Source of the DNA: Terriglobales bacterium
Lineage (GTDB): Bacteria > Acidobacteriota > Terriglobia > Bryobacterales > Bryobacteraceae
DNA: 64,000 bases
Assembly (NCBI GenBank): GCA_021372245.1
Contig: JAJFUV010000287.1
Span: 1-64,000, forward strand
Direction: 5' to 3'
Numbering within the stretch: position 1 is the stretch's first letter; every line of letters starts with the position of its first letter. The notes beneath the pieces were generated by a model, which saw nothing but the letters and a program-made list of their open reading frames with translations, searched no databases and was not told the DNA's origin. Both the position numbers and the translations under genes were made by a program. This document shows positions 1 through 64,000 of the stretch, piece after piece.

Positions 1-100
1 AAAACACACGCTTCGCGTATGCCATAATGCGAGGTCCTTCGTGCAAATTCCTCTCCCGGATGGCGAGGATCTCTCCGACAATGTCTCTAGGCTTCGACAT
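1..100 (-). CDS. HEPN-domain protein, 5' fragment cut by window edge
   Basis: The first 33 codons of a gene read leftwards off the window. They are identical to the start of the HEPN-type gene at 58501-59253, so the product is presumably the same ribonuclease-like protein, but the part with the catalytic motif is not in the window. The start codon (complement 98-100) lies 12 bases inside the cassette boundary ACACAAC, as in the complete copy. It is either a second copy of the cassette or a contig end that shares a repeat. Confidence 0.6.
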   Translation of the reverse strand, partial: MSKPRDIVGEILAIRERNLHEGPRIMAYAKRVF

Positions 101-121
101 ATTAATATTTCACACAACGAT
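1..121. repeat. 121-base exact repeat of 59154-59274
   Basis: Bases 1-121 match 59154-59274 without a difference and then diverge. The match contains the first 33 codons of the HEPN gene, its short leader and the cassette boundary ACACAAC, and ends three bases after that boundary. The break falls where integron strand exchange would occur if cassettes point to the minus strand. The match starts at base 1, so its full length is unknown. Confidence 0.95.
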
Positions 122-214
122 CAAGGTCTGGCAACCCAGCCAGCGCCACAGATGCCCGAAAAACAGAAATAAACTCCCACGCTGGCAGGGGTTGCCAGCA
201 CCGACTTGTTATGC
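112..214 (-). other. attC-like recombination site 1
   Basis: This is an imperfect palindrome with outer 7-mers ACACAAC (112-118) and GTTATGC (208-214). The inner arms, near 130-153 and 179-198, pair through GGCAACC. On the minus strand the right arm reads AACAAGTCGGTGCTGGCAAC, the consensus shared by the other sites. GTTATGC reappears inverted as GCATAAC at 522-528, which marks the cassette 208-528. Confidence 0.85.
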
Positions 215-588
215 CTCTTAGAGTTACCATTGAATTGATCCAACGGGGGGACGAATCCCGCAAAAGAAAGCTCGCTGTCGTGGACATCGAGAACGACGGC
301 ACAGCTGGCGACATGCGCGGCGGTGGCGATTTTGGAAACTACCTCGTAAGGGCGTCCGCCGAAATGCAGGGCGGCTTTGATGAGTTCGCAGCCTTCACAA
401 TGGGGCCGCTTAAACGCGGCGACTACATCGACACGGCGATTGATATTCTGGCCGTGATGCACTCCGCGAGGATGCCGCGCCGTGGATTCATCACGGGCCG
501 CGTCGAAGTGGATAATTCTGGGCATAACACGTTATTAACCCACCCATGCCAAACTTCCGAAAACAACGCGATGAACGCAAAAGACTGA
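211..588 (+). CDS. Cassette gene, unknown function
   Basis: I do not recognise the family. The protein (125 aa) is soluble-looking, with a well-mixed acidic/basic composition over residues 1-105. The ATG is part of the cassette core GTTATGC, so there is almost no leader. The cassette ends at 528; the last 20 codons (from Asn-Thr-Leu-Leu) are read from the attI-like sequence and recur at the end of the unrelated cassette gene at 61616-61897, so they are unlikely to be functional. The opposite strand is also open (121-525), but its translation looks like a shadow. Confidence 0.6.
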   Translation: MPLRVTIELIQRGDESRKRKLAVVDIENDGTAGDMRGGGDFGNYLVRASAEMQGGFDEFAAFTMGPLKRGDYIDTAIDILAVMHSARMPRRGFITGRVEVDNSGHNTLLTHPCQTSENNAMNAKD

Positions 589-604
589 GATTCAGCGCGA
601 TGGG
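522..604 (-). other. attI-like site, copy 1, with cassette junction
   Basis: Cassette end GCATAAC (522-528) is followed by a sequence that also follows the other array (61838-61913). Bases 526-604 equal 61835-61913 with a single mismatch. Read on the minus strand the junction is ACGTG^TTATGC, which fits attI-to-cassette strand exchange between G and TT. The site overlaps the first codons of the gene at 546. No integron integrase is adjacent. Confidence 0.7.
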
Positions 605-911
605 GAAGTCATCGCAGCGCGTGCAGGCGGAACGGCGACTGGCGGCCATCACGCCGGAGATGATCCGCGAGGCCGAATCAAATCCGCCGCTCCGGATGGG
701 TGACGCCATCGGATCGCTGCAATGGACGGATTTCCGCACCGGAAAGGTGCAGCGATGGACGGTCCTGCGCGGTGATCGAGTCGATAGAATCATGCTCCAA
801 TCGCCAGACGGACGCCGCTCACGCTCCGCTGGCTGGTCCTTCCTTATGCGCTGCGTCCGCATGGTGATCCTGGGGCATTACTCGTCCCTCAAGCGCCAAC
901 CTTACCGATGA
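546..911 (+). CDS. Small basic phage protein, attI-overlapping paralog A
   Basis: Unknown function, 121 aa, with a very basic N-terminus. It is a paralog of the gene at 61855-62193. The first 20 residues are nearly identical at DNA level because they overlie the attI-like site; after that only scattered motifs agree (GDA-G-LQW-DFR-GKV). It sits where an integron would carry intI but has no recombinase motif (no Arg...His-x-x-Arg...Tyr). It may be a phage gene whose 5' end was co-opted as the insertion site. Confidence 0.7.
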   Translation: MPNFRKQRDERKRLRFSAMGKSSQRVQAERRLAAITPEMIREAESNPPLRMGDAIGSLQWTDFRTGKVQRWTVLRGDRVDRIMLQSPDGRRSRSAGWSFLMRCVRMVILGHYSSLKRQPYR

Positions 912-912
912 C

Positions 913-1272
913 ATGCCGCGAGAAAAGACCAACGACGCTTGGACCGAATACCAAGCCCCATGGGTGGAGGAAACCGACGTGCCATTCGGCTATCGGGTGG
1001 AATCCCGATCCGATCCGGAGTTCGGATTTCACACGGTGGATCTTACCCAGCGCGGCGGCCACGGCGCTTGCACCTGCACCCATTTCCAGATCGTGGCCAA
1101 CCCGAACTTTCGCCGGCACGGGAAGCACATCCCATACGCTCCAAAGCGCCAGGGAGTCAGCGAGTGCGCCCACATCCGTGCAGCCCTTGACCACTATCAC
1201 CAGCACATGACCATACCGATGCTCTCCACCTTCAAAAACGGAATCACGAAAGGAGAACCCAATGCCCGTTGA
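913..1272 (+). CDS. Putative zinc-binding protein, SWIM-like
   Basis: This 119-residue protein has a Cys-Thr-Cys-Thr-His-Phe cluster near the middle and Cys-Ala-His-Ile about 30 residues later. That CxC...CxH spacing is typical of SWIM zinc fingers, which bind DNA or protein partners. It begins two bases after the previous gene and overlaps the next by 11 bases, so it is part of the leftmost small-gene operon. The SWIM assignment is an inference from the motif alone. Confidence 0.65.
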   Translation: MPREKTNDAWTEYQAPWVEETDVPFGYRVESRSDPEFGFHTVDLTQRGGHGACTCTHFQIVANPNFRRHGKHIPYAPKRQGVSECAHIRAALDHYHQHMTIPMLSTFKNGITKGEPNAR

Positions 1273-1600
1273 CTGGAAACGCTACCCTCGCAACTGGCGA
1301 CGCGTCAGCGAACTCATCCTTCGCCGGTCGCAAGGCCGGTGTGAGTGGTGCGGGGCTGAACACGCTCTGCCGCACCCGGTCACCGGCTCGAAGGTGATAC
1401 TAACCACCGCGCACCTTGGCGAGCCGTTCGCCTTGGGTGCCGACAAGCACGACAAGCATGACATCCGGGCAGAAAACCTGGCCGCTCTGTGCCAGCGGTG
1501 CCACCTGCGCCACGATCGAGACGAACACGCCGCCAACGCCCGCAAGACCCGCGAGGCAAAGCGCGAAGCACGAGAACCATCACTGTTCCAGACGCCATGA
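1262..1600 (+). CDS. HNH endonuclease
   Basis: A 112-residue HNH nuclease. A Cys-Glu-Trp-Cys pair (about residues 28-31), a central Ala-His-Leu and a C-terminal Cys-Gln-Arg-Cys-His-Leu-Arg-His-Asp motif form the zinc-bound beta-beta-alpha-metal site. HNH genes next to terminase genes often help DNA packaging in tailed phages, and terS/terL begin 1.1 kb downstream. A free-standing homing role cannot be excluded. Confidence 0.8.
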   Translation: MPVDWKRYPRNWRRVSELILRRSQGRCEWCGAEHALPHPVTGSKVILTTAHLGEPFALGADKHDKHDIRAENLAALCQRCHLRHDRDEHAANARKTREAKREAREPSLFQTP

Positions 1601-1806
1601 GCCGCGCCCCGATCCGCAACTGCGACGAGTGCAAGCACTTCGTCCCCAACCAGGCCACCAAGCACGCCCACTGTGCCCGCGGCCAGAAGCTCCGGTTCAC
1701 CTTCCCCAAGCTCCCCGGCATCCAGGATCCGAAGTCTTGGGGCTACCGCCGGCAGTGCGAACTGTTCCAGAACATCCAACCCGCCAAATCCAATGGACCC
1801 GTTTGA
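1597..1806 (+). CDS. Small cysteine-rich protein
   Basis: 69 residues, starting in an ATGA overlap with the HNH gene. Cysteines at Cys-Asp-Glu-Cys and two further positions (His-Ala-His-Cys, Arg-Gln-Cys) suggest a small zinc-bound fold. The family is unknown. Confidence 0.6.
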   Translation: MSRAPIRNCDECKHFVPNQATKHAHCARGQKLRFTFPKLPGIQDPKSWGYRRQCELFQNIQPAKSNGPV

Positions 1807-2041
1807 ATCCCAACAAGCCATCGAAGCAGAGCGCCAGCGACTCGCCATCCAGCACGAGCAGGATCGCAGGGCACTCTGGCGAAACGTAGCCATCGGCTAC
1901 GCTGCCGCATCCAACTCCACAGACGGATCCGGTATGCACAGATGGGCAAACCGCGCACTCAGCGAATACGACAAGGCATTCCCGAACCCGCCGGGCATCA
2001 CAGCCCTTCCGCCCACTCCTGCACCAGTTCCCCGGCAGTGA
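1793..2041 (+). CDS. Small hypothetical protein
   Basis: 82 residues with a helical, charged N-terminal half (Gln/Glu/Arg rich) and a proline-rich tail. It overlaps the upstream gene by 14 bases. It has no recognisable domain. The chosen ATG (1793) gives a natural composition; the longer upstream reading frame is a shadow. Confidence 0.5.
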   Translation: MDPFESQQAIEAERQRLAIQHEQDRRALWRNVAIGYAAASNSTDGSGMHRWANRALSEYDKAFPNPPGITALPPTPAPVPRQ

Positions 2042-2116
2042 TCCCGCGCGCCTCCGCGGTGCCCTCCACCTTGGCCTTGGTTTCCTCGACCGCATGCCTA
2101 TTACCGTTGTCCAACC

Positions 2117-2668
2117 ATGAAAATCACCAAAGACAAGGCTTCTGCGTTTTGGCAAAAGATCGACAAGGACGGTCCGATGCCAGATCAATCGAACCCCCAT
2201 TACATCGGCTTGAATCGGTGTTGGATTTGGACAGGACGAACCAACCACAATGGTTACGGAAGGATTTCTGTCTCGTTTGATGGAAAACGAATCATGGCCC
2301 GAACCCATCGAATTTCATGGGAGATTCACCACGGAAAGATTCCTGACGGAATGCTCGTGCTGCATCGCTGCGACAACCCTGCATGCGCCAATCCAGATCA
2401 TTTGTTTTTGGGCAGCCACCAAGACAACCAAAATGACTGCACGATCAAAAACCGGAAGAACGGCCGAAGAGGAAAAAGAAGGCCATACGGGCCAAGAGAT
2501 TTCACCGTTCCTCGGGTTTTAACCCAAAATCAGGTTGATGAAATTCGAGCCATGCGGAGAAACTTGAAAGTGTCTTGCTCTGAAATTGCCAAAATTTACG
2601 GGGTATCGAGGGCAATGGTTTGGCTCATTGTGACCGGAAAAGCATGGAAAAGACCTGCGCCCGTTTAA
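2117..2668 (+). CDS. HNH homing-endonuclease-like protein with C-terminal HTH
   Basis: 183 residues. Residues 30-110 match the HNH_3 type of phage homing endonuclease: Cys-Trp-Ile-Trp-Thr-Gly near 35, a HRISW-like helix, and LHRCDNPACANPDHLFLG near 85-103. Residues 135-175 form a helix-turn-helix (a sigma-region-4/resolvase-like recognition helix). The DNA is visibly more A+T rich than its neighbours, as expected for a mobile endonuclease gene inserted between operons just before terS. Confidence 0.8.
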   Translation: MKITKDKASAFWQKIDKDGPMPDQSNPHYIGLNRCWIWTGRTNHNGYGRISVSFDGKRIMARTHRISWEIHHGKIPDGMLVLHRCDNPACANPDHLFLGSHQDNQNDCTIKNRKNGRRGKRRPYGPRDFTVPRVLTQNQVDEIRAMRRNLKVSCSEIAKIYGVSRAMVWLIVTGKAWKRPAPV

Positions 2669-2692
2669 AATCTTGACGGGTTCTGTAAAATC
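2655..2692 (+). promoter_or_regulatory. Phage promoter-like motif 1
   Basis: CTGCGCCCGT (2655-2664), then 20 bases, then GTAAAATC (2685-2692). It overlaps the end of the HNH gene and precedes the terminase operon. It is one of seven copies of the same two-part motif in the window. Confidence 0.6.
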
Positions 2693-2707
2693 AGAGGACG
2701 CCGACAG

Positions 2708-3217
2708 GTGAACAACCGTCCATGCCTCATGAAAACGAAACCGAAGCCACCGACCAAAAAAGCCCGAACGTCCACCAAAGCGCCGAAGCGGGAACGGAAG
2801 CTATCGGTGCGGCAGGAAAGGTTCTGCGAGTTGATTGCCGCGGGGAAAAGCGGGCCTGATGCCTGGCTGGAAGCGGGATACCAAGTGAAGAATCGAGACG
2901 TGGCAAAAGCCAATGCCTGCGAAGCCCTTACGAATCCTTACATAGAGGCCCGAGTGGCTGAACTTCGCAAGCCGCAGACCAAGAAAACCCTCTCATCGCG
3001 CGATCACAAGCGACTTTTGGCGATGCAACTGATGGAAGATCCCCGGCAGAAAACTCAAGACCGGCTTCGCGCCATGGAGATCGACGCCCGCCTTGCCGGC
3101 CAGTTCGAGCCCGACCGGACAGAGATCGAGGTGGGGCCGAAAACCCTGCTGTCCATCAAAGAGCGGGCCGCCCAGGTGGCCAGCGCACTGATCCGCAGCT
3201 ACGAAACCGATTCATGA
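2708..3217 (+). CDS. terS: Terminase small subunit
   Basis: 169 residues. It carries a basic Pro/Lys-rich N-terminus, then a helix-turn-helix part typical of Terminase_2-type small subunits (RQERFCELIAAGKSGPDAWL, near residues 36-55; later TNPYIEARVAEL). The protein recognises phage DNA for packaging. It directly precedes and overlaps terL (ATGA). The start is GTG at 2708; an in-frame ATG at 2729 would remove seven residues and is equally possible. Confidence 0.85.
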   Translation: MNNRPCLMKTKPKPPTKKARTSTKAPKRERKLSVRQERFCELIAAGKSGPDAWLEAGYQVKNRDVAKANACEALTNPYIEARVAELRKPQTKKTLSSRDHKRLLAMQLMEDPRQKTQDRLRAMEIDARLAGQFEPDRTEIEVGPKTLLSIKERAAQVASALIRSYETDS

Positions 3218-5040
3218 GCGCCGTTCCGGAAATCGTGCGGAAGTTCTCCGACATGCTGGCCACCAGCACCCAAGACAAACTTGAAGCGCTGGCCTACAAT
3301 TCGCCGGCGACTCACTTCTGCCTTTTCATGGAGATCAAGGACAAGAACGGCCGATGGATCAGGCCAAAGCCGAACGTCCTTCAACTCCGCATATCCGAAA
3401 CAATCGAAACGATCCGGGCGAAATGCCCAGGCACCCGGATCCGGATCATCGCCGTGAAGCCCCGCCGGGCCGGTCTGTCCACGTTCTCCCTGCATTGCGG
3501 CTACCACGAGGCCATGCGCCGGCCAATCGAGGGCATCACGATTGCCGACCGACGGGAGAACTCCCAAATGCTCATCGAGCGACTGGGCGAGTATTCCACG
3601 CATGACAGTTTCCCATGGGAAAACCGGGTGATCCGGAACGCGCAAGGCATCTTCGAGTGGGACAACGGCAGCCGGTGGACCATCGATTCCGCGGAAAACC
3701 CGGACGCTGGTGTGGGCGGCACCCGCCACTTCGGCCATTTCTCGGAGTGTTCGAAGTATCCGCAGACGGCCATCAAGAACGACGTGAAGACGATGACGGC
3801 CGCCCTGCCGTCGTTCTCGGGATCGGATACCATCTGCATCGCGGAGAGCACGCCAGAGGGGGCCGCAGGCTGGTTCTACGGCACGTTTGACGAGGAAGCG
3901 ATGTGGCTGGATGACTTCCTGAAACGCTACGCAGAGGGATTCCGCCCGGAACAGCAGTGGATCAAGGTGTTCGCCGCCTGGTGGGAGTTTGACGACTACC
4001 GCCGGCAAAACCCGGTCAGCGAGGCGGAGCGGGCGGAAATCGACGCCACGCTGTCCGACTTGGAGCGTGAAGAGCGGGAGAAGTTCGGCCTGACCTATGA
4101 GCAACTGGCGTGGCGGCGGGAAACCATCGCCTCCGAGTGCGATGGCGATCCGCGGATCTTCGCCTACTACTACCCGAGCGACCCGATTTCCTGCTGGATC
4201 GCCTCGGGCACGCCGCGCTTTGACATGCAGATCCTTGCCGACATGAAGAAGAAGGCCAAGGACGTGACGCCCGACACGGGCTATCTGGTCACCCAGCACA
4301 ATGGAGTGGTAACCTGGTCCCGCGATGAACGCGGGGCGGGGGAAATCCTGATGTTCGAGGAACCGCGCGAGGGCATGGCCTACATCGTGGCCTGCGACCC
4401 GGCCACCGGGGAAAGCCAGACAATGGGAGCGGACCCGGACAGGACATCGATCGCGGTGTGGCGGCAGAAGTTCTTCGATCCGGACCTGAAACTTGCCCGG
4501 TGCGCCAAGCTGGTGGCTCGAGTACGCCCGCCCTTCACCGGGGATGACGACATTGCCGCGGGCCACATCGCGCGCCTCTCGAAGTTCTACGGCGGGTGCA
4601 TGATCGCCCTGGAAGTGAACCAAGGGTTGCAAGTCCTGCGCTGCCTGCTGGACGCCAGCCTGCCGATTTACAAGCGCATCGTGTTCAGCCATAAGACCAA
4701 CGCGAAGGAAGAACAATACGGATTCAAACTCACCGACCAGAATCAGCGCCGGATGGTGATCGATGGCCTGGCCGCGGCGATCCGCAACCGGGAGATCGAG
4801 CCCGATTTCCACACGATCGAGGAACTGATGAAATTCGTGCGGAAGCCAAACGGCCGATACGAGGCGGCCAGCGGGGCTCACGATGACGACGTGATGCAAG
4901 CCGCGATGGCCTGGGAAGTCCTGCCCTCGGCCACGGTGTTCGCCCGGAAGGTGCGCCGGGACGTGGACCCGACCGACATGGCGACCGGCAACCGGAAACA
5001 GGGCTGGCGAGTAGTCTCGAACGTGCGCCGCGGGTGGTGA
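3214..5040 (+). CDS. terL: Terminase large subunit
   Basis: 608 residues; the packaging ATPase and nuclease. The ATPase P-loop variant is AVKPRRAGLST (about 80-90), followed by the typical phage GYHEAM helix. The nuclease half has YIVACDPATGES with a DPDRTSIAVW strand (from about 389), EVNQG near 467 and a final AHDDDVMQAAMAW near 556, which together give the acidic metal-binding set of the RNase-H-like fold. It overlaps terS by four bases. The gene after it is the giant ORF rather than the portal. Confidence 0.92.
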   Translation: MSAVPEIVRKFSDMLATSTQDKLEALAYNSPATHFCLFMEIKDKNGRWIRPKPNVLQLRISETIETIRAKCPGTRIRIIAVKPRRAGLSTFSLHCGYHEAMRRPIEGITIADRRENSQMLIERLGEYSTHDSFPWENRVIRNAQGIFEWDNGSRWTIDSAENPDAGVGGTRHFGHFSECSKYPQTAIKNDVKTMTAALPSFSGSDTICIAESTPEGAAGWFYGTFDEEAMWLDDFLKRYAEGFRPEQQWIKVFAAWWEFDDYRRQNPVSEAERAEIDATLSDLEREEREKFGLTYEQLAWRRETIASECDGDPRIFAYYYPSDPISCWIASGTPRFDMQILADMKKKAKDVTPDTGYLVTQHNGVVTWSRDERGAGEILMFEEPREGMAYIVACDPATGESQTMGADPDRTSIAVWRQKFFDPDLKLARCAKLVARVRPPFTGDDDIAAGHIARLSKFYGGCMIALEVNQGLQVLRCLLDASLPIYKRIVFSHKTNAKEEQYGFKLTDQNQRRMVIDGLAAAIRNREIEPDFHTIEELMKFVRKPNGRYEAASGAHDDDVMQAAMAWEVLPSATVFARKVRRDVDPTDMATGNRKQGWRVVSNVRRGW

Positions 5041-5089
5041 TGCTTACGCCGCGCGGAAGCATTACGCGGAAGTAGTTCTGCCCCCCACC

Positions 5090-5127
5090 CTGCGCCCGTT
5101 ACGGAAAGCGGGAAGTCGTGACAGGCT
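5090..5127 (+). promoter_or_regulatory. Phage promoter-like motif 2
   Basis: CTGCGCCCGT (5090-5099), 20 bases, GACAGGCT (5120-5127). The ATG of the giant gene lies 44 bases after the motif start, only six bases past the second box, so a leaderless or near-leaderless transcript is likely. Confidence 0.65.
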
Positions 5128-5133
5128 GCCGGC

Positions 5134-8100
5134 ATGTCTTCCCGATTCCGCCGCAGCGATCCCGAAGCCGAAGTTCAAGCCTACCTCGATGAAGTCCGCG
5201 CCGGGCGCGCTGGACAAGATCCGCGGGCGCAAACTCTGGCCCGTTCCCAATCCCCAAGAGCCCAAAAGACCGGCCAGCGCATGCTGGACGATCGAGCGGA
5301 CGCCAACCTCCGGCAGATCGAGGACGACCAGCGCGCCGCCGATCAAGCCGCGGAGGATGCCGCCAAGGCTCAGGAACAGGCCGCCAAGGACGCCGCGAAA
5401 GCCATGGAGGACGAGCGCAAGCGCAACGTGCGCGCCATGGCGGCCCAGGGTGCCGTGGTCGAGACGGACGTGGAGAGCGGCAAGCGGACGATCGCCACGC
5501 ATGCGGATGGTGCGCCGAAGTTCGAGGCTGGCCCCCTCGGGCGCGTCGAGCCCGTGGCCGAAGTGCGCCCCACCTTGGTGGACGGGGAAACCGGTGAGAA
5601 GCGCACGGTGCCAAACCTCGACATCATGATGGGCGGCGGTGCCGGATCGGACGCCATCGGCGCGACCGGATCGGAGAAACAAACCGTGTTTGGGCAGCAG
5701 GTGCGGGATGACCGTGGCCGGGTTTCCATCGTGGAGCCGAAGATCGAGACCGACAAGGACACCGGCCGGCAGACCTTCGACCAGAAGAACCCGGTGACCG
5801 GGAAAACGGAAACGCAGACGGTCGGCTACGATTGGGACGCCCGCGAGAAAGCCGCCCGTGCCGCCAAGATCGATGCCGACACGCAGGCGGTGGCGCTTGA
5901 AATCAACGCCCTTGACCAGCAGCGCGCACAGTTCGAGCCCCGTTGGCAGCCGGTGAAGGCGGAATACCTCAAGGCTAAGAGCGAGTTGGAATCACTCCCC
6001 TCCCCGCTGATTCAGCGCGGTTCCACCTGGGTGAAGGTGGACGAGCGCACCGGCAAGGAATCGCTGGCCACGCCGCAAGAAATCGCCTACCAAAAGAAGG
6101 TCCGCGAGCAGGCCCAAGCCCGATTCGAGCGTGCCAAGGCTGCGTATGAGCCGCTGGCCGGACAAAACGAGACGCTGACCAAGGCGGAGCGCGATGCGAC
6201 CGCCCGCCGGCTCCAAGTGGGCGAGGAAAAGATCCGCCTCGAAGCCGGACTGCCCGACAAGGACGCGGAAACACTCACGCGAGCGCTGGCCGTGCAGACG
6301 GAAGCCGTGCCGGATCCGGAGGCGGAAGCGGTAAAGCAAGCCGTGGCACCACCGGCCGCCCCTGCCGCGCCAACCAGTGGCCAAGCTGCCGCGCCGCCGG
6401 CAAAGCCACTGGTCCCGAAGGACGCGCTCAACGCCGACACCTTCGCCGCGGCATTCTCCGGCATCGTGAAGCCTGAAAGCCTCACGCTCGGGCTGTCCGG
6501 TGACGGATACCGGATGATCCAGCGCAACGGCACCACGATCGGCAGCATCGAGGATTCCGGCGGCGCTCCGGTGGTGGTCCTCAACGCCGGCCTGAACGAA
6601 GACCTGCGCGCCGTGGCCGCCCTTGGGGGCACCAAAGGCGTGCCGGTGTATCTGGCCGATGGCAACCGTCAGCCGCTCGCCAAGGAAGCCGCGTGGGCAA
6701 CGCAGGCGATCCAGCAGGCCCAACAGGCGGAACAAGCCGCGGGTTACTCGTTCACCGACCGCATGAACGCGCGGGAAGCGGCGCTGCAACTGGCCGGTGC
6801 CGACCTGCCGACGATCAACCGCAAGCTGCGTTCCGGCGAGATTTCCATGCAGGTGGCCGAAACACTGGCCAAAACGCTGCACGGCGAGACGTTCCAAGTG
6901 GCCGATCCCCTCGCCCCGGAGTCCTTCCAAGGCTGGCAGGCGGAGAATCCCGACAAGGCGGAAGCGTGGAGCAAGGCGCAAGCCTCGCGCGACATCCAAG
7001 GAATGAACGCTGTCAAATCGGCGTTCATTTCCGATTGGTATGCCAAGAACCAGCACAAGCCCGGCGTCACCTGGTCGATGATGCAGGCCGCGCGCAAGGC
7101 TGCCGCAGTGACCGGGACGGCCGGCGACCGTGCGGCCGATGGCGTGAAGACGCTCGGCGGCACCCTCGTGGACGCTGGCGGCTCCATGATTGGCCTGATG
7201 GCCGCCTATCCCACCCTTGCCGGCATGGGCGCTGCGGTGATGGCGCAAGACGTGTTCGGGAGCGGCTCTGACGGTGACCTCGGCGTGGCGTATCGGGACA
7301 TGCTCGAAGCCCGCGGCCGCGCGAACAAGAACTTCGTCCGCGGACTGGAGACCAATCGGCAGAAGTGGTTCACCGGCGAGGGCAAGAAAGCCACGGGGAA
7401 CCTACAAGCCGCCCTATTCGACTTCCGCGCCGCGGTGGCCACCCGCGACGTGTATCCGGACGGCATCGCGGATCCCCGCTATCAGGCCAAGTTCAACAAG
7501 GCGCTTGGCAAGGTGACCGATGCAGCTCACGCCCTGCACTCGCTCAACCTGGAAGACGGGTGGGCGATGACCCGTGATGACGTGGACCCGAACAAGGACC
7601 GGGTGCTTGGCGCTTCCCTGGCCAACTACATCGAGACCGGCGATCCGGAGGCATTCCAGCAGTTCCAGCGCCGTCTGCTTCTCGACAAGGGCAGCCGCGA
7701 GGCGGAAGGATGGAATCAGGACTTGGTGGCCGGGCAGGGCCGATTCGCCGCGGCGGTCATCGGTGGTGTGGCGGCCAATGACTTCGAAAGCGTGATCGAG
7801 ATTGCATCGAACCTCGCCACCGCGGGAGTTGCCAAGGCGATCCAGACCGGAGGGAAGATGGTTTCCGCCTCGAAGTTGGCCGGTGCCGGGCGCGTGGCGC
7901 GCTTCGGGCAGCAAGTGGCCAAGGACTTCCACAAGCTCGGCATGGTGGCCGACACGCTGGCGAAGCCGGCGAGCAAAGGCGGGAAGATCCTCAACCAGTC
8001 GGTGAAGCTGGGGAAAGCGACATTGGCGCAAGGTCTCAGCGAGGGAGCGGAAGGCGGCGTGGCGGAACTCGGAAACCCGGAAGCCACGGGTGCCAGTGTT

Positions 8101-11100
8101 CTTGAGGCTGCCGCCATCGAGGGACTGGCTGGGATCGTGATGGGTCCGATCATGTCCGGCCCCACCATGGCCGCGGCACAATCCCGCCAGAACTTCGACA
8201 TCGCCGCCCAGGCGCAAAAGCTGGTCGATGCCTACAACAAGACCGGCGCGAACGATCCGGATTTCAAGCCGATCACCCGCGATCAGGCGATTGTGGCCAT
8301 GGAAATGGCACAGAACCCGGCGCGCAAGGAAGCGCTCGACCGCCTCGAAGCGGCCAAGGTGGAACTCGAACTGGCCAACAACGAATTGGCCGGCACCGGC
8401 GCAAAGCTCGCCAGCGTGCGCCGCGAGGGGCAGGAAGCCGCGGCAGCCGTCCCCGGCGACCAGAACGCCGACACCACCGCTCGCGCGGATGCGCTCAAGG
8501 CATGGCAGGAGGACAACGCCCGCCAAGAGCAAGCCGCCCAGGCTGGGAAGCAAAACGCCGCCTCTCGCTACTCGAAGGCGCTTGCCGCCTACACGTCGGC
8601 ATTCCGTGATGTCGCCAACATTCAGGGATCGGCCATGGAAATCGCGGCGTCCACCGCCGGCATGAGTCCCGCGGAGCGCGCCCAGGTGATCGGGCTGGCC
8701 AAGGTGGCATTCGGCAAAGCTGACACGCTCACCAGCACCGAGCGGAGCGCCATCGCGGGCAAGACCACGATCGAGGGGCTGCCCTACTTCGAGACGACCG
8801 CCAGCGGCACCGAAGTGTTGACGGACGCCGGCCGGGCCGACATCCAGCGCCTATTCCCGGTTCTCGGTGGAAAGATCGCCACCCCGCAAAGCCTCGCGCT
8901 GTTCGAGGCTGCCAGACAATCACCCGCAGCCACGGGCGCGCCGACAGCATCGCTACCTGCCGGACAGGGGGGCGCGCAAGCGCCCTCCACACCCTCACCA
9001 ACCACCGCACCCAATGGGCAAAACACGCAAGGACCAACCGGACAACAAACCGCTGCCACGACTGCACAACCCGCACCCGCCAACGCGAACGCACCGGGTG
9101 GAACTGTTCGAGATGGAGCCGGACAGGCCGACCCCGCAAATGGAGCCGGAGAACAGGCCGCGCCGTCGCCGGTAAGCGGAAGCGCCGCGGCCATGGATGC
9201 CGCCGAATACGCCGCGCTCCGGGCTCAAGACCCATCCTTGCCCGACATTCCCGCGGTGGTGGCTGCCGCCCGCGCCGCCGGCCAGCCGGTTTCCCCGTCG
9301 ATGGAAAAGGCTGCCGGACAAACCGTTTCCGGAAACGGACAACCGGTGTCCCAAACGGACCGGTTATCGCCTGCCCGCCAACTGGCGGAACAGATCAAAG
9401 CGCGCGTCGAGGCCGCCATGCCGTCGATGAAAGGCCGGATCGTGGTTTCCGAGGAAGCCAGCGGAGGGGGCGGCGCTGACCTGGTGATCGAGACCGGGCA
9501 AATTCGCCTCATGGTGCCGGATGTGGCGCGAGCGCTCGAAAAGCTCGGCGGCGACACCGCGGCGGCCATGGAGTCGCTGGAAAACATCGTCGCGCGGCAT
9601 GAAGTCGTTCACGTCGTCCAGACCGACCTGATTCGCGCGGAATGGGAAGCGGCCAACCGGCCCGGATCGTTCTCGGATTTCTTCATCCAGTGGTATGCCG
9701 ACCTCGCGCCGGAACTGCTGACCAAGGATGCGGTGAAGGCGGCGCGCACGCTCTACGGGGAAAATGCGTGGGATCGGATCCCAACCGATGGCCAGAAGAC
9801 TGCGGAGTTCGTGCGGATGCTGGTGGAAGCCAAGCTGGAAGGCGACACGTCGAAATTCTCGGAACTCTTCCGCGCGGTGAAGACCCGCGGTGCGAAGTCG
9901 AAGCTCGCCAAGCTGATGCAGGCGGCGATTGCAGCGCTCCGCAAGATGAAGCTCACCCCGGCGGCCGAAGCGCACGTTTCGCGCCTCGTGGAACTCCACC
10001 GGGAACTGACGGAAGGCGCTCCACAGGATACTGCGAATCCAGCAGAATCACCACAAGCGGCGGCAACTGGCCTGCGCGTCCAAGCCACCGGCAACACCGC
10101 CCGCATCTTCGACGGCGAAACCCTGCTTTGGGAAGGTCCGGCCGATCAGGCACAAGCGGAACTCGCCAGCCTCAAGGCCGCGCAATCCTCGCCCATGGTT
10201 CTCACCGGGGCCGCGATCAAAGCCGCCATCGAGCGATTCCCCAGGCTGCGCGGGAAACTCCGTGCCGACCTTGAGGCCGCCGCGGATGACGTGATCGACG
10301 CCATCGAGGCACTGCCTCCCGAAGAGCGCGCCGCCGCCGCGGAAAAGGCGATTGCCGACCGGATCAACCTGATTGCCGATCGGGAAGCCGAGCGCACCGG
10401 CAAGGCCCGCGAGGAAGTGATCGAGGGATTCCGCGCCGTGGCCGGCAAGCGCGCCGCCAAGCAGGCAGCCAGCATCGAGCAAGCGGTGATCGGCACCGAA
10501 GCACCGCAGGTGCCCGCCGGACGCCAAGAGCGCCGCGACACGCCCAATTCCGAAATGACGGTTGATGTCACGTCAACCTTCGTTGACCTCGATCAACTCA
10601 TCGGCTCGTCCGATCCCCTGTTCCCAGGTGGGGCGCTCCAACCGCGCAACCGCGCCAGCCAAGCCAGCGCCAACCAGCGGGAAGAAATGGTGCAGAACAT
10701 CCGCGACAAGGACGATCAGCACCGGCGATACCTCGAAGGGGCAACCACGGATTCCGGCCGGATCGTCGTCGCGCCGCTGTTCGCCGCGGACGGCACCCAC
10801 ATGACCAATGACGCGGGCAAGCCGCTGTTCTACGTCATTTCCGGCAACGGCAGGCGCAATGCGCTGCAAGAAGCCTCCGCGCGCAAGGTGGCCGGCAAGA
10901 TCGACAAGGGATTCCGCGAGACCGCCGCGGCCGAAGGCATCGACACCGAAGGGATGACGCTGCCGGTGCCCGTGTCCGTCTTCGTGCCCACCAGCGCCAA
11001 GGAGGCGATCGATCTGGCCGAATACTCCAACCGTGACGCGCAACTGTCCGTCTCGAACACCGAACAGGCCAACCGGGACGCCGCCAGCATCGAAAAGGCC

Positions 11101-14100
11101 GGGATTCTCAAGCTGTGGGAACCGGACGCCAGCGGAGACCCCGGCGCGGCATCCAACCGGGATTTCGTCCGCGCCTTCGCCCGCGCGGTCGGTGACGAGG
11201 GGATCGTGGACGGTCGCGGAAACCTCACCGAAGAAGGCGGAAAGCGGATCGAGCGGGCCATGGTGGCGATGCTGCTCGGCCCGGAACAAGCTGACCTACT
11301 GGACATCCTTTTCAACCAGTCCGGCACCTACGGGCTGCGCGCCATCCTTGGCGGGATCGCCTCGGAGACCGGATCACTGCTCAAGGTAGCGTCGGAAAAG
11401 CCCGATTTCGACCTGTCCCCGGTGTTGGCTGATGCGCTCCGCACCGCGGTTCAGGCCAAGGCGGCACTCGTGGCCGGCGAGATCCGCGACGTGGGCGAGT
11501 TCTTCGACCAAGGGAATCTCTTCGAGTCCACCGACAACAGCACGCCGGAGCGGCAACTTGCCCGCGCCCTGGTGGAAAGCCGCAGCCGGAAAGCCGTGCG
11601 CGAAATCCTCGGAGCCTACCGCCGCGGCGCGGAAGCCGTGGACACCGGCACCATGTCGATGTTTGCGGAGGCGGAGACCACCCGCGAGGATCTGATCTTG
11701 AAAGCCCTCGAAGCGCGACCCATCGAGCAAGTGGCCGCGGAAGTCGAAGCGGAGTTTGGCAGCAAGTCGGACCTCGCGCGCAAGCTCAACCTAGCCGTGG
11801 CCGGGGTGAAGAAGCTGGATGCCGGCCAACGGCGCGATTTTGTGGCCGCCATCGGCGCGGAAGTCGAGCGCCTGCGCGGCGGCATCTACTCCGCCGAAGA
11901 GTGGCAGCGCCTCAATCCGGACGCCCTCACGCCCAAGGCGGCGCTCTTCCAGCGCTTCTTGGACTCGCACACGCCGGAGACCATCCAAAGCGGCTTGAAC
12001 CGCCTGCTGTCCAAGCCCGCGCAAACGGTGCTGGCGTCGAGCGCTCTCGGTTCTCACCGGTTCTCCGAATATCTCGAAGCCGCCAAGTCTCTCCTGCGCG
12101 AGAAACTGCCGGCGGAGCCCGCGGGGCTCAAGGACGTGCCCAAGATTTCGATTTCCCCGGCAGAACTCGCCCGCCAAGTGGCCGGACTGACCAAGGACAC
12201 CATGCTTGGCATCGGCAATCGCCGCGCGGTCCTCGGGTCTTCGCCATTCGAGGATCCCCGCCTCACCGAAGTCTTTGGCGAGAACTACAAGGCCGACGAA
12301 TACGGGCTGCCTGCCATTCCGAAAACCCTGCCGGACGGTCACCCGCTTTTGCAGCAAACCGACAAGAAGGAGTTTGCGGAAATCGCGGAGAATCACCCGC
12401 TGGTCATTGGCATGGACCCGCGCAACGAACTGGTGCGGGATCTGCCGGAGGATCACCCGGCGCGCCTCGGTGGATTCCTCAAGCCGGGCAAAATGCCGCG
12501 CAAGCAGTTCCATGATGCGGTCATCAAGTTCTTCATGAGCCTCGGCACCCCTTTGCCGGACGGAGTTCGCCCGACCGTTTACGCCACCGGCGGCGGCGGT
12601 GGGGCCGGCAAGTCGAGTATCCTGAGATACCTCAAGGAACGCGGCGACCTGGACACCACCGGGGCGATCCCCGTCAACGCCGACGAAATCAAGAGCATGA
12701 TTCCCGAGTGGGATCTGTTCATCCAAGCCAAGGACGGCCGGGCCGCCGGCGTGGTTCACGAGGAATCCAGCATTCTCGCCAAGCGACTGGTGGAAACCAT
12801 CCTCAACAACGGCTGGCGCTACTCGTTCATCTACGATGCCACCTTGGCGAACACGGAGAAAGCCATTGGCATGTTCGGCAAATGGAGGAACAACGGGTAT
12901 TTCGTCCACCTGATCGGCGTGAGCATCGATCCGCGCGAGGCGATCATTCGCGCCATTCTCCGCGGCCGGAAATCATGGCGATGGGTGCCGGTCGAGGAAC
13001 TCACCAAAGCGCATGCAGGATTCAACCGCGGCGTGATGGCGCTGGCCAAGGCCGCCCATTTTGTAAACATCTTCGACAACACCCCGCCGAAGCCTCATGA
13101 AATTGCCAAAAAAATCGGGGACAAAGAGCAGATTTCTATTGTAAATCAGGAGTATTTTGGCAGGATTCAATCGCGTGAAAGACAAATCCAACCCCAATCG
13201 GATGGCCAATCTGAAACCCTTCCCGGCGGATTGGCGCGCCAAGATCCAGAAAGATCAGGACGCGACCGACCAAGCGGTGATCGAGCGGGCGCACAAGTCC
13301 AACCTCAAGGTCGATCCGCCGATCAAACGCTAGGTTCCTCCCCTGCCCCGGAACTCGACCTGTTCGGGGCCATCGAGGCGCAAATCACCGGCCCGCGCGC
13401 CAAGACCAAGCGCAATGCGCTGGCAGCCGCCAAGGCCCAGCCGGAAGGCAGCAAGGCCCGCGAGAACATCGGCAAGCGCGTGGCCGCGATCGAAGGGCTG
13501 GCCGACCTCGACCTGTTCGCCGCTGCCTCTGTCCGCAGCCTTGACGCCAAGCCGAAGAAGAGCGAGAGTGCGCCAGATGGAAGCGCTCCAAGACAGCCAG
13601 GCAATCCGCTCGATCCTCAGCTACATGGAGGACAGCCAGCCAAGGGCACTCGTGGCGCTGGCACAGTCGGGGGAAATCAAGACCTATTTGACTGGTCTGG
13701 CCGACCAGGTGCAGAAGCAGGCGGAACGTCTCGCCAACCAGCCGCATCCGATGTTCAAGGGACGGACGCTGGGCTACGAGGAAGCGGAGATGGAAGCGCT
13801 GCAACAAATCCTGACCTCGGAGGAAGAGGATCCGGACCCGGACGACCTGCGGAAAGCGGTGAAGGTGGCGGATCGGATTCGGGAAATGCTGGACGCGACG
13901 GCGGAAAACGCAGCCTGACGCAGCGCCAGCGGCCGAAAGCCGGCACGCCGGAGCGCAACTTCGAGATCACGCCCAACACGGTCCTTGCCGAAGGCGGCGC
14001 TGTTACCCGCATTCGCAACAACGTGGCGGCCATCGACCTGCTGCGCACGCTGGAACGCGAGGATCGCAACGCCACCGCGGAAGAAAAAGCCGTGCTGGCC

Positions 14101-17100
14101 AAGTTCGTTGGCTGGGGCGGCCTGCCGCAAGTCTTCGATGAAGAGAACGCCCGCAAGGTGGAGCAAGGCGAAGCCGAAACCCGCCGCGAGACTGCCCGGC
14201 GCTACGAAAGCTATGGCGCGCAATACGAGAACCTGCGCGCGTCCTACCGGGAACAGGCCGACGCCATCGACAAGTGGAACGAGAAATGGGGCGACCATTA
14301 CCGCAAGCTGCGTGAACTGCTCACCCCGGAAGAATGGGAAAGCGCCCGCGAGTCGATCATCAACGCGCACTACACCAGCCCCACGGTGATTTCCAGCATG
14401 TGGGACGCTGTGCGCCGCTTGGGATTCAAGGGCGGCAACGTGCTCGAACCGGCCGGCGGCATCGGTCACTTCTACGGGCTCATGCCGCAGGACATGATGG
14501 ACACATCCCGCCTGTTTGGCATCGAGTTGGACAGCGTTTCCGGCCGGATCATGGGCAAGCTTTACCCGGAAGCGGAAATGGAGATCACCGGGTTCCAAGA
14601 CAGCACGCTGCCGGACAACTCGCAGGATCTCGTCATTTCCAACGTGCCGTTCGCCAACATCAACGTCACCGACGAATGGCTGGCCGCCCAGCCGGACGCG
14701 CCGGCGTTCAACCTGCACAACTACTTCTTCGAGCGGGCGCTTCGCAAGACCCGTCCCGGCGGGCTGGTGGCATTCATCAGCACGGCCAACACGATGGACG
14801 CCCAAATCAAGCAGCGGAAGTGGCTGGCGGAGCGGTCGGACTTCATGGGGGCCATCCGCCTGCCGAACAATGCTTTCAAGGGCAACGCCAACACCGAAGT
14901 CGTCACCGACATCATTTTCCTGCGCAAGCCGGACGGGTCGCCCAATCCGATGGCCGCGGAACAGTGGACTTCCACCGAGGATGTGGCGCTCGACAACGGC
15001 GAGACCATCGACATCAACGAGTATTTCGCCCGCCACCCGGAAATGATCCTTGGTCGCCTGGCCAACGATGGCAGCATGTATGGCGGCAAGAAGGAAATGA
15101 CCGTCCACGGTTCCGGCGATCTGAAAGCGCAACTGGCCGAAGCAGTCGCCAAGTTGCCGGAGAACGTCATCGGCGGTGGTGAAGCGGTGGACATCGAGCG
15201 GGACAGCAAACAGGCCGCAGGAGCCAAGGATGGCGCATTCATCGAGGAAAACGGCAAGGTACGCATCAAGGGCGATCTTGACCCGGTGCCGACCAAGGAA
15301 CTCGGGCGCGTGCGCTCGTTCATCAAGCTGCGCGACACGCTCAATGAACTCTACCGCCTCGAAGCGGACCCCGCCGCCACCGACTCGCAGATTGCGGCCC
15401 AGCGGGCGGCGCTGAACCGGGCCTATGACGGCCACAAGGCGGTCTATGGCACGCTGCACGAGCGGGCCAACAAGAAGACCCTCGAAACGGACCCGGATTT
15501 CTACCGCACCCTTGGGCTGGAAGTGCCGCTTGAGAAAAAGGCGCTGCGCAAGCAGGAATACCGCAAGGCGGATGTGTTCTCGAAGCGCATCCTATCGCCG
15601 CGGGTGCCGCCGAAGTCGGCCGATTCCGTGGATGAGGCCGTCATCCATTCGTTCCGCTGGAAAGGGCGATTGGATGCTGGATACGTCGGCAAACTTCTCG
15701 GCATCCCGCTGGAAGCCGCGGAATCCCGCCTGCTGGAAACCACAGCCGCTTTCCGTGATCCAGCCAGCGGCCGGATCGAGCACGCCACCAATTACTTGGC
15801 CGGCAACGTGCGCCGCAAGCTGCGCGATGCCCAGCAAGCCGCCGCCGGTGATCCCGCCTACCAACGCAACGTCGAGGCGCTGGAACGGGTGATGCCGCCG
15901 CCGGTGCCGTGGAGCGACATCCATTTCAAGATGGGCTCCGCGTGGATTCCAGCCGATGTCTATGAACGATTCATGGCGGAAAAGCTCTTCAACGGCCGCC
16001 GCAATGCCCGCGTGCTCTATCACAAGGGGGTTGGTGATCTGATTGGGGATTCCTTCGAGGTTCAGCAAGGCGTCACCGGCTACTCCAACAGCGTGGATGT
16101 CCAGTGGGGCACGCCGCGCCTGAGCGCCACGCAGATCGTGGAATACGTCCTCAACCAGAAAGACCCGCGGGTGTATGACACCGTGGACAAGAAGCGTGTT
16201 TACAACCAGGCGGAAAGCGACAAGGCACGCGCCGCGGCGGAGCGCATGACGGAAGCCTTCCTTGAATGGGTGAGCGCTTCCCCGGAACTGCAAACCGACC
16301 TGCACCGGATCTACAACGAGTCGTTCAACTCCCATGTGGTCCCGCAATACGACGGCAGTTTCATGCAGTTGCCATGGGTGGCCAGTGACTTCGATCTCTA
16401 CCCGGACAAGAAACACGTCGTCTGGCGCGCGCTGCAAGAAGGCACGCTGCTGGTCGCGCACGGTGTCGGCGGCGGCAAGACCATCATCGGCACGGCCATT
16501 GCCATGGAATCGCGCCGCCTCGGGCTGGCCAAGAAACCGCTGATCGTGGTCCACAATGCCACGCTCGAACAGTTCGCCACCACCATTTCCACCATGGCAC
16601 CCACCGCCCGCGTGCTGGTGGCCCGCAAGGAGGATCTGGCCGGACCCAAGCGCAAGGAGTTCATGGGCCGTGTGCGCTCCGGGGATTGGGATGCCGTGGT
16701 GATGGCGCATTCCACCTATGACCTGATCCCGGATGATCCGGCATGGGAGCGAAAACAGACCGATGACCTGGTGAAAGAACTGGAGGACGCCATCCGCGAG
16801 CAAGACGTGGATCCGGATGCCGACCTGAAAAAGATCAAAGACCCCTCGGTCAAGGAACTGGTCAAGATGCGCCGCCGACTCAAGGACCGCATCGCCAACC
16901 TGCAAACCCGCCGCACCGATGACGTGTTGACCTTCCAGGAACTCGGCATCGATGCCCTGATCGTGGACGAGGTTCACCGCTACAAGAAACTGCCGTTCGT
17001 CACCCGTCAAAGCAACATTGCCGGCATCGACACCGGATTCTCGAAGCGCGGCAGTGCAATGCAGCTTCGCGCCAAGTGGGTGCAGGCGATCAACCAGGGC

Positions 17101-20100
17101 CGCGGCGTCTTCACCATGACCGGCACGCCAGTGACCAACACCGTGGGCGAGGCATGGAACATGGTGCGCCTCGTCCGGCCGGACTTGCTGCAAGAGTTCG
17201 GGGTGAAAACCTTCGACCGCTTTGTCTCGGTCTTCGGCAACATCACCCAGGGCGGTGAACTGCGGCCGAATGGCTCGTGGAAAGCCGTCACCCGCCTGAG
17301 CAAGTTCACGAACATTCCGGAATGGAATCGGTTTTGGGGACTGGCTGCCGACGTGAAGATGGGTGATGACATGCAAGTGAAGGGCCGGCCCAAGATCAAA
17401 GGTGGCAAGCCTGCCCTCACCGTGGTCGAGCGCACGCCAGGTGTGGGCGCGGTCATTGCGGAGATTTCCCGCGTGATCGATTCATACGACATGATGACCG
17501 GCCGGGAAAAGGCCATGAACCGGCATATCCCGCTGCTCACCTACGCCGCGGCGAGGATGGCGGCCATCGACATCCGCCTGATCAATCCGGACGCCGCCGA
17601 CGAGCCGACCAGCAAGGTCAACACCGCCCTCAAAAACGTGATGCGTCTCTACCACGAGACCACCGAGCACAAGGGAACGCAGGTGCTCTTTGCGGACTCG
17701 TATCGCCCGCTCAAGACGACCAAGCTGGACCTGAGCGCCGCGGAGTTCGACATGATCGCGGACGATGAGACCGCTCCCGCCAAGGATGACGAAGACGAGG
17801 GGTTCAACCTGTATCACGACATCCGCGAGAAACTGGTCGCCGCCGGCGTGCCACGCTCGGAAATCGCCATCATCACCGAGGCCAAGAACGACAAGGCGCG
17901 CGAAGCCATCTTCGCCAAGGTCAACTCCGGCGAGGTCCGGATCATCCTCGGCTCCACCGAAACGCTCGGCACCGGCGTGAACATGCAGCAACGCATGATC
18001 GCCGCCCACCATCTTGACGTGCCGTGGACGCCCGCGGGGCTCGAACAGCGGGACGGCCGCGTTTATCGCCAAGGCAACCTGTGGGCGGAACTCGGCCGCG
18101 AAATCGAGATCATGCGCTACGGCATGAAGGACACGCTCGACGCCGCCCTCTGGCAGAAGCTCGAAACCAAGGAGCGCTTCATCAAGCAGGCGGTTTCCGG
18201 CAAGATCAACGAGCGGGTGATCGAAGACGACGACGGACTGCTCAACTACATGGAGCAAAAGGCTGCGCTGTCCGGTCCGGATGGCATGCTCAAATTCACC
18301 CTGGATGAAAAGGTCCGCGGGCTGAAAAACGAGTGGCGCGCCCACCGCAACCGCCAGTTCGACCTGCAACGCACCGGCGATCTTGCCAGCCGCACCATTC
18401 AGTCCATCGATGATGCGCTGGCGGATGCCCGTCGCGTGGCCAAGGTGGCGGAGCCGCTGGCCAACGTCGATCCCATGGAAGTGGAATGGTCCGTCGAGGG
18501 CGGCAAGGCGCTGAAAGGCGAGGATGCCCGCGAGGCCATCGATGCCGCCATCAAGGAGCGCCGCAAGAAAGCTGGCGCGATCATGAACCCGGAAAGCGCG
18601 CCCACCATGCGCGAGCCCCTGCACGTCACGGCCAACGGTGTTCCGCTTGTGCTGCAAGTGGTGTCCATCACCGAGGACATCGCCCACGCCAACAACCCGG
18701 ATCTCCGCTGGCAATTCACTTGGGCACCCACGCTGGAGACCGCGATGAAGAATCCCGGACGGCACAGCCCGCACCCGCGGAGCCTCATGGGCGAGTCGGT
18801 GGCACTGGCAACCCGCTTGTTCACCCAGCCTGCATCCCTCGAAGCCAACCGCAGCCGGGCGCAAAGCGACATCGAAATGGTGGCCAAGGAAGGGGCAAAA
18901 CCGTTTGGCAAGGCGGTGGATTTCGCCCAGGCGCTGCTCGATCAGGCCAAGCTCTACAAGCGCATGGGCATCGCCAGCCCGGAGGCGCAAGACGTGTATC
19001 AGGCCGCTTTCGGCGCGGAGTGGGAAAGCCAACTGAAAGCCGCGGAGAATCCGGACACGCCGCCGCCCAGCGGTCCCCGCGCCGAAACCCCGGAGACCTA
19101 CCCCGGCAAAGGACTTGCGCCCGCCATGGCGACTTTGGGAAGCTCTGCGGGTCTTGACTCCCGTGGTAATCCTCAAGGCATCGACACCAACCAGCCCGGC
19201 GGGGCCAATATCGGTGACGCGGCCTCGCCGTCTTCCGTCGTCACTCCTGAAATGGATGCGGCGTATCTCGATGCGCTGGCAAATGGAAATTTGTATGAAG
19301 CTAACGCTATAATGTTGGAAGCCGCTGGCAAAGCTGGGGCTTTTTCGTGGGATGATGGAACCCCAAAGGTGCTTCTACACGGAACGGTGTATGAATACGA
19401 CGTTTCTGAGATAAACTTGGAAAATGCAGGTCAAGGGCATCCAGCAAGCACAGGAGAAAATCTGCTGTTTATGACGCTCGATGGCGGAGAGGCTGCAAAA
19501 TATGCCGGGTATGAGAATTTTAACGAATTGGAAGATCTTTATGACGCTTGGAATGACGGCCTTGCAGAAACGCAACCTTCGGAATTGAAAGAATACTACC
19601 AAGGCGAAGAAGGCAGAGTGTTTCCATTGTTCGTCTTTCCAAAAAAATTAAGAACTCTGCCAGGAAAAAATGGGAAATACAACTTCGTAAGATTGAACGG
19701 TCTAGCAGAAAAATTGATAAGCTCAGGAAGGGCTGATGCTATTTTGATGAAAGATACAGTTGTGACATACTTAGGGCAAAATCCGGCAGATCACATGGTT
19801 GTCGGAAATGTCAATTTAGTAAGATCCGCCGCAACTGTTTTAAGAGACGAATCCGGAAACATCATTCTGCTTTCCCAACGTTTTAACCAGTCCCCCGGGG
19901 CATCTTCCCCGGAGAGCATGTCGCTGGGAAGCTCCCCCACCCCCGACGCCGACCCGGTGCAAACATCTTTCGTCCGCGCCATCGCCACCGCCCGCCGCGA
20001 ACTCGACAAACGCCGCGCGGATCGCAACACCGTATCCATTCAATGGGAACTGGATGCAGACCGCTTGGCCGAAGACGGCGAAGAATATCACTACCCGTCA

Positions 20101-23100
20101 ATCACCTTGCCGGAAGATGATCGTTACATGGAAGAGTTCCTGCCGCTCGACCCAATCACGCGCGACGGCGACATGAAATTCTACTTTTCCGACAAGCCAA
20201 CGGAGTTTGACACCCTATCAGAAGCGCAGGATTACGCCAACAACATCATCATCGAAGCACTCAAGGAAAAAGCTCCGAGCTCGATTTTCGGCAGTGATTC
20301 AGACGCGCAAAACATCGCCCGCCAAATCTTTGATTCCTTCCCATCACTACCATCCATCACATCGCCCTGGCAACCCAGCAAATGGGGATCGTGGTATCTC
20401 GAATTTAAAGACGAAGAAGGCACCATTCAAAAACTCTCTATCCGCGACCACAGCGCCACGCGCGCCGACATGGGGCTGCCAGACAAATCCTTCTTCGTTT
20501 CCAAACAGTGGAACCCGGAAGAAGTCGGTAACGCGCTTTTTGCCGCTCTTGAATACATAAACGAAAAATCCCCGGCGCGGGCGGCGGAAGCCGCAGATAT
20601 GCCGGATGGCAGGGAAACCGCGTCGGGGACGGGCCAAACTGGCGTTCTTTGGTCTTCCCCGTCAAGTGATTCCGACCCGGTACAAATCGCCTTGGCCAAA
20701 ATGCCGCCGATCTACCGGGAAGTCTTCGAGGCGATCGAGGGCGGCGCAAGCGTCACGGAAGTGACCGGGCGCTTCAACATCACGCCGCGCGCGGTTGACA
20801 ACATCCTCAACGCCGTACGGAGCCGGATCGCCACGGCGAGCGCCGCATCCAAGCCCTTCGGACTGGAACCGCGCACCGTGGGCGGAAAGATGGTCGGCGG
20901 CGGTCGTCCGGATCTGGCGCTTGGGGCCAACCCGCAAGTCGCCGCGGTGGATCAAATCCGCAACGAGTCAGGCATTCCCGGTGTGCGCGGATGGGCGGAA
21001 GTCTTTGCCGAAGCGGATGCCATGCTCGCCAAGGACTACGACGGCACCTATGAGGCGCTTCTGAGCAAGGCGCGCGACCTGCAACCCATGACGGACACGG
21101 AGATTGCCGCGGCCAAGCGCATCATTTCCCGCGAGACTCTGGCCGGGAAGATCCAGACCACGGCGGAGCGGGTGAATCTCGGCATGCTGATCCACGGATA
21201 CCGGGACATCGGCACCGAAACCGCCCGCAGCCTGGCCATCCGCCGCGATCCGCACTTGTCGCCGGCAGAACGGCACGCGCGATTCATCGCGGAAGCGCTC
21301 TTCACCCCGGACCCCGCCACCCGCGCCCGCATGCGAAAGAAAAACGCCAGCGCCGAAGAAATTCTCGCTGGCTGGATGAAGCGGGTGGACAGCATCGAAA
21401 AGGAACTTCTCGCCCAAGGCATCGACATCCGCGCCGCCCTCGAAGAGTTCAACGACCAGCAGGAAGCCCGGAAACAGTCGGAAGCGGAAAGCCCGCGCGC
21501 CGCGGCCGTGATCGATGAGCAGATCCGCAAGCTCAACCGCCGCGAGAAAGCCGTGATCGAGGCGATCCGTTCCGGCGCACTGGTCACCAAGGCCGCATTC
21601 ATCACCGGCCTGTCCGTCGAGGAAGTGAAGGCCATCTATTCCCGGTTCCTCACCGACATCCGCAGCGCCATGGCGGAAAGCGCCAAGCGCTACCTTGCCG
21701 GCGCTCTCGGTTCCTCGCCCATGGACACGATGGCGGAAATCCTGATGGATCTGTCCCTGCCGCCCTTGGAAATGATCGATGACAGCCAGCCCGGCTTTGT
21801 CGATCGCCGCGGGGAGAAACCGCGCAAGCCACGGAAACCGCGCGCCAAGAAGGAAGGCGAGACGGAAACCAAGAAGCCGAAAAAACCCGCCGCACCCAAG
21901 CCGGAAGGCGTGGAACTCACCCCGGAGCAACAGGCCCGACTCGATGAGGATTGGCAGCGATTCCTTGATTCGGACCTGTCCACCTGGAAGGCATACTACA
22001 AGGGCGAGCGCAACCGCTGGCCGTGGACGAAAGAGCAACAGCTTCGCTTCGAGGACAAGGCGCAGGCCATCAAGAAAGACTGGTCAAAACAGAAAGACCT
22101 CTTCACGGAGCGCGAGGAAGTTTCCACCACCACCGGCACCTTCGACATTCACGATCCGGTCAGCATGCTCAAGGTCGCGGAAGCGTTCATGGTGGCGCGA
22201 GGCGGCAAGGTCGATGCGATCATGGAATACTGGCGCATGTCGATTCTGAGCGGCATGCAAACCCATGTCGTAAACATCGGATCCACCGCACTGAACATCG
22301 GTTTCAACCTCGCCCCGCGCCGGGCGCTCGAAGCCATGGTCAACACGCTCATCCGCTCGGACAAATCCGCCACCTTTGGCGAGTTCAAGCCGATGGTCCG
22401 CGAAGTCACCAACGCCTGGCGCTTGGCGGCCCGCAACGCCGTGCGCTCGTGGCAACTCGACTGGCTGGGAAGCCGCGTGTTCGACCAATACGCCAACGCC
22501 GAAGTGCTACAACTCGACTTCACCGGCACCGCTCAGGCGGATTTCATCCCGCCGGCTCTCGGCGGCAAGTTCGGCAAGGTGATGCGCTCCATCTCCTTCC
22601 GCGCACTGCAAACCGCCGATACGTTCCTCAAGTCGTTCTATAGCCAACTCGAAGCCGCGGCCCAAGCCCATCGAATTGCCGCCGTGGAAGAGAAGCTGAA
22701 AGGCGCGGCCTACGATGCCCGCCTGGCGGAACTCATGATTCCCGGCAGCGTGGCATGGGTCCGCGCCTTGGACGGTGCCAAGGTGGCAGCCTTCCAGAAA
22801 GACATGGCCTTCGAGGGCATGGGGCTGAAAGCCATGGCCGACAAAGCCAAGGAAACGCCGGTTCTCGACATCATGGTGGATTCGATGATCTACGTGCTGC
22901 AAGTGTCGCGGAATCTGCCGATCATCGGCCGCCTCTCCACGTTCTTCATGCCGTTCCTCGTCACCCCGGCGAACATCAACAAGCAGGCCATCGGCTACAC
23001 GCCCATGGGTGCCTTCGTCAACCTGGTGGACGCCACCCGAGCGCTCAAGCGCCGGATCTTCAAGGGCGACATGAGCAAGGCCGAAGCCATCAAGGAAGCC

Positions 23101-24159
23101 GCCGCGCTCTACGACCGGGCAAGACTCGTGCAGGACGTGACCAATCAAGTCATCGGTCTGGCGGTTCTCGCCGTGGTGGCCGAACTGGCATGGCCGGATG
23201 ATGATGATGAATTGCCATGGATCACCGGCACCACCCCCTACAAGACCACCCGCCGCGGCGAGCGGGACAACGCCTATGCCGTGATGCCGCCCATGTCCAT
23301 CCGCCTGCCGGGTGGCGTGGTCTTCTCCTATGCCCGCTTCGAACCGTTCTCGACCTCGGCCGCCTCCATGGTCGATTTCGTGGTGGCACTCAATCGCCAA
23401 GGCGGCATGACTCCCGCGGCGCTGGCTGACTGGTCGATCCGGTTCAAGGACCGGATCAAAGACCAATCATTCATGCAGGGGCTCTCCAACTTGTTCAATG
23501 CCGTCGAGGATCCCGACCGCTGGGGCGAACGTCTCGCCGCCAGCACGCTCACCGGATTCGTTCCCAACATCATCCGCCAGCCGGTGCGGGAAATGGATAC
23601 CGAACTGCGCGACTCGTCGCCGCGCGAGCAAGACGGGCTGTTCACGTCGCTGGCCAAGAGCATCGGATTCAGCGTGGTGCCGCAGGCCGCGCCGGTGAAG
23701 CAAACCGTGTGGGGCGAGGACATCCCGACCAACCGCGGCCAGTCTATCGGCCCGCGTGCCGTCGATGCCGCCATCCGGATCTTCGATCCCACCAACCTCA
23801 CCTTGAATCCGCAGGCCGATCCGATCGACCGCTGGATTTACCGCTGGAACCTCCGCACCCCGCTCAAGGAAAACCGCATCGTGATCGAGCCGATCAAGGA
23901 CAAGATCACCGGCCGGATTCCCGGCGAGAAGAAGGACCGGGTGCTGCCGCTCACTCCGCAGGAGCAAGCGGACGCCAACCGCCGCGCCGGCCGCATGGCG
24001 CGCGAAGTCCTCGGCAACGATTGGGCAGACCGCCCGCTCGGCCCGGAGGATGCCTTGCGCATCAAGGAAACCGTCAGTCAGGCCCAAACGATGATCCGCG
24101 CGGAACTGCGCCAGCGAAAGATCATGGAATTGATTGAAAAAGGCCCGCCGGCGGAGTAA
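5134..24159 (+). CDS. Giant polyvalent protein (6341 aa; protease-, ParB-, zeta-toxin-, methylase-, helicase- and ART-like parts)
   Basis: One frame stays open for 19 kb. In order: an N-terminal Ala/Lys/Glu-rich coiled-coil part; a hydrophobic glycine-rich stretch near 680-705; a HEVVH metalloprotease-like motif near 1489; a DdrB/ParB-like domain from about 1813 with SGNGRRNAL; a zeta-toxin-type kinase with P-loop GGGAGKSS near 2485; an N6-methylase-like domain with LEPAGGIGHF near 3104 and SNVPFAN near 3168 (NVPF where NPPF is usual); an SF2 helicase with GVGGGKT near 3776, DEVH near 3944 and QRDGRVYRQG near 4304; an A+T-rich ADP-ribosyltransferase-like block at about 4705-4925; two sigma-4-like helix-turn-helix parts near 5190 and 5475; and a C-terminal large-polyvalent-protein-type region with membrane segments near 5920 and 6000. 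P1 DarB also joins a methylase and helicase and is packaged and injected; a similar antirestriction/ejection role is inferred from the position between terL and portal. Confidence 0.85.
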   Translation: MSSRFRRSDPEAEVQAYLDEVRAGRAGQDPRAQTLARSQSPRAQKTGQRMLDDRADANLRQIEDDQRAADQAAEDAAKAQEQAAKDAAKAMEDERKRNVRAMAAQGAVVETDVESGKRTIATHADGAPKFEAGPLGRVEPVAEVRPTLVDGETGEKRTVPNLDIMMGGGAGSDAIGATGSEKQTVFGQQVRDDRGRVSIVEPKIETDKDTGRQTFDQKNPVTGKTETQTVGYDWDAREKAARAAKIDADTQAVALEINALDQQRAQFEPRWQPVKAEYLKAKSELESLPSPLIQRGSTWVKVDERTGKESLATPQEIAYQKKVREQAQARFERAKAAYEPLAGQNETLTKAERDATARRLQVGEEKIRLEAGLPDKDAETLTRALAVQTEAVPDPEAEAVKQAVAPPAAPAAPTSGQAAAPPAKPLVPKDALNADTFAAAFSGIVKPESLTLGLSGDGYRMIQRNGTTIGSIEDSGGAPVVVLNAGLNEDLRAVAALGGTKGVPVYLADGNRQPLAKEAAWATQAIQQAQQAEQAAGYSFTDRMNAREAALQLAGADLPTINRKLRSGEISMQVAETLAKTLHGETFQVADPLAPESFQGWQAENPDKAEAWSKAQASRDIQGMNAVKSAFISDWYAKNQHKPGVTWSMMQAARKAAAVTGTAGDRAADGVKTLGGTLVDAGGSMIGLMAAYPTLAGMGAAVMAQDVFGSGSDGDLGVAYRDMLEARGRANKNFVRGLETNRQKWFTGEGKKATGNLQAALFDFRAAVATRDVYPDGIADPRYQAKFNKALGKVTDAAHALHSLNLEDGWAMTRDDVDPNKDRVLGASLANYIETGDPEAFQQFQRRLLLDKGSREAEGWNQDLVAGQGRFAAAVIGGVAANDFESVIEIASNLATAGVAKAIQTGGKMVSASKLAGAGRVARFGQQVAKDFHKLGMVADTLAKPASKGGKILNQSVKLGKATLAQGLSEGAEGGVAELGNPEATGASVLEAAAIEGLAGIVMGPIMSGPTMAAAQSRQNFDIAAQAQKLVDAYNKTGANDPDFKPITRDQAIVAMEMAQNPARKEALDRLEAAKVELELANNELAGTGAKLASVRREGQEAAAAVPGDQNADTTARADALKAWQEDNARQEQAAQAGKQNAASRYSKALAAYTSAFRDVANIQGSAMEIAASTAGMSPAERAQVIGLAKVAFGKADTLTSTERSAIAGKTTIEGLPYFETTASGTEVLTDAGRADIQRLFPVLGGKIATPQSLALFEAARQSPAATGAPTASLPAGQGGAQAPSTPSPTTAPNGQNTQGPTGQQTAATTAQPAPANANAPGGTVRDGAGQADPANGAGEQAAPSPVSGSAAAMDAAEYAALRAQDPSLPDIPAVVAAARAAGQPVSPSMEKAAGQTVSGNGQPVSQTDRLSPARQLAEQIKARVEAAMPSMKGRIVVSEEASGGGGADLVIETGQIRLMVPDVARALEKLGGDTAAAMESLENIVARHEVVHVVQTDLIRAEWEAANRPGSFSDFFIQWYADLAPELLTKDAVKAARTLYGENAWDRIPTDGQKTAEFVRMLVEAKLEGDTSKFSELFRAVKTRGAKSKLAKLMQAAIAALRKMKLTPAAEAHVSRLVELHRELTEGAPQDTANPAESPQAAATGLRVQATGNTARIFDGETLLWEGPADQAQAELASLKAAQSSPMVLTGAAIKAAIERFPRLRGKLRADLEAAADDVIDAIEALPPEERAAAAEKAIADRINLIADREAERTGKAREEVIEGFRAVAGKRAAKQAASIEQAVIGTEAPQVPAGRQERRDTPNSEMTVDVTSTFVDLDQLIGSSDPLFPGGALQPRNRASQASANQREEMVQNIRDKDDQHRRYLEGATTDSGRIVVAPLFAADGTHMTNDAGKPLFYVISGNGRRNALQEASARKVAGKIDKGFRETAAAEGIDTEGMTLPVPVSVFVPTSAKEAIDLAEYSNRDAQLSVSNTEQANRDAASIEKAGILKLWEPDASGDPGAASNRDFVRAFARAVGDEGIVDGRGNLTEEGGKRIERAMVAMLLGPEQADLLDILFNQSGTYGLRAILGGIASETGSLLKVASEKPDFDLSPVLADALRTAVQAKAALVAGEIRDVGEFFDQGNLFESTDNSTPERQLARALVESRSRKAVREILGAYRRGAEAVDTGTMSMFAEAETTREDLILKALEARPIEQVAAEVEAEFGSKSDLARKLNLAVAGVKKLDAGQRRDFVAAIGAEVERLRGGIYSAEEWQRLNPDALTPKAALFQRFLDSHTPETIQSGLNRLLSKPAQTVLASSALGSHRFSEYLEAAKSLLREKLPAEPAGLKDVPKISISPAELARQVAGLTKDTMLGIGNRRAVLGSSPFEDPRLTEVFGENYKADEYGLPAIPKTLPDGHPLLQQTDKKEFAEIAENHPLVIGMDPRNELVRDLPEDHPARLGGFLKPGKMPRKQFHDAVIKFFMSLGTPLPDGVRPTVYATGGGGGAGKSSILRYLKERGDLDTTGAIPVNADEIKSMIPEWDLFIQAKDGRAAGVVHEESSILAKRLVETILNNGWRYSFIYDATLANTEKAIGMFGKWRNNGYFVHLIGVSIDPREAIIRAILRGRKSWRWVPVEELTKAHAGFNRGVMALAKAAHFVNIFDNTPPKPHEIAKKIGDKEQISIVNQEYFGRIQSRERQIQPQSDGQSETLPGGLARQDPERSGRDRPSGDRAGAQVQPQGRSADQTLGSSPAPELDLFGAIEAQITGPRAKTKRNALAAAKAQPEGSKARENIGKRVAAIEGLADLDLFAAASVRSLDAKPKKSESAPDGSAPRQPGNPLDPQLHGGQPAKGTRGAGTVGGNQDLFDWSGRPGAEAGGTSRQPAASDVQGTDAGLRGSGDGSAATNPDLGGRGSGPGRPAESGEGGGSDSGNAGRDGGKRSLTQRQRPKAGTPERNFEITPNTVLAEGGAVTRIRNNVAAIDLLRTLEREDRNATAEEKAVLAKFVGWGGLPQVFDEENARKVEQGEAETRRETARRYESYGAQYENLRASYREQADAIDKWNEKWGDHYRKLRELLTPEEWESARESIINAHYTSPTVISSMWDAVRRLGFKGGNVLEPAGGIGHFYGLMPQDMMDTSRLFGIELDSVSGRIMGKLYPEAEMEITGFQDSTLPDNSQDLVISNVPFANINVTDEWLAAQPDAPAFNLHNYFFERALRKTRPGGLVAFISTANTMDAQIKQRKWLAERSDFMGAIRLPNNAFKGNANTEVVTDIIFLRKPDGSPNPMAAEQWTSTEDVALDNGETIDINEYFARHPEMILGRLANDGSMYGGKKEMTVHGSGDLKAQLAEAVAKLPENVIGGGEAVDIERDSKQAAGAKDGAFIEENGKVRIKGDLDPVPTKELGRVRSFIKLRDTLNELYRLEADPAATDSQIAAQRAALNRAYDGHKAVYGTLHERANKKTLETDPDFYRTLGLEVPLEKKALRKQEYRKADVFSKRILSPRVPPKSADSVDEAVIHSFRWKGRLDAGYVGKLLGIPLEAAESRLLETTAAFRDPASGRIEHATNYLAGNVRRKLRDAQQAAAGDPAYQRNVEALERVMPPPVPWSDIHFKMGSAWIPADVYERFMAEKLFNGRRNARVLYHKGVGDLIGDSFEVQQGVTGYSNSVDVQWGTPRLSATQIVEYVLNQKDPRVYDTVDKKRVYNQAESDKARAAAERMTEAFLEWVSASPELQTDLHRIYNESFNSHVVPQYDGSFMQLPWVASDFDLYPDKKHVVWRALQEGTLLVAHGVGGGKTIIGTAIAMESRRLGLAKKPLIVVHNATLEQFATTISTMAPTARVLVARKEDLAGPKRKEFMGRVRSGDWDAVVMAHSTYDLIPDDPAWERKQTDDLVKELEDAIREQDVDPDADLKKIKDPSVKELVKMRRRLKDRIANLQTRRTDDVLTFQELGIDALIVDEVHRYKKLPFVTRQSNIAGIDTGFSKRGSAMQLRAKWVQAINQGRGVFTMTGTPVTNTVGEAWNMVRLVRPDLLQEFGVKTFDRFVSVFGNITQGGELRPNGSWKAVTRLSKFTNIPEWNRFWGLAADVKMGDDMQVKGRPKIKGGKPALTVVERTPGVGAVIAEISRVIDSYDMMTGREKAMNRHIPLLTYAAARMAAIDIRLINPDAADEPTSKVNTALKNVMRLYHETTEHKGTQVLFADSYRPLKTTKLDLSAAEFDMIADDETAPAKDDEDEGFNLYHDIREKLVAAGVPRSEIAIITEAKNDKAREAIFAKVNSGEVRIILGSTETLGTGVNMQQRMIAAHHLDVPWTPAGLEQRDGRVYRQGNLWAELGREIEIMRYGMKDTLDAALWQKLETKERFIKQAVSGKINERVIEDDDGLLNYMEQKAALSGPDGMLKFTLDEKVRGLKNEWRAHRNRQFDLQRTGDLASRTIQSIDDALADARRVAKVAEPLANVDPMEVEWSVEGGKALKGEDAREAIDAAIKERRKKAGAIMNPESAPTMREPLHVTANGVPLVLQVVSITEDIAHANNPDLRWQFTWAPTLETAMKNPGRHSPHPRSLMGESVALATRLFTQPASLEANRSRAQSDIEMVAKEGAKPFGKAVDFAQALLDQAKLYKRMGIASPEAQDVYQAAFGAEWESQLKAAENPDTPPPSGPRAETPETYPGKGLAPAMATLGSSAGLDSRGNPQGIDTNQPGGANIGDAASPSSVVTPEMDAAYLDALANGNLYEANAIMLEAAGKAGAFSWDDGTPKVLLHGTVYEYDVSEINLENAGQGHPASTGENLLFMTLDGGEAAKYAGYENFNELEDLYDAWNDGLAETQPSELKEYYQGEEGRVFPLFVFPKKLRTLPGKNGKYNFVRLNGLAEKLISSGRADAILMKDTVVTYLGQNPADHMVVGNVNLVRSAATVLRDESGNIILLSQRFNQSPGASSPESMSLGSSPTPDADPVQTSFVRAIATARRELDKRRADRNTVSIQWELDADRLAEDGEEYHYPSITLPEDDRYMEEFLPLDPITRDGDMKFYFSDKPTEFDTLSEAQDYANNIIIEALKEKAPSSIFGSDSDAQNIARQIFDSFPSLPSITSPWQPSKWGSWYLEFKDEEGTIQKLSIRDHSATRADMGLPDKSFFVSKQWNPEEVGNALFAALEYINEKSPARAAEAADMPDGRETASGTGQTGVLWSSPSSDSDPVQIALAKMPPIYREVFEAIEGGASVTEVTGRFNITPRAVDNILNAVRSRIATASAASKPFGLEPRTVGGKMVGGGRPDLALGANPQVAAVDQIRNESGIPGVRGWAEVFAEADAMLAKDYDGTYEALLSKARDLQPMTDTEIAAAKRIISRETLAGKIQTTAERVNLGMLIHGYRDIGTETARSLAIRRDPHLSPAERHARFIAEALFTPDPATRARMRKKNASAEEILAGWMKRVDSIEKELLAQGIDIRAALEEFNDQQEARKQSEAESPRAAAVIDEQIRKLNRREKAVIEAIRSGALVTKAAFITGLSVEEVKAIYSRFLTDIRSAMAESAKRYLAGALGSSPMDTMAEILMDLSLPPLEMIDDSQPGFVDRRGEKPRKPRKPRAKKEGETETKKPKKPAAPKPEGVELTPEQQARLDEDWQRFLDSDLSTWKAYYKGERNRWPWTKEQQLRFEDKAQAIKKDWSKQKDLFTEREEVSTTTGTFDIHDPVSMLKVAEAFMVARGGKVDAIMEYWRMSILSGMQTHVVNIGSTALNIGFNLAPRRALEAMVNTLIRSDKSATFGEFKPMVREVTNAWRLAARNAVRSWQLDWLGSRVFDQYANAEVLQLDFTGTAQADFIPPALGGKFGKVMRSISFRALQTADTFLKSFYSQLEAAAQAHRIAAVEEKLKGAAYDARLAELMIPGSVAWVRALDGAKVAAFQKDMAFEGMGLKAMADKAKETPVLDIMVDSMIYVLQVSRNLPIIGRLSTFFMPFLVTPANINKQAIGYTPMGAFVNLVDATRALKRRIFKGDMSKAEAIKEAAALYDRARLVQDVTNQVIGLAVLAVVAELAWPDDDDELPWITGTTPYKTTRRGERDNAYAVMPPMSIRLPGGVVFSYARFEPFSTSAASMVDFVVALNRQGGMTPAALADWSIRFKDRIKDQSFMQGLSNLFNAVEDPDRWGERLAASTLTGFVPNIIRQPVREMDTELRDSSPREQDGLFTSLAKSIGFSVVPQAAPVKQTVWGEDIPTNRGQSIGPRAVDAAIRIFDPTNLTLNPQADPIDRWIYRWNLRTPLKENRIVIEPIKDKITGRIPGEKKDRVLPLTPQEQADANRRAGRMAREVLGNDWADRPLGPEDALRIKETVSQAQTMIRAELRQRKIMELIEKGPPAE
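13175..13333 (+). CDS. Nested out-of-frame ORF a (possible small protein)
   Basis: A GTG-started 52-codon frame lies one base out of phase inside the giant gene, just after the zeta-toxin part. Its translation is natural-looking (LKPFPADWRAKIQKDQDATD, a helical charged protein). Over the same bases the giant frame gives an Arg/Gln/Ser/Gly-rich string typical of a shadow frame. It could be a separate gene, perhaps an antidote to the zeta part, or a relic of a gene absorbed into the giant ORF. Confidence 0.4.
   Translation: MKDKSNPNRMANLKPFPADWRAKIQKDQDATDQAVIERAHKSNLKVDPPIKR
13577..13918 (+). CDS. Nested out-of-frame ORF b (possible 113-aa protein)
   Basis: An ATG-started frame, in the same phase as nested ORF a, encodes 113 well-mixed helical residues (SILSYMEDSQPRALVALAQS early, then an acidic EEEDPDPDDL). 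The giant frame over these bases is a Gly/Ser/Ala linker. It ends at a TGA just before the methylase-like domain begins. Function unknown; the contrast between the two frames is the evidence for coding. Confidence 0.45.
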   Translation: MEALQDSQAIRSILSYMEDSQPRALVALAQSGEIKTYLTGLADQVQKQAERLANQPHPMFKGRTLGYEEAEMEALQQILTSEEEDPDPDDLRKAVKVADRIREMLDATAENAA

Positions 24160-24237
24160 TCACAGGAAACGGGCAAGGGCATGGCATCCCATCCGCAACG
24201 TATGGCGGAAACACGGGGCCATGCCTGAGCCCACCAT

Positions 24238-24492
24238 CTACACCCCAATCACCGTTTTCCTGACCCGCCGCAGATCCCGGCCGAACATTTCGGCCACTTG
24301 GTGCCGGCACAGCCCGAAGTCGCGGATCATCACCCGCCAGACTTCCTTGCGCGCCTCATCCGCGCCCGGATACCGGACGTGTGCGGTGATCCACACCGGT
24401 GGGATCTTTCGCTGCTTGGCCACGGAATAGACGAGGTTCCGGCATTTCTCCGCCATCTGGCGGTCGATTGGACGGGCGACAGCGCATCTCAT
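24238..24492 (-). CDS. Small DNA-binding protein, DnaA-C-terminal-like HTH
   Basis: 84 residues on the minus strand between the giant gene and the portal gene, converging on the giant gene. The second half (VWRVMIRDFGLCRHQVAEMF, then GRDLRRVRKTV) resembles the DnaA domain IV helix-turn-helix, where an invariant LS-x-IG-x-x-FGRDHTTV stretch binds DnaA boxes. The His-Thr core is not fully kept. Such short proteins in phages may regulate transcription. The ATG at 24492 was chosen because the upstream extension has shadow composition. Confidence 0.6.
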   Translation of the reverse strand: MRCAVARPIDRQMAEKCRNLVYSVAKQRKIPPVWITAHVRYPGADEARKEVWRVMIRDFGLCRHQVAEMFGRDLRRVRKTVIGV

Positions 24493-24535
24493 GGGCGCGG
24501 ACCTATCACAGCCGCGGCGGATTTGCAAGAATGCC

Positions 24536-24575
24536 CTGCGCCCGTAGGCAGGAGCCGCCGGAGGGCGCATCATGC
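24536..24575 (+). promoter_or_regulatory. Phage promoter-like motif 3
   Basis: CTGCGCCCGT (24536-24545) lies 45 bases before the ATG at 24581. The second box is poorly kept here (GCATCATG around 24567). It lies just beyond the start of the divergent small gene and drives the portal gene. Confidence 0.5.
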
Positions 24576-24580
24576 GGGCC

Positions 24581-26686
24581 ATGAGCACCGTTGCCACCCT
24601 GCCGGGGAAAACTACCGACCTGCCCGCCAACTCCCAACCGGCTCGCAAGTTCCGGAACTTTGCCGCCGGCACCACTCCCCTTTCCCGCTACCTCACCGCG
24701 GATCAAACCCGCTGGCTCACAACCCACCTATGCGAGCGCTGGACGACGCTGAACACCAACATGACCTCTTGGCGCGAGAAGATGGCCAAGTGGGAACGCA
24801 TGAGCGAAGAGGATTTTTCCGACCGCAAGGATCAGCGGGATCAGGTGAACGATTCCAGCGTGCGGGACATTTTCATGGACCAGAACGACACGCTGGGGAC
24901 CATCGGCGGATTCTACGATTTCCACTTCGCCCAGGCCAAAGACGACATTTTCGGCACTCGGCCATGGCTGGCGGTCACCCCGGAAGGCAAGGACGACATC
25001 GAGCTTGCCGACACGATGACGAAGCATGCTCAGTGGAAGTTCAACCAGTCCGACCTGGAACAAGCGCTGATCGATGCGCTCAAGGTTTCCACCTGGGGCG
25101 GGACGGCTTTCGTGAAGGCCGGATACCGCAAGGACGTGGAGAAGATCCGGCGGGTGGCCAACGTGGCGGTTTCCACGGCCACCGGGCAGCCGTTCTTCAA
25201 GGGCGTGGATGAAGCCGGCAATCCGGCGCTGGTCGAGGCCGGCGAATACATCGAGACAGCCGAGGAACTGGCGTCTTTCGGCATTTCCGACGAGGAAAAC
25301 GTCTGGAAACAGATGGACGTGGAGGATGTGGTGACCAACTACCACAACGTCGAAAGCGCGCTGGTCGATTACAAGAACATCGCCTTTGAGACTACCGCCC
25401 CGCTGCTCACCCTGCGCCACACGGATGTCTTCGTGAAGTTCAAGATGGGGCTGATCGATGTCATGTCCAAGTATGGCATTCCGGAGAGCCGCCGCCGGGA
25501 ACTGATCGGCGCTCTGATGGGCGAGTCTGACGAAACCCGCGATCACCGCGAGGAATCCGAGCCCGCGGACGCTTCCGTGGCCGCGGAGGAAAACACCAAC
25601 CCGCTGGTGACCTTGGTGGAAGGATTCGTGCGCTGCGCGCCCGCCGGCGGCGAAACCATCCAGATTCACGCCATTTTCTCGCCGGACCTGAATGCCATCT
25701 TCCGCCTCGACTACCTGGCCAACGTCACACCGGGGGCCATCCTCCCGGTCTTCCCGGTGCGGATCAACAAGATCCCCGGCCGGATCTTCGGAAAGGGCTA
25801 CTTCGAGAAATACGAGAACCCGAACAACGCGATCGATCGGCAATACAACCTGATCACTTACCGTAACCGGCCAAACGCCCACGTCTGGACCACCTTCCAA
25901 CCGGAAGCCCTGGCCGACTGGCAGGAGGGCAAGAACCTGGTCCTTGACCCGAACGTCCCGCTGCAACTCGCCCCCGGCAAGACGATCCAAGACCTGATCC
26001 AGTTCGCCACCGCACCGGACACCAACGGCCGCGCGGAAAACCTGCTGAACTCGATGCTGCAAATGATCCAGATGCGGTCAGGCATCACGTCGGCCGCCCA
26101 AGGTGAATTGAAAGGAGTTCCCTCCGCCAACACCGCCACCGGCACCCGCGATCTCATGTCCCGCGGGGCCACGCTGGTGAAGTGCCCGATCACCGAGCAA
26201 CAGAGCGACATCCGCGCGATTGTCGAGTTCGCCACCCTGCTGCTCTACGCCAACCAAGACCTGGACGAGACATTCACCTGGGCGGAAGGCCGCGAAACCA
26301 AGCTGCTCACCATCGAAAAGGACAAGGTGCTGGGAATCCGCGTCAACGCTACCCTCACGCTCACCCAGGCCCAAAACCGCGAGAAGCTGGAAAGCGCCAT
26401 GGCCGCCACCGATCTGGTCATCAAATACATCAGCATCCCGGAAATCGAGAAACCGGCCGCGCGCCCGGCGTTCATCCAGGCGCTTTCCTCGCTCGGCTTC
26501 CACAATGCGGAGGACATCATCCGCCAGGCCGCCGTGGATCCCGCCGGCGTGCTGGCCATGCTGCCGCCGGACATCGCCCCAGTGGTCGAGCAAGCCTTTG
26601 TCCAGGCCGGGCTGATCGCCCCGCCGGGCGGCCCGGAATCGCCCCCGGCCGCCGGGCAAGCTGCGCCCGTTATGGCGGCGGCCTAA
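24581..26686 (+). CDS. Portal protein
   Basis: 701 residues, the size of podovirus portals. The N-terminal helical part (MTSWREKMAKWERMSEEDFS), the central beta-rich part, and the C-terminal Gly/Pro/Ala-rich tail after KYISIPEIEKPAARPAF match large portal proteins that form the 12-fold DNA gate. It comes first in the virion module, as usual. Two ATGs lie nine bases apart (24572, 24581); the second keeps the 44-45 base spacing from the promoter-like motif. Assignment rests on size, order and the YNLITYRNRPNAHVW region. Confidence 0.75.
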   Translation: MSTVATLPGKTTDLPANSQPARKFRNFAAGTTPLSRYLTADQTRWLTTHLCERWTTLNTNMTSWREKMAKWERMSEEDFSDRKDQRDQVNDSSVRDIFMDQNDTLGTIGGFYDFHFAQAKDDIFGTRPWLAVTPEGKDDIELADTMTKHAQWKFNQSDLEQALIDALKVSTWGGTAFVKAGYRKDVEKIRRVANVAVSTATGQPFFKGVDEAGNPALVEAGEYIETAEELASFGISDEENVWKQMDVEDVVTNYHNVESALVDYKNIAFETTAPLLTLRHTDVFVKFKMGLIDVMSKYGIPESRRRELIGALMGESDETRDHREESEPADASVAAEENTNPLVTLVEGFVRCAPAGGETIQIHAIFSPDLNAIFRLDYLANVTPGAILPVFPVRINKIPGRIFGKGYFEKYENPNNAIDRQYNLITYRNRPNAHVWTTFQPEALADWQEGKNLVLDPNVPLQLAPGKTIQDLIQFATAPDTNGRAENLLNSMLQMIQMRSGITSAAQGELKGVPSANTATGTRDLMSRGATLVKCPITEQQSDIRAIVEFATLLLYANQDLDETFTWAEGRETKLLTIEKDKVLGIRVNATLTLTQAQNREKLESAMAATDLVIKYISIPEIEKPAARPAFIQALSSLGFHNAEDIIRQAAVDPAGVLAMLPPDIAPVVEQAFVQAGLIAPPGGPESPPAAGQAAPVMAAA

Positions 26687-26698
26687 GCGTGGCAGGAT
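26661..26698 (+). promoter_or_regulatory. Phage promoter-like motif 4
   Basis: CTGCGCCCGT (26661-26670), 20 bases, GGCAGGAT (26691-26698), with the next ATG exactly 44 bases from the motif start. The first box lies inside the last codons of the portal gene. Confidence 0.65.
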
Positions 26699-26704
26699 GC
26701 GGCC

Positions 26705-27436
26705 ATGTCAGGACCGAACAACTTCCACGAACTGCCCGTACCGCATTCCAGCGTGGCCGGGAGAAACCACAACGACCGGGGAGACCTCAAGCCGTCCTTG
26801 GTGGCTGGCAAGTATCGTCCGGCAGGGGCACCGCAGGAGCCGGAGGTTGCTACCGTCGCCCGCTTCGCCGCCCGCCTCATCGACCGCGCCACCGGCCGGG
26901 CATACAGCGCGGATGAGTTGGTGAGAAATGACAACACCAACCTCGCCATTGCTGAAGACCCGGCCGCCACAAGGCAAGTGCTGTCGGTGCCTCAAATCAG
27001 CGCGGGAGCGCCGGTGAATGAGTCGGTCACAATCAGCGGCACGCTTTCGCCAGATGTGACGGGGACGCTGCTTCGCGTCGCGCCGGACATCGACTGGGGC
27101 TATAAATGGACCAGCGACGGACAGCAAAACCCGACCCCGACAGGCCCATGGGTGCTGTTTGGCTATCATTCAGCAAATGGCGAATGGGCGCTGCATTATT
27201 ATTCCGATGGAGACCTAACATCCACTTGGCTTGCGCAAACAACGAACCTAGATCCAACTGCCGCGGTACTTGTTGCGGAAGCCGGAGCAACTGGAACGCC
27301 GGCAATTGATTGGGGAGTTGGCGGCACCGAGGGATACCTTGGCAGCATGAAGGTTGATAAAAACTATCTTTACGTGGTCGCCGAAGTGGACACCACCAAA
27401 CCCTATTGGAAAAAAATCGCCCTGACCGCGCTCTAA
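26705..27436 (+). CDS. Virion-associated protein, unknown
   Basis: 243 residues, likely beta-rich, with many Thr, Gly and Trp residues in the second half (DWGYKWTSDGQQNPTPTGPW). The family is not recognised. Its place between portal and fibre genes suggests a structural or fibre-associated role. Confidence 0.6.
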   Translation: MSGPNNFHELPVPHSSVAGRNHNDRGDLKPSLVAGKYRPAGAPQEPEVATVARFAARLIDRATGRAYSADELVRNDNTNLAIAEDPAATRQVLSVPQISAGAPVNESVTISGTLSPDVTGTLLRVAPDIDWGYKWTSDGQQNPTPTGPWVLFGYHSANGEWALHYYSDGDLTSTWLAQTTNLDPTAAVLVAEAGATGTPAIDWGVGGTEGYLGSMKVDKNYLYVVAEVDTTKPYWKKIALTAL

Positions 27437-27461
27437 CCGCTTCCGCTGCTCACTCCCACCC

Positions 27462-27827
27462 ATGACCTCTCCCTCCAAGACTTCAGAATCCATCATGCTA
27501 TGGGCGCACCGGGTGCTGATGCCGATCCTCACCCTGCTGATCACCGCCGCCATCAGCATCATGGCATGGGTGGGCAATCAAGTGTGGGGGGAGGCGCGCT
27601 CGTGGATGCGCGAGCTCGATGGCCGTGTAAGCACCTTGGAAATCAAAGATGCCAAGATGGACGCCAGCAAGTTCACCACCGGCGATTGGGCGCAGGCCAA
27701 GGCCAGGATGGACGAGGACCGCGCCAACCTCGACCGGCGCATCACGCGGCTGGAGGAAGCCGTTCCCGCGATCAAGGAAACGCTCATGCGCATCGAGAAC
27801 AAGATCGACAAGATTCACACGCCATGA
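27462..27827 (+). CDS. Membrane-anchored coiled-coil protein, holin candidate
   Basis: 121 residues. One membrane segment (about 12-36, LWAHRVLMPILTLLITAAIS) is followed by a charged coiled coil (about 45-118). This one-anchor layout is seen in some phage holins and spanin-like proteins. It overlaps the DUF1353 gene by four bases and lies 3.4 kb before an endolysin candidate. The lysis role is inferred. Confidence 0.55.
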   Translation: MTSPSKTSESIMLWAHRVLMPILTLLITAAISIMAWVGNQVWGEARSWMRELDGRVSTLEIKDAKMDASKFTTGDWAQAKARMDEDRANLDRRITRLEEAVPAIKETLMRIENKIDKIHTP

Positions 27828-28216
27828 AAGCCACCTACTGGCAAACTCCTGACATGCCAACCTTCCGTGTCGTCGGATGGGACGGCGAGGACATGCTCAT
27901 CAAGTTGGCGCACTATCTGCCCATCCCCACCAGCCGTGGCGTGATCACCGTCCCCACCGGATTTGTTTCGGACGGGCTGTCAATCCCCGCTTTGGTGCGC
28001 CCATTGGTAGGCCCGGCAACCGGCCGGCCATTCGTGGCTGGCCTGCTGCATGACTGGCTCTACTCCAAGGCCAGCACCGCCAATTTCAATATGACCCGCA
28101 AGAACGCGGACGACCTGTTCCTCGAAGTGATGTCCAACCTCGGGATCGGGTTTCGCCGCAACCTGATCTACGCTGCCGTTCGGGCCTTCGGTTGGCGCTT
28201 CTACAAACGGAAATGA
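27824..28216 (+). CDS. DUF1353 family protein
   Basis: 130 residues. VPTGFVSDGLSIPALVRPLV and GLLHDWLYSKAS match the DUF1353 signature (VPxGFxTDxASIP ... HDxLY) found in many phage lysis/fibre regions. Its biochemical role is not established. The ATG at 27824 overlaps the previous stop; the longer upstream frame is a shadow. Confidence 0.8.
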   Translation: MKATYWQTPDMPTFRVVGWDGEDMLIKLAHYLPIPTSRGVITVPTGFVSDGLSIPALVRPLVGPATGRPFVAGLLHDWLYSKASTANFNMTRKNADDLFLEVMSNLGIGFRRNLIYAAVRAFGWRFYKRK

Positions 28217-28320
28217 CCGATTCCACCCACACCGCCGCCTGCCTTCTCTCCATGCTCGCATGGCAGGTCGGATGGTTTGCGCTCTGTTGGTTCCTCATCT
28301 CCAAAATCAAAATCCCATGA
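28213..28320 (+). CDS. 35-residue membrane peptide
   Basis: A short gene with ATGA overlaps on both sides. Its centre is hydrophobic (LLSMLAWQVGWFALCWFLIS), with a basic end (KIKIP), so a single membrane segment is expected. Coupled translation with its neighbours supports it being real. It may take part in lysis. Confidence 0.55.
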   Translation: MTDSTHTAACLLSMLAWQVGWFALCWFLISKIKIP

Positions 28321-29120
28321 TCCTCACCGCCAGATTCGGGGCCGCCCAGGCCGCCCTTGGCTACCAGTTCTACGATAGCGCCGGCGCGCTGATCGGCAGC
28401 CGCATCACGGCCGGAATCGTCAGCCTGCCGGAAACCGGCTCCTACCACGCCAACGCCACCCTGCCAGCCGGCGCGGTGGGCGTCTATTGGAACGACACCG
28501 CGACGCTGGCCACCGCCATCGAAGACCTGCGGGACGCCATCGGCATCGCCAACGATCCCGGCAGCGGAGCCTACGCCATTACCGTCACCGTCACCGATGG
28601 CACCCACCCGCTCGAAGGCGCTCGCGTCCGCATCACCGAAGGCGGCATCAACCTCTACGCCACCACCAACGCCACCGGCAATGCCGTGTTCGCCCTCGAC
28701 GCTGGCACCTACGATGCCGCCGTCTCGAAGTCAGGCTACCAGTTCGCCCCCGAGAGCCGCACCGTCACCGGCAACGAAGCGGGCACGCTGGTCAGCGCCC
28801 TCGAAATGGCCGTCCGAACCGTCCCCGCCGCGCCATCCTCGCCCAACCTCACCACCGTCTTCATCGATGCCTACGACATCAACGGCAGCCCGGTCGAAGG
28901 CGAAGTGATCACCTTCTCCATCTTCAACCTGCCGACCGCCACGCCGGAGGAAACCATGCTCACCGGCGGAGCCAAGACCGCCACCACCGATGCGCAGGGC
29001 CGCGCCAGCATCGAGCTGGAAAGCAACGTCACCTACAAGGCCGTCAACACCCTGCTCTTCGGTCCCAACGGCCTGTTCTTCACCCCCACCGGCGATACCT
29101 ACAACCTCGCAGACGCATAA
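28317..29120 (+). CDS. Virion protein with carboxypeptidase-regulatory-like beta domains
   Basis: 267 residues. Two Ig-like/CarboxypepD_reg-like beta-sandwich repeats are suggested by YAITVTVTDGTHPLEGARVR ... GNAVFALDAGTYDAAVSKSG and TTVFIDAYDINGSPVEGEVI ... DAQGRASIELE. Such domains decorate phage fibres and heads and bind surfaces. Start 28317 overlaps the stop of the small membrane gene. Confidence 0.65.
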   Translation: MILTARFGAAQAALGYQFYDSAGALIGSRITAGIVSLPETGSYHANATLPAGAVGVYWNDTATLATAIEDLRDAIGIANDPGSGAYAITVTVTDGTHPLEGARVRITEGGINLYATTNATGNAVFALDAGTYDAAVSKSGYQFAPESRTVTGNEAGTLVSALEMAVRTVPAAPSSPNLTTVFIDAYDINGSPVEGEVITFSIFNLPTATPEETMLTGGAKTATTDAQGRASIELESNVTYKAVNTLLFGPNGLFFTPTGDTYNLADA

Positions 29121-29125
29121 CCACC

Positions 29126-30808
29126 ATGGGCGCATTCCGTATCTTCTCCCGCTTGGCAGACCTGCTTGATGTGAAAACCAGCAGGGCCAGCACCGTGCTG
29201 CCATTCCTCAAGCCGGATGGATCGGTGGAACAGCGCCAAGCAGCCACCAGCGATGTTTCCGGCCTGCAATCCGCCCTCGACGCCAAGCAGCCCACCCTCG
29301 TCAGCGGCACCAACATCAAGACCGTTTCGGGCGTATCCATTCTCGGAACAGGCGACTTGAATCCGGTCACCGCCACCAACGTCGCCGCCGTCATCAACTC
29401 GGCCGCGGAGAAGACCACCCCGGCCAACGACGACCGCCTCGCCATTACCGACAGCGCCGCATCCCACGCCCTGAAGAAACTCACATGGGCCAATCTCAAA
29501 GCCACCCTCAAGACCTATCTCGACGGGCTCTACTCCGCCCTCGGCCACACCCACCCTTGGAGTGAGATCAATAAGATGGGCGCGGTGCCATCCGACGTTG
29601 GTGCCGGAACTATCGCTACTCAGGACGCCAACAACGTCGCCATTACCGGAGGCACCATCAGCGGCCTGACCTCATTGTCCACCAGCGGAAACACCGACCT
29701 TACCGGCTACTTGTCGGCGGCCGGAGGCACCCTGTATGCAGATCATGTGACCAGCCGCGTCGGCATTGGCACCAACTCCCCGACCGCCAAGCTCGATGTC
29801 AACGGCACCTTCAACGCGGTGGGCAACGCCACCATCGGCGGCACGTTGACGGTCACGGGCCAGACGGCTGACGAGCCGACCAGCGTCATGACGCGGGGTC
29901 TGGCGGATGCGAGGTATTCGCACACGGTCGCAGACTTCGACTATGATGCTAACACCGTTGGAGCGACAGGCTCCGGAGGGGTTTGGACGTGGACCCCGCC
30001 AGCAACAGCCAAACTATTCCGTGTTACGCTCGTCTCTGGCGGTGCTGGCGGCGGCTCAGGACGTTGTGGAGCGGCTGGCACCAATCGTTTCGGCGGCGGT
30101 GGCGGCGCGCCTGGCGTGTTGACAATCATCGACATCCCGGTCTCCTACCTTCCAGCGGGCGCGTGGACTATCACGGTGGGCGCTGGTGGCGCTGGTGGCG
30201 CGGCTCAATCAACTCCTGACTCCGATGGATTGACTGGCTCCGTAGGCGGCGAGACAAAGATCGCGATTGGATCGACGCTCATAGCGATGGCTCTAAGCGC
30301 TGGGAGCGGCACGCCCGGTCGTGGCGGCACGACGACCAGTGGAACCGGAGGATCCACCTCCTCTCACATCAGCACAATCAACCCTAACGCTCTCATCGGA
30401 ATGATTGGCGGCAACGGATCGTCAGGAAATGGTGATTCCAGAGTCGGAGGCCCCTACTGCACTGGCGGCGGCGGAGGCGGAGGGCTGAACACAAGTAACA
30501 ACATAGGTCGTGGCGGAGTCGGTACCCCCACATTGGCTGGCTACGCTTACGGTAGTGGTATCAGCCAAACTCACCCCGGAGCTGGCGTTGATGGCGGGAC
30601 TGGCGGCGAGTCGAACATCGTGCCGCGGATTCCTGTTAGCGGCGGTGGCGTCGGCGGCAATGGCGGCTTCGCCAACCCCGGAGGCAGAGGCCGTGACGGC
30701 GTTCGCGGCGGTGGAGGCGGCGGCGGCGGTGCGGGAACCAATGGTGGCGCTTCCGGCGCTGGCGGAAATGGCGGCAACGGTTTTGTGCGAATCGAAATCA
30801 TCAACTAA
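29126..30808 (+). CDS. Tail fibre protein with glycine-rich tip
   Basis: 560 residues. The N-terminal half has fibre-like repeats (SDVSGLQSALDAKQPTLVSG, then VGIGTNSPTAKLDVNGTF), and the last 280 residues are very rich in Gly (runs of 7-8), as in phage adhesin domains built as polyglycine sandwiches. This protein probably contacts the host surface. The mid part carries an ADARYSHTVADFDY motif marking the junction between shaft and tip. Confidence 0.8.
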   Translation: MGAFRIFSRLADLLDVKTSRASTVLPFLKPDGSVEQRQAATSDVSGLQSALDAKQPTLVSGTNIKTVSGVSILGTGDLNPVTATNVAAVINSAAEKTTPANDDRLAITDSAASHALKKLTWANLKATLKTYLDGLYSALGHTHPWSEINKMGAVPSDVGAGTIATQDANNVAITGGTISGLTSLSTSGNTDLTGYLSAAGGTLYADHVTSRVGIGTNSPTAKLDVNGTFNAVGNATIGGTLTVTGQTADEPTSVMTRGLADARYSHTVADFDYDANTVGATGSGGVWTWTPPATAKLFRVTLVSGGAGGGSGRCGAAGTNRFGGGGGAPGVLTIIDIPVSYLPAGAWTITVGAGGAGGAAQSTPDSDGLTGSVGGETKIAIGSTLIAMALSAGSGTPGRGGTTTSGTGGSTSSHISTINPNALIGMIGGNGSSGNGDSRVGGPYCTGGGGGGGLNTSNNIGRGGVGTPTLAGYAYGSGISQTHPGAGVDGGTGGESNIVPRIPVSGGGVGGNGGFANPGGRGRDGVRGGGGGGGGAGTNGGASGAGGNGGNGFVRIEIIN

Positions 30809-30813
30809 TCACC

Positions 30814-31206
30814 ATGATCCAACTCACCCCATCCAAACCCCGTCTGGTGCTTAACCTCGAACACATCGAGGAGCCGCTGACCTTGGTCGAGAACGCCACC
30901 AAAATGGCCGTCCACAACCTCAACGAGTCGATGCGGCGCTTTTGGGAAAAAAGCGACGAGGAGATCGAGGAGATGCTCAACCACCACGGACTGGTGGGCA
31001 TCGAGCAGATCTTCACCGCGCACTACACCTACGGCAGCATGCTCAACCAACTGCTCGCCGACCGAGGCATTGCCGAGCCGCGTGTGAACCTGACCCGCCC
31101 GCGCGACTTCACCGTGGACCAGGCGACCGGCCGGATCACACTGGTGCCGCTGCCCGAGCCGCCCGCCGCCCCGCCAGAGCCCGAAGCCGAAGAACCCGCC
31201 ACATGA
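30814..31206 (+). CDS. Hypothetical protein in fibre-lysis region
   Basis: 130 residues. It is helical with an acidic middle (FWEKSDEEIEEMLNHHGL) and a Pro/Glu tail. Unknown family. It follows the fibre gene by five bases and may be a fibre chaperone or accessory protein; this is only a positional guess. Confidence 0.5.
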   Translation: MIQLTPSKPRLVLNLEHIEEPLTLVENATKMAVHNLNESMRRFWEKSDEEIEEMLNHHGLVGIEQIFTAHYTYGSMLNQLLADRGIAEPRVNLTRPRDFTVDQATGRITLVPLPEPPAAPPEPEAEEPAT

Positions 31207-31228
31207 ACCTCCCGTCCCAATACCAGCA

Positions 31229-31807
31229 ATGACCCCCAAGTCCAAACCCAAAGCGCCGCTTCCGATTGTCCACGCCGCCGCGCTGGCATCATGGAGCAAA
31301 GCGCATTCCGAACCATTGCCGGAATTCTTCCTTCTCGGAGTTCGCGGCTACTACCGGGACACCATGGGCGCTTCTGGTGTCAACGACCGCGGCACCTACG
31401 ACGACGCGATCTTTGTCGTGGGACGTGAAACATTTGCCGCGTTCAACGCCAACACCGACCCAAGCAGATTTCGTGCTGGTATCGCATCCCTGCTTCCCGG
31501 ATGGCACCCATACCGCCCCGGAAACCATGGCATCAGCCGTCCCGGCGGAGGTTATCCCGCGTTTCGCCCCGCCACCCCGAATGAGGCGTTGCCCGTTCGG
31601 CGGGACGGTGAATCCGCCATCCCATCCAGGCGACCAGGCATCGCTATCAACATCCATCGCGGCGGAAGGACCACCACATCCTCGGAAGGCTGCCAGACCA
31701 TCCACCCGGATCAATGGCAGGCGTTTCACTCTTTGGTTATGCTGGAGTTGAAGCGCCGTGGGCTCAAACGCTTTTGGTATGGCCTGATTGACGGGCCGAT
31801 TGCCTGA
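31229..31807 (+). CDS. Endolysin candidate (L,D-transpeptidase-like Cys motif)
   Basis: 192 residues. RGYYRDTMGASGVNDRGTYD and a later INIHRGGRTTTSSEGCQTI are the striking parts. His...Ser-x-Gly-Cys resembles the catalytic box of YkuD-type L,D-transpeptidases, so a peptidoglycan-acting fold is plausible. The site at the end of the fibre/lysis block, before a terminator, agrees. The His-Cys spacing is shorter than usual, so the enzyme class is uncertain. Confidence 0.55.
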   Translation: MTPKSKPKAPLPIVHAAALASWSKAHSEPLPEFFLLGVRGYYRDTMGASGVNDRGTYDDAIFVVGRETFAAFNANTDPSRFRAGIASLLPGWHPYRPGNHGISRPGGGYPAFRPATPNEALPVRRDGESAIPSRRPGIAINIHRGGRTTTSSEGCQTIHPDQWQAFHSLVMLELKRRGLKRFWYGLIDGPIA

Positions 31808-31871
31808 CCATTTTACAGCCTCCGGATCGCTATCGACCAACGAGGCGTGACATAGCTTCAATCTCCTGGAC

Positions 31872-31955
31872 CCGGCGGAATCTCGGGACAGATCCGCCGG
31901 AAACCACCCGCCCCGCGCACGTTTCCTGGCTGGTTGTCGTGCGCGGGGTTTTCTG
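31872..31955 (+). terminator. Double hairpin and rho-independent terminator
   Basis: First stem CCGGCGGA (31872-31879) with TCCGCCGG (31893-31900). Second stem CCCCGCGCAC (31911-31920) with GTGCGCGGGG (31939-31948), followed by TTTTCT. It closes the fibre/lysis block before the scaffold-capsid promoter-like motif. Confidence 0.8.
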
Positions 31956-31975
31956 TCTCTACGCGTCCGAGATAG

Positions 31976-32014
31976 CTGCGCCCGTATTCAATTTGAGAAA
32001 CGGGGGGAAGATCG
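31976..32014 (+). promoter_or_regulatory. Phage promoter-like motif 5
   Basis: CTGCGCCCGT (31976-31985) and a GGGAAGAT box (32007-32014), 45 bases before the ATG at 32021. Bases GATAGCTGCGCCCGTATTCA recur before the replication gene (53738 onward). Confidence 0.65.
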
Positions 32015-32020
32015 CGGGTG

Positions 32021-33022
32021 ATGACCACTCCCGATCCAAGCCTTGGCGAACAGTCAGGCCCACAATCCGAAGTCACCCAAGCGAGCGCACAGCAGCCCAC
32101 CGGTGACACTCCAGTCAGCGACCTCAGCGAGGAACAGCTTCTTGAGCTGATCACCGCAGAGACACCCGAAGAAGTTTCCGGCATCGTCAAACCGCAGGAA
32201 GCGCCGCCGGCCAGCGAACAGCAGCCGCAGACGCCACGCGAGGAAACGAATCCGGACACGCCAGCAAAGCCGCCTGGGCGCTTGTCCGTCCGAGCCTTGC
32301 CGGCTGATCAGCAGGTGGAAATGGCGCGAGCCCTGGAAATGGTCCGCAACAAGGAAGCAGCCGACGTTCTCGAAGCCTTACAAAAGGTCCGCGGCGTCCA
32401 AGCCACTCCGCAAGCGGCAGCCAACCAGGATCCCGATCCCGACACCGAAGAGAAGCCGCCAAGCCAGACCCAAGCCACCCCGCAGGAAACCGGCGAAGTC
32501 CAGAGCATCGAAGCCCGACTGGCAGACCTCCGCGCACAGCGGAAAGCCGCCAAATCGGATTTCGACACGGACCTTGAAGAAACGCTCACCACTGAGATCG
32601 AGGACACGCTGATTGCCTTGCAGGAAGCCAAGATCAGGCAAACGCAAGAGCAAGCAGCCCAAGAGACCTTCCAGTCTCAATACCTCGCCGCGGTGGATGA
32701 ACTCGAAGCCAAGTATCCGGACACGCTCGATGACAACTCCGAGTTTTCCAGCCTGCTCGATGACCTGATGACCGCCGCACGAGTGCGGAAAGACCCCGGC
32801 CTGGCCGATCCCCGGTTCATCCTCACCAAAGCAGAGCAAGTGGCCAAAATGCTGGCTCCGAAACCTTCGGGCAGACCGCCCACGCCCCCGCCAGCCGCCC
32901 CGCGGCCGACCGGCGCGGCAGTCGCTCCCGCCCATGCTGGCGTCAACCGTCCGACTCCGGACCAGATCGCAGAGATGATCAATAACGCCGATCCCGACGA
33001 ACTGCTTGCCGCGATTTCCTAA
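32021..33022 (+). CDS. Scaffolding-like protein
   Basis: 333 residues rich in Gln, Glu, Pro and Ala, with a long acidic N-terminal part and a coiled central part (IEARLADLRAQRKAAKSDFD), directly before the capsid gene. This is the usual composition and position for a scaffold that guides head assembly. A GTG three bases upstream is an alternative start. Confidence 0.7.
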   Translation: MTTPDPSLGEQSGPQSEVTQASAQQPTGDTPVSDLSEEQLLELITAETPEEVSGIVKPQEAPPASEQQPQTPREETNPDTPAKPPGRLSVRALPADQQVEMARALEMVRNKEAADVLEALQKVRGVQATPQAAANQDPDPDTEEKPPSQTQATPQETGEVQSIEARLADLRAQRKAAKSDFDTDLEETLTTEIEDTLIALQEAKIRQTQEQAAQETFQSQYLAAVDELEAKYPDTLDDNSEFSSLLDDLMTAARVRKDPGLADPRFILTKAEQVAKMLAPKPSGRPPTPPPAAPRPTGAAVAPAHAGVNRPTPDQIAEMINNADPDELLAAIS

Positions 33023-33083
33023 GTCGCGGGCCATCGAGCAAGGCGGGTGAAGCACCAACTCTTTCCAGAAAGGAAACACCATC

Positions 33084-34655
33084 ATGTCATACAACACCGA
33101 ACCTCGGAACTCCACTTTGGCGGAAGTCCTGGCCATGGCTCCCAACGCCCGCCAAGACGCAATCGTCGCCTACTTCCACAAGGCATCCGCGCAACACAAC
33201 GCGCTGATGGGCTTCACGTCCTCGTTCGACCCCAACCAGCAAAACGGCGGCGTCACCTCGATCTTCTGCGAGAAGACCGACCTTCGCGCCGGCGGCAAGT
33301 CCCGCGTCCACTTCAACACCATCGGCATGCCTGCCGGTCCTGGTGCCGTGGGTGCCGGGCAACTGACTGGCAACGAGTCGAAGAGCGCCATTGGCACTTA
33401 CTCGGCCGCTGTCGATTGGATCCGCGATGCCGTCTCGCTCACGCAGGACGAAATCGAAATGATCGAGGCCGGCCGCAACCTCAAGGCGACCATGAAGCAA
33501 CTGCTGGCCCGCAAGATGGGTCTCACCAAGCAGAATCATGGACTCATGCGCCTGATCCGTTCCGCCACCTCGGTAAACACCTACCGGGTGGGCAACCGTG
33601 CCAGCACCAACGCGCTGACCGCCGATGATACGCTCTCTCTCGAAGTGAGCAACATCACCCGCGCGATGCTCAACACGCTCGGTGCCACGCCGCTCAAAAA
33701 GAACGTGAGCAAGCCGGGCTGCCCGGTGAACAAGTTCATGCTCTTCGCCACCGATCAGGCGCTTCTGCCAATCCGCAACGACTCGCTGTTCTCCACGGCG
33801 AAAGACGCGGACGTGCGCGGCAGCCAAAACGCCAACTTCACTGGCGAACTGCTCGATTGGCAGGGCAACTCGTTCTACGAGTTCCCGCAAATGGACATGG
33901 CCTGGGACGACTACAAGGGCGGCCCGCTGCTCGCCAAGGCCAAGGTCGTGCTGGCCAATCCGATCACTCCGGCATCCACCGGCGACGGTTTGAAACTGAC
34001 AGTCAACGCCAGCAACACGCTGAGCCGTTACTTCCAGTTCTTCGACGGTCACCCGTGGCAGTTCTCGCGTCAGGAATCGCTGCCGAACTTCTCCGGCAAC
34101 GAATACTACGCGTGGGCCTGCAATCCGGACGGCAGCCGTGTGTTCTTCTCCTACGATGGCCTGAACGGTGTCGTCGGCGGAAACACCCTCACCGTGAAGA
34201 AGATCCTCAGCCCGCAGGCTACCGGCAGTGCCGACGCCACCACTGTGGGTCAACTCACCACCGGCACCAACGCCCTCGACCCCGGCGCGACCACTGCGGC
34301 CGACGAGTTCCTTGGCGGCGGAGATTCCAACCTTCTGGCCACTGGCCCGAACGGCACTTGGAAATACTCCAACACCATCGACAGCGGCGCGGTGATCCTG
34401 CAAGCCAACAGCCAGGGCGTGGTGTATGCCCGCTCGTTCATGCTCGCCAGCATGGCCGCGCTGTTCGCCCACGGTCGCGTGAAAATGGCCGAAATCGAAC
34501 AAAACTTCGATTACGACTACGTGATGGGCAACGGGTTCCAGATGATCTTCGGCACCGGCGTGGTGCTGGATCCGCTGGGCAACCCGAACGGCTACATCAT
34601 GATCGAGCACGCGCTTGACGTGGTGGGCTACCCTTGCCCGTCGTCGGAAGCCTGA
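33084..34655 (+). CDS. Major capsid protein, N4 gp56 type
   Basis: 523 residues. The N-terminal GKSRVHFNTIGMPAGPGAVG and the later GNESKSAIGTYSAAVDWIR resemble the N4 gp56-family capsid fold (HK97-like). It follows the scaffold gene, has an AGAAAGGAAA ribosome binding site (one of few clear ones here), and is followed by a strong terminator, as expected for the most expressed virion gene. Confidence 0.8.
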   Translation: MSYNTEPRNSTLAEVLAMAPNARQDAIVAYFHKASAQHNALMGFTSSFDPNQQNGGVTSIFCEKTDLRAGGKSRVHFNTIGMPAGPGAVGAGQLTGNESKSAIGTYSAAVDWIRDAVSLTQDEIEMIEAGRNLKATMKQLLARKMGLTKQNHGLMRLIRSATSVNTYRVGNRASTNALTADDTLSLEVSNITRAMLNTLGATPLKKNVSKPGCPVNKFMLFATDQALLPIRNDSLFSTAKDADVRGSQNANFTGELLDWQGNSFYEFPQMDMAWDDYKGGPLLAKAKVVLANPITPASTGDGLKLTVNASNTLSRYFQFFDGHPWQFSRQESLPNFSGNEYYAWACNPDGSRVFFSYDGLNGVVGGNTLTVKKILSPQATGSADATTVGQLTTGTNALDPGATTAADEFLGGGDSNLLATGPNGTWKYSNTIDSGAVILQANSQGVVYARSFMLASMAALFAHGRVKMAEIEQNFDYDYVMGNGFQMIFGTGVVLDPLGNPNGYIMIEHALDVVGYPCPSSEA

Positions 34656-34676
34656 TCGGCTGACTGACACCCTCGG

Positions 34677-34718
34677 AGCGGGGCGGCGCGAAACACCGCC
34701 GCCCCGCTTTCCTTTTCT
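34677..34718 (+). terminator. Rho-independent terminator after capsid gene
   Basis: A 12-bp perfect stem, AGCGGGGCGGCG (34677-34688) with CGCCGCCCCGCT (34697-34708), has an eight-base loop and a pyrimidine run TTCCTTTTCTCC. Confidence 0.85.
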
Positions 34719-34735
34719 CCCACAACTCCAAACCT

Positions 34736-35359
34736 ATGAGACTCCCGCCCATTATCAGCAAGGCCACCTTGAAAGGACTGGCAAAGCCCGACGAAACGCA
34801 TGTCGTCCGCGTCATCGCCCACGAGGCGAACAACTCCACGGTTTACCGGCTGCGGTGCCGGACGCGCGAATATCGATTCGAGCGGGACGGCACGGTGGGC
34901 AGGCACATTCTCGACATCCCGGTTTCCGTGTGGATGGCCGGAGCGCCCGGCGGGGCCGGTGGCGGCAAGTTCCGCGACAACCAGAGCATCGCGGAGGATT
35001 TCCGCACCGCGGAGCGCTGCCCCTACTCGATCCACGTCCTGCCGATCGCCTCGAGTACCGCCGCGGATGCGCCAAAGTCATCGAGCGGTCACCTGCCGGC
35101 ACTTCGCCGCCTGCTGTCGAACCTCGGTGCGCCCGATGAAGTGCGCCAGGCATTCGCCCTGATCGACGCCGGAGGAACTCCGGAGGAACTGGAGAAGTTC
35201 ACCGATAGCGTGATCACCGTGGTCATGGGTCCGGGCGTTCGGGCTGCAATGATCCCGTTTGATCAACCCGACATTGAAGAATCCCCCTCGCAGGCCCGCG
35301 CGCGCAAGATGCGGGAAGCCAAAGCGGCGAAGAAGGCCGCGCAACTCCAACCGGCATGA
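34736..35359 (+). CDS. Hypothetical head-region protein
   Basis: 207 residues. The N-terminal half is beta-like (HVVRVIAHEANNSTVYRLRC) with a Gly-rich loop, and the end is Lys/Ala-rich. Unknown family. It is the first gene of the block after the capsid terminator; the ATGA overlap with the next gene ties it to the connector genes. Confidence 0.55.
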   Translation: MRLPPIISKATLKGLAKPDETHVVRVIAHEANNSTVYRLRCRTREYRFERDGTVGRHILDIPVSVWMAGAPGGAGGGKFRDNQSIAEDFRTAERCPYSIHVLPIASSTAADAPKSSSGHLPALRRLLSNLGAPDEVRQAFALIDAGGTPEELEKFTDSVITVVMGPGVRAAMIPFDQPDIEESPSQARARKMREAKAAKKAAQLQPA

Positions 35360-35586
35360 ACGCAGAACAACGCGCCCGTCTCTTGATCGAGACACAAGAA
35401 ACCGCCGACCGGCTGAACAAGCTGAATGCCTTCATGGCCACCGACGCATTCCCAAAGCTCCCGCGCGAGGACAAGGATTTGCTCTACTCCCAACAACGGG
35501 TGATGAGCGAATACGTCCAGATCCTCGGCAAGCGGCTGGAGCGAGCCGGCCAGCAGTTCAAACACGCCAAACCCTCTGACCAATGA
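35356..35586 (+). CDS. Small helical phage protein (DUF7681-like)
   Basis: 76 residues. It resembles the short phage proteins that begin with a run of charged helices and contain LPREDKDLLYSQQRVMSEYV and LGKRLE. In other phages such proteins lie among head genes. Coupled to both neighbours by ATGA overlaps. Confidence 0.6.
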   Translation: MNAEQRARLLIETQETADRLNKLNAFMATDAFPKLPREDKDLLYSQQRVMSEYVQILGKRLERAGQQFKHAKPSDQ

Positions 35587-36509
35587 CCGTCAACGACATC
35601 GCCAAGCGACTGCTGACCAACTTCTCGCCGGAAGAGCGCGAGATTCCGGACAATGCTACCTATCCCGGTCGCAATGATGCGGTAAAGCAGGCGATCAACG
35701 GCGCGTTGCAGGAACTCTTTGGCAAGGGCGGCCCGTGGGTCCGCAAGGACGAGATTGGCGTCAGGATCTACCCCACCACCTCGGTGACGATCGCGGTGAC
35801 GGCCGGATCCACTTCCGCCACGATCACCACCGGCTGGCAAGCGTGGATGGCCGGCTGCACCATCGTCATCGACGCGAGCGAGGACAACGAAATCAAGAAC
35901 GCTTCCGCCTCCGCGACTCTCAAGTACCCCTACACCGGCACCACCGGCACCAAGAACGCCATCGTCTATCACGACTCCATCACCATCGGTGACGACGTGC
36001 TCGAAGTGCTCGATCCCGTGCGCCTCGACCGCCGGCCGCTGGCCGTGACCGTTTCCCCGCATCATCAGAGCGTGCTGACCGAGTATGACGACTACGGGAT
36101 CCGCCCTGGCAGCCAGACGCCCATGATCACGGTTGACCGGGTTTCCGACACCGCGGGCACGCCGGTTTGCTACCACGTTCACACTTGGATTCCGGACGCC
36201 AACACGCCATCGCGCGTTCGCATGCGCCTCACCCCGGCACCGACCTCGGCCGGCATGCTCGACTATCAGGCGATGCTCGCCCCGCCGGTGGTCACCAATC
36301 TGGCCGCAAGCACCACCCTGCCGATTCCGCTTGGCTTTGATGAATCCGTGTTCCTCCCGGTGGCCACCATGCACCTGATGGGCACTTCGTTCTTCCGCGC
36401 AATGGGCGTGCCCGCCGCCGTGCAGAAGTCCTACGACACCGCCATGGAACTGCTCGCCGGATCCAACCCCGGCAAAACCAACCAGATTCGATTTGTCACC
36501 CGAGGATGA
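35583..36509 (+). CDS. Head-tail connector-like structural protein
   Basis: 308 residues. A helical N-terminus (YPGRNDAVKQAINGALQELF) is followed by beta-rich sequence and a C-terminal helix (ESVFLPVATMHLMGTSFFR). This resembles podovirus tail-tube/adaptor proteins in order and size. The family assignment is not secure. Confidence 0.55.
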   Translation: MTVNDIAKRLLTNFSPEEREIPDNATYPGRNDAVKQAINGALQELFGKGGPWVRKDEIGVRIYPTTSVTIAVTAGSTSATITTGWQAWMAGCTIVIDASEDNEIKNASASATLKYPYTGTTGTKNAIVYHDSITIGDDVLEVLDPVRLDRRPLAVTVSPHHQSVLTEYDDYGIRPGSQTPMITVDRVSDTAGTPVCYHVHTWIPDANTPSRVRMRLTPAPTSAGMLDYQAMLAPPVVTNLAASTTLPIPLGFDESVFLPVATMHLMGTSFFRAMGVPAAVQKSYDTAMELLAGSNPGKTNQIRFVTRG

Positions 36510-37516
36510 GCCGCGACGCATTCAGGCCGATCACCACCAGCACGCGCTTGGAAGTCCCGCGCGGGCACCGCATTTACACCACCGGGCGCGAGGTTCCGGC
36601 GGAATACACCATCCCCAGCATCGGGGATTCCATGTCTGCGGTTCTCGGTACTGCGTGGGCGGGTTCCACGATCTTTGCCATTTCCGAGCGCCCCGAGGCA
36701 AACAAGCTGCAAGTCACTTACAGCCACACCGCTTTGCCCTCTCGCCCGTGGACGCGGTTCCGGCACCTGTCCATACCGAAAAATCACCGTCTCTACACCA
36801 CCACCATCCTGATCCCCATCAGCTACACCATTCCGGATGTGGGGATGCAAATCAAGGACGTGGCCAGCGCTGGCGTGCCTTACCTGACAGAAGCACTTGG
36901 AATGGCCGCAGGCAGGCAGGACGACTACATCGTGGCCGTTCGCCATCCGGAAGCCTACGGTGGATACCGCCTAGAACTCGATCACATGACCGTGCCGGTC
37001 GCGGCATATTCAGACTACCAGACAGTCGCCTGCGTGTTCCCGTCCATTTACCCGAATGGAACGTCATTTTTTCCCGGCGGCTCGATGCGCCGATCTCGAT
37101 CGGTGTTAGGTCGTGTTTTGTATCAGTTCACCCGCACGACTGGAGCCGGATCCACATGGGCGACATGGCAGGCGGATGGCACCATTTGGAACTTCGTGAG
37201 CCTAGGCACCGGCCCCTTCGAAGTGGAAAGCTATCTGGCTCAGGCGGCCAATGAAATTTTCATCGATAGTGATGGGAACAGTGGGACCGTTGGCCAGTTC
37301 CTCAACGGAACCTTCATCGCACAGGACACCATCCATGATGCGATCACCATCAGCATCCCCGGTGATCTCTATTATGAAATCGGAGAGTCAAAGCCATCGG
37401 CCACCACTTACGCGTCATGGGTGGCCAACAAGACTGAAATCATCCTGAGCCGGACAATCGATGACTGGTATGGGGACATCAAAATGAGGCGCACTGTATT
37501 CGTGCGGGCACAATGA
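36506..37516 (+). CDS. Virion structural protein
   Basis: 336 residues, beta-rich with repeated Tyr-Thr-Ile-Pro phrases (AEYTIPSIGDSMSAVLGTAW; ISYTIPDVGMQIKDVASAG). The two parts look like an internal duplication. The family is not recognised; placed between connector and serine-rich proteins, it is probably part of the tail. Confidence 0.55.
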   Translation: MSRDAFRPITTSTRLEVPRGHRIYTTGREVPAEYTIPSIGDSMSAVLGTAWAGSTIFAISERPEANKLQVTYSHTALPSRPWTRFRHLSIPKNHRLYTTTILIPISYTIPDVGMQIKDVASAGVPYLTEALGMAAGRQDDYIVAVRHPEAYGGYRLELDHMTVPVAAYSDYQTVACVFPSIYPNGTSFFPGGSMRRSRSVLGRVLYQFTRTTGAGSTWATWQADGTIWNFVSLGTGPFEVESYLAQAANEIFIDSDGNSGTVGQFLNGTFIAQDTIHDAITISIPGDLYYEIGESKPSATTYASWVANKTEIILSRTIDDWYGDIKMRRTVFVRAQ

Positions 37517-38385
37517 AAGAGCGATCCGGAAACCCGCGGCCGTTGAAAGGATCTGGAGACCTGCCGGTTTCTGGAAACCCGAGGCCGTTGAAAGATGAAA
37601 ATCACGGTGGGATGGACTCATCTCCCACCCGCGCGGAACCGGATGTCATGCGGGTTCCTTCGGGCTGCTTCGAGTTTTTCGGGATCGATCCGAACAGCCG
37701 GCCCACTCGGAAGAACTGGTCAAACCTTTGCCGCACGCTGTGGGCGCTCATCAACAATCCCGATTTGATCGTAGGCCGCGACAATTCGCGCATTCGGTGG
37801 CCTGAATTTCCATTGCCTGGAAACGGCGGAACACCCGGCGGATCGTCCAGCAGCAGCTCTTCATCGTCCTCTTCGTCGTCTTCCTCATCTTCATCTTCAT
37901 CTTCATCCTCATCCGGCAGCAGCGACTCGTCCGGATCATCCGGAAGCGGAGGCAGCGGAGGCAGTGATTCCGGTTCAGACAAATCCACCGCCATCGTCCC
38001 GCTGGGCGACGGCTACACCGCCCTCTTCTGCATGGAAGCCCCGCAGGTGCTCTTCCATGACTTCATCGAGGCCCGCACTCACGGCCGCACCACGCTGGTC
38101 CGCATCGATCCTCGATTCCTCGCCGTCTGCGAGCCAGGCACCGTCCGCGTGGCCGCCACCTGCCCGGACATCCCGGTCACCATCGGCGCGCGCATGGACG
38201 CCGCCGGCGTGCTCCTCACCAAGCGCTGGGGCTCACCGGATGCCGTCGTCATGATCCAGCTCGTCGGCATCCGCCGCGGCTTCCTCGGCAAGCGCTTCCC
38301 ACGCCGCTCCCGCGAGCAGTTCGAGGCCAACGAAGCCTTCATCAACTCCGCCTATCCCGGCACCCCCTCGCCACCTCAAGCATGA
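37513..38385 (+). CDS. Virion protein with 24-serine run
   Basis: 290 residues. Residues 111-134 are 24 serines in a row, extended by Gly/Ser/Asp to about 160. The first part repeats NPRPLK twice (bases 37531-37593 are near-duplicates). The C-terminal part is a compact domain. The run is coded by tandem TCATCT/TCGTCT-like hexamers, which can change in number by slippage. Its role is likely a flexible linker in a virion protein. Confidence 0.6.
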   Translation: MKERSGNPRPLKGSGDLPVSGNPRPLKDENHGGMDSSPTRAEPDVMRVPSGCFEFFGIDPNSRPTRKNWSNLCRTLWALINNPDLIVGRDNSRIRWPEFPLPGNGGTPGGSSSSSSSSSSSSSSSSSSSSSSSSGSSDSSGSSGSGGSGGSDSGSDKSTAIVPLGDGYTALFCMEAPQVLFHDFIEARTHGRTTLVRIDPRFLAVCEPGTVRVAATCPDIPVTIGARMDAAGVLLTKRWGSPDAVVMIQLVGIRRGFLGKRFPRRSREQFEANEAFINSAYPGTPSPPQA

Positions 38386-39248
38386 CCTACGGCAGCGCCA
38401 AATCCTCCGGCAGCCTGTCGGAGTCCATGAGCAGCGGATCCGACAGCGGATCCCAGCCATGGTTCAGCATCGACTCCAGCAGCAGCAGTTCCAGCAGCAG
38501 CTCCGGATCTCATGGCGGCGGCAGCGACGGCGGCGGCGGATCCTACTCCGGAAGCGGCTCCGGCGGACCGGGAACCGGCTGCCCAGACATCACAGACATC
38601 ACCGTCACGCTTTACAGCATCGGGGACTTGGAAGAATTCCCGCTCTGCTTCCAAGACGACTCACTCACCCCCTGCCATGTCGTCGTCGGCTTCACCGTTG
38701 AGCCGTTCGATCCGGATTGCGCGGATCACCTCATCGCCCGCGTCACCATGGCCGGCCAGAGCAAGACCATCAGCATCTCCAGCGCCGGCGGCTTCTATCA
38801 GGTCGAGTGGGGCACCGGATTTCGCCTCAACCTCTTCCCTGATTCCGATTACACCGTGGAAGTCTGCCTCGAACGCACTCTCGGAACACCGGAAACCTGC
38901 GATGTCCCCGCCGGATGTTGCAGCCAAATCCAGTGGACCTCGCCCGCGATCTGCGACTGCAACTTTTACATCACCGACATCACGGTGGACACCAGCGGCA
39001 TGAACGGATCGTTCCTGGTGGTCAACCTCGCGTCAACCGCCTTGACCGTGACCGGCTACAACGGCCCCGGCACCGTTGGCGGACTGCCGCCATTCCCGGC
39101 CGTGATCCCCGGCGAAGGCTCGCAAGTGTTCTACGTCGAGTATGACGCCCCTGCCGGCCCCGGCGTAACCGGATTGTTTGGAGGCACCTTCACGATCGAG
39201 ACGACTCCATGCCTTGAATCCGACGAATACACCTATCCGGAATCATGA
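38382..39248 (+). CDS. Serine/glycine-rich virion protein
   Basis: 288 residues. The first 65 are Ser/Gly-rich with a ten-serine run; the rest are beta-like with paired cysteines (GCPDITDITVTLYSIG; CDVPAGCCSQIQW; ICDCNFYITDITVDTSG). The ITDITV phrase occurs twice, suggesting two repeated beta domains of a surface-exposed protein. Overlaps the upstream gene by four bases. Confidence 0.55.
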   Translation: MTYGSAKSSGSLSESMSSGSDSGSQPWFSIDSSSSSSSSSSGSHGGGSDGGGGSYSGSGSGGPGTGCPDITDITVTLYSIGDLEEFPLCFQDDSLTPCHVVVGFTVEPFDPDCADHLIARVTMAGQSKTISISSAGGFYQVEWGTGFRLNLFPDSDYTVEVCLERTLGTPETCDVPAGCCSQIQWTSPAICDCNFYITDITVDTSGMNGSFLVVNLASTALTVTGYNGPGTVGGLPPFPAVIPGEGSQVFYVEYDAPAGPGVTGLFGGTFTIETTPCLESDEYTYPES

Positions 39249-39772
39249 AAGCCCGTGACGTCATGCCCGCCGCCCTTGCCGCCCTTGCCTTCGCCGCACC
39301 GGAAAAACCCGGCCTGATCCGCATCCTCGGCCTCGACGCCTTGGACGCCCTCGCCGCCGCCGAGCAGTCCGGCTTCCTTCGCCCGGATGGCAGCGCCACC
39401 CCGCAGACCGGCCGCCTCGCCGCCCGCCTCGCCAGCCACTCACTGGCCATCGCCGCATTCTTTTCAAACTCCCCCACTGGCGAGGCCCTGGCCGCCGCGT
39501 GGCGCAGGCACACAGCTCCGCCAGAAGCCGTCCCCGGCATATTCCACCAGGCCGCCAGCCTCGCTGCCGCCGTCGTCGCGGAGGCAGCCGCCATCGCCAC
39601 CCGCAAACAACCCGTCAGCCCCCCCGAGCGCCACCGCAGGCTGGCCATCTGCATGGCCTGCGACCGCCTCCACCACAGCCCCAACCAAAAACCGCGCTGC
39701 ACCGTCTGCCGGTGCTTCGTCACCCACAAAACCACATGGAGATCACAAAAGTGCCCAAAAGGAAAGTGGTGA
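39245..39772 (+). CDS. Ala-rich protein with C-terminal zinc ribbon
   Basis: 175 residues. The first 125 are Ala/Leu-rich helices; the end carries ICMACDRLHHSP, CTVCRCFVTHKTTWRSQKCP, a four-cysteine zinc ribbon seen in many phage virion-region proteins. Function unknown. Confidence 0.6.
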   Translation: MKARDVMPAALAALAFAAPEKPGLIRILGLDALDALAAAEQSGFLRPDGSATPQTGRLAARLASHSLAIAAFFSNSPTGEALAAAWRRHTAPPEAVPGIFHQAASLAAAVVAEAAAIATRKQPVSPPERHRRLAICMACDRLHHSPNQKPRCTVCRCFVTHKTTWRSQKCPKGKW

Positions 39773-40467
39773 ACCGCCCACCACCAACCAACCTCAAAAC
39801 CCTCACCGACTGGTTTGACCGGGTGTTCGTCATCAACTGCGTCCACCGGCCAGACCGCAAGGCCCAGGTGCTCGCCCACCTCAAAGCCTCCGGCATGGCC
39901 GACGTGTCCAACGTCGTCGTCTATCCGGCGATCATCGGCGACTACACCGGCCACCCCGCCGGCTGGGGCGGCGGCAACGGCGCGTGGGGCTGCCTCCAAT
40001 CCCATCGCCGCCTGCTGGAAGACCTCATGCACACCCGCGACGAGCGCGGCGACATCTGCTGGGATAGCGCCCTCATCCTCGAAGACGACGTGTTCTTTGT
40101 GGACGGAGCCCTGCAAGCGCTCAACGACTTCATGCCGCACGTCCCTGTCGACTGGGGCCAAATCTACCTCGGCGGCCAGCACCGCTGCAACACCGAGAAG
40201 ACCGCCCATCCCGCCGTGTTAAGAGGGCGCTCCATCAACCGCACCCACGCCTACGCCGTATCGCGCTCCGCGATTCACAAAATCTACCACCACATCTCCT
40301 ACATGCCCGATTACGTCGGCACCCACAAGCACATCGATCACCAACTGGAACTCGCGCACCAGCGCAAGGACTGGCCGGTGTATTGCCCGGTGAAATGGAT
40401 CGCCGGACAGGAAGCAGGACCGTCAAACATCAGCGGTAAAACCAACGGAAGGCAGCTATGGGCGTGA
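39736..40467 (+). CDS. Glycosyltransferase family 25-like protein
   Basis: 243 residues. DRVFVINCVHRPDRKAQVLA at the start, then WGCLQSHRRLLED and ALILEDDVFF (metal-binding DD) near 110-120, and NRTHAYAVSRSAIHKI match GT25 sugar transferases of LPS biosynthesis. A phage copy could modify virion proteins or host surface sugars. It overlaps the preceding gene by 37 bases; ATG 39736 starts the conserved part properly. Confidence 0.8.
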   Translation: MEITKVPKRKVVNRPPPTNLKTLTDWFDRVFVINCVHRPDRKAQVLAHLKASGMADVSNVVVYPAIIGDYTGHPAGWGGGNGAWGCLQSHRRLLEDLMHTRDERGDICWDSALILEDDVFFVDGALQALNDFMPHVPVDWGQIYLGGQHRCNTEKTAHPAVLRGRSINRTHAYAVSRSAIHKIYHHISYMPDYVGTHKHIDHQLELAHQRKDWPVYCPVKWIAGQEAGPSNISGKTNGRQLWA

Positions 40468-41180
40468 CCCCGACAGCGTTCTACCACGTTGCAGGCATCG
40501 GCCACTGGAAGGAAATCGTGGCCGAGCAGATTGGCCTGCTGGCGCGCTCTGGGTTCCCTGGCAGGATTCACGTTGGATTCATCGGCAAGGAACACGAAGA
40601 CGGTTTCATTCGGCATGTGGCCGAAGCCGCGGGAATCGACGCTGCAATCCGCAGGTTTGGCGGCGACTTTTCCATGTTCGAGTTCCCCACCCAAGAGTGG
40701 ATGCACCAGCACGTGCAAGGCATCGATCACAGCACGCCGGTTCTGTATTTCCACGGCAAAGGAGTGTCGCGCAACGACTGGCAGTGGACGATGTGGCGCT
40801 GGCTGATGAACGCCTACTGCCTCGCGGAATGGCGCGACATGGTTGCCTCGCTTGCGAATCACAACTGCGCCGGAGTCTCGTGGCACGCCAACGCATTCCC
40901 GGTTTCCTACTTTCCTGGCAACTTCTGGTGGGCCACCGCGGGTTTCATCAGCCAACTTACCGAGATCCCGGATTATGTCGTGCAGTTCACGGACTGCATC
41001 ACCAAGCACAACACCCACGGATTCACCAAGCGGCACGCCGCGGAGTGCTGGATCAACTCCCGCTGCAACGCCAACCCCTGCATTTTCGGGCCGCAGGAAT
41101 CACGCATGTGGGACCACCGGTGGTGGACCGCTGCCGAAAGCCAACAGTGGTGCCAAATTGCCTACCAGAAAGGACACTGA
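40458..41180 (+). CDS. Putative glycosyltransferase-like protein
   Basis: 240 residues. AGIGHWKEIVAEQIGLLARSG, the mid phrase VLYFHGKGVSRNDWQWTMWR and NFWWATAGFISQL are typical of the small glycan-related proteins that accompany GT25 genes in capsule/LPS and phage clusters. Exact activity unknown. It overlaps the GT25 gene by ten bases, so both are probably made together. Confidence 0.6.
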   Translation: MGVTPTAFYHVAGIGHWKEIVAEQIGLLARSGFPGRIHVGFIGKEHEDGFIRHVAEAAGIDAAIRRFGGDFSMFEFPTQEWMHQHVQGIDHSTPVLYFHGKGVSRNDWQWTMWRWLMNAYCLAEWRDMVASLANHNCAGVSWHANAFPVSYFPGNFWWATAGFISQLTEIPDYVVQFTDCITKHNTHGFTKRHAAECWINSRCNANPCIFGPQESRMWDHRWWTAAESQQWCQIAYQKGH

Positions 41181-41181
41181 C

Positions 41182-41655
41182 ATGCACACATCGGTTCAAT
41201 GGTTCATCCGCAGGATTTTGACTCCTGACCGCATTGATGGCAAATCGGTCGCTGAGATTGGAAGCTACAACGTCAACGGATCGGCGCGCGATTACGTCGA
41301 TGTGGTTTGCGATGCGTCCGACATCTTGGCGACTTTCGGGAAAGAATCGTTCGATGTGGTTATTTCCACCGAAATGCTCGAACACGCGCAGGATTGGCAA
41401 TCGGCCATTTCCGGAATGACCGGAATACTCAAGCCTGGCGGATTGCTTCTGATCACCGCCCGCAGGCCAGGTTTTCCGCTGCACTCCTACCCGTGCGACC
41501 ATTGGAGATTCACGGTCGAGGACATCGCGGCCGCAACTCAAGGCATTGTCTCAATCTGGCTGTCCGACGACACCGATCCGGCATCTCCTGGAATCTTCTA
41601 CGCCGGCATCAAGCCGCCGGTTCCATTTTCGGCCAATCCATCGCCCATGGCCTGA
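41182..41655 (+). CDS. SAM-dependent methyltransferase
   Basis: 157 residues of the class I fold. Motif I is VAEIGSYNVNGSARDY, the acidic strand VVCDASDI follows, then SFDVVISTEMLEHAQDW and LKPGGLLLITARRPGFP, as in Methyltransf_11 enzymes. A clear AAGGA ribosome binding site lies before it. Its place after two glycosyltransferase-like genes suggests modification of a sugar. Confidence 0.85.
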   Translation: MHTSVQWFIRRILTPDRIDGKSVAEIGSYNVNGSARDYVDVVCDASDILATFGKESFDVVISTEMLEHAQDWQSAISGMTGILKPGGLLLITARRPGFPLHSYPCDHWRFTVEDIAAATQGIVSIWLSDDTDPASPGIFYAGIKPPVPFSANPSPMA

Positions 41656-41657
41656 CC

Positions 41658-41695
41658 CTGCGCCCGTTCCCAGCCGTGAAGAAATCTGCCACAAT
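41658..41695 (+). promoter_or_regulatory. Phage promoter-like motif 6
   Basis: CTGCGCCCGT (41658-41667), 20 bases, GCCACAAT (41688-41695); ATG exactly 44 bases from the motif start. It is in a short gap directly after the methyltransferase stop. Confidence 0.65.
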
Positions 41696-41701
41696 CCCGC
41701 C

Positions 41702-42313
41702 ATGAGCCGATTCCGTTACGACAATTCCCACAACCGCAACCGGACCCGCATCGATGCCCGCCCGCAGGGCGACGAAGCCGTCCAGGCCGGCATGCGCAAC
41801 ATCCACCGGGACACCCGCGGGAATGTGATCGGCGCGGTGACTGCGGAGGGGCAGGCAATCGGAACCAAGGCTAGCCGATTCCGCTCGCAAGCGCCCGCAG
41901 GTGGATCGATCACCCCGCGGCTTGACGCCGGGCCACAAACTCCCCGCCTCGACCGCATGGCCGCCAGCCAGTCCACCGGCCCGCGTGTTTCGTTTGCCGA
42001 TCAGGAAAAGGCTGCCAGGGAGAAAAGCGCCGCATCGGGTGCCTTCGGCGCCAAAGCTCAGAATCTCGCCGGCCGCCGATCGCTCTTCCGCGACATGCAG
42101 ACCGCCGGCGGAGGTGGCATCACCCCGGACATGGAAAAGCGCGCGGATTCCCTTGGCGTGAAGCCGACCCGTTTCCGCTCCGTGGCCGCCTCGATGAATC
42201 AGGCACCAGCCAGCATTGCGGTTATCAAGCCCCCGATGACAGGCCCGCCCGCGAGCATCGCCAAAGCGGTTCCCACGCCTCCGCTCATCGACGGGCGCAT
42301 GGCCAAGCGCTGA
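41702..42313 (+). CDS. Hypothetical repeat-containing virion-region protein
   Basis: 203 residues, basic, low in hydrophobics and probably disordered. It carries repeated phrases (TKASRFRSQAP and KPTRFRSVAAS; GSITPRLDAG and GGITPDMEKR), so it looks internally duplicated. It has its own promoter-like motif and is the last rightward gene of the virion module, meeting the integrase gene tail to tail. Such proteins are often packaged inside heads. Confidence 0.55.
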   Translation: MSRFRYDNSHNRNRTRIDARPQGDEAVQAGMRNIHRDTRGNVIGAVTAEGQAIGTKASRFRSQAPAGGSITPRLDAGPQTPRLDRMAASQSTGPRVSFADQEKAAREKSAASGAFGAKAQNLAGRRSLFRDMQTAGGGGITPDMEKRADSLGVKPTRFRSVAASMNQAPASIAVIKPPMTGPPASIAKAVPTPPLIDGRMAKR

Positions 42314-42314
42314 T

Positions 42315-43361
42315 TCACCGGAAGAACGCCTTCCCCTGCGCCTCGGTGACCGCCCGCCGGTAGTGCCGGAAGAGCGTACTCGAGCCCGCCGCGTGGCCAA
42401 GCACTGCCTTGGTCGCATCCTCCCCGTAGGCCGCAAGGTGGTGGCTGGCGAAAGTGTGCCGCAGCGCATCCTGCAAATGGCCAATGCCGGCATCCTTCCG
42501 GATCCTCGCCCAGCGCCGCTTCCAGTTGGCAGGAATCACCGTGCCTTCCTTCGGGTGACCTTTCAGCGCGCGGCGCAACACCGGCCGGATGGGAATGATC
42601 CGGTCGGCCCCGGTCTTGCTCGCGTCCGGCGGGACGTAGATTTCCGTCTTGCTGACGTTCTCCCAATCCAAGCGCGCGATTTCCCCGCTTTCCGCGTCCG
42701 GGCGGATCCCGGCATAGAGAAGCAGCGCCACCGCCCGGCGCTCATCATCGCCCTGGCAGGCGGCAAGAACGGCCGTTTGCTGGTCTTCGGCAAGAATCTG
42801 AATCTCGGTGGTCTTCCGGTGGCGCTCCCGGAAGCCAAGCACGGCCAGAACGTAGCGGGCGCGCATGTCGATCGTGGAGCGCTTGATCACCCGCTCTTCC
42901 TGCAAGGCTTCCTCGATCCGCTGCCGGTCGATCGCTCCGCAGGCCACCGGCATCAGCGACGGCACCCACCGCGGCACCCGCTCCATGTCGGACCGGTAGC
43001 GGTCCCGCCAGTGTTCCTCACCCCAAAGCATCGCTCTGGCGTAGCGGTCGCGGAACGTCTCTTTGCTGGCCGTAGTGGCGATTCTGGCGACAGCCAAGCG
43101 GGCCGCCTCGACCAGCGACACCCCGGAGCCTTCGAGGATGCGCGCCGCTTCGGCGGCCTGGTGGGCGAGAGATAGCGGGATCATCGCCCCGCGCACCCCG
43201 GCGGTGTGCTGCTGCCGCAGGGTGGCGGCATACTTCTCTGCCGCGGTCTTGCCGGGGAAATACTTCCGGCGACGCTTGCCGGTGGCGGTCATGCCGGCAG
43301 GGATCGAGACCATCCACCCGCGGGGCGTCTCGACAGCGTGGAACTCGGGAACTCTGGCCAT
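42315..43361 (-). CDS. int: Phage integrase, tyrosine recombinase
   Basis: 348 residues from the ATG at 43361. The catalytic set is visible: Arg in LYAGIRPDAESGEIARLDW, LRHTFASHHL, LGHAAGSSTLFRHYRR. The N-terminal RKYFPGKTAAEKYAATL resembles an arm-binding domain. There is no extra block between the Lys strand and LRHTF, so it is not an integron-type IntI. A longer frame to 43436 would overlap the arm-type sites, so the shorter start is preferred. It lies next to the tRNA-derived attP core. Confidence 0.9.
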   Translation of the reverse strand: MARVPEFHAVETPRGWMVSIPAGMTATGKRRRKYFPGKTAAEKYAATLRQQHTAGVRGAMIPLSLAHQAAEAARILEGSGVSLVEAARLAVARIATTASKETFRDRYARAMLWGEEHWRDRYRSDMERVPRWVPSLMPVACGAIDRQRIEEALQEERVIKRSTIDMRARYVLAVLGFRERHRKTTEIQILAEDQQTAVLAACQGDDERRAVALLLYAGIRPDAESGEIARLDWENVSKTEIYVPPDASKTGADRIIPIRPVLRRALKGHPKEGTVIPANWKRRWARIRKDAGIGHLQDALRHTFASHHLAAYGEDATKAVLGHAAGSSTLFRHYRRAVTEAQGKAFFR

Positions 43362-43368
43362 GGGAGTG

Positions 43369-43564
43369 TCGCCACAATCGCCACTTGGCGGAATGTCGGC
43401 TTGGTTTTCCTTGTGTCCAAATGTTCGGAAAATCAAGGAAAATGGAGCCGGCTGAGGGACTCGAACCCTCGAACCTGCTGATTACAAATCCGCAAACACG
43501 CTTTGATTGTCAACGTGTTGCGCTGGCGCTTTGCAGAATCGCCACCATATCGCCACTTGGCGGA
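43369..43564. other. Phage attachment site attP (tRNA-Thr 3' half) with arm sites
   Basis: Core 43443-43490 reads, on the minus strand, as the 3' half of a tRNA: anticodon loop TTTGTAA (TGT, Thr), T arm GAGGGTTCGAGTCCCTC, acceptor AGCCGGC and TCCA. The 5' half of a tRNA is missing. Matching repeats flank it: TCGCCACAATCGCCACTTGG (from 43369) and TCGCCACCATATCGCCACTTGG (from 43539, given here as motif TCGCCAC twice), both ending GGCGGA. These are probable integrase arm sites. Integration into a host tRNA-Thr gene is inferred. Confidence 0.8.
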
Positions 43565-44119
43565 TTATCCGGGGAATGCCTGTTGTAGAAACCTGCCGCA
43601 CACCGCCTCCACTGCCGATGGCGTGATGTCCTCAAACTTCATGTCGGACAGGCTCGGCTTGGCGGCGTGGCTTTGGGACGTGACCAGCCGCACCGTGAAG
43701 TATTTGCCGGCCGGGATGGCAGAGAAGGTGATGCCGCGCCGCGGGTTGTCCGGGTGAATGTCTTCCCGAAGCTCAACCTCGATGTCCAAGGATGAATCCG
43801 GACTGAGTTCCGACACGTCACGGCGGCAGGAGATCCGTGCCGGGATGCCGTGGCGCACCAAAGCAGCATGCAGCCGCTCAAGCTCCGGCAGGATGGTGGC
43901 GTGAATGATCCCGTCCGCTTCCTTCATGGCCTCTTGCAAGGCGATGTCACGGCGACGGGCTGCCTCGGCGGCCTGCGCCTCAAGCTCGCGCTGCTTCTCT
44001 TCGTAGCGGTCGAGATGGTCGTCGTAGTTCATATCACGGTATCTGGTTTTACTGATGCCTTGGATGCCAGCGGAAAGTGCCTGCGCACCAGTGGCATTTG
44101 AAGAGCGGGATTGCGTCAT
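43565..44119 (-). CDS. Hypothetical coiled-coil protein of lysogeny region
   Basis: 184 residues. A long charged helix (HLDRYEEKQRELEAQAAEAA) is followed by a mixed domain with LDIEVELREDIHPDNP. The family is not recognised. It lies between repressor-like gene and integrase on the same strand. A second ATG at 44032 would give 155 residues. Confidence 0.55.
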   Translation of the reverse strand: MTQSRSSNATGAQALSAGIQGISKTRYRDMNYDDHLDRYEEKQRELEAQAAEAARRRDIALQEAMKEADGIIHATILPELERLHAALVRHGIPARISCRRDVSELSPDSSLDIEVELREDIHPDNPRRGITFSAIPAGKYFTVRLVTSQSHAAKPSLSDMKFEDITPSAVEAVCGRFLQQAFPG

Positions 44120-44128
44120 CGGCCGCGT

Positions 44129-44548
44129 TCATGACACCGCGGCTTCTGCCTTTCCCTCGTGGTCGGGGACCGATTGGAGTTCGTGCTGGGGAACAGGATC
44201 TTGGTGGCCGGCAAGGATTCGCCTTGCCTCTTCTTGAATCACGTCGCGGCAAAAAGCTGCAAGGGAAGGCGAGCCAGCGATACGACTCGCCTTGTCGGCC
44301 CGGTCGATGTCCTCATCAGAAATGAAGATTTCGCTGTAACCAGGTGGGATCTTTTTGCGCCGCGCTTCTTCTGCCTCAATCGTGTCGGATAGCGCCTTTT
44401 GAAGTGATGCAGAACGCTTGAATTCGGGAGCACCCGGAGCAAGTGCGCCACGGATAGTGTCCGGTTTTTTCCCGGAATGCTCCGACAGCCATTTGCGGTC
44501 GAGCCCCAAAGCATCAAGCCGGGTATCAATTTCATCGAACGGGATCAC
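44129..44548 (-). CDS. Putative repressor with N-terminal HTH
   Basis: 139 residues from a GTG start (a TTG at 44569 is possible). Residues 5-35 (LDALGLDRKWLSEHSGKKPD) form a Cro/CI-like helix-turn-helix; the rest has an RHH-like IFISDEDIDRADKASRIAGS stretch. It is divergent from the rightward early genes across an A+T-rich gap, the classic place of an immunity repressor. It has no LexA-type peptidase part. Confidence 0.65.
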   Translation of the reverse strand: MIPFDEIDTRLDALGLDRKWLSEHSGKKPDTIRGALAPGAPEFKRSASLQKALSDTIEAEEARRKKIPPGYSEIFISDEDIDRADKASRIAGSPSLAAFCRDVIQEEARRILAGHQDPVPQHELQSVPDHEGKAEAAVS

Positions 44549-44569
44549 GGCGGGAAAATACCCCAACAA

Positions 44570-44646
44570 GATTAAATTTCCACACTTTTTGACCCGTTGT
44601 GTAATTTTTCTCTTGCTTGCGGGTTATTTTAACACATAGTCCCGTC
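44570..44646. promoter_or_regulatory. Divergent control region between repressor and early genes
   Basis: 77 bases, strikingly A+T-rich in this GC-rich genome, between the leftward repressor-like gene and the rightward gene at 44647. It holds TTGACC (near 44599), TTATTTTAAC (near 44626) and loosely inverted TGTGTAA/TTAACACA halves that could be promoter and operator parts. Not resolved further. Confidence 0.4.
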
Positions 44647-44871
44647 ATGAGCAACTTGCACGAACCTAAATCAAGCTCTCCTGCTCGTCTTGGTGGTGCG
44701 GCCCTTCGCCTCTCGGCAGTGGATCTCCGCGATCTTTCAGAAGAGGAACACGCCGCGCTCCGCCAAGCTGCAATTCGAGAAGGAATCTCCCTGCCGGAAC
44801 TGCTCGGGAAAGTGGTGGCAGACGCATCCCGCCGACTTCTGAACCCCGAAACGGAAAGGGCTACCGTATGA
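44647..44871 (+). CDS. Small early regulator, ribbon-helix-helix-like
   Basis: 74 residues. LSAVDLRDLSEEEHAALRQA followed by REGISLPELLGKVVADASRR fits a strand-helix-helix DNA-binding protein. As the first rightward gene opposite the repressor it has the place of Cro. It overlaps the next gene by four bases. Confidence 0.55.
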   Translation: MSNLHEPKSSSPARLGGAALRLSAVDLRDLSEEEHAALRQAAIREGISLPELLGKVVADASRRLLNPETERATV

Positions 44872-45416
44872 TTACATATTTCGTTCGCGGTGGCGATTTT
44901 ATCAAGATCGGCCAAACCCGGAACCTGAAAGGACGCATTGCGTCTCTACAAGTTTCCAACCCCCATCGCCTGTCGGTCATCAAAACGACAGAGACTGTGA
45001 CGGAGCGTGAAGCTCACGCAATCGCAAGTAAGCTGACTGAGCGCAAGGCAAGCGAATGGTTTGGAGAAACCCAGGAACTATTAGCTTGGATTGAATCCTT
45101 GGAAGAAAGCACCAAGCACAACCTGAGTCGGTCAGAGCGTGATTCACAGCGCCACGGCACCAAGTATGCCACATCATTCTATTTGGATTTGATGAAAGTT
45201 CTAAGCCGTGAGGAAAAAGATTTTTTGATCGGCGCTCCCGAAAGCCAAAGGATATGTATCAGCAATTTCATAGATAGGTTGATGCGGATCCATGGCGGAA
45301 CAAGTCCACAGAAAAGGGCTAAAACCTCTATTCGGTTGGCGATGCTTGAATACAGGTGCCGTCGCTTGACTCAACAACTCAACGAGGTTCTGAAAAAGGA
45401 GGGACAACCGGCGTGA
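44868..45416 (+). CDS. GIY-YIG-type (T5orf172/MUG113-like) protein
   Basis: 182 residues. The first 70 residues, FVRGGDFIKIGQTRNLKGRI then LQVSNPHRLSVIKTTETVTE, fit the T5orf172 version of the GIY-YIG nuclease fold; the REAHAI helix supplies the usual Glu-His. The rest is a helical region with basic patches (KRAKTSIRLAMLEYRCRR). Lower GC than its surroundings. Confidence 0.7.
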   Translation: MITYFVRGGDFIKIGQTRNLKGRIASLQVSNPHRLSVIKTTETVTEREAHAIASKLTERKASEWFGETQELLAWIESLEESTKHNLSRSERDSQRHGTKYATSFYLDLMKVLSREEKDFLIGAPESQRICISNFIDRLMRIHGGTSPQKRAKTSIRLAMLEYRCRRLTQQLNEVLKKEGQPA

Positions 45417-46012
45417 ACACCGACATGTTCTTCCGCTTGAGCGACCTAGATTGCAACTGCGAGCCGCCGACGAGTTCGTATCAAGAACGGCAGTATTTCC
45501 TGCTGAGCGTGGGCGAGGCGGGGCTGGATGAATCTGGCGCGATCCTGTTCCAGTTCCGGACGCTGCGCTGGTGGTTCATTTTTCCTCAGTGGCTGCGTTT
45601 TGGTGCTGCGCGTGGCAAAATACCAATCGTCCATATTGCGCTACTGCCGTGCTCACGATTGAGGAAGCAGCAGAAGGCCCGTCGCCGGGAAATAGCGAGA
45701 AGCGAACGCGATAGGGAATCCCGTTCCGGCGCAACAAACGCACCCAGCGAGGCATCTCAAAAAGCAGAACGGCAAGTGGATCGTCCCGCTGGGGAAGAAG
45801 CTCCACAGCAACATCCAAGTCTGAATCCGGCCTTGGGATCTTTCCCGACTCCGGGACCCGACTGCCAAACAACCAAAGACGACTCACGCACCCGGAACGC
45901 TCCGCGAAATCCGCAAAAATGCGCTCCATCACCTCAAGTTCCATGCGGCGACTCTGCCGAGAAACCCGAAGCCAATCAACCCCAACCCGCCCACTTGGGC
46001 GACGGCGTATGA
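45413..46012 (+). CDS. Hypothetical protein, C-terminal half opposite a nucleotidyltransferase gene
   Basis: 199 residues from GTG 45413. The first 65 residues (MFFRLSDLDCNCEPPTSSYQ and onward to FPQW) look natural. After about residue 70 the composition becomes Pro/Gln/Arg-rich and the opposite strand encodes a convincing nucleotidyltransferase. Probably an older early gene whose 3' end was replaced by an inserted leftward gene. Confidence 0.45.
   Translation: MNTDMFFRLSDLDCNCEPPTSSYQERQYFLLSVGEAGLDESGAILFQFRTLRWWFIFPQWLRFGAARGKIPIVHIALLPCSRLRKQQKARRREIARSERDRESRSGATNAPSEASQKAERQVDRPAGEEAPQQHPSLNPALGSFPTPGPDCQTTKDDSRTRNAPRNPQKCAPSPQVPCGDSAEKPEANQPQPAHLGDGV
45576..45944 (-). CDS. MNT-type nucleotidyltransferase
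   Basis: 122 residues on the minus strand. LWLFGSRVPESG followed by DSDLDVAVELL is the GSR-x(n)-DxD motif of minimal nucleotidyltransferases, which in MNT-HEPN toxin-antitoxin pairs act as the antitoxin that modifies the HEPN toxin. No HEPN partner is adjacent; the HEPN gene in the window is 13 kb away in a cassette. It runs against all neighbouring genes. Confidence 0.65.
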   Translation of the reverse strand: MELEVMERIFADFAERSGCVSRLWLFGSRVPESGKIPRPDSDLDVAVELLPQRDDPLAVLLFEMPRWVRLLRRNGIPYRVRFSLFPGDGPSAASSIVSTAVAQYGRLVFCHAQHQNAATEEK

Positions 46013-46239
46013 TCGAGAAACTGCTGACCAGTGACGAGCTTGCCGAAGCTCTCAACGTCCACCGCAACACGGTGATGAACTGGCTGCGTGATGGAGTCAT
46101 TCCAGCGGCGATCCGCGAGGGGAAGACGCTGCGCTTTGATCTTCCGGCGGTGAAGCGAGCGCTGGCCAAGCGCGCTGCCAAGCACAGCAAGCCGGCCGCT
46201 GCGGCGCTGCCGGACGACTACATGGTCCCGACCTGCTGA
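46009..46239 (+). CDS. Excisionase-like / MerR-type HTH protein
   Basis: 76 residues. LTSDELAEALNVHRNTVMNW and LRFDLPAVKRALAKRA form the HTH_17 (Xis/MerR-like) fold. In temperate phages such proteins direct excision or control early genes. It overlaps the upstream frame by four bases. Confidence 0.75.
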   Translation: MIEKLLTSDELAEALNVHRNTVMNWLRDGVIPAAIREGKTLRFDLPAVKRALAKRAAKHSKPAAAALPDDYMVPTC

Positions 46240-46388
46240 ACCCCATGCCGCTCGTTCTCCACCTTTTCGTCTGCCGGTGCCGGGACTCACGCCCCCGGTT
46301 CCAACGCAGTGCGCGGTTCACCAGTTCCAAAAAATGAAACGCCGGCCAGACGAACCATTGACCATTCACGACCACCCCATGATGACCT

Positions 46389-46568
46389 ATGACCCACCAA
46401 CAAGTTGCAGCGAACTACTCGGATCGAGCGCTGGCGGAGATTGCCCGGTTCTTCCGGAAACACCCGTCTTGGGGTCCGAGGGACAAGGAGTGGGCGGAAG
46501 CTCGGAAGGCCGCGGTGAAAGCGGAAATCGAGCGGAGGGAACGCGAGGACAAGGAGGCGCTGCAATGA
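46389..46568 (+). CDS. Small charged protein
   Basis: 59 residues, ALAEIARFFRKHPSWGPRDK then a Lys/Glu/Arg helix. Unknown family. It ends in an ATGA overlap with the MarR-like gene, which supports translation. The 150 bases before it show no clear gene. Confidence 0.5.
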   Translation: MTHQQVAANYSDRALAEIARFFRKHPSWGPRDKEWAEARKAAVKAEIERREREDKEALQ

Positions 46569-46855
46569 ACTTCTCCGACCAGTTTCTTGCGGCCTGTGCC
46601 GCCGCCAAGGAGGCAAAAATGAACTGCCTGACCCATGTGATGGTGCTGGCTCATTTGGCGACCAAGGACGAGGGCGATTACCCGTCCCGCTTGGCGGTCT
46701 TGGCCAAGGTCAGCACCGCCGCAATCACCGGGGTTCTCGATGCTTTGGAGAAGCTGGGACTGGTCGAGCGTGGCCGGTGCCAAAGCGACCGCCGCGGCAA
46801 CCGCGCGCACATAACGCCGAAGGGGCTGGAAACCATTGCCCGCATGCTGCCATGA
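46565..46855 (+). CDS. MarR-like winged-helix regulator
   Basis: 96 residues with THVMVLAHLATKDEGDYPSR, LAVLAKVSTAAITGVLDALE and LGLVERGRCQSDRRG, then HITPKGLETI, the winged helix order of MarR proteins. It lacks the usual dimerising helices. Coupled to both neighbours by overlapping ATGA. Confidence 0.7.
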   Translation: MNFSDQFLAACAAAKEAKMNCLTHVMVLAHLATKDEGDYPSRLAVLAKVSTAAITGVLDALEKLGLVERGRCQSDRRGNRAHITPKGLETIARMLP

Positions 46856-47043
46856 CTGCGACCAATCTCACCGACCTGACCGCACGTTTCACGGCCGCCA
46901 CGACGGCCGCGGAAATCGAGTGGACCAAGCTGCGCGCTGACAAGTTCAACCCGCGCCTGCTCGCCAGATATGTGCGCCGGCTTCGGATCTGTGCGCGCCT
47001 GCGCGAACGTCTCCGCGAACTGATGGAAACCGGAAACCTTTGA
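46852..47043 (+). CDS. Small hypothetical helical protein
   Basis: 63 residues, strongly basic at the end (ARYVRRLRICARLRERLREL). ATGA overlap with the MarR-like gene. Unknown. Confidence 0.45.
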   Translation: MTATNLTDLTARFTAATTAAEIEWTKLRADKFNPRLLARYVRRLRICARLRERLRELMETGNL

Positions 47044-47071
47044 TCCTACGCCATGCTGTTTCACCCAACGA

Positions 47072-47281
47072 ATGCCCGAAATTGACCATGAAAACCTATT
47101 CGTCCCATACGACCGAGTTCCGCTCGGTTTTGAACCCTTGTCGGAAACCGGAATCGACCGTGGAGAAGCCATCCGGCTGTGCCTTGTCGAACGATCCCAC
47201 GGACATGATTGCGTCATCACCGTGCAGGACGGATGGCATGTGGTGTGGGTGGTCGTCTTCCGTTCATGGCCCTTCCGCTGA
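47072..47281 (+). CDS. Small hypothetical protein
   Basis: 69 residues (PLSETGIDRGEAIRLCLVER, then WHVVWVVVFRSW). Natural composition; not recognised. A longer frame in another phase covers the same bases with poorer composition. Confidence 0.45.
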   Translation: MPEIDHENLFVPYDRVPLGFEPLSETGIDRGEAIRLCLVERSHGHDCVITVQDGWHVVWVVVFRSWPFR

Positions 47282-47531
47282 TGATGATTGCCGCGGGGTC
47301 AAGGCGGAGTATCTGCGGGACGAGGCCAGCAAGAGCCTGTTCCTGCACGCGATCTATCTCGTGATCGCCGTCAACGCCTCCGCAATCGTGGTCTGGCTGG
47401 CGTTCCGGAGCGCCTGGGTGCCGGCCATCGCTCTGAGCATCCCCGCCACCATCTTCTGGAAGAATGCCATCTTCGAGGCCCGCCGGTCGGCACGGCTCTA
47501 TATCGCAGCCAACTTGGACAGCGCTGATTGA
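47238..47531 (+). CDS. Small membrane protein
   Basis: 97 residues; two hydrophobic segments (HAIYLVIAVNASAIVVWLAF and WVPAIALSIPATIFW) predict a hairpin in the membrane. The start is uncertain; 47238 is the last ATG before the natural-looking part. Confidence 0.45.
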   Translation: MWCGWSSSVHGPSADDDCRGVKAEYLRDEASKSLFLHAIYLVIAVNASAIVVWLAFRSAWVPAIALSIPATIFWKNAIFEARRSARLYIAANLDSAD

Positions 47532-47557
47532 TCTCCCAAACCAACACCACAACCGAT

Positions 47558-48373
47558 ATGTCATCCGACACCCAAACACTGATCCTGAGCGGCCAAGGCT
47601 ACGAACTGGCTATTGCTCCCGAGGCGGAAGCCCAAAAGGCTGAACTGCTGAAACACTCCGCGCTGATCGTGGAAGTCAACGATCCGGACGCCAATCAGGC
47701 GGCACTGATCCAAGTGAAGAAACTGGCCGCCATGCGTAACGCCGTCGAAAAATCACGAAACATCGTGAAAGCCCCGGTGCTGCAAGTCGGCCGGGACATC
47801 GACGCCAAAGCGAAGGACTTCGTGGCCGCCATCGATGCCGAAGAAAAGCGGGTTTCCAAGCTGGTGGCCACCTACGCCGAAGCGGTGGAGCGCGAGCGCC
47901 AGCGGATCGCCCGCGAACTCGAAGCGAAGCGCCAGGCGGAAGAGAAGGCGCGCCGTGAAGCCGAGGCTGCTGCCGCCAAGGCCGCTGCCGAAGCCGCCGC
48001 CGCCGCCGCCAAGGCTCAAGAAGCCGAGTGGGAGGACGACGAGGAAACCAAGCGCCAGGCCGCGGAAGAGGCAGCCAAGCGCGAAGCGGAAGCCGCTGCG
48101 GCCAAGGCTGCCGAGGAAGCCGCCAAGTCTCGCCCGATTCTCGACGTGGTGCCGGCCAAGGCCAGCGGCGTGAAGTTCGTCCACGACTTCGAGGTTCTGG
48201 AAATCTGCCACCTTGCTTTTCAACAGCCGCGGCTCGTGAAGATGGAGCCGAAGCGTTCGGAAATCCTTGAGTTCATCAAGGAACGGATCGCGGAAGGAGT
48301 GGGCGAAGATGACCCGTCATGGGCTAACATCGGCCTGCGCATCGTCAAGAAACCAATCGTGTCCACGCGCTGA
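47558..48373 (+). CDS. Coiled-coil protein preceding RecT
   Basis: 271 residues. The N-terminal third, LILSGQGYELAIAPEAEAQK, is globular, the middle is a long Ala/Glu/Lys coiled coil, and the end (ICHLAFQQPRLVKMEP) is a small domain. Proteins of this build sit directly before RecT genes in many temperate phages. Function unproven. Confidence 0.6.
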   Translation: MSSDTQTLILSGQGYELAIAPEAEAQKAELLKHSALIVEVNDPDANQAALIQVKKLAAMRNAVEKSRNIVKAPVLQVGRDIDAKAKDFVAAIDAEEKRVSKLVATYAEAVERERQRIARELEAKRQAEEKARREAEAAAAKAAAEAAAAAAKAQEAEWEDDEETKRQAAEEAAKREAEAAAAKAAEEAAKSRPILDVVPAKASGVKFVHDFEVLEICHLAFQQPRLVKMEPKRSEILEFIKERIAEGVGEDDPSWANIGLRIVKKPIVSTR

Positions 48374-48459
48374 ACCCCTGCCCCGTGCTGCCTTGGGTCT
48401 GGCATACGCACCAAGGACAAAGGAGGCAAGTATGCCAACCACTCTCACCAACCGAAACC

Positions 48460-49521
48460 ATGTCAACTGAACTCGCAACCGCTCCGGTAGCCAATACGGC
48501 CGCCCTCTCCATGTTTGCCAATGCCGAACTGTTTGCACTCGTGCAGCGGCAGGCACAACTGATCGCTACGTCCGACCTGATCCCGAAGCAGTTTCAGGGC
48601 AACGTCGCCAACTGCGCGATCGCTCTCGAAATGGCTTCGCGCCTGGGAGCCTCGCCCTTCGCGGTGATCCAGAACCTCGACGTGATCCACGGCCGCCCCT
48701 CGTGGCGCTCCACGTTTTTGATGGGCATGATCAACGCCTGCGGCCGGTTCACACCGCTGCAATTCAAGGTCGAGGAAACAGGCAAGCCGCGCACGGTGGA
48801 ACTCGAAATCGAGCGCTGGGAAGGTCCGCAAGGCGCGCGGAAGAAAACCACCGTCAAGCGCCCGTGGACCTACACGCCGACCACCTGCATTGCCTATGCC
48901 CGCTACAAGGCGACTGGCGAGGAAGTCACCGGCCCGCCCGTGTCCTATGATATGGCGCTGGAAGAGGGATGGGTGGCCAAGGACGGATCCAAGTGGCTGA
49001 CGGAACTGCGAGAACTCATGCTGCGCTACCGGGCCGCATCGTTCTTCGCCAAGGTGCATGCGTCCGACCTCACCCTAGGCATGCAGACGGCCGAGGAAGC
49101 GCACGACATCACGCCAATGCGCGACGTGACGCCGAGGGAAGAAGCCGCCACGCCACCCGCGCCGAAGGGCAACCCCTACGCCGACCCGGCACCCGCTGCG
49201 GAAGCCGCACCGGTGGAAGTGGAACAGCCGAAGAAGGCCACCCGCGCCAAGAAGCCGGCACCCGCTGCGGAAGCCGCGCCTCCCGCCGAAGAGCCCGCCG
49301 TGGATCGCCCGAACCGCACCGACATGGTGGCCGACATCAAGGAGTCCTGGCGCGAGGCGGAAATCACGATGAGCGCCGCCGAGGCGAAATACAAAGCCGC
49401 CGGATTGATCGGACCTGACGAAAAGCTGTCCACGATCACCACGGACAAGCTGTTTGAAATCTGGAAGGTCCGCGGGGCTGTCCTGCGCGGTGAGATTCAA
49501 CCGGAGGGTGACGCACAGTGA
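48460..49521 (+). CDS. recT: RecT-family single-strand annealing protein
   Basis: 353 residues. ANCAIALEMASRLGASPFAV, IQNLDVIHGRPSWRSTFLMG, then YDMALEEGWVAKDGSKWLTE and ELMLRYRAASFFAKVHASDL are the RecT core. The C-terminal part is a Pro/Ala linker (a 23-base repeat at 49187 and 49256 encodes it) plus a small helical end. With the YqaJ exonuclease and SSB downstream it makes a Red-like recombination set. Confidence 0.85.
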   Translation: MSTELATAPVANTAALSMFANAELFALVQRQAQLIATSDLIPKQFQGNVANCAIALEMASRLGASPFAVIQNLDVIHGRPSWRSTFLMGMINACGRFTPLQFKVEETGKPRTVELEIERWEGPQGARKKTTVKRPWTYTPTTCIAYARYKATGEEVTGPPVSYDMALEEGWVAKDGSKWLTELRELMLRYRAASFFAKVHASDLTLGMQTAEEAHDITPMRDVTPREEAATPPAPKGNPYADPAPAAEAAPVEVEQPKKATRAKKPAPAAEAAPPAEEPAVDRPNRTDMVADIKESWREAEITMSAAEAKYKAAGLIGPDEKLSTITTDKLFEIWKVRGAVLRGEIQPEGDAQ

Positions 49522-49727
49522 GCGAGAAACCCAAACTCACCCGCGGGCTCTGGCTCAAGATGAAGGCCGAGCGCAAGCAAGCGTTCCTCGACCGCTCCGC
49601 GATGCAGGGCAAGTTCCGCAAGGCTCAAGACATCATAGCGCCGCGTGGCAAGAACGGCCGGAGCATGAACCGCGAACTGCTGGCCGCCCACGGCATCAGC
49701 GCCCCGAGAAAGGAGGATCAGCCGTGA
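49518..49727 (+). CDS. Small basic protein
   Basis: 69 residues, Lys/Arg-rich (RGLWLKMKAERKQAFLDRSA). ATGA-type overlaps on both sides. Unknown. Confidence 0.5.
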   Translation: MSEKPKLTRGLWLKMKAERKQAFLDRSAMQGKFRKAQDIIAPRGKNGRSMNRELLAAHGISAPRKEDQP

Positions 49728-50371
49728 GCGGAATTGCAGACATAACAGGCAAGACTTACCACAAACTGACGGTCATTAAGCCTTCACATAAGAATCAAGA
49801 AAACCGCTGGATTTGGGAATGCGTTTGTGAGTGCGGAAACATTTGCTACGCCGCAAAAAACCAACTGGACCACGGCATGAATAAGACATGCGGCAAGTGT
49901 GAAAGACCCAAACCGAATTTGCAGCACGGTGGCAAATTCACCGACGAATACAAAACATGGTCTAGCATTCGAAATCGCTGCAATAATCCAAACAGCAAAG
50001 ACTTTCCCCGATATGGAGGGCGAGGCATCAAGATTGATTCGGAATGGGAAGACTTTTCTGTATTTTTGAAAGATATGGGCAAAAGGCCGTCTAAACGACA
50101 CCAGATCGACCGCATTGACACAAATGGTCCATATGCCAAATCAAATTGCCGTTGGGCAACCGCAAGCGAAAACGCCAAGAACCGTAGAACATCAAAACTA
50201 TGGATCATCAATGGCAGAACATTTGGGTCGATCATGGACGCGGCTCATAGTTTTTCGGTAACACCACAAACAATTCACAAGTGGTGTTACGGTTGGTTTG
50301 ACGGTCGAAGGAATAAACAGAACTGCGCAAAACCCGGATGCTTTACACAACCCAAATATGCAAATTCATAG
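49724..50371 (+). CDS. AP2/HNH-type homing endonuclease-like protein
   Basis: 215 residues from a GTG. ICYAAKNQLDHGMNKTCGKC and the preceding Cys pair give a zinc ribbon; KTWSSIRNRCNNPNSKDFPR, GGRGIKIDSEWEDFSVFLKD, and IDRIDTNGPYAKSNCRWATA are the hallmark of AP2-like phage endonucleases. The DNA is clearly more A+T-rich than its neighbours, pointing to recent mobile insertion between RecT and the exonuclease gene. A C-terminal HTH follows. Confidence 0.75.
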   Translation: MSGIADITGKTYHKLTVIKPSHKNQENRWIWECVCECGNICYAAKNQLDHGMNKTCGKCERPKPNLQHGGKFTDEYKTWSSIRNRCNNPNSKDFPRYGGRGIKIDSEWEDFSVFLKDMGKRPSKRHQIDRIDTNGPYAKSNCRWATASENAKNRRTSKLWIINGRTFGSIMDAAHSFSVTPQTIHKWCYGWFDGRRNKQNCAKPGCFTQPKYANS

Positions 50372-51062
50372 CCATATAAAACAGGGGACACTTGATTGGT
50401 TCGAAATAAAACGCGGACTCATCACCGCCTCCGAAGTCGGCCCATTCGTGACCAACTCCGGCAAGGTGGCCGAAAAAGCCCGCCTCAAGCTGATCTGCAA
50501 GAAGCTCGGAGAGCGTGCCGGCCACATCGAGCAAGTGCCGCCGAACGATGCCATGAAGCGCGGCACCGCCCTGGAGCCATTCGCCCGCGAGGCATACCAG
50601 CGGATCACTGGCCAACAGGTGACGGAAGTGGGATTCGTTTCCCACGCCAACCTCCCGCTTGGTTGCTCGCCTGACGGGCTGATCTACGACGGCGAGCGCA
50701 TCGCCCGAGGGGTTGAGATTAAATGTGCGGGAGCCTCGACGCATATCGGCTGGCTGCTGGCCGACGAACTGCCGGAAGAATACGCCTACCAAGTCCACAT
50801 GAGCATGATTCTCGCCCAGGTGGATCATTGGGATTTCTTCGCCTACTGTCCGACCGCTACGTTTATCAAGACCCGTGACGCCTGGACAGTGGACACGATT
50901 GAGGAAGGCGCGATCCCGCCGTTCATGAAGCGGGTGTATCGCAACGCGCTCACCGAGGAACTGGAGCGCGGATTGCGCGACCTGTGCGGCGAGTATGCTG
51001 CCAAGCGCGCGACCATGGCCGACCTCTACGACCGCTACCAACACCAAGCTGCCGCCGCATGA
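50358..51062 (+). CDS. YqaJ-type exonuclease, copy 1
   Basis: 234 residues. RGLITASEVGPF, ERGTALEPFAREAY-like helix, LGCSPDGLIYDG (Asp) and GVEIKCAG (Glu-x-Lys) are the PD-(D/E)xK site of lambda-exonuclease-like enzymes, which make 3' single strands for RecT. A second member is at 62190-62843. Confidence 0.85.
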   Translation: MQIHSHIKQGTLDWFEIKRGLITASEVGPFVTNSGKVAEKARLKLICKKLGERAGHIEQVPPNDAMKRGTALEPFAREAYQRITGQQVTEVGFVSHANLPLGCSPDGLIYDGERIARGVEIKCAGASTHIGWLLADELPEEYAYQVHMSMILAQVDHWDFFAYCPTATFIKTRDAWTVDTIEEGAIPPFMKRVYRNALTEELERGLRDLCGEYAAKRATMADLYDRYQHQAAAA

Positions 51063-51415
51063 ACTACGATCGATTGCTCATCGCCGGCCGCCTGGCCGAA
51101 CCCGTGGCGCTCCGCGTGACTTCCAAAGGCACGCATGCCGCCAGCCTCATGCTGGAAGTGAAGCGCCGCTATCGCGGAGCCAACGGCGAGCGGAAGGAAT
51201 CCACTGCCGTGCTTCCCGTCAGCGTCTATGGCCTGCCGGCCAGTTACGCCGCCACCCATCTGAAAACCGGCGATCAAGTGCTGATCGAGGGACATCACCG
51301 GGTGGAAGAGCGGACCAACGCCGACACCGGAGTAACGACCCACTTTCTCAGCATCGTAGCCGACTATGTGGATTACCTCAACAACCCGCGACACAAGGAG
51401 GAAGCGGCATCATGA
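51059..51415 (+). CDS. ssb: Single-stranded DNA-binding protein
   Basis: 118 residues of OB fold: LLIAGRLAEPVALRVTSKGT at the start, then LPVSVYGLPASYAATHLKTG and DQVLIEGHHRVEER. It lacks the long acidic-tip tail of host SSB. Fits with RecT and exonuclease. Confidence 0.8.
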   Translation: MNYDRLLIAGRLAEPVALRVTSKGTHAASLMLEVKRRYRGANGERKESTAVLPVSVYGLPASYAATHLKTGDQVLIEGHHRVEERTNADTGVTTHFLSIVADYVDYLNNPRHKEEAAS

Positions 51416-52065
51416 AAGAACGACCCATCCTATTCTCTGTGCCGATGGTCCGCGCGATTCTCGACGGTTCCAAGACGCAGACGCGGCGGGTGGTGAAACC
51501 CCAAAGCGCCATCTTGTCCGACACTATGTCTCGAACTCTTGGCGTGCGTCCACCCAACATTGAAAATCAACCAGTAATCCCATGCCCCTATGGCCAGCTT
51601 GGCGATCAGTTGTGGGTGAAGGAAAACTTCCACCTTGGCGAGTATGTCAAAGGTCCGAACGCACAAGGCGCGGTCATCGCCTACGCGACGAACAAGCAGT
51701 CCTGCTTCCGCCACATGACCGACGCCGAAATGGACCGCTGCCGACTCAAGCCCGATCCTCGCCCGTGGGCGGAAAGTCGCACGATTCCCAGCATCCTTAT
51801 GCCGCGATGGGCAAGCCGGCTCACGTTGGAGATCACGGAAGTGCGCGTGGAGCGATTGCAAGACATCAGCCCCGGAGACTGCCGCGCCGAAGGGCATCCA
51901 ACCGCTTGGGAAGTCTCTGCCGACCAACGTGTCCACGATGACGCCGCCCGAGACTGGTACATGGATCTTTGGGATTCCATCAACGCCGAAAAAGGACCAG
52001 GCGAACACGGATACTCATGGGCCGGAAATCCATGGGTGTGGGCGATTTCCTTCAAACGAATCTGA
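51412..52065 (+). CDS. ASCH/PUA-like phage protein
   Basis: 217 residues. RPILFSVPMVRAILDGSKTQ at the start, GDQLWVKENF in the middle and the final WVWAISFKRI are the conserved features of the phage ASCH-fold proteins common next to recombination genes. They probably bind nucleic acid; no reaction is established. Confidence 0.75.
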   Translation: MKERPILFSVPMVRAILDGSKTQTRRVVKPQSAILSDTMSRTLGVRPPNIENQPVIPCPYGQLGDQLWVKENFHLGEYVKGPNAQGAVIAYATNKQSCFRHMTDAEMDRCRLKPDPRPWAESRTIPSILMPRWASRLTLEITEVRVERLQDISPGDCRAEGHPTAWEVSADQRVHDDAARDWYMDLWDSINAEKGPGEHGYSWAGNPWVWAISFKRI

Positions 52066-52069
52066 CACC

Positions 52070-52261
52070 ATGAACAAGACCATACCTCACGAACTGAACC
52101 GGCTGCCCGATTCCATCGAATCACAGCTTGCCGCCCTCAAGACCAAGCACCAGCGCCACCAGGACATGCTGGAACGCCACAAGGAACTCAAGGCACGCCG
52201 GCGCGAGCGCCATCGTGACAAGTGGCACCGCATCAGCCTGCCGCCCATCGTTCTCATCTGA
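52070..52261 (+). CDS. Small Arg/His-rich protein
   Basis: 63 residues with a highly charged helix (HKELKARRRERHRDKWHRIS). Unknown; in line with its neighbours. Confidence 0.5.
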   Translation: MNKTIPHELNRLPDSIESQLAALKTKHQRHQDMLERHKELKARRRERHRDKWHRISLPPIVLI

Positions 52262-52297
52262 GACCCCAACCCCAACCAATAGAAAGACACCGCCACT

Positions 52298-52840
52298 ATG
52301 GATCTGAAATTTCTATCACTTGGCCGCAAGGCTATCAACTTCGGGATTGTCCTGAATCCCGATTCCGATGACGAAACCAACGCCACCGAAGAGCGCCGGA
52401 TCACTGCCCACGAAGCACCCCTGCCGGAGCTTTCCGAAGCGTTTGCCAAGCTCGCCCCGGTCGTGTGCGAAATCCTCGAACTGGAACCGTCTTGGGCCGA
52501 TGGCCTGAGCGTCACCCGGATCGCCATTTCCTACACCAAGGCCGGCACTCGCTCGGTGAAGTTCAAATGCACGAAACAACTTGAGTGTCGAAAAGACTAC
52601 CTCTGGAAGCTCGATACTCCCATGTGCCAAGTGGACAAGCCGGCCGATGGTGAGTCCGGTCAAATCGACATCGAGGACAAGAAGCACCTGAAACTTGTGC
52701 TGAACGCCATCAAGGAGGCGGAGCGCTACGCCAAGGGCGAGCGGAGCCAGCAACTCTTGAACTTCGATGAGGCGAAAGCCGCATTGCAAGCCACCGCCGA
52801 CATCGGCGGCCGGGACATGTTCTCGGGAACCGAAGGCTGA
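52298..52840 (+). CDS. Hypothetical recombination-region protein
   Basis: 180 residues. It starts with a strand-rich part (LKFLSLGRKAINFGIVLNPD) and contains ITAHEAPLPELSEAFAKLAP. Proteins like this occur with phage recombinases; function unknown. Confidence 0.55.
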   Translation: MDLKFLSLGRKAINFGIVLNPDSDDETNATEERRITAHEAPLPELSEAFAKLAPVVCEILELEPSWADGLSVTRIAISYTKAGTRSVKFKCTKQLECRKDYLWKLDTPMCQVDKPADGESGQIDIEDKKHLKLVLNAIKEAERYAKGERSQQLLNFDEAKAALQATADIGGRDMFSGTEG

Positions 52841-52864
52841 TCCCCCACCCCGCCCCCGCTCCCC

Positions 52865-53443
52865 ATGGTCCCGCCCAAGCTCTCCGGCAAGGAATTTGAA
52901 ACCGCCCTCATGGACGCCGCCAAGCGCCACGAGGCGGAGGGCGCGCTGACCATGGGGCGCTATGGGGTGCAGGCGATGCACCTGGGCAAAGACAAGGTGA
53001 TCACGGTGCCATCTCTCCCCGACTTCGAGGGCGTGCTTGCTACCGGTCGCCAGTTCATCATCGAGGCAAAGGCCGTCGCCGGATCCTCCCTGCCGCTCAA
53101 GTCCGACCACTTCCGCGGCCGACAGTATGCCCACCTGGCCAAGCGCTCCGAGTTTGGCGCTTCCTGCTGGCTGGCAATCCACTTCTCCGCCCGCCGCCTC
53201 GTGAACTCCATCCAGCCGGCGATGACGCTGGCCGTGCCGGTCGATCGCTCCATGCCGTTCTGGCAAGCCTACGAGACCGGCGAGACCGCCACACTCCACC
53301 GGGACACCGCGCACCAGATCGGCAGCGTAATCCCCTGGCGCATTCCGAAGGGCTGCCGCAAGCCGCTGCCCGACCTCGTGGCGCTGCTCTGGCCGGAATC
53401 CCGCCGCATCGAACTCCAAACCCTGACCCTTTCCCATGACTGA
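52865..53443 (+). CDS. RecU-like Holliday-junction resolvase
   Basis: 192 residues. SGKEFETALMDAAKRHEAEG, PSLPDFEGVLATGRQFIIEA followed by Lys, and GRQYAHLAKRSEFGASCWLA match RecU-type PD-(D/E)xK resolvases, with the Asp in PDFEG and Glu-x-Lys as the metal site. Would process branched recombination intermediates. Confidence 0.75.
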   Translation: MVPPKLSGKEFETALMDAAKRHEAEGALTMGRYGVQAMHLGKDKVITVPSLPDFEGVLATGRQFIIEAKAVAGSSLPLKSDHFRGRQYAHLAKRSEFGASCWLAIHFSARRLVNSIQPAMTLAVPVDRSMPFWQAYETGETATLHRDTAHQIGSVIPWRIPKGCRKPLPDLVALLWPESRRIELQTLTLSHD

Positions 53444-53741
53444 CACATTCGCTTTCACCGACACCGCCGAGACCATTGCCGACAACCCGGAAGGAATCGC
53501 CCGCCAGCAGGCCGCAGAGGCGCGATACGACGCCGCAGGCGAGGAATACGCCGAGGGTGCCCGCGCGATCCTCCACAGCCTTTACCGCCGCCTCACCGGC
53601 GCGGAAATCGCTCACTGCCAGTGCGCCGCCGGGCTCCGCGAGGACATGAACGGCTTCAACACCGACATCCTCGACCGCCTGCGCTCCGAGTTCCCCCGCG
53701 AGATCGCGGAGGCGAAAGCCGTCCTCGCCGCCCTCAGATAG
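53436..53741 (+). CDS. Hypothetical protein
   Basis: 101 residues, acidic, helical (YAEGARAILHSLYRRLTGAE). Overlaps the resolvase gene by eight bases. Last gene of the recombination operon. Confidence 0.5.
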   Translation: MTDTFAFTDTAETIADNPEGIARQQAAEARYDAAGEEYAEGARAILHSLYRRLTGAEIAHCQCAAGLREDMNGFNTDILDRLRSEFPREIAEAKAVLAALR

Positions 53742-53778
53742 CTGCGCCCGTATTCAATCGCCCGAACCATGGCAAGAT
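53742..53778 (+). promoter_or_regulatory. Phage promoter-like motif 7
   Basis: CTGCGCCCGT (53742-53751) and GGCAAGAT (53771-53778). Unlike the other copies, no start codon follows at 44 bases; a 160-base leader with a large hairpin comes first. Confidence 0.6.
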
Positions 53779-53847
53779 CCCTCCAGTTCCGACCACGCCG
53801 ATTGACACCGGCCGGACCTACGACAATGCAACCAGACCAGAAACATC

Positions 53848-53922
53848 CTTCAGATTGCCTGCCACGCCGCGTTTTCATTGTCCGCGGGTGTCAACGTGGC
53901 GGGCAGTCTGAGGGATTTTTCA
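53848..53922 (+). terminator. Leader hairpin (attenuator candidate) before replication genes
   Basis: ATCCTTCAGATTGCCTGCC... from about 53845-53866 pairs with 53894-53916 over some 22 bases with three mismatches, and TTTTT follows at 53916-53920. The stem is too long for a simple terminator but ends in a U run. It lies inside the untranslated leader from promoter-like motif 7, so replication may be controlled by premature termination or by a small RNA. Confidence 0.6.
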
Positions 53923-53938
53923 TGCCTATCACCAACCA

Positions 53939-54826
53939 ATGAGCCTACGCCTGATGAACATTGTCTGGAAATCTTCGGTGGGCGATCCACAGGCCAAGTT
54001 AGTTCTTCTGCGCCTTGCTGACCGCGCGGACAAGGATGGGATTTGCTGGCCATCTCTCAACACCCTAGCGGCGGAAACCGAACTTCACAGGTCAACGGTT
54101 TGCAGGAAGCTGGATGAACTGGAATCCGCCAAATTCATTACCCGCGAACGGTTCAAAAACGGATGCAAGTATGACGTTTCAGGTGTTGAAAAGGTGTCGC
54201 ACGCTGCGACTGGTTCGGATAAAGAAGTAGTCGCAGGCTGCGACAGGTTTGATGAGGAAAGTAGTCGCAGGCTGCGACCAGTCGCACAGAGCGACCAGTC
54301 GCACACTGCGACTCAGGTAGTCGCAGGCTGCGACTCAGGTAGTCGCACAGAGCGACTTTCTAAGTATAAAGAACCACCAGAGAACCACCAGAGAACCCAC
54401 AACTCTCAAGAGGGCGATGATTGGAGCGAGTGGGACGACGATCCACAGACAAAACCAAACTTCGGCAAGCAAGCGGAGGAAATCGTCAACGCTTACCCAC
54501 GAAAGCAAAAGGTCGCAATCTCGTTGGAGATCGTCCGGAAAGACCTGCGGGCCGGATGTGACTTCGATGCGATGCTGGCGGGAACACGGGCATGCGCTGC
54601 CGCAATCGCCCAAATGCCGTCTGGCGCACTCAATCGCTACGTCCCTTCTGCCGAGTCGTTTTTCCGAGACAAGCGATGGCAGGACGATCCGCAAACCCTG
54701 ATCCGTAAGCCTGACGCCCCCCCTCTCAACGGCCACAACGGCAGCGCCCATCGCGCGGCAAAGCGGGCCGGCGAATACGAAGAAACCAACCTCGAAATGC
54801 CAGACCTAACCCCAATCACCCGATGA
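53939..54826 (+). CDS. Replication initiator, O-protein-like, with internal origin
   Basis: 295 residues. N-terminal winged helix (MNIVWKSSVGDPQAKLVLLR, WPSLNTLAAETELHRSTVCR) as in phage O/DnaD-like initiators; C-terminal domain (YPRKQKVAISLEIVRKDLRA) shared with phage replication proteins. The middle (about 87-140) is low-complexity because it covers seven iterons, like lambda O. It is followed by a helicase loader and DnaB. Confidence 0.8.
   Translation: MSLRLMNIVWKSSVGDPQAKLVLLRLADRADKDGICWPSLNTLAAETELHRSTVCRKLDELESAKFITRERFKNGCKYDVSGVEKVSHAATGSDKEVVAGCDRFDEESSRRLRPVAQSDQSHTATQVVAGCDSGSRTERLSKYKEPPENHQRTHNSQEGDDWSEWDDDPQTKPNFGKQAEEIVNAYPRKQKVAISLEIVRKDLRAGCDFDAMLAGTRACAAAIAQMPSGALNRYVPSAESFFRDKRWQDDPQTLIRKPDAPPLNGHNGSAHRAAKRAGEYEETNLEMPDLTPITR
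54196..54356. repeat. Seven palindromic iterons, candidate replication origin
   Basis: Seven 15-base copies of GTCGCAnnnnGCGAC (mostly GTCGCAGGCTGCGAC or GTCGCACAGAGCGAC) start at 54196, 54230, 54264, 54281, 54298, 54320 and 54342. The spacing is 34, 34, 17, 17, 22 and 22, so they fall in pairs. They lie inside the initiator gene, as in lambdoid origins. They are likely its binding sites. Confidence 0.8.
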
Positions 54827-55455
54827 ACTCAAAATCCGCACTCCAAGCGCTCGATGAACTGATCAAAGCCGCTCCTGATACTCCGGCCATGGAAGCCGAT
54901 CCCAAGAAGACTTTCGCCGCACAAACCGGCGTCCCTGATCGCTACCGGTCCAAATGGCCGTTTCCGCAAGACCTGGAATGGTTGGGGCGGATGGAAAAAA
55001 TCAAAGGGCAAACGCATCACGGCGGAATGGCTGTGCTGATCGGACCACGAGGCACAGGCAAGACCAGACTGGCGGCCGAAGCGATGCGCTACCACCCGTG
55101 CGACGGCATCCTGCTCTATGCGCGATACACCACTGCGATGGGGCTCTTCCTCCGCCTCCGCGCCACCTATGGCGGGCAATCGGAAGAATCGGAAAACGAC
55201 ATCGTGGAAGCAATGGCGACTGCGCCGATCCTGACGATTGACGAGATTCAAGAGCGAGGCCACACGGCATGGGAAGACCGACTGCTGACCCACATCATCG
55301 ACCGCCGATATGGGGCGATGCTGCCAACGATCCTGATCGCCAACCTCACCATTGCGTCCCTGGCGGAATGCCTTGGGGAATCGATTGTCTCCCGCATCCA
55401 AGAGACCGGCGGGATCATCCGTGTTGAAGGACAATCGCACCGCCGCGGCGCATGA
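54823..55455 (+). CDS. DnaC-like helicase loader ATPase
   Basis: 210 residues. P-loop LIGPRGTGKTRLAAEAM (about 72-88), Walker B PILTIDEIQERGHTAWEDRL, and a later sensor strand TILIANLTIASLAECLGESI are as in DnaC/IstB-type AAA+ loaders. It sits between initiator and DnaB, overlapping both by four bases. Confidence 0.85.
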   Translation: MNSKSALQALDELIKAAPDTPAMEADPKKTFAAQTGVPDRYRSKWPFPQDLEWLGRMEKIKGQTHHGGMAVLIGPRGTGKTRLAAEAMRYHPCDGILLYARYTTAMGLFLRLRATYGGQSEESENDIVEAMATAPILTIDEIQERGHTAWEDRLLTHIIDRRYGAMLPTILIANLTIASLAECLGESIVSRIQETGGIIRVEGQSHRRGA

Positions 55456-56888
55456 ACGACTTTGCACCAGAAACCGCCGACGACGTGACCCGCGCTCTGC
55501 CGCATGCGGTAGGACCAGAGAAAGCGATCCTGTCCTGCATGCTGGACGATCCGCAGGAGTTCCTGCCGCGCGCCATCGAAGCCGGCCTGAACGATGGGCA
55601 TTTCTACCTGCCCCACCATGCCGTGCTTTACGGGTTTCTCGTGAAACTCTTCGACTCGAATCAGCCCATCGAAATCGTTTCGCTCACGCAGCGCTTGCTG
55701 GATGCCGGCATGCTCGACCGAGTGGGCGGCCCGGCCGGTCTGGCTGACCTCAACGGCTACGCCTTGCAGCCTTGGCACTTCGATCACCACCTGCGGATCG
55801 TGCGGGACAAGTTCATGGTGCGCTCGCTCATCCAGGTGGCGACCGAAACGATTGCATCCGCCTACGACCAGCCGGACGAAACGGCGGAACTTCTCGATGC
55901 GACCGAGGCCCGAATCATGGCGATCCGCGAAGCCGGCCAGACGATGGCCGAAGAGACGCTTGGCGCAACGGTCAACCGGGTGGTGGATCGCATCAACGCA
56001 ATCATCCGCCACGAGCCCGAAGCCGCTGGCGTCTCAACCGGATTCACCGGCATGGACAACCTTGGCGCGTTCCTCAAGCCCGGTGAGATGTTCGTGGTGG
56101 CCGCCCGCCCGTCGATGGGCAAGACGGCCTTCATGATGAACATGGTGGAAACCTTCGCTGTGGATCACCAGCGCAACACCTTGGTCTTTTCAGCGGAAAT
56201 GACGCGCGACAGCCTCATGCAGCGCGCGATTTGCTCCCGAGCGAAGTTCCCCATTTCCGCGATCCAAAAGGGACAGCACACGCCAAACAAAGCCGACCTC
56301 CAGCGCTTTCAGCGCGCATCGATCGATTGGGCATCATCGCCGCTCAAGATCAACGACAAGGCACAGATCACGATTTCCGAAATCCGGGCCGTGGCACGCC
56401 GCCGACACCGTGAAAAGCCGCTGGAACTCATCGCCATCGACTACTTGCAATATCTCCGCTCGACCTCGAAGCAGGCGAGTTTTTCACGCGAGCGTGAAAT
56501 CGCGGAAATCTCATCCGGCATCAAGGCGTTGGCCAAGGAACTTGGCGTTCCAATCATTCTGTTGGCCCAACTCAACCGCGATGCCGAGAAGCGCACCGGC
56601 AAGAGCATGGGAGTTCCGCGCATGTCCGATCTGCGCGAATCCGGAGCCATCGAGCAAGACGCCGACATGATTGGCCTGCTTTACCGAGAAGACTACTACG
56701 CACAGGACAGCGACACCAAGGAGACAGCCGCCGGCCGCTCGAAGCTGATCCTTGCCAAGAATCGCAACGGCGAAACCGGTGATGTGCCGCTGACGTTCAT
56801 CGCGCCATTCGTCCGCTTCGAGGATGGCCAGCCAGCCCCGGAACTTCCTCTGCAATCCACCAACAAATCACGATTTGACGATGACTGA
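55452..56888 (+). CDS. dnaB: Replicative DNA helicase
   Basis: 478 residues. N-terminal HAVGPEKAILSCMLDDPQEF domain; RecA-like core with VVAARPSMGKTAFMMNM (P-loop), VFSAEMTRDSLMQRAICSRA, IAIDYLQYLRST (Walker B), VPIILLAQLNRDAEKR and LRESGAIEQDADMIGLLYRE. Full length for DnaB. It unwinds DNA at the phage fork. Confidence 0.93.
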   Translation: MNDFAPETADDVTRALPHAVGPEKAILSCMLDDPQEFLPRAIEAGLNDGHFYLPHHAVLYGFLVKLFDSNQPIEIVSLTQRLLDAGMLDRVGGPAGLADLNGYALQPWHFDHHLRIVRDKFMVRSLIQVATETIASAYDQPDETAELLDATEARIMAIREAGQTMAEETLGATVNRVVDRINAIIRHEPEAAGVSTGFTGMDNLGAFLKPGEMFVVAARPSMGKTAFMMNMVETFAVDHQRNTLVFSAEMTRDSLMQRAICSRAKFPISAIQKGQHTPNKADLQRFQRASIDWASSPLKINDKAQITISEIRAVARRRHREKPLELIAIDYLQYLRSTSKQASFSREREIAEISSGIKALAKELGVPIILLAQLNRDAEKRTGKSMGVPRMSDLRESGAIEQDADMIGLLYREDYYAQDSDTKETAAGRSKLILAKNRNGETGDVPLTFIAPFVRFEDGQPAPELPLQSTNKSRFDDD

Positions 56889-57153
56889 CGCCATGAACCC
56901 ACAACTTCAAACCCTGCTCGCCAAGGTGAACCACCTGCAAGCCGCCCGTGCTGCCAACCACGACGGCGAGCGCCCGATCTGCTCGCTGCTCGAAGCCTCG
57001 CACCAGACCAGACTGGCAGCACTGCAACGCCAGATTTCCCGACTCTCCACGCCCGGCCGAGTGGCCGGATCCGAGGAAACCCCCACCAGCATCCGGCCCG
57101 ACTCTCACCGGGGTGAAAGCCGGGTGCCGGTGGGAAACACTCTCTGCCAATGA
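56881..57153 (+). CDS. Small hypothetical protein
   Basis: 90 residues. QTLLAKVNHLQAARAANHDG is helical, and the tail is Ser/Pro/Arg-rich and may be disordered. Overlaps DnaB by eight bases and the next gene by four. Confidence 0.5.
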   Translation: MTDAMNPQLQTLLAKVNHLQAARAANHDGERPICSLLEASHQTRLAALQRQISRLSTPGRVAGSEETPTSIRPDSHRGESRVPVGNTLCQ

Positions 57154-58046
57154 TCGCGGAACTCATGGAAACGATCAGCTATCTCCGCCGCGGCCGGAAG
57201 CTGCGCGCCAGTGGGGCCGTAGTCGAGCGAGACGAGGCCACGCGCATGACCAAGGTGAAGCCGGCCCGCGACGGCTGGGGCATGGTATGGCTGGACGAAA
57301 CCGAGATCGAGGCGGGCCGCGAGAAGCCTCCGACAAGGCCGAGGGAGAAGCGTGACACCGCGGAGCCGAAACCGATTCAGAAGCCAAGAAAGCCAAAGCC
57401 GAAGCCAAGCCAAGCCGCCGCCGGCGACATGCTGCCGATCGATCCGGAGCCATCCCCGGCCATCCGCGAGGGACAAGCGCTGATCCAGATTGCGCAAGAG
57501 CGAGGCGAGTTTGTCACCGACGTGGACGGCTTCGTCTATTGGTGGCCAAGCGCTAAGCCAGAACATGCCGGGCACTTAGCCGCGCATCAACTCCGCTGGT
57601 TGGCCGACGAACTAGACCGCCGGAATGCCGAGTGGAATCGGCGCATCGATGAATACTTTGAGAACGACAAGGATCTGGCGCGGCGGGCGCTAGACTCCGA
57701 ACAAACCAAACAGGCAACTTCCTGCTGTTGCCAGCATCCACTTGTTCTCATTCTTATGGATATCATCGACCACTACACACGCTCAGGACTCATATCCGAC
57801 CCAACGCGACACTTCCGCCCGTGCTACGGCTGCGGCGAGCAATTCCACCCCGACGACATGCACACCATCGATATCGACAAATATGGCGAGCATGACACGG
57901 CGGAAATCTGCGACGGGTGCAAAGAGGGTCACACCGATACGCCACGAATCGCGGACATCGATTTTGATGCTCTGAATCTTGATGAGAACGCCCATGTGGA
58001 CGCACGGATACCAGCGTCCCGAGACTCCGAATCCATAACCGACTGA
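57150..58046 (+). CDS. Phage protein fused in frame to the first cassette gene
   Basis: 298 codons. Residues 1-185 are a phage protein (GFVYWWPSAKPEHAGHLAAH, then LADELDRRNAEWN, a common phage motif). From about 186 the frame crosses attC-like site 2, adding an odd Cys-Cys-Cys stretch, and then enters the cassette gene whose own ATG is at 57756. The natural stop of the phage gene was probably lost when cassettes were inserted. Whether the fusion is made is unknown. Confidence 0.6.
   Translation: MIAELMETISYLRRGRKLRASGAVVERDEATRMTKVKPARDGWGMVWLDETEIEAGREKPPTRPREKRDTAEPKPIQKPRKPKPKPSQAAAGDMLPIDPEPSPAIREGQALIQIAQERGEFVTDVDGFVYWWPSAKPEHAGHLAAHQLRWLADELDRRNAEWNRRIDEYFENDKDLARRALDSEQTKQATSCCCQHPLVLILMDIIDHYTRSGLISDPTRHFRPCYGCGEQFHPDDMHTIDIDKYGEHDTAEICDGCKEGHTDTPRIADIDFDALNLDENAHVDARIPASRDSESITD
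57696..57750 (-). other. attC-like site 2 (outer end of array)
   Basis: TCCGAAC (57696-57702) and GTTCTCA (57744-57750) enclose GGCAAC...GTTGCC. It is the shortest site, 55 bases. GTTCTCA is matched by TGAGAAC at 57983-57989. The left side abuts the phage gene 57150. Confidence 0.7.
57756..58046 (+). CDS. Cassette gene, small zinc-ribbon protein
   Basis: 96 residues. CYGCGEQFHPDDMHTIDIDK and ICDGCKEGHTDTP carry two CxxC pairs, a zinc ribbon; the rest is acidic. The start is nine bases after the cassette core GTT, and the last 19 residues are read from attC-like site 3. Function unknown. Confidence 0.6.
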   Translation: MDIIDHYTRSGLISDPTRHFRPCYGCGEQFHPDDMHTIDIDKYGEHDTAEICDGCKEGHTDTPRIADIDFDALNLDENAHVDARIPASRDSESITD

Positions 58047-58083
58047 GACGCTGGTATCCGTTGCGTCTCACGACTTGTTAGCC
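57983..58083 (-). other. attC-like site 3
   Basis: TGAGAAC (57983) and GTTAGCC (58077). The inner arms ACGGATACCAGCGTC and GACGCTGGTATCCGT pair perfectly over 15 bases; the minus-strand right arm has one extra A (GCAACGG against GCACGG). Confidence 0.85.
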
Positions 58084-58093
58084 TCTTCTATTT

Positions 58094-58441
58094 ATGACAA
58101 CGACCGAACTCACCAAATGGCTCCGCGAAAATTCGTCTGGAGCGTATCGCCCTGCCGCTGAAGCTGCCGATCTTATCGACGATCTAGTGAAGAGATTCAC
58201 AAAGTTCGACAAGCCGAAATACTCAGGTGACTCGATGCTGGATGCGGTCCTTGGAACCCCGAACGCGGACTTCCGCACTTGGGTGGATTCGCTGCCGCCG
58301 TCGTATTGGGCGCGATACGATCTCAGTGCTGCTCGGATCGGATGGGAAGCCGCGTTCAAATTCATTCAGGCTAACGTAAAGCGCATGCACCCCTACCAGC
58401 GAGAGCGGAAGGGTAATACACCGGAAGGAAACGAATTATGA
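58094..58441 (+). CDS. Cassette gene, phage-type hypothetical protein
   Basis: 115 residues. It has helical segments and SYWARYDLSAARIGWEAAFK, a phrase common in small phage accessory proteins of the Ea22 kind. It starts 17 bases after GTT, and the last 21 residues come from attC-like site 4. No function known. Confidence 0.6.
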   Translation: MTTTELTKWLRENSSGAYRPAAEAADLIDDLVKRFTKFDKPKYSGDSMLDAVLGTPNADFRTWVDSLPPSYWARYDLSAARIGWEAAFKFIQANVKRMHPYQRERKGNTPEGNEL

Positions 58442-58496
58442 GTGATCGTCGAAACAGAACGGCTGATAGGGGTTGTCATGGCGCGACTTGTTGTGT
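58369..58496 (-). other. attC-like site 4
   Basis: GGCTAAC (58369) and GTTGTGT (58490). The arms ATGCACCCCTACCAGC and GCTGATAGGGGTTGTCAT pair with one bulge. The loop is similar in sequence to that of site 5 (shared GATCRTCGAAACAGAACGGC), so these two attC sites are recent relatives. Confidence 0.85.
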
Positions 58497-58500
58497 GTCT

Positions 58501-59253
58501 TCATTTATTATTGCTGGAGGGTGCTGGCGCACTGCCCGACGGGGTAGAGGGTTCGATTCCTTCATTGGCTATCTGGGTTCGAATCCCAGCTCCAGCACTC
58601 TTTATCGCTTCGGATACAACTCGGTCGTAAGCACTGATAAGGAGAAGGCAAAACTTGGCACGTCGAACCATGGTAGAAGAATCCACTTCCTGCTGAGGAT
58701 CAAGCTCGTGGGCAAACACATGTCGAAGCGTAAATGTGTCCTGCAATGTCGCCACAAACTCGTCATAAATCGAATCCACTTCAATGACGAACTGATCGTT
58801 CTTGAATACAACCTTCCTTGCGAGCGGAACAACTTTGTAGCCGATCACGGCATCAAGGTTGGATATCAGATCCTCAATGCGGTTGCAGGATACGAAATGA
58901 GCAATGATCTCACCAGCGGTCAATCGCTGGGAAGCGATGGCCATAACAAGGTCGTGGTCAAACTTGGTGATCTTAAGATCCTTCGAATTGGAAGCGAACG
59001 GCTCGCCAACATCCACCAAGTCACGAATCGCAAGGCGCATCCATCCTTGAACCGCTGCAACCAATGCAATCGGAATGTAGCGATATGCCTCAACTCGACG
59101 ATCCTCTTTGTCCCACTCTTGCTTCGCCCATTGCTCGGAAAGATGAGTAAGGGAAAACACACGCTTCGCGTATGCCATAATGCGAGGTCCTTCGTGCAAA
59201 TTCCTCTCCCGGATGGCGAGGATCTCTCCGACAATGTCTCTAGGCTTCGACAT
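58501..59253 (-). CDS. Cassette gene, HEPN-domain RNase-like protein
   Basis: 250 residues, all-helical in character. LRHVFAHELD at 176-185 gives Arg177-x4-His182, the RX4-6H catalytic motif of HEPN ribonucleases, which cut RNA in toxin-antitoxin, abortive-infection and Cas systems. No antitoxin (MNT) is adjacent. Its start is 12 bases inside the cassette and its stop 4 bases from the other boundary, so it fills the cassette and reads with the inferred attI-to-attC direction. From residue 219 the frame runs antisense through a tRNA-like sequence, so the C-terminal 32 residues may be acquired. A defence or lysogen-protection role is inferred. Confidence 0.7.
   Translation of the reverse strand: MSKPRDIVGEILAIRERNLHEGPRIMAYAKRVFSLTHLSEQWAKQEWDKEDRRVEAYRYIPIALVAAVQGWMRLAIRDLVDVGEPFASNSKDLKITKFDHDLVMAIASQRLTAGEIIAHFVSCNRIEDLISNLDAVIGYKVVPLARKVVFKNDQFVIEVDSIYDEFVATLQDTFTLRHVFAHELDPQQEVDSSTMVRRAKFCLLLISAYDRVVSEAIKSAGAGIRTQIANEGIEPSTPSGSAPAPSSNNK
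58513..58597 (+). other. tRNA-like sequence antisense to the HEPN gene end
   Basis: The 85 bases fold with acceptor GCTGGAG (58513-58519) and CTCCAGC (58590-58596), T arm CTGGGTTCGAATCCCAG, and a second T-arm-like hairpin GAGGGTTCGATTCCTTC where the anticodon arm should be (loop TTCGATT). The D region is too long. It looks like a degenerate or chimeric tRNA, perhaps a former integration site. Confidence 0.5.
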
Positions 59254-59274
59254 ATTAATATTTCACACAACGAT
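59154..59274. repeat. Second copy of the 121-base repeat at window start
   Basis: Identical to bases 1-121. It covers the start of the HEPN gene and the cassette boundary, and ends three bases into attC-like site 5. Confidence 0.95.
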
Positions 59275-59391
59275 GAGCACATCCACCACTACCAGCGGGA
59301 GCGAGTGGCGGAAACACAGGAAGGGGGCGAGTCATGAAAGATCATCGAAACAGAACGGCTGGTAGTGGTTGGATGATGCGGCTTGTTCGCT
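59265..59391 (-). other. attC-like site 5
   Basis: ACACAAC (59265) and GTTCGCT (59385). Arms CATCCACCACTACCAGC and GCTGGTAGTGGTTGGATG pair with a single bulged base on the right arm. The loop is shared with site 4. Confidence 0.88.
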
Positions 59392-59411
59392 TTCTTGTTT
59401 CTTTGTGCGAC

Positions 59412-59948
59412 TCACCAAAGATGGTCAGTTCTTACTGTGGTTGTGGTGCCTTCGAGCAAGTGCGGGTGTATGTGGAGGTAATTCCACGCGATCTCACTGA
59501 TGTTGTGTGCAAACCCATTGGCGACATCTCCCAATTGAGTGGAACGATAAATGATCCCGCAGGATACAAGACTCTTAACGATGCCATCTTGAATGCGAAG
59601 GCTATTGGCGCGAGTATTGTGACGGATGTAAAACCTGAGGATCTGCTTCTCGTCTTCGGTGAGACTGTGCAATCGCTTCGTGATGCGTTGAAATGCTTTC
59701 CGATCCCGCCAGATGCTCTTGATTCTGTCGATTACGAAACTTCCTACGGATACAAGCAACAATGCGAGCGAGGAAAGGAAAAGAACCCCCAAAATAGGGC
59801 GATAATTCTTTGTAAATTCAGTGAGTCCAAGAGTCTTACGAAAATCATCACTTCCAAAAAGCAGTATCCCTACCACAAGTCCAATCGCTATGAGGTAGCG
59901 TGGAGCGAGCTTGATAAATTCGAGCAACATCTTGAGGAAGTCAGGCAT
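59412..59948 (-). CDS. sieB: Cassette gene, SieB-type superinfection exclusion protein
   Basis: 178 residues. FIKLAPRYLIAIGLVVGILL (first membrane segment, about 11-34) and YRPILGVLFLSSLALLLVSV (second, about 49-70), then a soluble helical part (HSLTEDEKQILRFYIRHNTR), match the SieB family, inner-membrane proteins of temperate phages that abort infection by other phages. It fills its cassette: start 12 bases inside one boundary, stop 21 from the other. The DNA is more A+T-rich than the phage core. The plus-strand frame over it is a shadow. Confidence 0.75.
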   Translation of the reverse strand: MPDFLKMLLEFIKLAPRYLIAIGLVVGILLFGSDDFRKTLGLTEFTKNYRPILGVLFLSSLALLLVSVGSFVIDRIKSIWRDRKAFQRITKRLHSLTEDEKQILRFYIRHNTRANSLRIQDGIVKSLVSCGIIYRSTQLGDVANGFAHNISEIAWNYLHIHPHLLEGTTTTVRTDHLW

Positions 59949-59959
59949 CTTAATTTTCT

Positions 59960-60083
59960 AGCGAACGTCCAAGTGGAGGGACCGGCGGGGAGCGCCACGT
60001 CGCCGAAGCCAACCAACTTGCCTCTATGAAAAAGCAAACTAACAACGCCGTTCCGCTGGTTCCTCTCGCACGCCTTGTTCGCC
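59960..60083 (-). other. attC-like site 6
   Basis: AGCGAAC (59960) and GTTCGCC (60077). The right arm on the minus strand, AACAAGGCGTGCGAGAGGAA, pairs with the left arm through GAG-GGACC-GGCGG with bulges. It is the weakest-paired of the long sites. An ATG in its loop (60026) opens the next gene. Confidence 0.75.
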
Positions 60084-60349
60084 CATCAGATGTCGCTGGC
60101 GTGCAGCTAGGCTGGCATGAGTTAGAAGTTGCGCTTGATGCGATATTGAAGATTTGCGTCTCCAAGGGTAATTCGTTTGAGGAATGTTTCATGGCCTCGG
60201 AAATCGATTCAGATACCGCGCGCGACGGATTTGCCGCACTGATAGCACAAGGGTTGTTGGTTCAGCCGGATCTAGGCGGGAGGGGCGGACCATGCCTGTT
60301 TTGTCTGAGCGATGAGCTTGTAGAGAAATGTAAGCCGAACAAGGCGTGA
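60026..60349 (+). CDS. Cassette gene, hypothetical winged-helix-like protein
   Basis: 107 residues if the ATG in the attC loop is used. The natural-looking part begins after the cassette core (GVQLGWHELEVALDAILKIC; GFAALIAQGLLVQPDLG; GPCLFCLSDELV), the order of a winged-helix domain. The N-terminal 17 residues are coded by the attC arm, so a start downstream is possible. Function unknown. Confidence 0.5.
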   Translation: MKKQTNNAVPLVPLARLVRPSDVAGVQLGWHELEVALDAILKICVSKGNSFEECFMASEIDSDTARDGFAALIAQGLLVQPDLGGRGGPCLFCLSDELVEKCKPNKA

Positions 60350-60468
60350 GACACAATCCCCACCACTAACACCACAAGACCATGCCAAACGATAAACCAT
60401 TGCCGGAGCCGAAAAAAGTATCCCAACCGGAGACTGGTGGGGATTGTGTCTCACGCCTTGTTCGGCTT
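60332..60468 (-). other. attC-like site 7, perfect 34-base inverted repeat
   Basis: 60332-60365 and 60435-60468 are exact reverse complements over 34 bases, including GCCGAAC and GTTCGGC, with a 69-base loop. All other sites have mismatches and a bulge; this one has none. Symmetry would remove the strand discrimination normally given by unpaired bases. Confidence 0.9.
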
Positions 60469-60762
60469 GTGGTTTGCGCTGCTATACGCCACCGTGAGAC
60501 TGGATTCTTGATCTGCGGGGCGCGGCATGGAAACTGCCTGAACGCGGCGGCGCGATACGGCAACGGCGATCAGAAAAGCGAAACGTGGGAATGCGGATTT
60601 GTGGATCAAAACGGCAAGTTCATGGATCGACGAGAGGCGTGGGCGGTAGCAGATGCCGCTGGTCAAATTCGTCGTCCATGTGGATTCGAGCGTCATTACG
60701 ACGACCAACGTGCAGCCAATGTTGGAGACTCCGCGCTGCTATTCAGCGAGAATTTATATTAG
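60382..60762 (+). CDS. Cassette gene, phage accessory-type protein
   Basis: 126 residues from the ATG in the loop of site 7, or about 97 from GTG 60469. The natural part (FLICGARHGNCLNAAARYGN, then ECGFVDQNGKFMDRREAWAV and ADAAGQIRR) is a common small phage protein type. It ends exactly at the cassette boundary. Function unknown. Confidence 0.6.
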   Translation: MPNDKPLPEPKKVSQPETGGDCVSRLVRLVVCAAIRHRETGFLICGARHGNCLNAAARYGNGDQKSETWECGFVDQNGKFMDRREAWAVADAAGQIRRPCGFERHYDDQRAANVGDSALLFSENLY

Positions 60763-60849
60763 CCGAACGATTGAGCCCATGCACGCCGACCCTCCAAGCC
60801 CGAATCCAAGTGCAACGCCATCGGCGTTGCATGCGGCGGCTTGTTCTGA
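60762..60849 (-). other. attC-like site 8
   Basis: GCCGAAC (60762) and GTTCTGA (60843). Arms CCCATGCACGCCGA and TCGGCGTTGCATGCGG pair with one extra base on the right arm. Confidence 0.85.
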
Positions 60850-60856
60850 GGTTGCC

Positions 60857-61060
60857 GTGATCCTGCAATTCCCGGCCCTCGAAAAATGCCGCGACTGCGC
60901 TGGATCTGGCCTGACGTGGAACATCCAACGCCGGACCAAACGCCAGCAAGTCGGAAGCACCTGCCAGACCTGCCGAGGCACGGGCCGCGTCCGCAACACC
61001 GAGCCGGTCATCGTGGATGATCCTCAGAACGAAACAAGCGCTGGCACCGCGAGCAAATGA
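60857..61060 (+). CDS. Cassette gene, DnaJ-type zinc-finger protein
   Basis: 67 residues from GTG 60857. CRDCAGSGLTW and CQTCRGTGRV are two CxxCxGxG repeats, the zinc finger of DnaJ, here without a J domain. The last ten residues lie in attC-like site 9. ATGA overlap with the next gene couples their translation across a cassette boundary. Confidence 0.6.
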   Translation: MILQFPALEKCRDCAGSGLTWNIQRRTKRQQVGSTCQTCRGTGRVRNTEPVIVDDPQNETSAGTASK

Positions 61061-61124
61061 GCACGCCCATGGACACGAAACAGGAAAGCGAAATCGCGGT
61101 TGATCCAGCCGCGGCTTGTTGTGC
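61024..61124 (-). other. attC-like site 9
   Basis: TCAGAAC (61024) and GTTGTGC (61118). Arms GCTGGCACCGCGA and TCGCGGTTGATCCAGCC pair with bulges; the minus-strand right arm reads AACAAGCCGCGGCTGGATCA. Confidence 0.8.
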
Positions 61125-61431
61125 ATTGCGTGAACTCGCCGAAAGATGGGAAGTCGAGGCGTCGCGGATTGATTCCGACACTGGGGAAACCTACCCGGAT
61201 CAGGACAAAGCCGAGGCGGATCTTGGATGGGGATCAGCCGCAGGGCTGAGAAAAGCCGCTGATGAACTGCGGGGGATTCTCGCGGAAATCGACCAAACGC
61301 GAATCCAGCTCAGCGATACCCGAAAGGGTTGCCCGAAGTGTGGATCATGGCGATTCATGCCGTCAGTGAGCGGTAACGATGGATACTGCGAAACGTGTCA
61401 CGAGCGCGTTTCTATTATGCACAACTCCTAG
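61057..61431 (+). CDS. Cassette gene, C-terminal zinc-ribbon protein
   Basis: 124 residues. A helical part (LRELAERWEVEASRIDSDTG; GLRKAADELRGILAEIDQTR) is followed by GCPKCGSWRFMPSVSGNDGY and CETC, a four-cysteine ribbon. The ATG lies in the loop of site 9, so the first 22 residues come from the attC arm; TTG 61124 is an alternative start. Confidence 0.6.
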   Translation: MSTPMDTKQESEIAVDPAAACCALRELAERWEVEASRIDSDTGETYPDQDKAEADLGWGSAAGLRKAADELRGILAEIDQTRIQLSDTRKGCPKCGSWRFMPSVSGNDGYCETCHERVSIMHNS

Positions 61432-61505
61432 CTCATGCACCCGCCCTCTATGACTCCGAACCAACAACAGACGCCCAGCGGGTTGCATGAAGCGACTTGT
61501 TCGAC
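61419..61505 (-). other. attC-like site 10
   Basis: GCACAAC (61419) and GTTCGAC (61499). Arms CTCATGCACCCGC and GCGGGTTGCATGAAG pair with one bulged base. GTTCGAC is matched by GTCGAAC at 61831-61837, the last cassette end before the attI-like site. Confidence 0.87.
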
Positions 61506-61533
61506 TCTTCCGTCGCGGCGGTTCCGTTGCCGG

Positions 61534-61626
61534 ATGTGCAACCAGAAATGCAGAAGCAGCAAGCAAGACAGGGGCAAGCGCGATATGTGCCGCCCCTGTG
61601 AACAACGATACAAATATGAAGACTGA
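61534..61626 (+). CDS. Cassette gene, very small zinc-binding peptide
   Basis: 30 residues from ATG 61534 (CNQKCRSSKQDRGKR, then CRPCEQRY). With two upstream cysteine codons (Cys-Arg-Met-Cys) it would make a complete ribbon if started earlier. It overlaps the next gene by eleven bases. Confidence 0.4.
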   Translation: MCNQKCRSSKQDRGKRDMCRPCEQRYKYED

Positions 61627-61897
61627 AATGATAAAACCAAGTTGCCGCCGGATGAAAGACGGATGGGCACCAGCACTGGAATATGACAACGGTGGTGTCG
61701 TAATCGCAGCGATCCGATGCGGAACGATGAACGAAGCACTTCGGGAATCGTCTGAAATGCTTGGGTGCATGTCCGATTACCCGGATGCGTTTCGCTACAA
61801 CCACCCAGCACCGAACCAGTTGATTGATCTGTCGAACACGTTATTAACCCACCCATGCCAAGCTTCCGAAAACAACGCGATGAACGCAAAAGACTGA
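61616..61897 (+). CDS. Cassette gene, hypothetical protein
   Basis: 93 residues. MKDGWAPALEYDNGGVVIAA and AIRCGTMNEALRESSEML form a small alpha/beta domain. The last 19 residues are read from the attI-like sequence and equal the tail of the unrelated gene at 211-588, an effect of two cassettes inserted at the same site. Confidence 0.5.
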   Translation: MKTEMIKPSCRRMKDGWAPALEYDNGGVVIAAIRCGTMNEALRESSEMLGCMSDYPDAFRYNHPAPNQLIDLSNTLLTHPCQASENNAMNAKD

Positions 61898-61913
61898 GAT
61901 TCAGCGCGATGGG
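61831..61913 (-). other. attI-like site, copy 2, with cassette junction
   Basis: Cassette end GTCGAAC (61831-61837) followed by ACGTTATTAACCCACCCATG and onwards, the same sequence as at 529-604. Identity with copy 1 begins at the AAC of the junction, as site-specific recombination predicts, and fades inside the downstream gene. Confidence 0.7.
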
Positions 61914-62193
61914 AAAGGCATCTCAGCGCGTGCAATCAGAGCGTCGAATGCAAGCTGCTGCCGAGAATGCTGCCATGATGGCCGAATACGATGTCTGGAA
62001 CCTCCCTAGAAAAACCGGCGATGCACTTGGGTGTCTGCAATGGCATGACTTCCGATCCGGGAAGGTCCGCAAGTGGATCATTCGGATCGGGGAGAGGCGC
62101 GACCGAATTACCGTTGAATCACCATGCACCGCACGGACATCTAGCCACGGATGGACGTGGTTTCTAACCAAACTTCGAAAGCACATCAAATGA
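61855..62193 (+). CDS. Small basic phage protein, attI-overlapping paralog B
   Basis: 112 residues. It is a paralog of the gene at 546-911: nearly the same first 20 residues (FRKQRDERKRLRFSAMGK), then a shared KTGDALGCLQWHDFRSGKVR motif. Its start is 17 bases from the array and it overlaps the exonuclease gene by four bases. Role unknown. Confidence 0.7.
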   Translation: MPSFRKQRDERKRLRFSAMGKASQRVQSERRMQAAAENAAMMAEYDVWNLPRKTGDALGCLQWHDFRSGKVRKWIIRIGERRDRITVESPCTARTSSHGWTWFLTKLRKHIK

Positions 62194-62843
62194 TAACACT
62201 CCCCACCGCCGAAGTCTGGCCGGAAATGATGCAAGGCTCTGAGCAATGGTTTGCCGCTCGCCGCGGACGCGCCACAGCCAGCCAGTTCAAGAAGATCCTC
62301 ACACCGACCGGCGCACTGTCCAAGCAAGCCGACGCCTACGCTAGGAAGCTGGCCCGTGAATGCGTGCTTGATGACCCGTTTGAGTTCGCTGGCAACAAGG
62401 CGACCGACTGGGGAAATACATACGAACCGGAAGCAAGGGACATCTTCCGTGGGATGACTAGAATGAAGGTTGTCGAGATTGGCTTTGCCACCCATCGCCA
62501 CATGACATGCGTCGGGTGCTCGCCGGACGGCATCATCATCGAAGGCGGTGCCCCGGTGGCCGGGCTGGAAATCAAGTGTCCCGCGCCGGACACGCTGGTG
62601 GAGTGGGCGCTTGCCGGAACACTGCCACCCGAGCACATGCCGCAGGTTCACGGCTCCATGGTGGTGACCGGGCTGCGCCGCTGGGAGTTCATCGCCTACT
62701 TCCCAGGCGCTCCGGTGTTCCGCGCTCATGCCGTGTGGGATGACTACACGGACAAGCTCAAGACGGCACTGGAGGAATTTGTGATCCGCTACGCGGAGAT
62801 CCGGCCGCGGGTGCTGAAGCTACTGGGAAAGGGGGCCGTATGA
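62190..62843 (+). CDS. YqaJ-type exonuclease, copy 2
   Basis: 217 residues. GSEQWFAARRGRATASQFKK, ATDWGNTYEPEARDIF, VGCSPDGIIIEGG and GLEIKCPAP give the full PD-(D/E)xK site. It has the same fold as the enzyme at 50358-51062 but a clearly different sequence, so it is not a recent duplicate. It starts a second small recombination module beyond the cassette array. Confidence 0.85.
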   Translation: MITLPTAEVWPEMMQGSEQWFAARRGRATASQFKKILTPTGALSKQADAYARKLARECVLDDPFEFAGNKATDWGNTYEPEARDIFRGMTRMKVVEIGFATHRHMTCVGCSPDGIIIEGGAPVAGLEIKCPAPDTLVEWALAGTLPPEHMPQVHGSMVVTGLRRWEFIAYFPGAPVFRAHAVWDDYTDKLKTALEEFVIRYAEIRPRVLKLLGKGAV

Positions 62844-62974
62844 CACCCGCAGAATGCCAAAAGGAACTCGCCGACCGCGACCGCATGATTGAGCGGCTTA
62901 AGGCACAACTTACCGCCGCGTTGGACGAGATCGCGCGGCTGCACGAGGAAATCACCAACATCAAGAAACCATGA
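62840..62974 (+). CDS. Small coiled-coil peptide
   Basis: 44 residues; MIERLKAQLTAALDEIARLH is a heptad helix. ATGA overlaps with both neighbours support translation. Confidence 0.55.
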   Translation: MTPAECQKELADRDRMIERLKAQLTAALDEIARLHEEITNIKKP

Positions 62975-63264
62975 AAAAACTATTCGACGCCGTGGCCACC
63001 ATCGGCAAATACAAGGACCGGGACGGGAACGAAAAAAAGCGCTACCTGACAGTAGGCGCGGTATTCGAGGACGCGAACGGCCGACAGGCGCTCAAACTCG
63101 ACGCGCTGCCGACCACGCCGGAATGGAGCGGCTGGATTGCGTTCTACGAGCCGAAGCAGCAGGACCAGCGCGCTCCCCGCCAGGACGCGCACAATCAGGC
63201 CAAGGCGAATGGATATGCGCCGGAAGCGAAGATGGAGGATGACAATGACGAGATCCCGTTCTAA
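62971..63264 (+). CDS. Hypothetical SSB-like protein
   Basis: 97 residues. Beta-strand pattern (AVATIGKYKDRDGNEKKRYL, TVGAVFEDANGRQALKLD, then WIAFYEP) and an acidic tail EDDNDEIPF, which is the classic SSB C-terminal tip ending in hydrophobic Pro-Phe. Probably a single-strand-binding protein partnering the second exonuclease. Confidence 0.6.
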   Translation: MKKLFDAVATIGKYKDRDGNEKKRYLTVGAVFEDANGRQALKLDALPTTPEWSGWIAFYEPKQQDQRAPRQDAHNQAKANGYAPEAKMEDDNDEIPF

Positions 63265-63309
63265 GGCCGGCGCTCCCCGCTTTTCAAGCCCCACCACCCT
63301 TTGTTAGGT

Positions 63310-64000
63310 ATGGCAAAAATTTATATCGTAGAACCCGGCCCCACTGGCGGGCCAGGCAACATGGGGGTCAAAATCCTCGCTCATTCCATGCGCCAAAGCG
63401 GCCATGACATCACCATCATGCGCGTGCTTAATGAGAAGCAAGCGGCAGTGGCCAATGTGCAGCCCGAGCTATTCGAGACCGGCACCAAGGCGATTGCAAC
63501 GGCGGAGACACTGCCAAAGCCGGATGCGTGGTTCATCTCCACGATCTACACCCGCCAATGGCTCTATCTCCCGATGACATTCCGACGCATGGGGCTGCCG
63601 ATGCGAGCAGACCAGCGCGACGAAACCGCACCTCTTGTCGTGTTCGGCGGTCAAACCAGCTTTGCGCCAGAGCCAATCGCGCCATTCGCTGACATCGTGG
63701 CACTCGGCGACGGCGAACTGACAGGCAACCACATCGCCGCCCTACTGGATGAGGGACTCAATAAAGATGAAATCATGGCGGCTGTATGCAAAACGGTGGG
63801 ATTCTACGTCCCGCAAATCCACATGACAGATGATTACCGATTCAGACGCTGGGAGATGCCCAATCATGAGCCAATTATCATCTGGCCGGGTGACGAGGGC
63901 GAAAAATCGCCAACGGTTGAGGTGGCGCGAGGCTGTCAATCCAAGTGCGCCTTCTGTCCGATTGGATGGGCTGGCGGCACCTATCGTGAGGGTGACCTGA
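63310..64000 (+). CDS. Radical SAM protein with B12-binding-like N-terminus, cut by window end
   Basis: 230 codons visible, no stop before the window ends. The N-terminal 150 residues (IYIVEPGPTGGPGNMGVKIL, VVFGGQTSFAPEPIAPFADI, VALGDGE) have the Rossmann-like order of cobalamin-binding radical SAM enzymes, and VARGCQSKCAFCPIGW near 212-227 holds the CxxxCxxC iron-sulphur motif. The reaction is not evident; phage members are often tied to base or sugar modification. Confidence 0.8.
   Translation, partial: MAKIYIVEPGPTGGPGNMGVKILAHSMRQSGHDITIMRVLNEKQAAVANVQPELFETGTKAIATAETLPKPDAWFISTIYTRQWLYLPMTFRRMGLPMRADQRDETAPLVVFGGQTSFAPEPIAPFADIVALGDGELTGNHIAALLDEGLNKDEIMAAVCKTVGFYVPQIHMTDDYRFRRWEMPNHEPIIIWPGDEGEKSPTVEVARGCQSKCAFCPIGWAGGTYREGDL

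Follow-up and report, generated by a model that had tools for sequence, protein, structure and literature searches.

Integrons are gene-capture platforms of bacteria. In a screen of 10,705 NCBI genomes, Qi et al. (2023; PMC9892861) recovered 21 phages with integron parts, and the integrase IntI1 used five of the six phage attC sites that were tested. Like the locus described here, these phage integrons and CALINs place attC arrays in tailed phages, some with an integrase and some without one; those described in sections 3.1 and 3.3 of that paper resemble or come from host integrons (Vibrio, Shewanella), and their integrases group with bacterial IntI in the first of our two trees. Shewanella prophage M16-3 (MZ568829, PMC9892861) is alike in having, within one phage, an attI at the start of its integron array and another at a separate CALIN, but its integrase is of host type, matching the S. 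oneidensis enzyme at 95.3% identity and the integrase of L010, a relative of our phage, at 33%. A sedentary chromosomal integron (PMC2727003) shares the cassette boundaries, the pairing of the R boxes and an L'' arm with an unpaired base; our locus stands apart by its phage location, its defence-like SieB and HEPN genes and its cassette ORFs on both strands. Virus Rctr41k (KX853513; L080) encodes an IntI-like protein annotated xerD, with 39% identity, and has five attC-like matches, but in an inverted layout, with the matches downstream of the integrase gene and on the opposite strand (4680–9977). Phage integrons are thus already published (Qi 2023); what is apparently unreported is the presence in phages of the integrase group described below, of which we found no report in the open-access literature searched, most subscription papers and all bioRxiv preprints lying outside that scope.

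The window, the whole stretch of 64,000 nucleotides analysed here, comprises bases 1–64000 of contig C69 (64,767 bp; record L003), one of 368 contigs in a 6.36-Mb assembly with 5.28% contamination, and its base 1 is the genuine start of that contig. The contig carries genes typical of a tailed phage, namely terminase, portal, DnaB-type helicase, exonuclease and tyrosine integrase, and it meets all three criteria (terminase, portal and integrase) that define it as a temperate tailed phage. The small and large terminase subunits (phrog_51 and phrog_2) lie at 2708–5040 on the plus strand. The phage tyrosine integrase (42315–43436, minus strand; Phage_integrase, 1.6e-6) is not IntI-like and has no match to the IntI of L010. 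Two YqaJ-type exonucleases are encoded at 50298–51062 and at 62151–62843 (plus strand), with YqaJ matches of 3.6e-24 and 1.9e-23 for the pair. An ORF of 6341 codons runs uninterrupted through 5134–24159 (plus strand) and has matches in the relatives G001, L009, L011 and L012. Near the other end, a radical SAM gene occupies the stretch from 63310 to the contig end at 64767, which truncates it; its product has a weak B12-binding match and no relative in viral_contigs. Nothing in an Rfam scan of the window reaches gathering score, and ARAGORN detects no tRNA in it.

A cassette array with nine cassettes, delimited by box pairing, arm alignments and a structural scan, occupies 57665–61836 on the minus strand; we refer to it as context 1. 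Its attC-like sites lie at 57659–57750, 57983–58083, 58369–58496, 59265–59391, 59960–60083, 60334–60466, 60762–60849, 61024–61124 and 61419–61505. The R cores were chosen by eye as ten CTTGTT sites, one at 205 and nine in 57741–61496, leaving out four further CTTGTT on the plus strand. The seven bases from GTT have a complementary downstream partner ending in AAC that is perfect in nine of the ten and has one mismatch in the tenth. In the clear attC cases, the arms between the boxes pair except for two bases, which are separated by five or six pairs and in every case belong to the arm next to GTT of the plus strand. The structural scan of the window returns five sites with at most one mismatch and seven with at most two, all on the plus strand, compared with 0, 0 and 0, and 0, 3 and 0, respectively, in three shuffles; the array alone accounts for four or six of these sites, and the remaining one is at 208. 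The R cores at 57744, 60077, 60460 and 61118 fit the attC geometry less well or are different. The site around the third of these (60334–60466) differs from its neighbours in being a bulge-free, perfect inverted repeat of 32 bases. Because the scanner is tuned to this one attC geometry, an absence of matches elsewhere means little: its two-bulge rule returns no site from the phage integrons published for Vibrio and Shewanella, and it has no independent positive control.

By these features, the array meets the CALIN criterion of two or more neighbouring attC sites, with nine in 57659–61505 by box pairing, and that of complementary R boxes with an asymmetric L'' arm containing unpaired bases; some sites deviate. 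The criterion for a complete integron, an integrase gene beside attI, is not met, as no IntI-type integrase is present in C69, and none scores over the cut-off in the whole assembly.

The block at positions 1–121 is repeated inside this array at 59154–59274 (minus strand). The two copies are 121/121 identical and are the only two occurrences in the 6.36-Mb assembly; a perfect repeat of this length arising by chance is all but excluded. The array copy falls within a complete HEPN cassette (58375–59270, minus strand; box pair GTTGTGT/ACACAAC), which has its own attC at 58369–58496, and extends four bases past the cassette end. The copy at the contig start is the 5′ end of the same cassette in a second context (1–117, minus strand; start codon at 98–100), identified by the 121/121 identity and the ACACAAC box, with the contig beginning inside the cassette. 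The ACACAAC box is present at both junctions (112–118 and 59265–59271), and the first mismatch follows at base 122, a C, against a G at 59275. Beyond this point the neighbours change. In context 1 the HEPN cassette is adjacent to a SieB cassette (59271–59965, minus strand; box pair GTTCGCT/AGCGAAC), and in context 2 to cassette orfB (118–527), which has a perfect GTTATGC/GCATAAC box pair, an ORF at 211–588 (plus strand) and an ORF on the opposite strand too. The attC of orfB, attC_B (112–214, minus strand), has R boxes ACACAAC and GTTATGC and a two-bulge L box with one mismatch, and is matched by the scanner. The attC hairpins past the two repeat copies are unlike, apart from a shared CGAT after the AA of the box. 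These boxes, bulges, boundaries and the identical block are direct observations.

The position of the cut within the box is inferred. In the geometry described by Bouvier et al. (2009; PMC2727003), the bottom-strand R' box is cleaved between its C and A, and an unpaired base lies in L''. Together with the bulged arm, this makes the plus strand of the window the recombining strand and AA|C the cut, that is, 117|118 and 59270|59271, an assignment drawn from the bulge polarity and from the integrase position in relatives. With the cut at AA|C, identity outlasts it by the constant C plus GAT (119–121), the sole excess; of the nine array boxes, one more (60762) is likewise followed by GAT. An alternative cassette boundary on the GTT side (~209), which would place the break at 121 inside an attC, was overturned by the bulge polarity and by the integrase position in L010. 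The original prediction, made from sequence alone, held for the identity of 1–121 with 59154–59274, to which no third copy in the assembly needs to be added, for divergence three bases after the ACACAAC core, and for the difference of the attC arm beyond, where the hairpins are distinct and only CGAT is common. Its cut between G and TT has to be corrected to AA|C, and its claim that the break falls at the integron cut site held once the strand was assigned.

Both contexts end in the same way on the other side. An attI-like array end is found at 61837–61854 in context 1 and at 528–545 in context 2, both on the minus strand, and 526–641 is 91% identical to 61835–61950, with the identity beginning at the AAC box. 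Each array is then followed by a gene on the plus strand, X (546–911) or X′ (61855–62193), the latter a paralogue or allele of the former with 54% protein identity over 111 aa. By synteny, X occupies the place that intI has in the relative G001. The attI-like ends are identified as a repeat only; any activity in recombination is putative.

We propose that the repeat block represents the side of an integron-type cassette on which its gene starts, the cassette being made up of a HEPN-like gene with its attC and residing in a temperate tailed phage. This cassette would exist in two array contexts, with either the SieB cassette or orfB as its neighbour on the attI side, the change of neighbour having been produced by IntI-type site-specific recombination at AA|C of the folded attC strand. 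The integrase would be supplied in trans by a phage or by the host, since C69 carries none. Base 1 would mark the place where assembly halted inside the second occurrence of the cassette. We consider this explanation likely as a whole; the role of IntI as the agent and a replicating phage population as the source are inferred. Counting against it are the lack of an IntI-type integrase in the contig and of any above the cut-off in the assembly, the identity that continues three bases past the constant C, a 121/122 junction known from the assembly alone, without read evidence, the narrow tuning of the scanner, and the weak case for HEPN.

One rival is that the second context is a chimeric assembly or another artefact with no biology behind it. 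The match does begin at contig base 1, and the assembly has the contamination given above. Against this, the break is at a cassette boundary on both sides and is followed in each case by a different well-formed attC; with about ten boundaries in 64.8 kb, simple arithmetic makes a random break at one of them unlikely. Contig ends inside duplicated cassettes also recur in other phages (L114 and L103), and L113 shows a full duplication. We regard an artefact as very unlikely. The repeat length itself gives little support to a plain assembler overlap. Among 49 usable ends of 40 fetched contigs (ends reading N were excluded, and 9/40 contigs had >100 N), a single overlapping pair was found, with 141 bases at both ends; as this is the only other measurable contig overlap, 121 is not simply the assembler overlap length. 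That 121 arose from a lower assembler k step is possible, and no more than a guess.

A second rival needs no integrase and invokes homologous recombination, or template switching, between attC arms that resemble each other. Some arms are indeed similar, as between 58373–58475 and 59269–59371 (76% identical). The attC sites at the HEPN junction, however, have only CGAT in common after the AA of the box, and the same stop at AAC in C69, L048, L086, L113 and L103 would not be expected. This explanation, too, appears very unlikely.

The recurrence of this stop comes from an all-against-all comparison of 56 sequences with inspection of repeat ends, the rest of the repeat list remaining uninspected. 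Cassette duplications ending in AAC are present in four related phage lineages. In L048 a whole 290-bp cassette occurs twice with 100% identity, and its second copy lies beside a second attI-like copy (38/38), between a phrog_2 terminase gene and a portal-like gene, the latter read by eye. The attI-like copies of L048 (13313–13350 and 7951–7988) contain an inverted repeat and a T run and look terminator-like. L086 has a duplicated block of 254 bp (99.6%) that ends in AAC, the second copy being beside the integrase. L113 has a full duplication of a 305-bp cassette, again ending in AAC, and the related contig L114 ends inside the same cassette, its block likewise stopping at AAC. L103 begins inside a duplicated cassette, and its block ends in AAC. 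The suggestion in the original prediction that a contig end falls inside the repeat therefore held, with the ends of L114 and L103 likewise inside cassettes. Repeats in L081, L088 and L125 were rejected as cassette duplications, as their ends are off the cassette boundaries or they show attC likeness only.

Within the preferred reading of an integron-type cassette in two contexts, two arrangements of the DNA remain undecided between. In the first, 122–59274 forms a phage circle of 59,153 bp whose only HEPN cassette adjoins orfB; the assembler would have continued beyond the closing point, and the tail would come from a variant or another phage in which HEPN adjoins SieB. We give this arrangement as much chance of being right as wrong. 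In its favour, G001 is a complete 59,510-bp circle with the same gene order, and the tail (59275–64767) adds the second YqaJ exonuclease and has no end overlap to anything in the assembly. Against it, good coverage would be expected at the HEPN–orfB junction, where the contig instead begins, with an overlap of 121 bases as opposed to the 141 at another junction; the tail does not stand out in tetranucleotide composition (6.48 versus a control of 5.58, sd 0.81); and L048 shows that one phage contig can carry both contexts. If true, circular closure would leave each genome with one HEPN cassette, its neighbour being either of two within the population. In the second arrangement, which is possible, one phage genome has two arrays, each ending in an attI-like site and a copy of X, and the rest of the second array lies in the gap from 64767 to 1. 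The 91% identity of the two attI-like ends over 116 bases, the two attI-like copies of L048 with one cassette at both places, and the attI of phage M16-3 at both its integron and its CALIN (PMC9892861) favour it, whereas it requires two YqaJ exonucleases in one genome, and G001 has one array in one place. Tetranucleotide composition does not discriminate between the two. The predicted presence of the HEPN cassette twice in the "population or genome" is worded so that it spans both readings; that both copies are on one DNA molecule is not shown.

Relatives of the phage do carry the integrase that C69 lacks. Four viral contigs are terminase relatives. One of them, G001 (L010), shares 62% TerL identity with the window and the gene order w57150–array–w913–terminase, and its 127-bp terminal overlap marks its 59,510 bp as a complete circular genome. 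Its one array ends beside an IntI-like integrase, which scores 260.3 bits against TIGR02249, just under the curated cut-off of 265 and the best of the 12 families listed. Close relatives of this integrase, at 78–86% identity, are found in L045–L048, which like G001 have an integron integrase gene. Two bacteria also encode such relatives, Luteolibacter marinus (82%) and Haloferula luteola (78%), the row of the latter being identical to L047. An alignment search yields 48 viral contigs with related integrases, some of them near-copies of one another. The scanner finds 95 attC matches in 34 of the 48, with 92/95 on the integrase strand and 91/95 upstream and co-oriented, and none in shuffles of the same contigs (one each). 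Where at least 1.5 kb is available upstream, 31 of 40 contigs have an upstream match. A terminase is recognized by phrog_2 in 19/48, a profile that misses others such as that of G001. Exact patterns taken from the HEPN junction and the attI-like site match nothing in viral_contigs. On the bacterial side, an integron integrase (E 1e-40) is absent from the phage's own genome G000 and from the listed family and class genomes and is present in 100/297 genomes of the phylum. The phage may be misbinned, or may meet integrases elsewhere.

We placed these integrases in two trees. In the first, for which TIGR02249 served to choose the bacterial rows, the 43 viral rows form a clean separate group (99/98), with the integrase of the relatives of the window phage in the viral group and those of P1 (IntI1), M16-3 and Vibrio p16 on the bacterial side; L104, L122–L125, L036 and L040 were left out, their match being too short or missing. 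In the second, whose bacterial rows were chosen for their resemblance to the phage integrase, support of 100/100 is retained by a clade uniting 22 viral rows with Luteolibacter, whereas the clean viral split appears in only 30% of bootstrap trees; rows that were identical, the bacterial rows used earlier, the host recombinase and one of the 30 bacterial rows newly fetched are not part of this tree. Owing to that drop, we claim a viral clade and not a single viral origin.

A bolder reading, for and against which we see similar weight, is that tailed phages of Verrucomicrobiota and other hosts own an integron lineage, with a virus-specific integrase, attI and arrays at a fixed place. Cassettes, including superinfection-exclusion genes, would be copied and reshuffled between co-replicating or co-infecting phages, giving many array versions per population, and the 121-base repeat would be one frozen exchange. 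The published phage integron cases look largely like host-derived fragments; an integrase group maintained by phages, with arrays that look functional, would, if true, make phages a home of cassette exchange and not its passengers, and would link array shuffling to phage–phage competition through SieB and HEPN. The relatives also offer complete circular phage genomes of small size, which would allow a direct measurement of cassette movement.

The evidence for assigning the HEPN-like protein (250 aa; 58501–59253, minus strand) is weak. Its PF18735 match falls below threshold (E 0.19, 12 bits versus a curated cut-off of 28.4); it meets the RX4-6H criterion through an RX4H motif (RHxxxH, here RHVFAH) that is retained in all four aligned proteins, and a single-sequence structure model has a pLDDT of 38.5, too low for fold evidence. 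No relatives of the protein are found in viral_contigs or among INPHARED phages, a search across 396 genomes of the phylum returns its own genome only, and plasmids give three weak matches. Ten proteins, including eight from cassette ORFs, have no match in PADLOC. On the opposite strand, a tRNA-like sequence (58513–58596, plus strand) with matching acceptor and T arms overlaps the HEPN gene at its 3′ end; it is negative in ARAGORN and has only a sub-threshold tRNA-like match in Rfam. Antisense tRNA may account for the last residues encoded by the HEPN ORF.

The gene of the neighbouring cassette (ORF 59412–59948) has a Pfam SieB match of 4.9e-30; SieB is a superinfection-exclusion family. We infer that the array serves the phage as a store of exchangeable genes, some of them directed against rival phages. 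Both ORFs are in the canonical cassette direction, and two further cassette ORFs, both on the plus strand, are reversed: one at 60382–60762 (phrog_839, 7.6e-19) and one at 60653–61060 with a DnaJ-like zinc motif (DnaJ_CXXCXGXG, 1.3e-6), which has a relative in the L048 array (53% over 87 aa). The bacterial control for cassette direction amounts to one cassette only and is too short for a claim on viral versus bacterial cassettes. Across 49 viral cassettes, after six near-duplicate records were dropped, 20 ORFs point toward attI, 13 point away and 16 are undecided.

Follow-up and report, generated by a model that had tools for sequence, protein, structure and literature searches.

Candidate attI sites fixed before a small phage gene and apart from an integrase gene

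Introduction
Integrons and clusters of attC sites are carried by phages as well as by bacteria. Qi et al. (2023, PMC9892861) surveyed 10,705 NCBI phage genomes and, in the accessible parts of that work, describe attC cassettes in phages that often lack intI, DNA methyltransferases among the cargo, and an IntI1 assay in which five of six tested phage attC recombined with attI1. Those same parts contain no dedicated attI before a non-integrase phage gene, and in the open-access literature we found no description of such an attI or of two such sites per phage. The locus analyzed here was contained in a window of 64,000 nucleotides, positions 1-64000 of a 64,767-bp contig. The contig carries genes for a terminase (3214-5040) and a DnaB-like helicase (55452-56888) and is therefore a phage. 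A single open frame of 6341 codons (5134-24159, plus strand) probably encodes a giant phage protein. With the phages surveyed by Qi et al. this contig and its relatives share attC cassettes, often without intI, and DNA methyltransferase cargo. Thus, phage integrons and attC clusters as such are already known (PMC9892861). What appears to be new is a putative attI without intI beside it, located at a fixed position ahead of a small phage gene and found twice in one genome.

Results
An initial annotation had noticed that positions 526-604 and 61835-61913 are equal with one mismatch and that the match begins exactly at an AAC. Comparison of the window with itself reproduced this and extended the shared block to 526-625 and 61835-61934, which are 96% identical over 100 bp. 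As the annotation had also stated, the block lies in the 5' ends of two paralogous plus-strand genes, gp546 (546-911, 121 aa) and gp61855 (61855-62193, 112 aa), whose products are 54% identical; in gp546 it covers a homogenised 5' end. The block starts with an attI-like core at 526-545 (minus strand) that is repeated exactly at 61835-61854 (minus strand). On the plus strand the first core reads AA|CACGTTATTAACCCACCC, placing the crossover between 527 and 528, or AATAACGTG|TT in minus-strand reading; in the second core the crossover is between 61836 and 61837. A 24-mer of the block occurs at these two places only, even with three mismatches allowed (0 in 100 shuffles), and there are no further block copies elsewhere in the 6.36-Mb assembly. 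An exact 19-mer found no match in the viral collection; the relatives carry small changes and were found via the protein.

Left of each AAC the window carries unrelated cassettes, ending in GCATAAC and GTCGAAC as annotated, and both turned out to be complete units with matching attC cores. The cassette docked at the first core spans 118-527 (minus strand, GTTATGC at the attC), with its attC at 111-214 (minus strand, hairpin z -4.1, model score 60.2 bits). Adjacent to it is the end of a second cassette (1-117, minus strand) that is cut by the contig end and identical to 59154-59270; identity of the copies extends over 1-121 and 59154-59274 and stops four bases past the crossover. The second array (57665-61836) holds about nine cassettes between the replication genes, including the DnaB-like helicase, and the second core. 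All of its listed features are on the minus strand. Its leftmost detected attC is at 57658-57750 (52.1 bits), followed by attC sites at 57982-58083 (hairpin z -5.9, 62.0 bits), at 60333-60466, with a perfect 34-bp inverted repeat (arms 60332-60365 and 60435-60468), and at 60761-60849 (78.8 bits). The cassette docked at the second core (61425-61836, GTTCGAC at the attC) has its attC at 61418-61505 (63.3 bits), a hairpin with one unpaired T. No convincing Rfam match was obtained for the arrays, and a tRNA-like stretch near 58540-58600 was discarded since ARAGORN finds no tRNA there.

On the plus strand each unit is laid out as C-attC-gene-RYYYAA. In all nine window units tested, the tetranucleotide that follows GTT in the attC complements the end of the same unit, as would follow from a circular origin of each unit. 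Averaged over 117 units of the window and its relatives, 3.43 of four bases are complementary, compared to 1.77 +/- 0.08 (maximum 2.03) in shuffles and only 1.95 when the end of the unit before is used. In 50 of 52 sites the attC hairpin has an unpaired T at the same fixed position, and this base together with the unit boundaries identifies the conventional top strand as the minus strand of the window. At one threshold, a scanner reports ten attC in the window arrays and not a single one in the other 54 kb, both strands included; these counts are partly circular since it was trained on sites from these same loci. No attC were found elsewhere in the assembly, and a covariance model, trained partly on window sites, matches this contig only. 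Some window attC fold just modestly better than shuffled sequences (z -1.2 and -1.5). The arrays thus consist of attC cassettes with matching R'' and R' cores, as in a complete integron, and the contig, with about ten attC and no intI, falls under the definition of a CALIN (at least two attC without intI). Seven bases ahead of AAC, 47 of 52 attC junctions and 17 of 18 attI junctions share a T, and at cassette ends of the window and related loci the other core is often followed by TCTT.

Homologues of gp546 were found in 21 viral contigs (loci are given L numbers below), and both window cores are kept before such homologues in about 20 of them. Wherever the contig is readable, AAC-A(C/A)G... 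precedes the start codon by about 20 nt and the sequence to its left is unrelated. The alignment of the block in relatives proposed by the annotation, looking for different cassettes at one position, yielded 18 non-redundant junctions, in which column identity between pairs averages 0.28 to the left of AAC (composition alone would give 0.25) versus 0.83 over the first 12 bases of the conserved side. The near-identical phage pairs L034/L036 and L037/L038 diverge exactly at AAC: the former are about 98.6% identical right of it with 99% in the left flanks, the latter 95.6% with 96%, and the arrays in between differ. Single cassettes also recur. In L025, 3809-4098 equals 11027-11316, and a cassette at the attI of L047 (5708-5983) lies inside the array of L048 (1584-1859, 95.7%). 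Cassettes that recur in different phages end at AA|C. An attC array abuts AAC in almost all contigs with enough sequence, which contradicts the reading, held by the annotation to be fatal to its proposal, of a conserved gene start that never borders cassettes. L031 has a second exact 46-bp attI copy inside its own array. Two gp546-like genes, each after AACAAGTTGATATCCTAAC and with different left sides, occur in genome G238 of the Luteolibacter phylum (L104, L105), and in L050 a second attC run (18-3370, minus strand) is oriented opposite to the attI of the same contig.

How much of the block is conserved as DNA was judged from synonymous sites. Across the gp546 family, codons 2-28 show synonymous differences of 0.44 versus 0.58 in the C-terminal part, and non-synonymous differences of 0.06 versus 0.14. 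Most of the block is therefore kept as protein, and a DNA-conserved attI of the whole 76-100 bp was rejected, given that synonymous sites of codons 2-28 vary nearly like the rest. The annotated 76-base block is supported as a docking site, but the minimal site is shorter, and the conserved non-coding core of the putative attI measures about 20-25 bp across the wider family. Between the two window copies the 5' end differs unusually little (synonymous differences 0.22 in codons 2-28, 0.85 in the C-terminal part), a sign of recent homogenisation there. A structure model of the family, made on gp61855, has one long N-terminal helix and a small beta-beta-beta-alpha domain, and no significant match to solved structures was found for this fold. 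L047, L048 and L050 have gp546 cut to 33-37 residues with attI and the first codons kept.

These data bear on the possibility that the block is just a conserved gene start and that the arrays to its left are swapped by homologous recombination anchored in the gene and the left flank. Conservation of the 5' coding part as protein (pN 0.06) would suit this idea, and so would the homogenised 5' ends of the window copies and of L032/L047 that stop near codon 28; the latter indicate that homologous exchange probably occurs here too. However, the breakpoints fall at AAC in the junctions examined, and single cassettes recur with AA|C boundaries and self-complementary ends. The non-coding 20 bp before the gene are kept even where the N-terminal protein sequence is not conserved (L041-L046). 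We therefore disfavour homologous swapping as the explanation and regard it as improbable. Relatives' junctions, abutting attC arrays and cassette switches at AAC rather support what the annotation had suggested, repeated cassette insertion at a fixed attI.

No integron integrase is encoded on the 64.8-kb contig and none over the family cut-off in the assembly, so that no intI lies next to the candidate attI here. The C195 candidate for a host-encoded IntI is XerD, and the other candidates match only weakly. Integrase genes are present in the relatives L017/L021-L025, L094 and L095. P0001 of L017 matches TIGR02249 with 260.3 bits, just under the cut-off of 265 but with a wide margin over all Xer models. 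Among solved structures its closest relative is 2a3v, which was deposited as IntI4, an integron integrase; the alignment runs across KYP...WHFLFPS. By this profile ranking ahead of Xer-type models and by the extra IntI region, the predicted protein is an integron integrase. The L017/L021 phages encode a terminase 62% identical to that of the window, and their intI is located between the array and a homologue of the window gene at 913-1272, hence in the place of gp546. This bears out the remark that integrons normally carry intI at this site. The attI of L017, AAC(C/G)ACTGATTCAACC (also given as AAC(C/G)ACTGATTCAACCGC), borders different cassettes in related viral loci, and attI of this kind do so in Luteolibacter marinus and Haloferula luteola loci as well; next to more distant phage integrases the corresponding position reads AAC..TGATTA. 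The gp546-type (AACACGTTATTA) and intI-type (AACCACTGATTC) attI are loosely alike, thus one enzyme need not use both. Among 24 related viral records only one has a strong IntI-like match (G020, 193 bits, below cut-off), but because these records are fragments, missing intI genes are weak evidence. Judging from the integrase-bearing relatives, the window phage likely infects Verrucomicrobiota, and the bin may just happen to include a viral contig.

With no intI adjoining the block, and with non-classical attG targets of IntI being established (PMC12901181), the block might alternatively be a fortuitous secondary target that was later copied by gene duplication, with no dedicated attI involved. 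Against this, about 20 phages keep the site at a constant distance from the gene, attC arrays lie beside it in nearly all that have enough sequence, and a Luteolibacter-phylum genome has two similar sites of its own. The block therefore looks like a maintained site, and we give a fortuitous target little credence.

In L021 one single array is flanked by DnaB and gp57150, which are found left of the second window array, and by gp908 and terminase, found right of the first. Since both flank sets surround this one array, the two window loci probably derive from one, either by duplication of attI-gp546 or by insertion of the intervening segment. That they are two variants of one locus joined by faulty assembly or binning is hardly credible: the contig does start inside a cassette repeated at 59154-59274 and the bin is 5.28% contaminated, however, the flanks are wholly different (gp908, HNH and terminase after the first block, a RecE-like exonuclease after the second) and two exact attI copies are likewise present in a further phage, L031.

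Judged by codon usage, the phage strand encodes 102 of 117 cassettes and the opposite strand 6, with 9 unclear, hence most genes are antisense to the canonical cassette direction. A first count by ORF length (62 versus 53) had suggested mixed directions and was replaced by these values. The codon-usage score let ORFs run past the junction and was wrong on the SieB cassette, assigned to the minus strand by Pfam. This cassette (59271-59965, minus strand) has a core match and contains a SieB superinfection-exclusion gene (59412-59948, minus strand; PF14163, E 4.9e-30) that keeps the canonical direction, unlike most of its neighbours. The adjacent cassette common to both arrays (58375-59270, minus strand) has a 250 aa ORF on the minus strand (58501-59253), probably canonical as well. 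Pfam hits on 82 cassette proteins include N6/N4 and Dam methylases, Mom, HNH, GNAT and an Acb2/Tad1 hairpin protein. The cargo thus comprises SieB in the window and Mom, DNA methylases and Acb2/Tad1 in relatives, some of it with anti-defence functions. The ORF of cassette 118-527 (211-588, plus strand) ends inside the attI block; this ORF and the one at 61598-61897 (plus strand) lack a stop of their own and run into the block with the common tail NTLLTHPCQ(T/A)SENNAMNAKD, and the attI of relatives gives cassette ORFs a short tail such as NTLL or NTLLDRP.

Discussion
We consider it very probable that the shared block begins with an attI, that cassettes insert there via their attC and that this attI is not beside intI in this phage lineage. 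The attI insertion site is recognized by comparison only, as a fixed junction with variable cassettes, and it is again comparison between sequenced loci that reveals the docking site with its crossover position as well as the cassette units and how they turn over. In the proposed mechanism attI would be a fixed double-stranded docking site into which an integron integrase inserts circular cassettes via folded attC hairpins. Crossover at G|TT on the minus strand (AA|C on the plus strand) would put each new cassette directly left of AAC, 20 nt before the small conserved phage gene gp546, with two such sites in this phage, each closing its own array. IntI would act in trans and might be supplied by the host, by another phage or by a part of this phage that lies outside the available sequence. 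Because most cassette genes lie on the phage coding strand, read-through from phage genes may express them. As the majority of cassette ORFs point toward attI, a Pc promoter directed away from it could not serve them. More tentatively, such integrons could be split: widespread phages would keep one or two attI before gp546 as ports for a shared, anti-defence-rich cassette pool, with the integrase in trans and gp546 possibly accessory. This broader idea is conceivable, and we hold it as rather less likely than not to be correct.

If the interpretation of the block as attI is correct, some phages run integrons of their own that are not host debris, and a fixed port allows swaps of single genes among related phages, among them genes for superinfection exclusion (SieB) and DNA modification (Mom, Dam, N6/N4 methylases) and anti-defence genes of the Acb2/Tad1 type. 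Since attI and intI are normally sought together, separated attI sites may have been missed. The system would also offer a direct test of cassette-pool sharing among viruses.

Compared to known systems, the integrases of the integron-carrying phages P1, Shewanella M16-3 and the Vibrio anguillarum phages are 32-37% identical to those of this clade. The crossover G|TT is shared with class 1 and class 2 mobile integrons, and the window core AATAACGTG|TT is similar to that of attI2, AATAAAATG|TT (as cited in PMC12901181). The internal attI copy of L031 has a parallel in the delta-attI cassettes that class 1 and 2 integrons carry (PMC12901181). Unlike in these integrons, the window has no adjacent intI, its cassette genes are mostly antisense and the site lies directly before a phage gene. 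An atypical relative orientation of intI and cassette genes has likewise been described for the chromosomal integrons of Treponema (PMC3607928). However, in Treponema intI is transcribed toward attI, in cassette direction (PMC3607928), whereas in the phage clade any intI that is present has the usual direction away from attI and it is the cassette ORFs that are reversed relative to attC.

Follow-up and report, generated by a model that had tools for sequence, protein, structure and literature searches.

Integron-type gene cassettes in a temperate phage lineage, with a SieB-family gene and a HEPN-like gene as candidate superinfection-exclusion cargo

An array of integron-type gene cassettes is resident in a temperate-phage lineage, and two of its cassettes, one carrying a SieB-family gene and the other a HEPN-like gene, may serve the prophage by excluding superinfecting viruses. 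This overall reading, i.e., a phage cassette array with exclusion genes for the lysogen, is given a probability of roughly 55%.

The window, which denotes the whole 64,000-nt stretch of DNA that was analysed, belongs to phage contig C69 (64,767 bases) of a 6.36-Mb metagenome-assembled genome and encodes a large terminase, a DnaB helicase, a DnaC-like loader and an exonuclease. It also encodes a phage-type tyrosine recombinase (42315-43436), which points to a temperate phage. The stretch adjoining this phage integrase (43440-43530) resembles a tRNA 3' end and is likely attP; within the genome it matches contig C360 best, at 86% across 51 nt. The phage additionally contains a single ORF of 6341 codons (5134-24159, plus strand).

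Integron cassettes, with which bacteria exchange antibiotic-resistance genes, each open with a 7-base box complementary to the R'' box of the attC of the same cassette. Ten attC-like stem-loops, all assigned to the minus strand, are found in the window, nine of them within 57.66-61.5 kb and one at 112-214. When inverted-arm scores were compared with those of 20 shuffled windows (best shuffle, 14.5), five of the ten outscored all shuffled controls and the remaining five did not do so individually. The set is convincing because successive boxes match: the pairs are exact in 8/9 cases across the array (permutation P = 1e-5). At the distal end, two sites with paired boxes (57659-57750 and 57983-58083; scores 12.8 and 20.1) enclose a short cassette. 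Site B (58369-58496; score 16.4; boxes GGCTAAC and GTTGTGT) is the attC of the HEPN cassette, and site C (59265-59391; score 19.7; boxes ACACAAC and GTTCGCT) is that of the SieB cassette, its left box also bounding the HEPN cassette at its start. Site D (59960-60083) has a score within the shuffle range (11.5), and its left box, AGCGAAC, bounds the SieB cassette at its start. Both cassettes are thereby delimited by exact pairs, GTTGTGT/ACACAAC for HEPN and GTTCGCT/AGCGAAC for SieB, which bears out the cassette nature claimed in the original prediction. The arms of site E (60334-60466, or 60332-60468 as first delimited by its arms), 34 nt long and 100% complementary, are more perfect than those of any other attC-like site. 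Three further sites (60762-60849, 61024-61124 and 61419-61505) accompany cassettes with plus-strand ORFs, and the site at 112-214 (score 19.7) lies by a left-end copy of the HEPN cassette, described below.

The last box of the array, GTCGAAC, abuts ACGTTATTA, and together they form an attI-like site at 61831-61860 (minus strand). ACGTTATTA is kept in related phages and the four bases preceding AAC vary, as would be expected of an attI joined to its first cassette. This site (about 61835) points toward the minus strand, so that the HEPN-like and SieB genes stand in canonical cassette orientation, in agreement with the earlier claim; a plus-strand reading of the array was ruled out by the position of attI and by the AACAA side of the attC arms. 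The two minus-strand ORFs, located as predicted at 58501-59253 (250 aa) and 59412-59948 (178 aa), also fill their cassettes as predicted, each ATG lying 15 nt from the cassette boundary and the stops 4 and 20 nt before attC. That these would be the only two minus-strand cassettes is fair for the window, but the 58080-58372 cassette holds a 95-aa minus-strand ORF with the same layout. Most other cassettes have plus-strand genes, co-directional with the phage operon. Collectively, there is very little doubt that the array consists of genuine integron cassettes. The lone tyrosine recombinase of the window matches no integron-integrase model and no IntI gene lies beside attI; the window thus holds an attI and an array, not a complete integron, and mobility of the cassettes in this phage would depend on an enzyme from a relative or from the host.

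The contig forks within the array at 59274/59275, a feature absent from the original prediction. The 5' end of the HEPN cassette (59154-59274) is repeated exactly at 1-121 (minus strand), with a different neighbour on the attI side: the right copy continues into SieB, whereas past the left copy come a further attC, a cassette shared with another phage, an attI and then a gene homologous to the one that flanks attI. The HEPN cassette therefore has two different attI-side neighbours, and the divergence begins no more than 4 nt from the crossover point, as exchange would leave it. An assembly chimera, in which the adjacency of the HEPN-like and SieB cassettes would be artificial, has about an even chance. 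The 121-nt exact repeat at the fork has a k-mer-like length, and the single contig holds two attI sites with anchor genes and two YqaJ-type exonuclease genes; conversely, exchange itself would yield shared sequence at a cassette boundary, and a chimera would affect linkage alone, each cassette being intact by itself. Relatives display both gene orders. The simplest reading is that two phages with a common HEPN cassette were probably merged by the assembler, in which case SieB, together with all cassettes right of it, may come from a second phage. The HEPN-like and SieB genes are each well supported as cassettes; their adjacency in one genome is not.

Related phages were found through the gene flanking attI (61855-62193, plus strand), which has 21 relatives in IMG/VR, most of them with attC-like arrays upstream. 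Among 396 genomes sampled from the phylum it is absent from all except this one, and it thus looks phage-specific. The window and these relatives together provide 44 cassettes with matching boxes, and several relatives show exact box chains. One cassette of the window (204-528) recurs in phage contig L075 with 93% identity, the match beginning and ending at the boxes and being limited to the cassette. Additionally, phage record G549 shows a fork of the same kind, exactly at G|TT. Exchange of cassettes between neighbourhoods is supported by these sequence comparisons, and with the two neighbours of the HEPN cassette they agree with the exchangeable cassettes of the original prediction; the cassettes may be mobile at present. 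An enzyme for this activity could come from within the lineage. The record of L067 encodes a 333-aa integrase-like protein (TIGR02249, 193.8 bits against a cut-off of 265; best PDB match, IntI4), the ATG of which is 27 nt from the G|TTCTCC junction with a cassette. The relatives with an IntI-like gene by attI are G549, L115 and L117; in the two further contigs L115 and L117 the gene is beside an array, and the box chain of L117 extends to it. Overall, divergent integron integrase genes were noticed in phage contigs L109 (1447-2448), L115, L117, L118 and L116, beside attI and arrays in some of them.

The SieB gene (59412-59948, minus strand) was identified through its Pfam match, its hydropathy and its viral relatives. 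The 178-aa protein is a clear PF14163 member by sequence (E 4.9e-30; 104.5 bits against a cut-off of 26), residues 20-161 aligning with positions 2-146 of the 147 of the model, and two hydrophobic segments are predicted from hydropathy in its N-terminal half (residues 8-37 and 48-79), as anticipated for a SieB-like protein with two membrane segments. Viral relatives are 50-57% identical, and the closest (57%, viral contig L011) likewise has attC-like sites on either side and is oriented as in the window. The PHROGs SieB family gives E 0.08, and no PADLOC model matched the protein. A relative in Shewanella adjoins an Abi-family gene. From its family membership, the protein would likely act in SieB-type exclusion.

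The HEPN-like gene (58501-59253, minus strand) is supported by its ORF call, by its homologues and by an R-x4-H motif (R177-HVFA-H182). Residues R177, H178, H182 and E183 are invariant in an alignment of nine sequences, so that the RX4H motif of the original prediction holds. Its assignment to a HEPN family was not upheld at the profile level: the sole Pfam match of the 250-aa protein is PF18735 (HEPN_RiboL-PSP) at E 0.19 and 12.0 bits, under the curated cut-off of 28.4, and on this score the protein is kept out of that family. Profile searches, which had been proposed as the check on both proteins, put PF14163 above its cut-off and PF18735 under its own. The best homologue reaches E 1e-4 (22.7 bits) against PF18735, and a profile alignment with PF18735 members keeps the motif in register (E 0.02, albeit with a low hhalign probability), compared with E 0.56-0.63 for controls. 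Predicted models are all-helical, with pLDDT values (38 from the single sequence and 42 from a six-row alignment) too low for judging the fold. A profile search of the PDB gave no HEPN-related match, and no PADLOC model matched. The protein is accordingly graded here as HEPN-like rather than as a full HEPN; it is nevertheless quite likely a HEPN RNase, with RNase activity as the presumed function.

Homologues of the HEPN-like protein were found on plasmids (E 9e-11 and 3e-10) and, by profile search, in five other genomes; none was found in a peptide scan of viral contigs, a single-sequence scan of genome contigs or the phage records, nor among 297 genomes sampled from the phylum. These homologues occupy mobile or defence-like settings. 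On a Sulfuricurvum plasmid, one homologue sits between genes for a type I restriction protein, a DUF4062 protein and a restriction endonuclease, the Rhizobium homologue (L095) lies among prophage head genes, and the Paracoccus homologue (L097) is near a reverse transcriptase and an integrase, the last two contexts being assigned by reading of ORFs and not from profile matches. A C-terminal LprI-type domain is present in 8/8 homologues and missing from the protein of the window, which could be a truncated relic that has lost this domain. The fusion of the HEPN-like family to an LprI-type C-terminal domain (L023, L024, L022 and L093-L097) apparently constitutes an uncharacterised family. A tRNA-like hairpin (58513-58597, plus strand; fold z-score -3.35) lies antisense to the 3' end of the gene, and no second copy was found in this genome; a tRNA at this position was rejected, as ARAGORN calls none and Rfam scores are under threshold.

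How could such genes serve a phage? Cassettes would enter at the phage attI-like site, by the gene at 61855-62193, and pile up toward the left along the minus strand. Most cassette genes, being on the plus strand, run with the phage early operon, whereas the HEPN-like and SieB genes oppose it. The likeliest role of these two is superinfection exclusion from the prophage: SieB, as a membrane protein, would halt an incoming phage midway in its lytic cycle, and the HEPN-like protein would degrade RNA upon sensing an incoming phage. On induction of the resident phage, expression of both genes would be damped by lytic transcription passing through them on the plus strand. There are precedents. The P22 prophage expresses SieB, which arrests macromolecular synthesis midway in a superinfection (PMC10883804). 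In S. aureus, Tha is a prophage HEPN RNase with an R-x4-H motif; incoming tail proteins switch it on, and an antisense arrangement holds it back (PMC11087260). By analogy with such systems, we infer exclusion, expression in lysogeny and antisense damping. Both genes probably act in shutting out rival viruses, with the chances of a HEPN-based defence in particular standing a little above even.

An alternative is that the cassettes were captured from a bacterial integron and are carried passively, the genes that oppose the phage operon being silent. A sigma-70-like promoter was not found on the minus strand, although the promoters of this host may differ; furthermore, the HEPN and SieB cassettes are distant from attI, silence is an established property of cassettes off the front of an array, and the LprI part of the HEPN-like protein has been lost. 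However, neither reading frame is broken, SieB belongs to a phage family and recurs as a cassette in a second viral contig, and a source of the capture was not found, there being no HEPN-like relative in the sampled phylum genomes, which together render passive carriage unlikely. Still less probable is that the HEPN-like gene is a toxin that stabilises the array as an addiction module and not an anti-phage defence. Toxin-antitoxin pairs commonly include a HEPN toxin, and bacterial integrons are stabilised by cassettes that carry such pairs, according to background cited in PMC9892861; yet the cassette has one ORF, with no candidate antitoxin on the same strand, and the homologues occur as single genes in a mixture of mobile settings.

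Both cassettes are also spanned by plus-strand ORFs (58438-59337 and 59334-60029), each of which begins at an ATG inside one attC and ends in a stop that overlaps the following ATG. These long antisense frames, open from attC to attC over the HEPN-like and SieB cassettes, have a counterpart in L011 (4750-5403, minus strand). The observed numbers of stops versus those expected from base composition are 0 versus 6.0 for HEPN, 0 versus 7.6 for SieB and 0 versus 4.1 for the SieB of L011; the antisense frame is stop-free in 3/7 non-cassette SieB genes too, and three further minus-strand cassette genes gave no discrimination. These counts are only suggestive of selection for open antisense frames. 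That the plus-strand ORFs would be the real genes and the minus-strand ones spurious, as their layout (typical for cassettes of this family) and the stop-free frames might suggest, is ruled out for practical purposes by the minus-strand PF14163 match and by the HEPN-like homologues, which follow the minus-strand frame, the plus-strand ORFs having no Pfam match.

An ATG borne by attC starts the next plus-strand ORF at 58438, 59334, 60026, 60779 and 61057 in the window, and also in L055-L080. Overall, cassette ORFs show a strict stop-start overlap in 19/44 cases and a start inside the preceding attC in 35/44, which looks like translational coupling through the recombination sites. When 46 cassette ORFs were scanned with Pfam, matches were obtained, among others, to Dam methylases, to an N6/N4 methylase, to a Tad2-like domain and to HNH and HTH; most of the 46 are without known function. 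The Tad2-like ORF (Thoeris anti-defence; E 8.9e-23) is probably L075 6845-7159, as assigned by reading from a pooled scan. The methylase and Tad2-like matches indicate that other cargo resembles counter-defence. A broader and more tentative proposal is that the phage lineage might keep a dedicated integron, with its own attI and, in some members, its own divergent IntI, that serves it as an arms-race locus with exchangeable content, in which with-operon cassettes would provide counter-defence (Dam methylases, Tad2-like), opposing cassettes would provide lysogen exclusion genes, and attC would supply the start codon of the next plus-strand gene, wiring any inserted cassette into the operon.

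The claim of a new defence-island format was too strong, since phage arrays (PMC9892861) and anti-phage integron cassettes (PMC12409362) are already published. Temperate and virulent phages carry cassette arrays without an integrase (CALINs), and their attC sites work with IntI1 (Qi et al., 2023; PMC9892861); where that study discusses phage cassettes, the cargo it names is methyltransferases and a toxin-antitoxin pair, and exclusion genes are not among it. The present array resembles those CALINs in its attC-bounded cassettes, in the frequent lack of an integrase and in DNA methyltransferase cargo. In contrast to them, it lies beside a phage-specific attI-like site common to many viral contigs, some relatives carry an IntI-like gene beside attI, and two cassettes hold exclusion-type genes. 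Anti-phage cassettes in bacterial integrons were described by Darracq et al. (2025) and in a companion study, as reviewed in PMC12409362; defence genes are there similarly compacted into single cassettes and shuffled by the integron, whereas here the carrier is a phage and the beneficiary would be the prophage. Tha/Ith (PMC11087260) shares with the HEPN-like gene a prophage location, the R-x4-H motif and an antisense arrangement, but is a mechanistic analogue only: Tha is encoded in the cI operon and not in a cassette, and its antisense partner is a defined inhibitor protein. Similarly, SieB of lambda and P22 belongs to PF14163 and has predicted membrane segments, whereas SieB in the window is borne by a cassette, opposes the phage operon and is much diverged, as its PHROGs score indicates. 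As far as the open-access literature shows, exclusion-type genes as phage cassettes, a lineage-wide phage attI and an IntI-like gene in the lineage are new.

If true, one phage lineage maintains a site for cassette exchange, beyond the chance pick-up of stray cassettes, and places immunity and counter-immunity genes there, which would allow fast swapping of superinfection-exclusion genes among phages. It would also offer a testable system in which the integrase, the attI, a set of defined attC sites and the cargo are all at hand. Many small unknown proteins of the array can moreover be screened for anti-phage or anti-defence activity. Many regularly spaced attC-like sites were additionally noticed in a viral contig outside the anchor-gene set (IMGVR 3300032156_000999; L041 2538-4428 and L053 214-1973).
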